Below, piece after piece: positions 1 to 25,860 of a stretch of 25,860 nucleotides of DNA (position 1 is the stretch's first letter; every line of letters starts with the position of its first letter). The notes below the pieces were generated by a model. That model saw only the letters and a program-made list of their open reading frames with translations. It had not been told where the DNA came from and searched no databases. The translations under genes were made by a program, and so were the position numbers. The stretch is from a virus. The stretch is taken from positions 1 to 25,860 of the IMG/VR virus record IMGVR_UViG_3300010296_000070; one strand, given 5' to 3'.

Positions 1-768
1 CTGAGCATCCTCATATATCTGCCTTCCATTCAATTCGATTCCTCCTGGAAGTTTAACTCCATTAAACTTAATTAAATTTTGACCCCATTGTCTTTTGATC
101 AAAGATGTTAAATATTTTTTTAAAAAACTATCATTATATACTTTAGTAAATTCTGTTGGGTCAAGTGCTCTATGACAATCAATAACAAAAAATGTATCCT
201 TAGTTTGAGCATTCCAATCAATATCAAGATAAAGCCTATTTTGTCTTTTATTAAATCTTACTTGCTTATCAGTTGTTAATAAGAAATCAATATCTTCCAA
301 ATAAGTTTTTGTCATAGAATAATTCAATAAATCGACAGAATTGAAATAATATAAATCATTTAAAAATAATTGATATTTAATACTAAACATTCCACCAGAA
401 ATAGTACTACTATCAAATTTAAATATTTTTTCTATACCTATAACAGAATCTGGAACTTGAATGTAATTTGATGTTTCGTAAAAATTAAAAGTTGTTGCTG
501 TTCCTACAATTGTTGAGGTTCCTGTTGTAGTTACTATTCCTACTCCAGTTGTTCCATCAGCACCACCTCTATTAATATCATCTTGAGACATTTTATATTT
601 CAAATACATTCTTTCGACACCATCATAATGCCTTTCGTTAAAATATTGTAAGGCATCATCGACTATATCATCAATCTGCTCATCAGCTACATTAATTTCT
701 AAAACTGGAGCTCCTAGTTGTCTTAAACAATACTCAATTAATTCCTGTCTTGTGCTTGGTTTTGCCAT
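1..768 (-). CDS. 13: Neck protein gp13 (head completion), 3' end cut by window edge
   Basis: The ORF runs from an ATG at 768 to the window edge without a stop, giving 256 codons; the C-terminus is missing. It starts MAKPSTRQELIEYCLRQ, followed by LGAPVLEINV and an acidic helix (DEQIDDIVDDALQYFNERHYDG), which I recognise as the conserved start of gp13 in cyanophages. A Gly/Thr-rich stretch near residues 68-90 precedes the core containing SVIGIEKIFKFD. In T4, gp13 and gp14 form the neck that closes the filled head and docks the tail. Its ATG overlaps the stop of the fibre-like gene by one base (TAATG), and a strong Shine-Dalgarno (GGAGGAGA, 775-782) precedes it. Its place after the baseplate and fibre genes matches T4. 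T4 gp13 is about 309 residues, so perhaps one sixth is outside the window. Identification rests on remembered family sequence and synteny. Confidence 0.85.
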   Translation of the reverse strand, partial: MAKPSTRQELIEYCLRQLGAPVLEINVADEQIDDIVDDALQYFNERHYDGVERMYLKYKMSQDDINRGGADGTTGVGIVTTTGTSTIVGTATTFNFYETSNYIQVPDSVIGIEKIFKFDSSTISGGMFSIKYQLFLNDLYYFNSVDLLNYSMTKTYLEDIDFLLTTDKQVRFNKRQNRLYLDIDWNAQTKDTFFVIDCHRALDPTEFTKVYNDSFLKKYLTSLIKRQWGQNLIKFNGVKLPGGIELNGRQIYEDAQ

Positions 769-1766
769 TAGTATTCTCCTCCGTCAATAGTGGTTGTCCA
801 CACTGGTGTTCCTACTCCCGCAACTTCATATGTTGTTAATATATAATTGCTTGTAGTAATAATTCCAGTTGTACTTGCAACACTCAACTGTCCATTTGGA
901 TTAAAATATGCAAGTCCATTTGGTTCATACGAATCTGAATCATAATACAATCCTTCAGTTACACTTACAAATCCAACAACAGATAAATCACCACCAAATA
1001 AAGATGTTCCAGATGTATATAAATTTGTAGAGGTTACAAATCCTGCAAAATATCCGTTCCTCCATCTTTGATCAGTAATACCAATATCATAGGTATTATC
1101 TGTATTTGGAACTAAGTTTGATACAAATTCTCCACCAACATCAATATCATCACTGGTGCTATCACCAATACCAATTGTTCCACCTCTGAATGTAACGACA
1201 CCTACAAATTCAGATGATCCGTTAACATATAATCCACCACCAATAGTTACATTTTTATTAATTCCAACACCACCATCAACTTGTAGTGCACCAGTATCTG
1301 GATTTCCTAAAATATTATCAGTATCATCGGTAACAGTAAGAATTCCACTGGAACTTACATTCCCATTTAAATTTATATCTCCAGATAAATCTAGATTTCC
1401 ATCAATAGTAACGTCAAAACCAAAATAAGATGCTGATGTTACTGATAATCCACTACCAACTGTCAGATTTTTTGCAATTCCAACACCACCGTCAATTTGG
1501 ACTGATCCAGTATTAACGTCACCTAAAGTGTTATTGGTTATATTTGTATAATACGCAATACCACCAATAGTTGAAGACGCAGAGTCGATGACACTCGTCA
1601 TTATAAAAAATTGTGATGGTTGATCCCATACGAGAATCAACCCATCATCACTTTTATTTACTGAATTTACATCACTTAGATTAATTAATTTGGTTGGTGG
1701 TGAAGAGGCATTTGATAAAACACGAACTATGTTCTGTGTTCCTAGTCTGTCTGGTATGCTTGGCAT
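768..1766 (-). CDS. Fibre-like virion structural protein (unassigned)
   Basis: The 332-residue protein is rich in Gly, Ser, Thr and Asn, with no signal peptide or membrane segment. The N-terminus (residues 25-60) has the pattern LINLSDV...DGLILVWD common at the start of phage fibre and decoration proteins. Two copies of a roughly 30-residue unit follow (about 81-111 and 153-182), both with DGGVGI.KN.T.G.GL, probably one beta-strand/turn unit each. Residues 218-242 carry NTDNTYDIG...RWRNGYF, a motif common in phage tail-fibre shafts. No S74-type intramolecular chaperone is visible at the C-terminus. The ATG overlaps the upstream stop by one base (TAATG), and AGGAG lies 10 bases upstream (1777-1781). 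It sits where T4 has gene 12 and wac, just before gene 13. A short tail fibre, whisker or fibre-attachment protein are all possible; I cannot choose between them. Confidence 0.7.
   Translation of the reverse strand: MPSIPDRLGTQNIVRVLSNASSPPTKLINLSDVNSVNKSDDGLILVWDQPSQFFIMTSVIDSASSTIGGIAYYTNITNNTLGDVNTGSVQIDGGVGIAKNLTVGSGLSVTSASYFGFDVTIDGNLDLSGDINLNGNVSSSGILTVTDDTDNILGNPDTGALQVDGGVGINKNVTIGGGLYVNGSSEFVGVVTFRGGTIGIGDSTSDDIDVGGEFVSNLVPNTDNTYDIGITDQRWRNGYFAGFVTSTNLYTSGTSLFGGDLSVVGFVSVTEGLYYDSDSYEPNGLAYFNPNGQLSVASTTGIITTSNYILTTYEVAGVGTPVWTTTIDGGEY
1221..1526 (-). repeat. Two copies of a ~30-residue repeat in the fibre-like protein
   Basis: Copy 1 (about 1434-1526) and copy 2 (about 1221-1310) encode related units of the form LG..(N/D)TG..Q(I/V)DGGVGI.KN.T.G.GL. 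Spacing between the copies is about 72 residues, so the longer period may include a poorly conserved linker. This looks like repeat growth of a beta-structured fibre shaft. The copies differ at many bases, so the duplication is old. Confidence 0.7.
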
Positions 1767-2110
1767 TATCTAGTTACTCCTGGTCTTACTAATGCTACCC
1801 CTTCAACTAATTTTATAACAGATCCACCACCACCTCCAGTTGTTGCCTTTACATCATAAACATATCTACCATTTTTTAAAGTGGAAGTTATGGTAGAACC
1901 TAATGCTATAGTCACTGTACCGTTAAGCGGTTCTGTGACAGTTGTAGCAAAAGAAACCGATGTAGATGATGTATAGGTTTTTCTGAGTTGAGATTCTATC
2001 ACATATCCGGACAAATCTAAAAAATTAGTTGTCACAGTATCTTCTAATACAAAAGTAGTATCAAAATCAAATCCCTGCTCAATTACTATATTTGATACAT
2101 ATATTGCCAT
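1766..2110 (-). CDS. Small beta-rich virion protein (unassigned)
   Basis: The 114-residue protein begins MAIYVSNIVIEQGFDFDTTF and contains LDLSGYVIESQLRKTY near residues 32-47, then alternating strands and a VRPGVT ending. The pattern (a 'G.DF..TF' strand, 'DLSGY....LRK', then 'NGRYVYDV' near residues 81-88) resembles small beta-sandwich tail proteins with a fold like the N-terminal part of BppU, and is familiar to me from cyanophage virion operons. It is the first gene after a late promoter box, 26 bases upstream, and its stop overlaps the next start (TAATG), implying translational coupling to the fibre-like protein. An adaptor that attaches the fibre is a reasonable inference, not shown. 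No clear Shine-Dalgarno precedes the ATG. Confidence 0.65.
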   Translation of the reverse strand: MAIYVSNIVIEQGFDFDTTFVLEDTVTTNFLDLSGYVIESQLRKTYTSSTSVSFATTVTEPLNGTVTIALGSTITSTLKNGRYVYDVKATTGGGGGSVIKLVEGVALVRPGVTR

Positions 2111-2136
2111 TATTCAGATGGGCATTTTTCTTTAAG

Positions 2137-2144
2137 TATTTATA
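2137..2144 (-). promoter_or_regulatory. T4-type late promoter box TATAAATA
   Basis: The minus strand reads TATAAATA, a perfect match to the T4 late promoter -10 element recognised by the phage sigma factor gp55 with gp33 and the sliding clamp gp45. It lies in a 51-base gap and ends 26 bases before the ATG of the 114-residue gene. It would drive that gene, the fibre-like gene and gene 13. The exact match and the spacing shared with the other two boxes support it. Confidence 0.75.
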
Positions 2145-2150
2145 TTATTA

Positions 2151-2170
2151 GATAAAAAGCACTATTTATC
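2151..2170. repeat. Short A+T-rich inverted repeat at a gene end
   Basis: GATAAA (2151-2156) and TTTATC (2165-2170) form a 6-bp inverted repeat with an 8-base loop. It overlaps the stop codon of the small coiled-coil gene and sits just upstream of the late promoter box. The stem is weak and no U-tract follows on the minus strand, so it is not a convincing terminator; it might slow 3' decay of the upstream transcript. Confidence 0.3.
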
Positions 2171-2356
2171 CAACAAATCTTTGAGTAAAGATTTGATTTC
2201 TTGAATATCTTTCTTTAAGTTGTCCAATTCTTCTTTTTTTGCTTCTTGTATATTCAAAGAATTAACATACTGATTATAAGTGGTGCTATCACAATTTACG
2301 ATAGCACCTGTTTTTTCATCTCGATATAAATTTGAATATCCCTCAACTTTTATCAT
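2162..2356 (-). CDS. Small conserved phage protein with C-terminal coiled coil
   Basis: This encodes a protein of 64 residues from the start chosen here. It opens MIKVEGYSNLYRDEKTGAIV, a sequence I know from small hypothetical proteins in cyanophage virion operons. The last ~30 residues (KKEELDNLKKDIQEIKSLLK) show heptad spacing of Leu/Ile typical of a coiled coil. I chose the ATG at 2356 because it overlaps the upstream stop as ATGA, a classic coupled start, and because the remembered homologues begin MIKVEG. An in-frame ATG at 2371 would add five residues (MYCNK); neither start has a good Shine-Dalgarno. Function is unknown. A coiled coil between two structural genes suggests a small oligomeric virion or assembly factor, which is inference. 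Confidence 0.7.
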   Translation of the reverse strand: MIKVEGYSNLYRDEKTGAIVNCDSTTYNQYVNSLNIQEAKKEELDNLKKDIQEIKSLLKDLLDK

Positions 2357-5300
2357 CTTATTGCAATACATCTAAGATCATTTATTCTCACTGTTTTTGC
2401 TTGATTTGTACTAGAATATACAATTTTTATAATAAATCCAATGAACAGATCAAGATTTTCTGCAGTAAATTCATACTCTAAGAATTCACCTTCTATGCTA
2501 GAATCAATTTTTCTGTCTGATAATCCACTATTATTTGCCTCATCAATAACAATCAAACCATCTTTACTTTGAGTTAAATTTTTATAACCAGGGAAAAGAT
2601 TAAATGCTTGTTCAACTTCACTTGAGTCAGATTTTATCAGTTTATATAATACTCTAAAATCAGTTCCTACGGGTTTTTCTGCAGACAATATCACCTTCAA
2701 TGTTGATGCGGGATTTCTTAATTTGATGAGATTAGAATAATATGCAGATGAATGTGGATCGTTTACTATAGAATTAACTCTACTATCCTTAGCATAATCT
2801 GAAACAGGGTTATTTAGACGATATGAATAAAATTCTGTAAATGCATGATCTAAATTCAATATGGGTGAAAGATTGGGATCACTAGTTTCAAACTTTATTG
2901 CAGTGGTAAATGATTTTTTATTTGGCAAATTAGTTAAATATTCATTTTGATTCACTTCAGAACAAACTAATCTTACACTATTTAATGGATTGAGTGAATT
3001 CAATAAAACATTCTCAAATCCCTTATCATTAAATGGTGCTTCATTTCCACCAACACTGGTTCCTGTAACAGTTCTTATCTGAGCACTTACAGAAGTAGAT
3101 GAACTTGGAGTAATTATTTCATAATTTGGAACAACAGCACCAAAAGATATATTTTGAGATGCAGTTACATTAGAACCTCCCAATACTCTGCTGTCGTTGA
3201 ATGATAATTGTGGATATTTATTTGTAGATCCATCAAGATTTCTGTCTTTTCCATATTGATTTCCTCTAGAAAATTCAATGTAATAACTATCCATTTCAAT
3301 TGGTGTTGAAACATTGTGAGTAATATTATTAATTCTTCTCAAAGAAACTCCAGATAACTCATATTTTTCTACAGTCGATCCTGTTGTATGAGTTGTAATT
3401 TTTGTAGAATCTATACCTCTTCCATTGGGACTTATTGTAAGAGATCCACTTCCTACAGCACTGTAAGAAATTATTTCATCTCCAACCTTAACATAACCAA
3501 GATTAGTTCCACTAACGGGAATACCCTCAAAATTGACAAAAACGGAAGTGTTTGCAACACTAATAGTTCCAGTATTGTTAAATGATAATGTACTATTTAA
3601 AATAGTACTCACTTCACTTGATTGTATATTCTTTATTAATACTTTATTGGTATCCGAATACATTCCATGATTGAAATGATTAACTTTGATATAATTTCCA
3701 GAATTCAATCCCCCATCAGAAATAGAATCTATTATATTTGCTGATGTTGATACAACTGATCCAGAATCACTATAATAGCTTATTCCTGCACCAACAGCAA
3801 ACTCATGTCCACTTCCTTGAATACCAAATTCACCTTGAACGTTAGTAAGATATATAGTATCCAATCCATTGGTAGCACTGATTGTTATTCTAGATCCATT
3901 TCCAGTTGTAGATGAGGTTGAAGATGTAACGATGCCTACAACATCACCAACTTGATACCCATTACCTGCATTTGTGGAAGATTGTCCAACACTAATAACA
4001 GTTCCCGAGGAATTTGTGGTAATATTTAATTTCAAGTTTCTTCCTTTACCTAAAATATTATATGTATCAACGGTTTCTGTTACTGACTTTGGATAATTTT
4101 CTCCAGAATTAGTAATTTCTACATTAGTAACAGAACTACCAGATCCAACAACTATTGCACTTCCACCATTAGAATTAGTTCCTACTAACTTTCTTCCTGC
4201 AGAAAGTGCATCAATTAAAATAGAGCTAGTAGTTGTAGAAATTGAAATTCTTCCAGTTTTTGGTAAAACAGTAATGGGATTATTCCTTAAAGTTGGAACG
4301 AATGTATTTCCTTCACTTAATTGTGGATTGTAGAAATAAGCAATTCCTGAAGTTTTTGTAAACTCTGCCTTATATAATTTAAATTTTAAATCTTGATATT
4401 TATTTGGTGTCCAATTAGACCCATTTTGATTTTTATATAAAAATCCAATTCCAACTTTTTTTGTATATCTAACAGTGTCTACATCAGGTAAGTTTTTAGT
4501 TTCAATTGTCTGCTGACCCATAACCGCAGTCCAAAGACTATATTCTTCAGATTTATCAGAACTTATAACAATAGCATATTCTCTTCCTGGATTCAAGAAT
4601 ATGGGTTCCGGAAATTTAATATTAGTTGCAACATTTCCTGTTGATGAAACATTAATATTGATAGTTTCAGTTCCATCTTCATTTAGTGTTCTTGGTTTTA
4701 AAATAGCAGGTTTGCCAATAATGTTTCTTGTGGGAATTCCATATTCTGTAGATCTAATTTCTACAGTGATTTCTTCATTTCCACTATCAATTGATGCAAA
4801 GTACAAATCTAATGATGTTAAAGTTGCTCCATTAACATCCACATTTGTTTCTATTTCTGATTGAGAACCTAAGTTATTTCCAACACTAAATGTTTGTGCC
4901 AGAGGATCTGAATTTTTAATTACTGTTACATTAGGAATAACTTCTTCTTGAATAGCATTTCTTATGCTTCTTGATTTTGCTTTTATTTTTGATAATGGTC
5001 TTTCAAATTTAATATGAGTCTGTTTAGAAACATAATTTGTTTCTGCTTTAGATTGTGGAATATTTGAAATTGTAGGTAAACCTAAAGAATTGCTAGATTC
5101 TGTGTCAGATCTAAGTATAGAATTTACTGTATTTGACTTACTAGTTGTCAATTTGAAAGTTTTATTTCCAGTAGGAATTCTAATTGCTGGTTTTGGTGTA
5201 GAATATGGATTTTTGATAAAGAAAGTTCCTATTAAATCACCATAATTATCAGAAATGAGTCTTATATCTTTAACATAAGAAGTAGCATTACTAGATTGCC

Positions 5301-8300
5301 CAACTAACTTCATTCCTTTTGTAATGTATCCAAAATATAAACCTTGACGTAAATCTGCAAGAGAAGAAGTATCAACATTAAGAACTTTAGAAGTGGTTCC
5401 ATAAGTAGATGTCAATGATAAAGTTTTATTATATGGATTAACTGTGTATTTTTCTGTTGGATTATCAAATCGTCCAGATTTATGATTTTGATTACAAACT
5501 CTAAATCGTATTTTCGCAACCCCATCAATAAATCCAATTACAGTTTCTCCAACTTCAAATGATCCAGAAGAACCATCGATAGATAGAGAAGAATCTGTTG
5601 CAATTTCAATTAATTTTGGAATTACGTCAACATCGGAATTTCCATCTAAGAAATGATAAAATCTAGTATTTGGTTTTAAATTGAGTGCAGTAAATTCTAC
5701 GTTTCTAGATCTCAGATAAGATTCTGTCACCTTATCTAAACTAGTATTATCATTGCCAGTATTTACTAAATCCGACTCTTTCTCAACTTCTATATTTTTT
5801 TGTGGTTTTTTGTGATTGATATTTCCTTCAATTGTTCTAAACCATTCGTCACTAGAAGGATTTAAAGTAATTTTTCCATCGTAAGATGAAATTCCAAAAG
5901 AATTTACTTTTTCAGATTTTGTTGCAAATGGTTGCTCAATCCAATCTTTCTGAATATATGATAATGTTAAAGATTTTCCTGTCTTTTGGATAGAAGAATC
6001 TTTTAATACAAAATTTTCATTTAAATCTAAGTCATTTATAGTTGTATTATCTTTAGAAACAACTATAGAATCTAGAGAATCTCTCGAAATATTTGGTAAA
6101 AGATTTTTGTATTCATCATCAATCAATACTGTAGATAAAAAACTATCAATTTTGGAGTAGTTAGAAAAATCATCTACAAAAAATCCTGTTTTGAATCTAT
6201 CTCTCCCTTCAGAATCTTTAATTTGTGAAGATTGGACATTTGCTTCCAATAAAGACAAACTTGTTACTTCTTCGAGAACATCTACACGATCTTCTATGAG
6301 ACTAATATCCCTCATAGTGTATCTTTTATTGTCTACAGATACTATTTCTGCATCTTGAGGATCATAAAGATATGCGGGTAAATTGATTGTGGATAATTCC
6401 AACATATCTTCTCTTGTTTTTGGTTCTTCTGGATTTTTTGAGGATATTCCTTTATCAACCAAAAATTCTCCAGTTGTAGTTAAATAAACTTTATCAATTC
6501 TTGGTAAATAGAAATTTTGCGATAAAATTGAACTTTCTCCTGCTGCTAACAATCTCGAAGGGTTAGAACTAAATGCTCCAGTTCTAGATACAAAGTCAAA
6601 AGGAGATTTATCGGTAGTTACATTAGGATCAAATTTTGTAACTCTAGGTCTAAAATCTAAGGTGTCTGTTGCTCTAACCTTCCCAGAAATTAATGGAATA
6701 TCATTAGAATATCTCTCTTCTTGATAAGAAGCAACCGTAAATACATCTCCCGTTTCATTAGAAGGTACAGAATAATGATCAAAAACAATCATTATTCTTC
6801 TGGATGGTTCAGAAGCACTCCGACTTCTAACAATTCTAGAATAATCGTAATATTGCTCCTTTTGTCCTCTATCAAGTTTAAATGAATCTGAAATATCCTT
6901 ATAACTTCCTTTTATAATTCCATCTAAAGTGCTATTAATGTTAGATTCTTTAAACTTTACTGTCTCACCAACACTAAATCTTTGGTTGTTCAAATAAACA
7001 ACTCCTAAAGTGTCTGTAGATGCTGATGGAGTGGTAGTCACATTTGCAACTACTCTAGCTACTGCACCACTTTGTGTTCCTATGATGTTTTCACCAATAA
7101 TAGCATTGTTACTAACATCAGGAGAAGATGAAAATTGAAGTTTATCTAAAACTGGATCAAATTTGTCTAAAGATTCATATACACAGATGACTTTTGCAAC
7201 ATCTGGATAATTTAGTGAAATTTCTTTATCTTGAACTCTCAATCCATAATAATTATTAAAAGATAATCCATCATTTTTTGAAGTATTTTCATTTAATCCA
7301 GATTCTTTAAATTTTGATCTAGTTACAAATGTGACTGTACTTCTATCATAATTTTTAACTTTACTTTGAATGTTATCTTTGAGTACAGTTACATTAACAA
7401 CTGTATCATTAAATGATAGAGTATTATCTAACCCTTTTATAGTTAAATTACTTCCGGATATAGAAATAGAGTCATCGGTTATTCTGGGTATATTTCCATT
7501 TGCATATCCTACAGTATACCTTTCCTCATCAAATGTTGACCATGTTATTCCATTAATATTTGATAAATCTCCAGATGTAGTTAACTGCAGTTCATTATCA
7601 ATGTTGACATTTTTTCCAACTATCTGATCGTTTAAATATAAATTTGAAGATGATAAATCCAATGATGATGTATTCTTTTCTGGTAATAGTGCATATAACT
7701 TACCAGAACCTCTAATAGTTGGTTGTCCAATAAATCCAGTAACCTGAGAATCTACAATTTCTGAACCAGAAACGAAAAATCCTGGAGATGCTGGAACGCT
7801 ACCATCAAAAACACCGGCAACAGTTGCTATACCAACAACTTCAAAAGAAAGTCCATCATTACTAATGGATACAACTCTATTATAAGTCTCAAGATTCAAA
7901 TTACTTCGTTGATACCTAATGATGTTATCAGTTTTTATACCTACAAATTTACGTCCATTTGCAGTTACTGTTGATATTCCGTTAGATGATCCGGAAACAG
8001 AAATTAAAGAAATTCCACCATTAAAAGAAACTCTGTCTAAAACTGTATCTGCAATAAAATCACTAGAAGATGAACTAAAAGGAGTTATTTGTCTAACTGA
8101 TTTTATATCTTCAATTCCATAACTTTGAACAAATTCAACAGATCTAGAAGATTCAATACCATTTACAATCAGACCTTCTCCCTTTACAAAAGTTCCTGAA
8201 GTTTGTCTTAAGAAAATAATATTTGATACTGAAGAATCTGATACTAAAAATCCACTAGCTCCTGATGTTGCTCCTTCTACAACAAAAGATTCTAAGTATT

Positions 8301-9711
8301 CATTTTCATTTAAATCTGTATTGAGAGTTAATTTTGTGTATGTTTGAATATCGTATAACCTCAAATCCCAATTAGTAGAATTATCTAAGTATGCTGAATC
8401 TCTTAAATTGAAAGAATATACTCTTGCTTCCCCAACTTTAGAACCAAATCCAGAAAACTGAGAATGTAAATCAATTGTAGTTCTAATTTTTGCTAAACCA
8501 GTAACATTATTTACTGTAAATAAATTGCCAATTTCGAAAGAAATTCCTACATCAGATAAATTTTGAGTATCTCTTGGTTTTTCTATATCTACTATTTCCG
8601 TAGATACTTTTTCAATATCATATCCCCTTACGTATGCCTTGCCTGGAGAAATTTTTAATGATGCTAAATCATTAGAAGGAATATTGCCTTGATATGTTTG
8701 TTCGTTTTCAAAAAATACACCATCGTTTCCTAAACGATCGTTTAAAGAATTTGATAAGGTAATATCAAAAGGATTTATTGTATAATGTCCAGATTCATCA
8801 TAAGTTCTTTCTGCAAGATAATCTCTAATTTTAGAAAATTCTGATTTTGTTTCAATCTTTTTAATTTTTCCATCTTCTACCTGAAGAAGTTCTATAAAAT
8901 TAGTATCATTATTATCAGTTAAATCTTTTTTACTTAGAGTTAAAGATATTTTTAATCTGTCCGCTCCCGGAGATGCAAAGTTAGAAAATCCTTTTGCATT
9001 ATCAAATAAGGATGAGTCTTCTTTAGCAGATACTATTGATTCAGTTACAGTTAAACCGACTCTATACGAAGGGGTATTTGTATAATAATCTAAAATTATA
9101 TTTTCATCATTTACATTTACAAAATAACCTCTAACAAAATAAACACCTTGCCCAATAAATGCCGCAGATCCTACAGAAGTAGATTCTGAAGAAATGAGAG
9201 ATGCAAATGCTGTTCCCGAATTGATGGTTGTATTTCCGTAAGTTACATTATCTAGAGATGAAAGAGTTTCACCATCTTGAAACTCTGTAAATTCAAAATT
9301 TTGATCAGAATCTAAATATTTGAGGTATAATGTAATATATTCTACATCATCAGATTCGACTGGAAGTACAACTTTTCTTACCTTTGCAGTTATTCCTGTT
9401 ACTTCACCTACTATAGTTTTTCCTAAGAAATTTTCAATATAAAGTGATATATCTACCCCAAATTGAGTTGGATTTAATTTTACAGCAAAGAAATTAGGAT
9501 CATATCCAATATTTCCAGGAATCACCATAGATCCCTCTTTAAACACAAAACTGCCAAAATCCTCTACTTGATTTTGAATAATAGATTGTAGAGTGGTTAA
9601 TTCTCTAGATTGAACTGGGTATCCTGGTTTAAATAATACCTTGTAAAAATTATTCTCACTATTGAAATCATCATAATATGGACCTATGTTTAAATTTGTT
9701 TTCTGTGACAT
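2353..9711 (-). CDS. Giant DUF4815-type baseplate/tail structural protein
   Basis: This 2452-residue protein has no transmembrane segment or signal peptide. Residues ~10-70 carry the hallmark of the DUF4815 phage family: YYDDF...NFYKVLFKPGYPVQ, then SRELTTLQSIIQNQ and a GSMVIPG turn. YFVRGYFVNV (near 190) and GKAYVRGYDIE (near 355) continue this module. Around residues 1600-1790 lies DPLAQTF followed by a lectin-like beta region with FLNPGREYAIVISS, recurrent in large T4-like baseplate proteins. A KVGDEIISY module (about 3355-3570) and a GENY repeat (about 4060-4140) resemble repeats in the gene-7-slot protein. The C-terminal ~110 residues end in a beta domain closing NDLRCIAIR. It starts five bases after the gene 8 stop with little Shine-Dalgarno signal. 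It occupies the region of T4 genes 9-11, so a peripheral wedge or fibre-network role is likely. No enzymatic motif was seen. Confidence 0.8.
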   Translation of the reverse strand: MSQKTNLNIGPYYDDFNSENNFYKVLFKPGYPVQSRELTTLQSIIQNQVEDFGSFVFKEGSMVIPGNIGYDPNFFAVKLNPTQFGVDISLYIENFLGKTIVGEVTGITAKVRKVVLPVESDDVEYITLYLKYLDSDQNFEFTEFQDGETLSSLDNVTYGNTTINSGTAFASLISSESTSVGSAAFIGQGVYFVRGYFVNVNDENIILDYYTNTPSYRVGLTVTESIVSAKEDSSLFDNAKGFSNFASPGADRLKISLTLSKKDLTDNNDTNFIELLQVEDGKIKKIETKSEFSKIRDYLAERTYDESGHYTINPFDITLSNSLNDRLGNDGVFFENEQTYQGNIPSNDLASLKISPGKAYVRGYDIEKVSTEIVDIEKPRDTQNLSDVGISFEIGNLFTVNNVTGLAKIRTTIDLHSQFSGFGSKVGEARVYSFNLRDSAYLDNSTNWDLRLYDIQTYTKLTLNTDLNENEYLESFVVEGATSGASGFLVSDSSVSNIIFLRQTSGTFVKGEGLIVNGIESSRSVEFVQSYGIEDIKSVRQITPFSSSSSDFIADTVLDRVSFNGGISLISVSGSSNGISTVTANGRKFVGIKTDNIIRYQRSNLNLETYNRVVSISNDGLSFEVVGIATVAGVFDGSVPASPGFFVSGSEIVDSQVTGFIGQPTIRGSGKLYALLPEKNTSSLDLSSSNLYLNDQIVGKNVNIDNELQLTTSGDLSNINGITWSTFDEERYTVGYANGNIPRITDDSISISGSNLTIKGLDNTLSFNDTVVNVTVLKDNIQSKVKNYDRSTVTFVTRSKFKESGLNENTSKNDGLSFNNYYGLRVQDKEISLNYPDVAKVICVYESLDKFDPVLDKLQFSSSPDVSNNAIIGENIIGTQSGAVARVVANVTTTPSASTDTLGVVYLNNQRFSVGETVKFKESNINSTLDGIIKGSYKDISDSFKLDRGQKEQYYDYSRIVRSRSASEPSRRIMIVFDHYSVPSNETGDVFTVASYQEERYSNDIPLISGKVRATDTLDFRPRVTKFDPNVTTDKSPFDFVSRTGAFSSNPSRLLAAGESSILSQNFYLPRIDKVYLTTTGEFLVDKGISSKNPEEPKTREDMLELSTINLPAYLYDPQDAEIVSVDNKRYTMRDISLIEDRVDVLEEVTSLSLLEANVQSSQIKDSEGRDRFKTGFFVDDFSNYSKIDSFLSTVLIDDEYKNLLPNISRDSLDSIVVSKDNTTINDLDLNENFVLKDSSIQKTGKSLTLSYIQKDWIEQPFATKSEKVNSFGISSYDGKITLNPSSDEWFRTIEGNINHKKPQKNIEVEKESDLVNTGNDNTSLDKVTESYLRSRNVEFTALNLKPNTRFYHFLDGNSDVDVIPKLIEIATDSSLSIDGSSGSFEVGETVIGFIDGVAKIRFRVCNQNHKSGRFDNPTEKYTVNPYNKTLSLTSTYGTTSKVLNVDTSSLADLRQGLYFGYITKGMKLVGQSSNATSYVKDIRLISDNYGDLIGTFFIKNPYSTPKPAIRIPTGNKTFKLTTSKSNTVNSILRSDTESSNSLGLPTISNIPQSKAETNYVSKQTHIKFERPLSKIKAKSRSIRNAIQEEVIPNVTVIKNSDPLAQTFSVGNNLGSQSEIETNVDVNGATLTSLDLYFASIDSGNEEITVEIRSTEYGIPTRNIIGKPAILKPRTLNEDGTETININVSSTGNVATNIKFPEPIFLNPGREYAIVISSDKSEEYSLWTAVMGQQTIETKNLPDVDTVRYTKKVGIGFLYKNQNGSNWTPNKYQDLKFKLYKAEFTKTSGIAYFYNPQLSEGNTFVPTLRNNPITVLPKTGRISISTTTSSILIDALSAGRKLVGTNSNGGSAIVVGSGSSVTNVEITNSGENYPKSVTETVDTYNILGKGRNLKLNITTNSSGTVISVGQSSTNAGNGYQVGDVVGIVTSSTSSTTGNGSRITISATNGLDTIYLTNVQGEFGIQGSGHEFAVGAGISYYSDSGSVVSTSANIIDSISDGGLNSGNYIKVNHFNHGMYSDTNKVLIKNIQSSEVSTILNSTLSFNNTGTISVANTSVFVNFEGIPVSGTNLGYVKVGDEIISYSAVGSGSLTISPNGRGIDSTKITTHTTGSTVEKYELSGVSLRRINNITHNVSTPIEMDSYYIEFSRGNQYGKDRNLDGSTNKYPQLSFNDSRVLGGSNVTASQNISFGAVVPNYEIITPSSSTSVSAQIRTVTGTSVGGNEAPFNDKGFENVLLNSLNPLNSVRLVCSEVNQNEYLTNLPNKKSFTTAIKFETSDPNLSPILNLDHAFTEFYSYRLNNPVSDYAKDSRVNSIVNDPHSSAYYSNLIKLRNPASTLKVILSAEKPVGTDFRVLYKLIKSDSSEVEQAFNLFPGYKNLTQSKDGLIVIDEANNSGLSDRKIDSSIEGEFLEYEFTAENLDLFIGFIIKIVYSSTNQAKTVRINDLRCIAIR
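3355..3570 (-). repeat. 'IDDEIITY' module in the DUF4815-type protein
   Basis: The encoded stretch reads TISVANTSVFVNF, then KVGDEIISY, then NGRGIDST...THTTGSTVEKY. It has the same order of elements (strand, FP or F turn, K(I/V)(D/G)DEII.Y, RG, H..GS.V) as modules in the gene-7-slot protein at about 22869-23057, 18510-18700 and 13860-14085. Sharing between adjacent genes suggests module copying or common ancestry. Confidence 0.6.
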
Positions 9712-9716
9712 CTTTT

Positions 9717-11282
9717 TTAGAATTCCAGGATAATTTTAACGTCTTCTTTTTGCCTAGAGTCTCTTTCAATCAGAGATCTATTATCAATGTAAATTACTTT
9801 TCCAGTACTTTTATTTATCTCTGGTTGAGCAAGTCCATTTTGGAAGGTGACTCCTAAATTTATTTGTTTCGATCCAACAGTCGTAGTTATTCCACTAAAA
9901 GATGTATTAATAGATCCACCAAAAGGAGATATTTCATCTGAAGATGATTTAAATGCAAGAACTTCTCCTTTATTTGTAATATTATTGTTGTCAGTTTGAT
10001 CGAATGTATTATCAAAATATAAAGATCTGTCTTGATAGTACTTTAAAACGTTAGTTTCTTTATCATATGAAACCACATAACCTCTAGCTTTTTTTTCGTT
10101 ACCCAAATTTTGCTCCATAACTTCTCCAATCTCAGGAAGATCAATTTCTTCGATAGAGTCTGCATCCAACTTTAGAGAATATAAGGAAGAAAATGAAGAT
10201 TCTGTATAATTTTCGGTTCTAGAATTTAATTTTTTAGGATTTTGAAGTATTCCAACTTGAGCAAATTTTGTATCTACTGGAAAATCTTTTGTAGAATCAT
10301 CAAATCTGGAGTAAATTAATATTTTATCAGAACCTAATTCTGTGTAGATATCATATCCATGTCCATTTGATGGTGGGATAATTGGAATTAATTTTGCTCT
10401 TTCTGCACTAGATCCCGTGCTTCTCAAATCAATTTGAGCCCAAGTGTAACCACTTCCTCCAGAAATAACCTTTACGTCAGTTATTTGACCATTATTATTT
10501 GCAGTGATTTCTACTTCTCCTCCTGATCCATCACCTAAAATTTTGTAAGATCCTGATGTGTAAATTGAATTTCCTGCTTTTTCAATGTATACTTTTTTAA
10601 TTTGATTATTGTTATCGAACGAATTTCCCGTTTCTCTTACATTGACAATTTGAGGATCTGTGGAAGTTTCCCAATCGTTTGGTATTACGATATATTCCGT
10701 AGTATCGAATTTAATAATATCTGAAGGATTTACTGTAAAAAGATATTTCCAGATGTATCCATCACCACTATTACCTGCCGAACTAGGTTCTAAATCTACA
10801 AATTTTGGTTCATCTCTAGATATATTTCCCCTTAGATTAGTTCCGGAAGAACCATTATCAATACAAATATAAACTTTAAAATCACTGTTCATTACATAAT
10901 AATTGGTATCATATAATCTACTTCTACCTGAATTTGGACTTAAATTACTTACACTATAATCATGCCTATACATTTCATATCGAGTATTAGTGCTCCAATC
11001 AATTCTTCTAATTACTCTTCTTACATTATCACTTCCAATTTTTTTGCCAAATAACATGGTATCTTTATAATGAGATAAGTATTGAAAATTATCTACAGGA
11101 CTTGGAATATCTGCTGGAGAAGCATCCCAAGTTGTGGTTCTGCCAAAACCAACTGGAACTCCAGTAGAACCTGGGTTAGATAAACCAAGAAAAACATAAT
11201 AAGAATTATTAACGTCTAATAAAGAACTTACAAAGTTATTTGCATTCACAATCCTAAATTGATCTGTTACTAATGCCGACAT
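9717..11282 (-). CDS. 8: Baseplate wedge protein gp8
   Basis: The 521-residue protein starts MSALVTDQFRIVNANNFVSS. I recognise the cyanophage gp8 pattern: SYYVFLGLSNP near residue 27, a W..SP..IPSPVDN segment near 50-65, RRIDW....RYEMYRHDYS near 91-110, YVMNSDFKVYICIDN near 128-142, and GDGYIWKYLFTV near 173-184. In T4, gp8 is a dimer on the baseplate wedge that contacts gp7, gp10 and gp6. T4 gp8 is 334 residues, so this protein is longer; one added element is a VKVISGGSGY unit near residues 266-275 related to repeats in its giant neighbours. It follows the gene-7-slot gene across a 57-base gap that holds a late promoter, and the DUF4815-type gene begins five bases after its stop. The Shine-Dalgarno is weak (AAAG). 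Order 25-6-[7]-8 matches T4 and supports the call. Confidence 0.85.
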   Translation of the reverse strand: MSALVTDQFRIVNANNFVSSLLDVNNSYYVFLGLSNPGSTGVPVGFGRTTTWDASPADIPSPVDNFQYLSHYKDTMLFGKKIGSDNVRRVIRRIDWSTNTRYEMYRHDYSVSNLSPNSGRSRLYDTNYYVMNSDFKVYICIDNGSSGTNLRGNISRDEPKFVDLEPSSAGNSGDGYIWKYLFTVNPSDIIKFDTTEYIVIPNDWETSTDPQIVNVRETGNSFDNNNQIKKVYIEKAGNSIYTSGSYKILGDGSGGEVEITANNNGQITDVKVISGGSGYTWAQIDLRSTGSSAERAKLIPIIPPSNGHGYDIYTELGSDKILIYSRFDDSTKDFPVDTKFAQVGILQNPKKLNSRTENYTESSFSSLYSLKLDADSIEEIDLPEIGEVMEQNLGNEKKARGYVVSYDKETNVLKYYQDRSLYFDNTFDQTDNNNITNKGEVLAFKSSSDEISPFGGSINTSFSGITTTVGSKQINLGVTFQNGLAQPEINKSTGKVIYIDNRSLIERDSRQKEDVKIILEF

Positions 11283-11307
11283 ATCTTTATTTTATACATT
11301 TTTTAGA

Positions 11308-11315
11308 TATTTATA
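11308..11315 (-). promoter_or_regulatory. T4-type late promoter box TATAAATA
   Basis: This is a perfect TATAAATA on the minus strand in the 57-base gap between the giant gene and gene 8, ending 25 bases before the gene 8 ATG at 11282. A near copy, TATAAATT (11317-11324), lies immediately upstream, so the element is partly duplicated. It would give gene 8, the DUF4815-type gene and the small coiled-coil gene their own late transcript, independent of the nearly 12-kb gene before them. Confidence 0.75.
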
Positions 11316-11339
11316 TAATTTATATGGAATATGGATCTT

Positions 11340-14300
11340 TTAAATAATAGCACCAGTTTGTCTCAATCCTACTCCTCTTCTAATTATTGAAGGGAATGTT
11401 GATAACCCAACATCGATAGTTTTTCCAGTAACACCGATAGATATTGGAGAACTTGCTCTAACAATATTTTCTAATCTACCCCATGAGAATCTTCCAAGAT
11501 ATCCACTGGTTGTTGTAATTCCTACAATGTTTGTTCCCGAATCTACTGTGCAAGTTATTACACCTGTAGGACCAGATGTAACAATCTCATTAATATAGTA
11601 GATATTATCTAAGAAACTGGTGCCAATACCGATGATAGAATTGTCATTACCATCAACTGTGGTAACTCCAGATCCAACATTTGTTTTGTGAATAAGAATT
11701 GCATATCCTGGAGCCAAATCAGTAATGTTCTGATTATTATCTCTTTTAATATTAAATTTTAATGCGAGTTGCCCAGAGGAAGTTGTAGTTCCTATCCCAA
11801 CGATGTCACCATTAAATCCTTTAATGTTTTGAATTATACCAGTATTTTCAGTAATAGGATTTATTGTTTCTACAATTGCATGAGGTGCTATTGTATAACC
11901 AAATCCAGGATTTGTTATAGTTACTGAAGACAAAGTTCCTCCAATCGAAATAGTTCCTGTAGCAGAAGCTGTTGTTCCAATTCCAGTTTTAACCCTTATA
12001 GGATTCATAAATTTAATATCAACCGTAGAAGATGGTATATACCCACTTCCAGGATTTGTAATTGTAATTGCAGAAATAGTTCCACCAGTGCCAATAGTTG
12101 GAGTAATATCCGCAGATTCAAAATTAATGTCTTCTGCTATCAAAGATTTAAATTGATATGGTGCCCCATCATTATCATCAAAACCAAAGAAATCTACATT
12201 GTCTACAAAAATAAAGTTATCATTAATTGAAACATCTTTTATAATTTTAGTAACTGGATAAACCTGAGATAAGATAGATTTTCTTGTTTTAAATACTTGT
12301 TGTCCATTTATAACTCTATCTGTTTTTTGTTTTGTCCATGACATCGGTTTGAAATCGATTTCATTTATACCCTGATCCACATATGGATTTGTCTCAAATA
12401 AATCTGATCTTGAAAGGTCAAAAACAATTCTTTTATTTTGAGTTTCTGTACGAGGAATACTATTATTTTTATACACTTGAACAGTGTCACCAACCTCCAG
12501 AGATGGAATAATATTAGTAACTAAATTATCGTCAACTCCTCTAGTTCCTCTATAAAAGTAAATATCAATATTATCTTCTACCTTAGGAGGTTCTGTGAAG
12601 AGGAAAGATGTTCCACCTTCAAAAGTATAAGCAAATCCAGGATCTTGAATAATTCCATTAACAACAATAAGTAATAAATTTTGAAGATCTGAAGTTGGAA
12701 TTTGATCAGTTCCAGATTCAAAACTAATTAAATCACCCTGATAAAATAATGGAAATCTTCTCCTGTTTCCATCTTGATAATTTTTAACAGAATCAATATA
12801 ATCAAATTCTCCAAATTGGAAAACAGCAAAATTATCACTATAAGTTTCCAATACTGTTAATTCAAATTGTGTTATAGGAGAAGATAATCTAGAATCTGTT
12901 ACTAATCCTACAGGAGTAAATACATCACCTTTTTTAAATGCATATCCATTGTTTAATATTTTGAAATTTTTCACTTCAAAATAAGTTGATCCTATTCCTG
13001 TTGTAGAACTTGCACCAACATCTACTGACACTTTAAAACCAATTCCAGTATCTGTAGTTGTTCCTAAACCGACTCTAGAAACCCCGATAACGGAAAGATT
13101 TTCATAAGATGGTTCTGATACAAATACTTGTGGATTTGTGTATCCAGTTCCACCAGAACCGACGACAAAGGAAAGTGATCCACCTGCACCTACTATAGCA
13201 TTGATAGATGCTACATCCCCAATATGGCCTTCTTCGAATATAGAAACCCCAATGGAAACTATAGAGTCGTTATATCCAGATCCATTAAAATCTGTTGTTC
13301 CTATACCAACAGAAACTATACTTCCTCCAGCACCAACTATTGCAGTAACTGAGGCACCTGCTAATGGTGCATATCCAAGTCCTCCAGAAGATCCTAAGGA
13401 AACAATTATTCCTCCTCTCGGAAGTTGATTTTGATTTACATCAGATTCTGAAATGAATATACTATTAGGATCTCCCAAATCACTTCTAATACCAGTGAAA
13501 CTAATGCTAGTTATTCCACTTACAGAATCTTCCAAAATTTCATAGTTTCCTGTAGGATTATTATCCGTTACTGGTGATTGATAAATTCCATTTAATATTA
13601 CGAAACCATTTCCACCACTTGTGCCAATTCCAATTGTATTTCCACCACCAACGGTCAAAGTGTAAGTTCTATCAATTCCAGTAAAAGTAGATCCAATATT
13701 ATCAAAAATTATATTTGTAGAATAATCTGCTCTCAAATATACTCTTCCAGAAAATTCTGCAGATTCATACTCTAAATTAGATTCATTTCTAGTTAAAATT
13801 GCATTTCCTCTAGGTGGTTCAGTAAAATGTATTTTACCATCTGAAATATTAAATGTTCCCTGGAAAATTGTTACTGGAGAAAGGTCAGAATGGATTGTAG
13901 CTGCAGAACCTACAGATCCTCTCTCAACATTTACTAAATTCACAGTACCTAAACCAGATATTGGTCCAGAAATATTAGTTGCAAATCCAACATTATTAAC
14001 TAACATAAATTCATCATCAACTTTTAGTAAATCTAAAGGATTTATTGTAGATATTCCACTCAAAGATATAAATGAAGATGCCGCAGAAACAGATCCACCA
14101 TTTCCTTCAAGAGTTTTAGTAACTAATGTTGATACTAAAGGATATTGTACTAAATCACTTATTGTGATTAAAACTTTTTCATTTGATTTAAACATCTCAA
14201 ATTGATGGGCATTTCCAGATCCTAAATCTGTGAATGTTACTGCAGTTCCTGCTCTGGTTGTAGAAATTTGGAATGTTCCATCGTCTTCATTTTTATTAAT

Positions 14301-17300
14301 TACAAATACAGATGATGGTAATAAATCTTCTGATGTTCCATTTTTATAAGTTACTTCAGTAGCTGCAATTCCAGAAAAAGTTGATTTCGCAGTGTAAATT
14401 AATTCTTCATTTTCATTAAAATAATTTCCTGGAATTGTAAATTTACCTGTAGAAGCATCAAGTTGATTTGTATTTCCTGGGTTAAATGTTCTTGCAAAAA
14501 TAGGAACTCCATTTCTAGTTAGAGTGAAACTTTTTGTATTGAATCTATCACCATTAATAGAATTATATGCTGCAACTTTATGCTCATCTAAAGCAGAACC
14601 ATATTTCAAAGGTTTTGGTTGATTTATAAAGTCTACTTCAGTATAGAAACATTGACTAAAGGCAACTATACTTATATTTTGATTTTCTTCAGGATAAAAT
14701 ACAAGATCAAAATTGGTAGATCCTAAATATTTTCCTCCAAAAGTTCCGATTCCAGTGAGATAATTATCCTCAGTAATATATGGAGATTGTTGAATAAAAA
14801 TATTATTTTGATCTTGTATTAACAAAACTTGATGTAAAGATTTATCTGATCCTATTCCAACTTCAATATAAGATTTAACGGCATCAAAATTAAACTTATT
14901 AAGTGATAATATAGTTTTTGCACTTCCAGCATTAGTTTCTTCAAAATCTGATCTATAAATGACTGTTTTTTCAGTTGTTGCTGGTTGACTTTCTGCTAAG
15001 TATCTGTATTTTTCTTCACCTCTACCTGTTGTCCCAAATCCAACAATTCTTGATTTTAAAGTAAGATTATTTGAAGAATTGTTTTCAAAATCTAAAGTAA
15101 ATCTTCCAGCATTAATATTTGCTACAAAAGATCCTATTCCCAAGAAACTATCTGAATTAAAGTTTTCAGCAGTGTCTACAAAATATTCTGCAATATTGGT
15201 ATTTTCTCCATCATGAGTAACATAAAGTTCCACAAGATTTGAAATATTATTTGTTCCATCAATTATATTTGCCGTTACAAAAATTGATGATAAAGAACTA
15301 GTATCAAATCCTACTACATTTATTGTTTCTCCTACAGAAACAGTGTTATTAAAGGAAATTAGATCAACAAATCCAATAGATTCTGTTGATATGCCTATAT
15401 CATTAGTAAATGATTTTTTAATAAATTTAATATCATAATCAACGTTGAAAGGATCTGTAGGGGTGAATCTAATAAAAGTATCTCCAAATAAATCAGTTTC
15501 AATTGAAAAATCTCCATATTGATCATCTATACTATGCAGAGTTCCTAATTCTAAATTTGTAATTGATTCTTTTTCAATGACTGTAAAATTATTATTCGCA
15601 GGATCACTAAGTATAGTCATATCAGTAAACTGAATCTGATTTTTTGATTCTTCGGAAGTTACTTTGATTAAAAAGTTTTGATATATTGAAGAATCACTTA
15701 CTTTTTCATCATCAATAGAAACAAATAAATCCGGATCAAATTCAGAGTCTGAAAAATCTTCAGAAATATCATCAATTTTTAATACGTTATTTGAAATTGC
15801 CTCAGTAAAATCACTAAGTTTTCTTGTTTTTAACTTTATAAATCTAGATCTTTCATTAAAGACATCTACATCTTGAACTAAATCAAAATCATTAATAGTA
15901 TCAACTCTATTTTCATTTAAAATATCTACAACTATGGTAGTATTATTTGATGTTGTTGTAATTCCCGCATTAGAATCTCCAATTAACTCTGTATGTGCAA
16001 AGTTTTTAGTTCCTGCGGTATGCACAATGTCATTAATAGCAGTTTTTTGATCATTCCAAGTTACTTGACTTTTAATAGCATAAGAAAGATTTTGATAATA
16101 ATCATTATCAGGGAGAACTTGATAATCTTCATTCAAAAATCCTGATCTATTATACCAACCTTCATCAACTCTATTAGTTGCAGAAACTGTATAGTTTCCA
16201 TTAAAAAATTCAATATCCTTAACAATTGCTACGTTACCACTTACTTTTCCTGTTATTTTATCATTGGATTTAATTGGATCATTTCCAAATATTTTTATAA
16301 TGTTACTACTTTCATATTCAAATACTTCTAAATTTGATTCCTCACCATTCAATAAAATATTTTCACCAATTTCAAAATTAGATGGACTAACTTCAACTAA
16401 AAATGTGGGATAATTCTTCTTATTTACAATAGTTCCTGAAGAATCTTGAATAGTTTTTGCAACTCCAGGATTAGATGATAAAGATTTTATTGTTACCACA
16501 TCTGCCCCAGAAGGATCTGCAGCTAAACCGTAATTTGTAACAGTAAAGAATTTGTAACCATAATCTTCAGAGTTAAATCCATCTCCAGACGATCCTTGTT
16601 TCTGAATACCCTCAATAAACACTTCATCATTTATTGCAAAAGGTTTTTCTCCAAATCCACCAAAAGGCGTTGTAATTGTGCAACTAAAAGTTTCTGTGTT
16701 AACATCATAATTTACTTTTTGAATACTGACACCATTTGTGTTATTTACTGCAAAAACTTCTGCCCCAAAGTCTGACACTCCTTTTGCTGGAACTTCAACA
16801 TCAATTTTAGATATTGAAGATCCAGAAATAACTGCTCTCAATAGACCATTAGAAACTTCTTTTCTATCATCTTTATTAATCAAAACTAAATCTGGTGCAT
16901 TAATAAAATTGGACCCTCCATTAGTAACACTAACAAATCCTACAGTATTAGATGCTATCAAAGAAACTATGGGAGAAATTAATGCAACAGGTTTTAAAGT
17001 TTTATCTGAAGAATATTCAAACTTAGTATCAATTATTTTAGATTTTAATACATTACCGATACTAGAAGATTGTGTTAAGATTGAGAGACCATTACCTTCT
17101 TTTGAATCTGTTCCTTTGAAAATAGGAAGTTTATTGTAATTTGATCCTTTTGATAATATTTTAATCAAATTAGCCGGACCTTTTGCATTTTTAGATGTAG
17201 TAGTATAATCCAATTTGTCACATTCGGAACTGGTATAACTTAATCTTTCGGGAGTATTTCTGAGATTTATATCAAAAGAAGTTGATTCTGTAGATCCAAT

Positions 17301-20300
17301 CCCAAATACACTATAACTTTGATTATACAAACTATCAAGATACAAAATTTCTGAATTGTTTTCTATAGTAGTGTCAGCAGTGCTAATATATCCAGACTTT
17401 TCAAGTGAGTAATAAATCTTTTGAGGTAAATTTGAATTGTAATTAATAGTGAATTCTGCACCTGAACTTCCTGGAGTTCCAGATTTCACAGTTACAAATG
17501 AATCTGTAGATCCTATAGAAACAAAATCATTTAAAAATTCTTTATCGTAAAAAACTTTAAAATTGTATCCAGATAAGGTATTATCTGATAAATCAAATAC
17601 TAAGTTATTATTCTTTACAACTTTAATTTGTGGATTAATTAGTGATATTGTTTGATTTGAATTTCCTGTAGAAGTAATATCAATTTCTTTTAATGTATTA
17701 TTACGAGAATCAATTAGTGTTTCGCATAATTTAATTGTATTATTATCTTTTACATACACAAAATACGTAGTATTATTAACAGGAACATTTGGTGAAATAT
17801 ATGAAGTATTTTCATATATTACTTTATCTCCAGTTTTAAATTTATGATTAAAAATTGTAATTTCATTTAAAGAGGTATTGATATCAGATGTGTTTATCTT
17901 AACGGGATCAATAATTATATTTTCAATATTATCATTATATAAAACTTTTACTTTAGTTGAAGTTCCAATACCAACGGAGAGTGATGGATTTACAGTTAAA
18001 TTGATAATATCTCCATCTTTTAAACCATGATATGTTGATACTGATACAGTAGCTTTGTTTTTTGCAACTTTTGCCTTTTTCTCATCAAAAACAGTTTCAA
18101 TTAAATATTCGTCAGAATTTTCACCATTAGTTGAAAAATAAACCTCTGTTGAATCTAAAGATGTTTTAAGACCAATAGTATCTTTGGATTTATTTACTAT
18201 ATAAAGATTAGGAGGTAGATTAAAGTTTGTTCCAGTAGGTGTGCTTCTTACTTGAATATTATCATTAATTCCTCTTTCAAATTTTACTTTTTGGTTATTT
18301 TTGAATGGGTGATTTTCTAAGAAAATTGATTGTGTCGGAACACTTAAGTTTATTGCTTCTTCGCCAATATTAAACACAATATTAGTAAATTTACCTGGTA
18401 TTGTACCAAGACCTACAGATTCTTTAGGGTTAAAATAAACTTTAATATTTTTATTTGAGTCAAAATATGGAATAGATTTTTCAATATCAAAAACATAATT
18501 TTTAAATGTGACAGCAGTTCCTACTGTATGAACTGTGCCTACATTTCCTCTTTTTACTCTAAGTATATTTTTTTCAGAGTATACATTAAGTATAGAAAGA
18601 GTTTCATTTCCAATGTTTATGCTAGATCCAGAAGATACACTATTTGGAATATTTGTAACGTAAATATCAGTAGAAACTCCACTCGCAGTTATTTCTGTTG
18701 TAATAGCAACATTTGGAATTTCTTTAACTGAAATCCGAGAAATTCCATTCAATTGAGATAATACAGAAGTTGTAAATCCAGAAACACTTACATAATCCCC
18801 ACTCTTAAAAGTATTTGGTAACGGTGTGTGAACCCTAATTTTATTAGAGTTCCATACAAAAACCACATTGTCAAAAATTTCTGAAGATGTTGTTACATTA
18901 GAAATTTCTTTTCCTTTAATTGAAGATATTTTAGATTGAATTCCACCACCAAAAGTTTGATTTTCAAATTTTAATTTATCATCTACTTTGTAATTTTCAC
19001 CCGAATTTACAATATTGATTTTATCAATACTGCCTTTAGAAATAGAAGTTATTCTTACTTCTTGATTAGAGATTTCTCTAGATTCTGTTACAAAATCATA
19101 TCCAGAAAATTCCTCAGTAATTTTGTGTGGAAAAGTGTTTCTAATTAAATTATATTTTTCAAATTCAAATGTTTGATCTAAGAATTTATTTTCAGTTATT
19201 AGAATTGATCTAAATGAATTTCCAACAAAATATGGGAATTCTGGATTTCCTGTAATTGAATTTATGGTAGCATGATAAGCATAAACTCCATTTGGAAATT
19301 CTTGAGTTTTTTCAAACCTCCCATTATGTTCATCCAAATCACCGGAATTATCAAAATAATAATCTTCAACGAAAAATCCATCAACAAACTCAGAAGGTCT
19401 ATCAATAACTTTTGAAGTGTCTATACTATATCCAGAAACTAATGTCTTTGTTGTTGAATTTATATCTGTAGGATCTAGTAATCCATAAGGACCGTATATT
19501 GGATTTCCGTCATAAGCCCATCCAATAATGCCAGAATTTGAAGAAGAAATATCTCCAAAAGAATCTCTTAAACTATTTGAGTATCCATTGAACATAAAAG
19601 AAAGACCTTGGTCTTTATTTTTTAATTCATGATATAATCCAGGTCTCTTTTGTAAAGAATTTACAGTTAAAGATCTAATCTTTCCTTCATATACAGCATT
19701 AAGTCCTCTAGGTCTTATTATAATTTTACTATTAGATGAATAATTTGCTCCTTTGTTAATTATCGTGACTGAAGAAATTCTAGAATCAGAGATATTCGCT
19801 TTCAATTTAGCACCAGATCCCTTTCCGGTAGGATCAAATAATTCCAAATCAGGTTCAGAAAAATATTCAATACCCCCAAATTCAATATTAACAGATAGTA
19901 AAAATCCCGCAACAATGTTAGGTACAATGCTTGCTTCTCTTCCATTTTGTAAAGATATTTTTGGATATTTTTCAAAATTTAATGTTTTTGACCCATATCC
20001 AAGACCTTTATTATAAACATAAATTTTTTCTATAGATCCTTTGATAACTGGTGAAACTTGTATAGATTTTGTTACTGAAACTGCAGATCCTACAGGTGAT
20101 AAATTTACAGTTATTTTGACATCTGGATACTTAAACTTTTGATATCCAGATCCTGTCGATGATAATTTAACAATATTTCTTCTTTCAAAATTAGATGATA
20201 TTGTATTTCCTACACCAGCATCGCATAATTGAAAAGAATCTTTATTATTTGTTACAACATAATATCTATTTGATGTAGAAAGACCAGATATTGTAGAACC

Positions 20301-23273
20301 TCCAGAATCAATAAAGTATTCAACAATTTCTCCCGTGGAAAATCCATGATCTTTAAAGTTAATTGTATTTTTTGCAGTGGATATTCCCGAAGTTTTTACA
20401 TATAATTGTCTGTTTGTAAATGATCCTCCATCAATAACTCTAACCTCGGTAAGAGTATTTTTAAATTCTGCGGTTTTAAATTTTTGATTTCCAGTAAAAG
20501 AAGTTCCACCAAATCCTATTGGATTTGTATCATTTATCGCATCTTCAAATGTTTCATGTAATTGAATTGTTGTGCTGTTGTCTACAGACACAAAGTAAGA
20601 ACTATTATTTGTAAGAGTAGATGATCCTAAACCAATACTAATATTATTATTTCCATTATTGAAATAAATTACTTCTTGACCATTAAAGAAATTATGATTT
20701 TCTAAAAATGTTATCTGATTGGTAGATAGATCAATACCACCACCCTGTGTAGTTTTTCTTGCATCAAATAAAACATCTCTTCTTCTTTTTACTAATATTG
20801 GTTGTAATACTCCTCCTTTAGAATTTCCACCTTCAATATCAACACTTGTAATTTGTTCAATATCAAATTCTTGAGGAATTACACTAATATCTGTTATTGT
20901 TCCTGTGATAACTGGTATTGCTAAAGCTTCTTCTGATCCACCATTTATTTTTATTTTTGGTAAATTAATAACATCATAATTTTTTCCACCATTCAATACT
21001 CTAATTTCTTCAAGAGGACCATAATATATTTTATCTTCTGATTTATAATTTGAGATTTCTACACCATTTATAAGCATCCCTACAGGGAAACCTGGAATGG
21101 TATTTGTAGATTTGCCGTTTTCTATATTTGATGGGATTGGGAATTTTCTAAGAATCTTTGATCCAGATAATTTTTTATTACTTTGGGAAGATAATGTGAA
21201 TATATGAGAACCTGAGATTTCTTCTGTATTGGATTCTGGATAATTATCTGAGTAAAACTTGACAGCAAATTTATCATCGTCTATTGTGCTTATAGATTCA
21301 AATAATTTTATAGAATTGTTGTTAATTACTTTTACATAGTATTCATCATTATTTAAATTGAATAACCTTTTATCTGAAAATTCATAAAATACTTTATCAC
21401 CAGTTATAAATTGGACTTCATCTTCAAAAGATATTGTAGAAAATGCATCCGTGTCTAAATCTCTATCTGCTATAAATCCCGAGTTAAAAGAAATAAAATT
21501 TTCAATCAGTTTAGGGTTTAAGTTATACAAAAAATCTGTTGATATTCCAGTGGATCTACTTGAAGGTAAAGAATTAGATGCAACATATGCAAATTTTTCA
21601 TCTTCAATATATAAATTTTGAATGTCAGTTATTTCAGAATCATTTCCATTTAAAAAATTGATAGTATTACTATATCCCTTATTGACTTTTCTTCTTAACT
21701 TATAAAGTCCATTTTCAGAAAAAGTGCTTCCTGACAAAAATATTTGGTTTGACCCCACAGAAATGTTTTGACTAACAAAAGGAATGTCAGAAGTTGAAGT
21801 TGGATATACAACTATATTTGTACCTCTATCTACAATTTCTACTAAATCATTTTTCTTTAATTGTGATTTATCAACAGAATTTTTTAGAATTACATTAGAT
21901 CCTGATATAGATTCAATGTCAATTGAAGGACTTGTATTATAAATCCAAGAGTTTGCGAAAATTTGTTTATAACTTTTATTGTTCTCTGGATTTGTAATAT
22001 TATCACCAATACTTTGTACTGATACTTTTTGATTCTCAGATATAGTAATATTATCAGAACCTTGATTAAATTTAGAAATGACTCCAGTCAATCTAAAATC
22101 GATTCTTTTTGAAGGATCTCCATTTTCAAAGGCAAAATAAGTATTATCAGAATAAATGTTATCTGTGGAGTAAATTTTAGTTTCTACACCAGAACATCCA
22201 AAAAACTGATTAATACTTTTATTAGTGTAGGTTATTTTATTAGATCCCGAATAAATAGTTCCAGATTCAGGAAACCCAATAGTAGAATCTACACTAATTA
22301 TAGAATCACCTACATTTACATCTTCTAATGATTTTGTATTTTGAGTTATATCAAAAGTTTCTTCTGCTGCAATTCCATCATTTGATCCAACAAAGAGAGA
22401 TGCCCTATAATATAATTTTTGACCTCTAGTAAAAGGACTTATTGTAGAAATTGCGGCAGAAATAAAAGAATTTTTATTTTTAAATAGTGATTGGCCTTTT
22501 ACATTTAATGGATTTCCATCAGAAATAAGTTCTAAAATTGCAACGTCAGATCTAACATAATTTGCATTAGAAGATTTTAACAAGTATTCTTCTAAATTAA
22601 TAATAGATGGAGTTTGCCCAAAAAGCACATTAAATAAAATTCTAAAAGATTCGTCAGTTCCTTTTGATGAATAAAGAGATTTTATTTCTTTAATGAAATT
22701 ACCTACATCAATTCTATCATCAAACTTTCTACCTTCAAATCCAGGAGCAAAGGTGAACTTAAACTTTTTAAAAAATTCTTTTAAAAATAGAGAACTTAAA
22801 TTCGTTATTTTAGAATCTTTAATATGTGATAATTTTTTAGATTGTTCAAATACTAATTCTTCTACTTTCAAATCGTTGTGGTAATCTGTTATTCCACTAA
22901 AACCACGTATACATCCAGTAAATCTATTGGTCGTAATTCCAGTATACGTAATAATTTCATCATCAATTTTGAGGAGTCCATACTTCGTTGGGAATCCTTT
23001 AGTGCTTGATACAATAATAGTATCATCATCTTCTCCAATAGAAGCTTCTAAAGTTGTATTATCAACAATAACTTCTGGTTTTAAATTGTCTAATTTTAAA
23101 TATTGATCTAAATTTTCCGCAATATCTACAGTTCCACCTTGGTATTCTTGAGATATGTAATACTGTTTTAGAAAATCAACTGTTTTTGGACTTTCATCCA
23201 AAATAAATTCTGGAAGTTGATTTGAAATTATATTTTGAATCTTTACTCTAGATTCAAATCCAGTATGTATCAT
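11340..23273 (-). CDS. Giant modular baseplate wedge protein in the gene 7 slot
   Basis: The 3977 codons are uninterrupted; T4 gp7 is 1032 residues. The N-terminus is conserved in marine T4-like phages: LPEFILDESPKTVDFLKQYY (residues ~20-39), AENLDQYLKLDNL, and FIKEIKSLYSSKGTDESFR (~193-211), probably the wedge-anchoring part. A mosaic follows: IDDEIITY-type modules, at least five H.F..G..V.Y units, G..Y strand repeats, a YHYH-type domain near 1215-1353, a YYQNLSYAIKSQVTW module near 2390, and NGVPIFARTFNPGN near 2920. A Gly-Ile-Gly-Thr-rich region and a conserved tail (GRFSWGRL...STFPSIIRRGVGLR) end it. No signal peptide, membrane span or peptidase motif was seen. It starts one base after gene 6's stop with a weak AGAGAG Shine-Dalgarno. 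In T4, gp7 bridges the (gp6)2 dimer and outer wedge proteins; assigning that role is synteny-based, as I see no clear similarity to T4 gp7. Confidence 0.75.
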   Translation of the reverse strand: MIHTGFESRVKIQNIISNQLPEFILDESPKTVDFLKQYYISQEYQGGTVDIAENLDQYLKLDNLKPEVIVDNTTLEASIGEDDDTIIVSSTKGFPTKYGLLKIDDEIITYTGITTNRFTGCIRGFSGITDYHNDLKVEELVFEQSKKLSHIKDSKITNLSSLFLKEFFKKFKFTFAPGFEGRKFDDRIDVGNFIKEIKSLYSSKGTDESFRILFNVLFGQTPSIINLEEYLLKSSNANYVRSDVAILELISDGNPLNVKGQSLFKNKNSFISAAISTISPFTRGQKLYYRASLFVGSNDGIAAEETFDITQNTKSLEDVNVGDSIISVDSTIGFPESGTIYSGSNKITYTNKSINQFFGCSGVETKIYSTDNIYSDNTYFAFENGDPSKRIDFRLTGVISKFNQGSDNITISENQKVSVQSIGDNITNPENNKSYKQIFANSWIYNTSPSIDIESISGSNVILKNSVDKSQLKKNDLVEIVDRGTNIVVYPTSTSDIPFVSQNISVGSNQIFLSGSTFSENGLYKLRRKVNKGYSNTINFLNGNDSEITDIQNLYIEDEKFAYVASNSLPSSRSTGISTDFLYNLNPKLIENFISFNSGFIADRDLDTDAFSTISFEDEVQFITGDKVFYEFSDKRLFNLNNDEYYVKVINNNSIKLFESISTIDDDKFAVKFYSDNYPESNTEEISGSHIFTLSSQSNKKLSGSKILRKFPIPSNIENGKSTNTIPGFPVGMLINGVEISNYKSEDKIYYGPLEEIRVLNGGKNYDVINLPKIKINGGSEEALAIPVITGTITDISVIPQEFDIEQITSVDIEGGNSKGGVLQPILVKRRRDVLFDARKTTQGGGIDLSTNQITFLENHNFFNGQEVIYFNNGNNNISIGLGSSTLTNNSSYFVSVDNSTTIQLHETFEDAINDTNPIGFGGTSFTGNQKFKTAEFKNTLTEVRVIDGGSFTNRQLYVKTSGISTAKNTINFKDHGFSTGEIVEYFIDSGGSTISGLSTSNRYYVVTNNKDSFQLCDAGVGNTISSNFERRNIVKLSSTGSGYQKFKYPDVKITVNLSPVGSAVSVTKSIQVSPVIKGSIEKIYVYNKGLGYGSKTLNFEKYPKISLQNGREASIVPNIVAGFLLSVNIEFGGIEYFSEPDLELFDPTGKGSGAKLKANISDSRISSVTIINKGANYSSNSKIIIRPRGLNAVYEGKIRSLTVNSLQKRPGLYHELKNKDQGLSFMFNGYSNSLRDSFGDISSSNSGIIGWAYDGNPIYGPYGLLDPTDINSTTKTLVSGYSIDTSKVIDRPSEFVDGFFVEDYYFDNSGDLDEHNGRFEKTQEFPNGVYAYHATINSITGNPEFPYFVGNSFRSILITENKFLDQTFEFEKYNLIRNTFPHKITEEFSGYDFVTESREISNQEVRITSISKGSIDKINIVNSGENYKVDDKLKFENQTFGGGIQSKISSIKGKEISNVTTSSEIFDNVVFVWNSNKIRVHTPLPNTFKSGDYVSVSGFTTSVLSQLNGISRISVKEIPNVAITTEITASGVSTDIYVTNIPNSVSSGSSINIGNETLSILNVYSEKNILRVKRGNVGTVHTVGTAVTFKNYVFDIEKSIPYFDSNKNIKVYFNPKESVGLGTIPGKFTNIVFNIGEEAINLSVPTQSIFLENHPFKNNQKVKFERGINDNIQVRSTPTGTNFNLPPNLYIVNKSKDTIGLKTSLDSTEVYFSTNGENSDEYLIETVFDEKKAKVAKNKATVSVSTYHGLKDGDIINLTVNPSLSVGIGTSTKVKVLYNDNIENIIIDPVKINTSDINTSLNEITIFNHKFKTGDKVIYENTSYISPNVPVNNTTYFVYVKDNNTIKLCETLIDSRNNTLKEIDITSTGNSNQTISLINPQIKVVKNNNLVFDLSDNTLSGYNFKVFYDKEFLNDFVSIGSTDSFVTVKSGTPGSSGAEFTINYNSNLPQKIYYSLEKSGYISTADTTIENNSEILYLDSLYNQSYSVFGIGSTESTSFDINLRNTPERLSYTSSECDKLDYTTTSKNAKGPANLIKILSKGSNYNKLPIFKGTDSKEGNGLSILTQSSSIGNVLKSKIIDTKFEYSSDKTLKPVALISPIVSLIASNTVGFVSVTNGGSNFINAPDLVLINKDDRKEVSNGLLRAVISGSSISKIDVEVPAKGVSDFGAEVFAVNNTNGVSIQKVNYDVNTETFSCTITTPFGGFGEKPFAINDEVFIEGIQKQGSSGDGFNSEDYGYKFFTVTNYGLAADPSGADVVTIKSLSSNPGVAKTIQDSSGTIVNKKNYPTFLVEVSPSNFEIGENILLNGEESNLEVFEYESSNIIKIFGNDPIKSNDKITGKVSGNVAIVKDIEFFNGNYTVSATNRVDEGWYNRSGFLNEDYQVLPDNDYYQNLSYAIKSQVTWNDQKTAINDIVHTAGTKNFAHTELIGDSNAGITTTSNNTTIVVDILNENRVDTINDFDLVQDVDVFNERSRFIKLKTRKLSDFTEAISNNVLKIDDISEDFSDSEFDPDLFVSIDDEKVSDSSIYQNFLIKVTSEESKNQIQFTDMTILSDPANNNFTVIEKESITNLELGTLHSIDDQYGDFSIETDLFGDTFIRFTPTDPFNVDYDIKFIKKSFTNDIGISTESIGFVDLISFNNTVSVGETINVVGFDTSSLSSIFVTANIIDGTNNISNLVELYVTHDGENTNIAEYFVDTAENFNSDSFLGIGSFVANINAGRFTLDFENNSSNNLTLKSRIVGFGTTGRGEEKYRYLAESQPATTEKTVIYRSDFEETNAGSAKTILSLNKFNFDAVKSYIEVGIGSDKSLHQVLLIQDQNNIFIQQSPYITEDNYLTGIGTFGGKYLGSTNFDLVFYPEENQNISIVAFSQCFYTEVDFINQPKPLKYGSALDEHKVAAYNSINGDRFNTKSFTLTRNGVPIFARTFNPGNTNQLDASTGKFTIPGNYFNENEELIYTAKSTFSGIAATEVTYKNGTSEDLLPSSVFVINKNEDDGTFQISTTRAGTAVTFTDLGSGNAHQFEMFKSNEKVLITISDLVQYPLVSTLVTKTLEGNGGSVSAASSFISLSGISTINPLDLLKVDDEFMLVNNVGFATNISGPISGLGTVNLVNVERGSVGSAATIHSDLSPVTIFQGTFNISDGKIHFTEPPRGNAILTRNESNLEYESAEFSGRVYLRADYSTNIIFDNIGSTFTGIDRTYTLTVGGGNTIGIGTSGGNGFVILNGIYQSPVTDNNPTGNYEILEDSVSGITSISFTGIRSDLGDPNSIFISESDVNQNQLPRGGIIVSLGSSGGLGYAPLAGASVTAIVGAGGSIVSVGIGTTDFNGSGYNDSIVSIGVSIFEEGHIGDVASINAIVGAGGSLSFVVGSGGTGYTNPQVFVSEPSYENLSVIGVSRVGLGTTTDTGIGFKVSVDVGASSTTGIGSTYFEVKNFKILNNGYAFKKGDVFTPVGLVTDSRLSSPITQFELTVLETYSDNFAVFQFGEFDYIDSVKNYQDGNRRRFPLFYQGDLISFESGTDQIPTSDLQNLLLIVVNGIIQDPGFAYTFEGGTSFLFTEPPKVEDNIDIYFYRGTRGVDDNLVTNIIPSLEVGDTVQVYKNNSIPRTETQNKRIVFDLSRSDLFETNPYVDQGINEIDFKPMSWTKQKTDRVINGQQVFKTRKSILSQVYPVTKIIKDVSINDNFIFVDNVDFFGFDDNDGAPYQFKSLIAEDINFESADITPTIGTGGTISAITITNPGSGYIPSSTVDIKFMNPIRVKTGIGTTASATGTISIGGTLSSVTITNPGFGYTIAPHAIVETINPITENTGIIQNIKGFNGDIVGIGTTTSSGQLALKFNIKRDNNQNITDLAPGYAILIHKTNVGSGVTTVDGNDNSIIGIGTSFLDNIYYINEIVTSGPTGVITCTVDSGTNIVGITTTSGYLGRFSWGRLENIVRASSPISIGVTGKTIDVGLSTFPSIIRRGVGLRQTGAII
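11600..13650 (-). repeat. Gly-Ile-Gly-Thr-rich repetitive C-terminal region
   Basis: The encoded protein repeats short strands ending in (V/I)G(I/L)GTT or close variants: IGIGTSGG, VGIGTTDF, VGLGTTTDTGIG, TGIGSTYF, TGIGTTAS, VGIGTTTS and IGIGTSF. They alternate with SGY turns (GSGYND, GTGYTN, GSGYIP, GFGYTI). Two tandem units, ISAITITNPGSGY and LSSVTITNPGFGY (about 11850-12090), are close copies. The regular Gly-rich strands suggest a stacked beta structure, which is inference. Confidence 0.55.
17699..21440 (-). repeat. Five dispersed copies of an 'H.F..G..V.Y' module
   Basis: Five related units of about 55-66 residues occur at about 21262-21440, 20524-20722, 20197-20367, 18134-18331 and 17699-17864. 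Each has an opening strand, then (D/E/N)H.F..G(D/E/Q).V.Y or a variant, a loop of 10-20 residues, a Y(Y/F)V strand, and a closing D..(S/T)I.L motif. The clearest are LENHNFFNGQEVIYF, KDHGFSTGEIVEYF and FNHKFKTGDKVIY. A sixth, diverged unit may lie at about 14200-14440 (NYFNENEELIY...GTFQIST). The copies are separated by other modules, so this is a dispersed, not tandem, repeat family. Confidence 0.6.
19215..19640 (-). other. YHYH-type domain inside the giant wedge protein
   Basis: The encoded residues (about 1215-1353) contain GWAYDGNPIYGPYG, then YYFDNSGDLDEHNGRFEKT, EFPNGVYAYHATI and NPEFPYFVGNSF in that order. This matches the pattern I know for YHYH domain proteins, which occur in secreted bacterial proteins and as inserts in marine phage structural proteins. 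The biochemical role of the domain is unknown to me. The flanks are beta repeats, so it looks like a discrete insert. Confidence 0.7.
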
Positions 23274-23274
23274 A

Positions 23275-25185
23275 TTACTCTCTGATTAATTTTCCGTTTG
23301 AATAACTTGATGTATAGAAATTTTTTCTAAAAATTGTTCCTGATATTTCTTCACCTGAAGAAATAACATCTTTCAACATATTTATTTCACTATTAGAAAT
23401 GTCTAATTTCAAGAAAATATCACGTAACCCCACGACATCATTAGATTCTGGTATGGCTTGAACTTCTATAACATTATTTGATTTTTCTGTGGAAGTAATA
23501 TTTATAGTTCCAATATTAATTTCACCCTTAATATAATCTACTGTTCCTGCAGATTTAGAAATAACTCTAATTGTCCCATTCGATAAATTTTTCACAACAG
23601 AAATTAATCCAGTTTTTCTATCTGGATTTGGAACATCAGTAAAATAAACAGTACCACTTTCACCGGCAACTGTAAATCCTGTTGATTTAATATTAAATCC
23701 ACCATCATTTACATGAAATTGATTACCAAAACAAAGTTCATATTGAGTAAATTGATTTAGAAGAGCATTTAAATTTCTTCTTATCTTTACTCTAGTAATG
23801 TTTGATGTAATAGCAGTATCAGTATCATCGATTGCTCTTAAAACTTTACTGTACTTAAATCTTCCCCCAAATTTATTTAAATCTAAAGAATTTGCATAAC
23901 TGTTGAGAGTATTTGATATTTTAGTTTTAAGTGTCTGTGGAGTGGATATTTTTGAGTCATCATAATAAACAAAAGAATCTAATTCCACATACAAAACCTT
24001 TAAGTCAATAATATTTTGTTTAATTCCAGAAACAGAATAATTCTTAAGTTCTGAAAGTATTAGTGACTTATTAAACTCACTAATTAACTGACCATTTTTT
24101 GGTTTGATTGATATTTGAACTGTACCAAATTCTGGTGGATCCAATTCTTCTCCACCAACAATAGAAACAGATTCTGTATCTGGATAGATTTCTTTAATAA
24201 TAGCTTCATAATCTTGCCCAGTTACTGCTCTATTTTGTGCAGAGTATATCTTTGGAGCAAAATACTTAATTGAATCTATCTTTTCAATTCCAGAACCATT
24301 CTGTGCTTTAGACACTGTATTTACAGTAAATGGTTGTGGTAAAACTGGATTTTGATTACTATCAACTATTCTACCTGCAAATGAGAAAAATGATGCACCA
24401 TTTCCTTCTTCACCATCAGTTACCAAATAGTTAACTGTGATAACATCTGCATTTTGTAATTTTTTTCCAATCAACCCATCACCAAATAATAATTCATATT
24501 TTTCATCTTGTATCTCTTGAATTAAAAATATAGTGGATTCACCAGTTACATTAATAATATTATCAACCAATCTATATTCCACTCCATCAACATAAACTTT
24601 TATTGATGCAGTGTCAATAAAAGAATTATCTAAAATAAATCTCTGATCTAATGACCCATCATAGGTAAACTGTTTTGTTAAAAATGTTCCCTGAAAAACT
24701 TCTATATTATCAAAATCTGCTCTTACTGCATTAACAATATTACCGTTTTCACCAACAAAACTTGCATCTTCAGTTTGAACTGTAATGTCTTCTACAATTG
24801 AAAATAAATATGATGAATTTTCAATGATACCATTACATACCAAACCTTTTTGTAAAGATAATTTTGATGTATCTGTTCCCTCTACTGTAACTGAAAAAGA
24901 TACTACGGATTTTGCAGAATTTCTAGATCTTGGAACATATCCAATATTTCTTGCTAAAGAAACGACATTCTCCCTAAGAGTTGCAGAGTCTAAAAAAGAC
25001 TCATTTACAATCATGTTAGAGTTAAATGCCGTTATATAAGTATTATATGCTAAAGTATCAATCAAAACTGAAAAGTTGGAACCTTCAAAATCAAATCCCG
25101 TGAAATTCGAATTAGCACGAAGATAATCTTTGATAGAATCTTTTATTTGATCAAAGTCTAGATTTGTGAATTTTGTAAAAGGCAT
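23275..25185 (-). CDS. 6: Baseplate wedge protein gp6 (baseplate J-like)
   Basis: The 636-residue protein is close to T4 gp6 (660). It starts MPFTKFTNLDFDQIKDSIKD, followed by the helical LIDTLAYNTYITAFNSN and SATLRENVVSLARNIGYVP (residues ~47-105), the signature of gp6/baseplate-J-like proteins. The middle, YFAPKIYSAQNRAVTGQDYE and a PDTESVSIVGGEE segment (about residues 308-345), is the conserved J-like core. In T4, two gp6 copies per wedge form the ring that holds the baseplate together, contacting gp7, gp25 and gp53, and rearrange on contraction. The start lies one base after the gene 25 stop and the stop lies one base before the giant gene, so the three are probably co-translated from the promoter at 25611-25618. 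The C-terminal 120 residues are beta-rich and less familiar. Confidence 0.9.
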   Translation of the reverse strand: MPFTKFTNLDFDQIKDSIKDYLRANSNFTGFDFEGSNFSVLIDTLAYNTYITAFNSNMIVNESFLDSATLRENVVSLARNIGYVPRSRNSAKSVVSFSVTVEGTDTSKLSLQKGLVCNGIIENSSYLFSIVEDITVQTEDASFVGENGNIVNAVRADFDNIEVFQGTFLTKQFTYDGSLDQRFILDNSFIDTASIKVYVDGVEYRLVDNIINVTGESTIFLIQEIQDEKYELLFGDGLIGKKLQNADVITVNYLVTDGEEGNGASFFSFAGRIVDSNQNPVLPQPFTVNTVSKAQNGSGIEKIDSIKYFAPKIYSAQNRAVTGQDYEAIIKEIYPDTESVSIVGGEELDPPEFGTVQISIKPKNGQLISEFNKSLILSELKNYSVSGIKQNIIDLKVLYVELDSFVYYDDSKISTPQTLKTKISNTLNSYANSLDLNKFGGRFKYSKVLRAIDDTDTAITSNITRVKIRRNLNALLNQFTQYELCFGNQFHVNDGGFNIKSTGFTVAGESGTVYFTDVPNPDRKTGLISVVKNLSNGTIRVISKSAGTVDYIKGEINIGTINITSTEKSNNVIEVQAIPESNDVVGLRDIFLKLDISNSEINMLKDVISSGEEISGTIFRKNFYTSSYSNGKLIRE

Positions 25186-25186
25186 T

Positions 25187-25588
25187 TTATCTTGTTGCCT
25201 CTAATAGAAATGAATACTCTTGTGTAGGAAACTCTTGTCCAATAATGTCATAGATTATAGTAGCACTAAATGTATTTTGATCGGGCCTAGGTTCTACAAT
25301 TACTTGTAAATTATTTACCCTTGGTTCAAAGTTATTAATTGAAGTTTCAATTTCATCTGCAATTAGTGATGCAGAACCAAAATCAATAAAATTAAACAAG
25401 TAACTTCTGACACTAGATCCAAAGATTGAATTAAAAAACTTTTCTGTAGGGATTGTTTGTACAATATTTCTTACAGATCTGCGAATTGCATCTTCGTTTT
25501 TTAACACTTGAACATCTTTACTTACAGGATGAGGGTCGAAGGATAAACTTATATCTTTAAACCCTCTTGATATCCTCTCCATTACCAT
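25187..25588 (-). CDS. 25: Baseplate wedge protein gp25 (GPW/gp25 family)
   Basis: The 133-residue protein is almost exactly the length of T4 gp25 (132). It has the family pattern: KDISLSFDPHPVSKDVQVL near residues 11-29, then NEDAIRRSVRNIVQTIPTEK (31-50), a G(S)..R..LF.F segment, and a C-terminal strand pair after a PR....L.VIVEP motif. In T4, gp25 forms part of the inner wedge core with gp6 and gp53 near the sheath initiation site. It is the first gene after a late promoter box. The start used is the first ATG (MVMERIS); a second in-frame ATG two codons later is possible, and neither has a strong Shine-Dalgarno. Gene 6 follows after one base. Confidence 0.9.
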   Translation of the reverse strand: MVMERISRGFKDISLSFDPHPVSKDVQVLKNEDAIRRSVRNIVQTIPTEKFFNSIFGSSVRSYLFNFIDFGSASLIADEIETSINNFEPRVNNLQVIVEPRPDQNTFSATIIYDIIGQEFPTQEYSFLLEATR

Positions 25589-25610
25589 TTTTTAAGAGTT
25601 TTCTTGATTT

Positions 25611-25618
25611 TATTTATA
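25611..25618 (-). promoter_or_regulatory. T4-type late promoter box TATAAATA
   Basis: A perfect TATAAATA on the minus strand ends 22 bases before the gene 25 ATG and begins two bases after the stop of the upstream 59-residue ORF. It would drive genes 25, 6 and the giant gene as one transcript of about 14.3 kb. The spacing to the start codon is within a few bases of the other two boxes. Confidence 0.75.
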
Positions 25619-25620
25619 CT

Positions 25621-25800
25621 TCATTCCTCAAGATAATTTTGACCTGTTCTAATATCATCATGCATAATCTCTTGAATTACTCTTTCTTCTGGATCGTCAT
25701 TAGTTTTGTGTGGTAATGACCAATAATCTGATGTTAGACTTGTTGTTCCCCACACTTCTCTCATAATTTCCTTGTTTCTATCGACTGGTGAATTTCCCAT
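25621..25800 (-). CDS. Small unidentified protein upstream of gene 25
   Basis: An ATG at 25800 opens a 59-codon ORF ending in TGA at 25621-25623. The protein reads MGNSPVDRNKEIMREVWGTT, then a TSDYWSLPHKT segment, then a charged helix with DDPEERVIQEIMHDD and an ending in YLEE. A good Shine-Dalgarno, AGGAGC (25804-25809), sits seven bases before the ATG, the best ribosome site in this part of the window. It is acidic, soluble and has no signal or membrane segment. The dense placement (stop two bases before the late promoter) and strong ribosome site argue that it is real. I do not recognise the family. Its position beside gene 25 hints at a baseplate-associated or accessory role, which is inference only. 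Confidence 0.65.
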   Translation of the reverse strand: MGNSPVDRNKEIMREVWGTTSLTSDYWSLPHKTNDDPEERVIQEIMHDDIRTGQNYLEE

Positions 25801-25803
25801 TTT

Positions 25804-25809
25804 GCTCCT
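25804..25809 (-). promoter_or_regulatory. Shine-Dalgarno for the 59-residue ORF
   Basis: AGGAGC on the minus strand, seven bases before the ATG at 25800. It decides the start of this short ORF, which has no other support than its position and composition. Confidence 0.6.
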
Positions 25810-25829
25810 GATTGCTAAAATCAGAACTT

Positions 25830-25860
25830 TTTGAGGGGTTTCTATCCCTTTTTTTATTTA
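25830..25860. other. Window-edge hairpin with T-tract and possible cut late promoter
   Basis: On the plus strand a short AGGG...CCCT stem (about 25833-25849) is followed by seven T's, resembling a weak terminator for plus-strand transcription, although no plus-strand gene is seen. On the minus strand the last bases read TAAATA, the final six bases of the TATAAATA late box, so a fourth late promoter for the 59-residue ORF may be cut by the window edge. Both readings are weak. Confidence 0.25.

Follow-up and report, generated by a model that had tools for sequence, protein, structure and literature searches.

A split gp7 core in a giant baseplate wedge protein of a cyanobacterial T4-like phage

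The T4-like phages of cyanobacteria belong to the most abundant viruses in the sea, and the locus described here bears on the working of their baseplates, in which gp10, gp11 and gp12 are not recognisable. Within the window analysed, a 25.86 kb fragment of a virus genome, positions 11340-23273 of the minus strand form an uninterrupted reading frame of 3,977 codons with an ATG start. At a GC content of 29.8%, the chance of a stop-free run of this length is about 10^-144, so the frame is not random. Which protein occupies this position, and what is the bulk of such a long chain for? Read along the minus strand, the gene order is gp25 (25187-25588; PF04965, E=9.5e-13), gp6 (23275-25185; PF21379, E=8.1e-17; phmmer against T4 gp6, 3.6e-38), the giant gene, gp8 (9717-11282; PF09215, E=7.6e-12), a DUF4815 protein and gp13/Ad2, with gp25, gp6 and gp8 being wedge proteins and gp6 the presumed core partner of the giant. 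A preliminary description of this DNA had placed one frame of about 12 kb between genes 6 and 8 and had given T4 gp7 about 1030 residues; the coordinates proved exact, both flanking genes were identified by Pfam, and T4 gp7 has 1,032 aa.

The giant is a member of an already known family of giant gp7 proteins and not a new kind of protein. It gives a near full-length match to PHROG 2885, 'baseplate wedge subunit' (E=0, 3,324 bits), in which residues 3-3338 align with positions 3-3345 of the 4,179 in the profile. With its first 1,000 residues as query, 462 cyanophage records match, the nearest relatives over this stretch being S-SKS1 (48.9% identity) and S-SRM01 (46.4%). The same slot between gp6 and gp8 is found in P-SSM2, S-SRM01, S-CAM7, S-CAM9, P-HM1, S-WAM2 and others, and its proteins range from 1,942 aa (MC09) to 7,124 aa (P-SSM7); those of P-SSM2 (5,195 aa; YP_214343) and P-HM1 (4,446 aa) already carry a gp7 annotation. 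Apparent lengths of 3,732 aa were traced to flank truncation and have no biological meaning. End-to-end alignments with S-SRM01, P-SSM2, S-T4, S-CAM7 and ACG-2014f are collinear, mostly at 25-60% identity, and reach the C-terminus with P-SSM2 and S-T4. Slot, length class and collinearity are thus all shared with the cyanophage gp7s of PHROG 2885 (P-SSM2 YP_214343, S-SRM01 QPX48159, S-SKS1), from which the giant of the window differs mainly in the length of a repeat hotspot and in small blocks. What is new here, as far as the literature searched shows, is a map of the split gp7 core and of the sites of length variation. This map separates about 250 wedge residues from the arm in a chain of about 4,000 residues, and yields testable predictions on the exit points of the arms from the core and on the reasons for their differing lengths between genera.

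To relate the giant to T4 gp7, we used a profile of the N-terminal region built from cyanophage sequences only, since a version that included T4 was judged circular. Searched against 177,635 PDB sequences, this profile found two T4-type gp7s as its best matches (E 2.3e-4 and 5.1e-4; the next was at 0.51), which supports the earlier reading of the protein in the gene 7 slot as an expanded wedge protein. An HMM matched T4 gp7 directly (E=2.7e-8; shuffled controls 0.15 or worse), and hhalign placed residues 190-311 on T4-family positions 724-824 (P=2.9e-7; reversed controls 0.03 at best). The giant is therefore well supported by its sequence as the gp7 of this cyanobacterial T4-like phage, as is its role in the wedge. 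It falls within the broad class of gp7 wedge linkers, having a helical piece with an F-Y-x-x-K-G motif followed by domain V (with shuffled, reversed and PDB-wide controls) and a gene between gp6 and gp8 that is single-copy, as judged in the records of relatives. XM1 gp17 and TssG of the type VI secretion system, minimal counterparts of gp7, have a gp7 role beside the gp6/TssF dimer that the giant would share (PMC10457771; PMC5813253). None of the curated Pfam gp7 domains fires on the giant, whose sole Pfam match is to YHYH, and phmmer with the whole protein found no match in the PDB. Residues 1-640 and domain VI (PF21456) of T4 gp7 were not found in it, and for this reason we do not file it as a T4-type gp7 (PHROG 964).

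Like the silence of the curated Pfam gp7 domains, the low confidence of structure prediction counts against this identification. An AlphaFold 2 model of residues 1-1150, based on an alignment of 61 sequences (mean pLDDT 72.8), has helices at 12-59 and 159-218, these being of low confidence (about 50-60 in the helical core), and beta structure thereafter. Foldseek found no match to this N-terminal model below E 1e-3 in the PDB. The first rank, neurexin, did not pass this threshold and was rejected; ranks 2 and 3 were gp7-length chains of the T4-like baseplates 9f4a and 5iv5 (E ~0.02), both of which are entries that contain gp7. Many matches to ubiquitin-E1 were dismissed (E 0.04 or worse, TM ~0.06). 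Among predicted viral structures, the model matched the 'baseplate wedge initiator' of cyanophage Bellamy (E 6e-82), which adds no independent support because the Bellamy protein belongs to the same family. The model of a C-terminal tile was too poor for use (mean pLDDT 51.6), and its PDB matches are chance.

As read from the alignments, the conserved gp7 core is kept in order, as helix A, helix B with F-Y-x-x-K-G, domain V and an element that we call VHP, and is split or extended by three insertions of 85, 2,083 and 1,547 residues that make up the bulk of the chain. The first core piece, helix A (residues 11-64; 23082-23243, minus strand), was delimited by an iterated profile that finds all cyanophage giants together with the gp7s of the rhizobial phages OLIVR6 (270-317), phiM9 (266-316) and ORM_20 (270-318) at E ~1e-19, with the best decoy at 8.6; helices are predicted in this region at 12-19, 22-27, 29-43 and 51-59. 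Its putative counterpart in T4 gp7 (~644-673) is placed by collinearity only and by way of the rhizobial proteins. The second piece, comprising helix B and domain V (residues 150-293; 22395-22826, minus strand), is the one recovered by the HMM, hhalign and PDB searches, and corresponds to T4 gp7 ~719-824.

The third piece, VHP (residues 2377-2430; 15984-16145, minus strand), lies far downstream. A T4-like stretch near residue ~2400 was first seen by hhalign and was weak alone; the rhizobial-phage gp7s (881-919 aa), which have the same helical core and a VHP element at their C-terminus, provided a bridge. Every one of the 16 cyanophage giants gives a single match to an iterated VHP profile, which also finds the element in the 3 rhizobial gp7s and matches all five T4-type gp7s against which it was run (5/5; E 3e-6 to 2e-5, with no decoy better than 0.018). 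In T4 gp7 itself the match is at 864-889 (E=1.5e-5), within a counterpart region of ~847-894, and hhalign gives P=1.4e-5 (reversed, 0.44). The giant thus shares with T4 gp7 (PDB 5hx2, 5iv5; PHROG 964) both the gene slot and the order of helix B, domain V and VHP, but the T4 protein has VHP almost next to domain V, and in the giant the two lie 2,083 residues apart. Since the core of the giant aligns with the last third of T4 gp7, the N-terminal ~640 residues of the T4 protein have no counterpart. The rhizobial gp7s (OLIVR6, 881 aa; phiM9, 903 aa; ORM_20, 919 aa) share helix A, helix B with domain V, and the C-terminal VHP, and differ in having an insertion of ~390 residues between domain V and VHP, ~270 residues ahead of the core and at most 59 after VHP. 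The conserved wedge anchor that the preliminary description had assigned to the N-terminal ~220 residues is accordingly present at the N-terminus, but the core extends as far as residue ~300 and is taken up again at 2377-2430.

We then compared the lengths of the three insertions in a table of segments that covers 16 giants from cyanophages as well as 3 short gp7s. Insertion S1 (residues 65-149; 22827-23081, minus strand) holds one type C beta module (residues 91-129, E=1.1e-18). It has 85 residues here, 79-92 aa in most giants, about 590 in S-SM1 (589) and P-SSM7, and 2 in OLIVR6. In P-SSM7 (record L093, 18189-39563) the slot protein of 7,124 aa carries an insertion of 585 residues between helices A and B. 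Residues 73-124 (22902-23057, minus strand) are 50% identical over 52 aa to 'tail tube B' of Pelagibacter phages Skadi-1 and Skadi-4 (E 4e-3), so this module is common to other tail proteins. Insertion S2, the first giant arm (residues 294-2376; 16146-22394, minus strand), contains beta modules and a YHYH domain (residues 1228-1338; 19260-19592, minus strand; PF14240, E=2.7e-25) that is also found in the S-PM2 and MC09 orthologues. Its 2,083 residues compare with 2,087-2,171 in seven related giants, ~1,500-1,750 in S-PM2, S-WAM2, MC09 and S-CAM1, ~2,650 in S-SM1 and P-SSM7, and 388-399 in the rhizobial phages.

Insertion S3, the C-terminal arm (residues 2431-3977; 11343-15983, minus strand), is the most variable segment, with 48 aa in MC09, 1,547 here and 3,627 in P-SSM7. 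An optional block after VHP (residues ~2508-2882; 14628-15752, minus strand), recognised by its absence in relatives, is mostly missing from S-CAM9, and residues 2517-2915 have no match in a metagenomic relative (L189). Slice comparison located a hotspot of length variation at residues 3326-3363 (13185-13298, minus strand), where a slice of 60 residues here is matched by 1,120 aa in P-SSM2, 651 in S-T4 and ~260 in S-CAM7 and ACG-2014f. Internal repeat scores of this slice are 177 and 175 in P-SSM2 and S-T4, against 46 and 37 after shuffling; tandem-repeat expansion clusters near residue 3,340, and most of the added length of these two proteins lies there. That S2 is more constant than S3 is what would be expected if the core holds both ends of S2. 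The small beta modules claimed earlier for the middle of the protein were recovered as 18 hits of three recurring types, G-G-x-G-Y (7), H-G-F-x-T-G-D (7) and G-F-P (4). The accompanying picture of conserved ends around a patchwork middle is only half right: the modules recur, but their order is conserved across cyanophage genera, and the middle is collinear and no less ordered than the ends. The comparison of length and module order across phages that had been proposed thus gave a conserved order with variable lengths, the variation lying mostly in S3.

Taken together, we consider it very probable that the giant is a gp7 wedge linker whose core is split by insertions, with arms that presumably form the baseplate periphery. 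A gp7 linker of this kind would pack against the gp6 dimer, with presumably one chain per wedge and six per virion, its core forming a bundle with gp6. S2 would exit the core and come back, giving a doubly anchored arm of near-constant length within a lineage, while S3 would exit after VHP with its end free, so that its length could drift through gain of repeats and loss of modules. The arms would be at the periphery, holding or acting as host-contact parts in place of the gp10/gp11/gp12 pins of T4.

Several lines of evidence bear on the periphery. T4 gp7 is a monomer, present in six copies per tail, by which the gp10 pins are linked with gp6 and gp8 (PMC3004832). XM1 gp17, a minimal gp7 orthologue of 242 aa without the giant insertions, holds the tail spikes by a short loop of its helical domain (80-106) and a C-terminal tail (201-242) (PMC10457771); by position, not by alignment, these may be likened to S1 and to the C-terminal side of the giant. 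Cyanomyoviruses have been reported to lack g10, g11 and g12 (PMC2984593), and in our searches no record other than T4 had GP11, and among these non-T4 records only S-SM1 and P-SSM7 had the N-terminal domain of gp9/gp10. Given the XM1 gp17 precedent and the absence of both from close relatives, a peripheral position of the arms is the best reading. It is possible, though doubtful, that in each wedge a closed, doubly anchored S2 of ~2,080 residues and a free S3 adjustable by repeats do the job of gp9-gp12, including host contact and the triggering of contraction. In S-PM2, the 3,048-aa protein of this slot is S-PM2d081 (L180, 7531-16677), which was mutated in host-phage chemostats in a study that calls it hypothetical (PMC9910659). 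The DUF4815 ('VrlC-like') protein (2,452 aa; 2353-9711, minus strand; PF16075, E=4.8e-53; PHROG 358, of unknown function) is the other candidate for the periphery and a possible partner of the giant, whose arms it may join there. Its gene follows gp8 in the window and in most relatives, and the G-F-P module of the giant also occurs in the DUF4815 protein of relatives.

That close relatives have neither GP11 nor the N-terminal domain of gp9/gp10 in a separate gene would also fit a fusion of gp7 with T4-type gp9, gp10, gp11 and gp12 in a single chain. We regard this as improbable, as the giant showed no credible similarity to T4 gp9, gp10, gp11, gp12 or gp7 1-640 (9 targets; the best, gp10, at E 0.0054 and 2 bits), the largest added segment lies inside the gp7 core and not at an end, and a gp9/gp10-type gene is retained next to the giant in S-SM1 and P-SSM7. 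In these two phages the neighbouring gene is gp9-like and encodes a gp9/gp10-type N-terminal domain (in S-SM1, L091, 36722-37945), which the closer relatives of the window lack.

Another reading takes the chain for a polyprotein that is cleaved post-translationally, giving one part for the wedge and others for fibres. Orthologues of the giant are present in two published virion proteomes, which speaks for the reading as a gp7 wedge protein. Purified virions of S-SM1 contained T4-GC969 (PMC3037559), which is SSM1_102, the protein of 6,180 aa that follows gp6 in that phage, and S-CREM2 virions yielded 91 unique peptides of ORF122 (1,937 aa), which is flanked by ORFs listed as wedge proteins (PMC10665884). 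Taken alone, these peptide counts are compatible with cleavage. No sign of cleavage was found, however, and because VHP (2377-2430) must join the N-terminal core, a simple release of the middle would be awkward; we therefore judge a polyprotein to be quite unlikely.

It is very unlikely that an unrelated giant fibre or adhesin took over the slot while the true gp7 lies elsewhere. Such a replacement would agree with the assignment of gp7 by Sullivan et al. (2010) to the non-cyanophage core only (PMC3037559), and the S-SCSM2R version is annotated 'large exoprotein ... adhesion'. The gp7 core, however, was found in the giant with controls, and each of the 14 records searched (12 large cyanophage records, T4 and OLIVR6) holds exactly one such core (14/14), located in the slot; the remaining matches in these genomes were only to the beta module of S1. 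As the window is a fragment, genome-wide statements on gp7 copy number rest on these relatives, and the second gp7 that the preliminary description proposed to look for elsewhere in the genome did not appear in any of the 12 cyanophage records.

Finally, an assembly artefact or a chimera of several genes, to which the broken frames of the giant gene in L189 and in the S-SKS1 record might point, is refuted, since the frame is intact in many independent cultured phages and in the metagenomic relatives L190 and L191, and several of the cultured phages match it collinearly from end to end. In L189 (2202-12946) the frames of gp6 and gp8 look broken as well, which indicates a sequence or assembly error, and we rejected natural splitting as the cause of the short frame there. 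In the S-SKS1 reference record (12101-22292) the giant gene is spread over several broken frames, partly unannotated, probably as a result of sequence errors.
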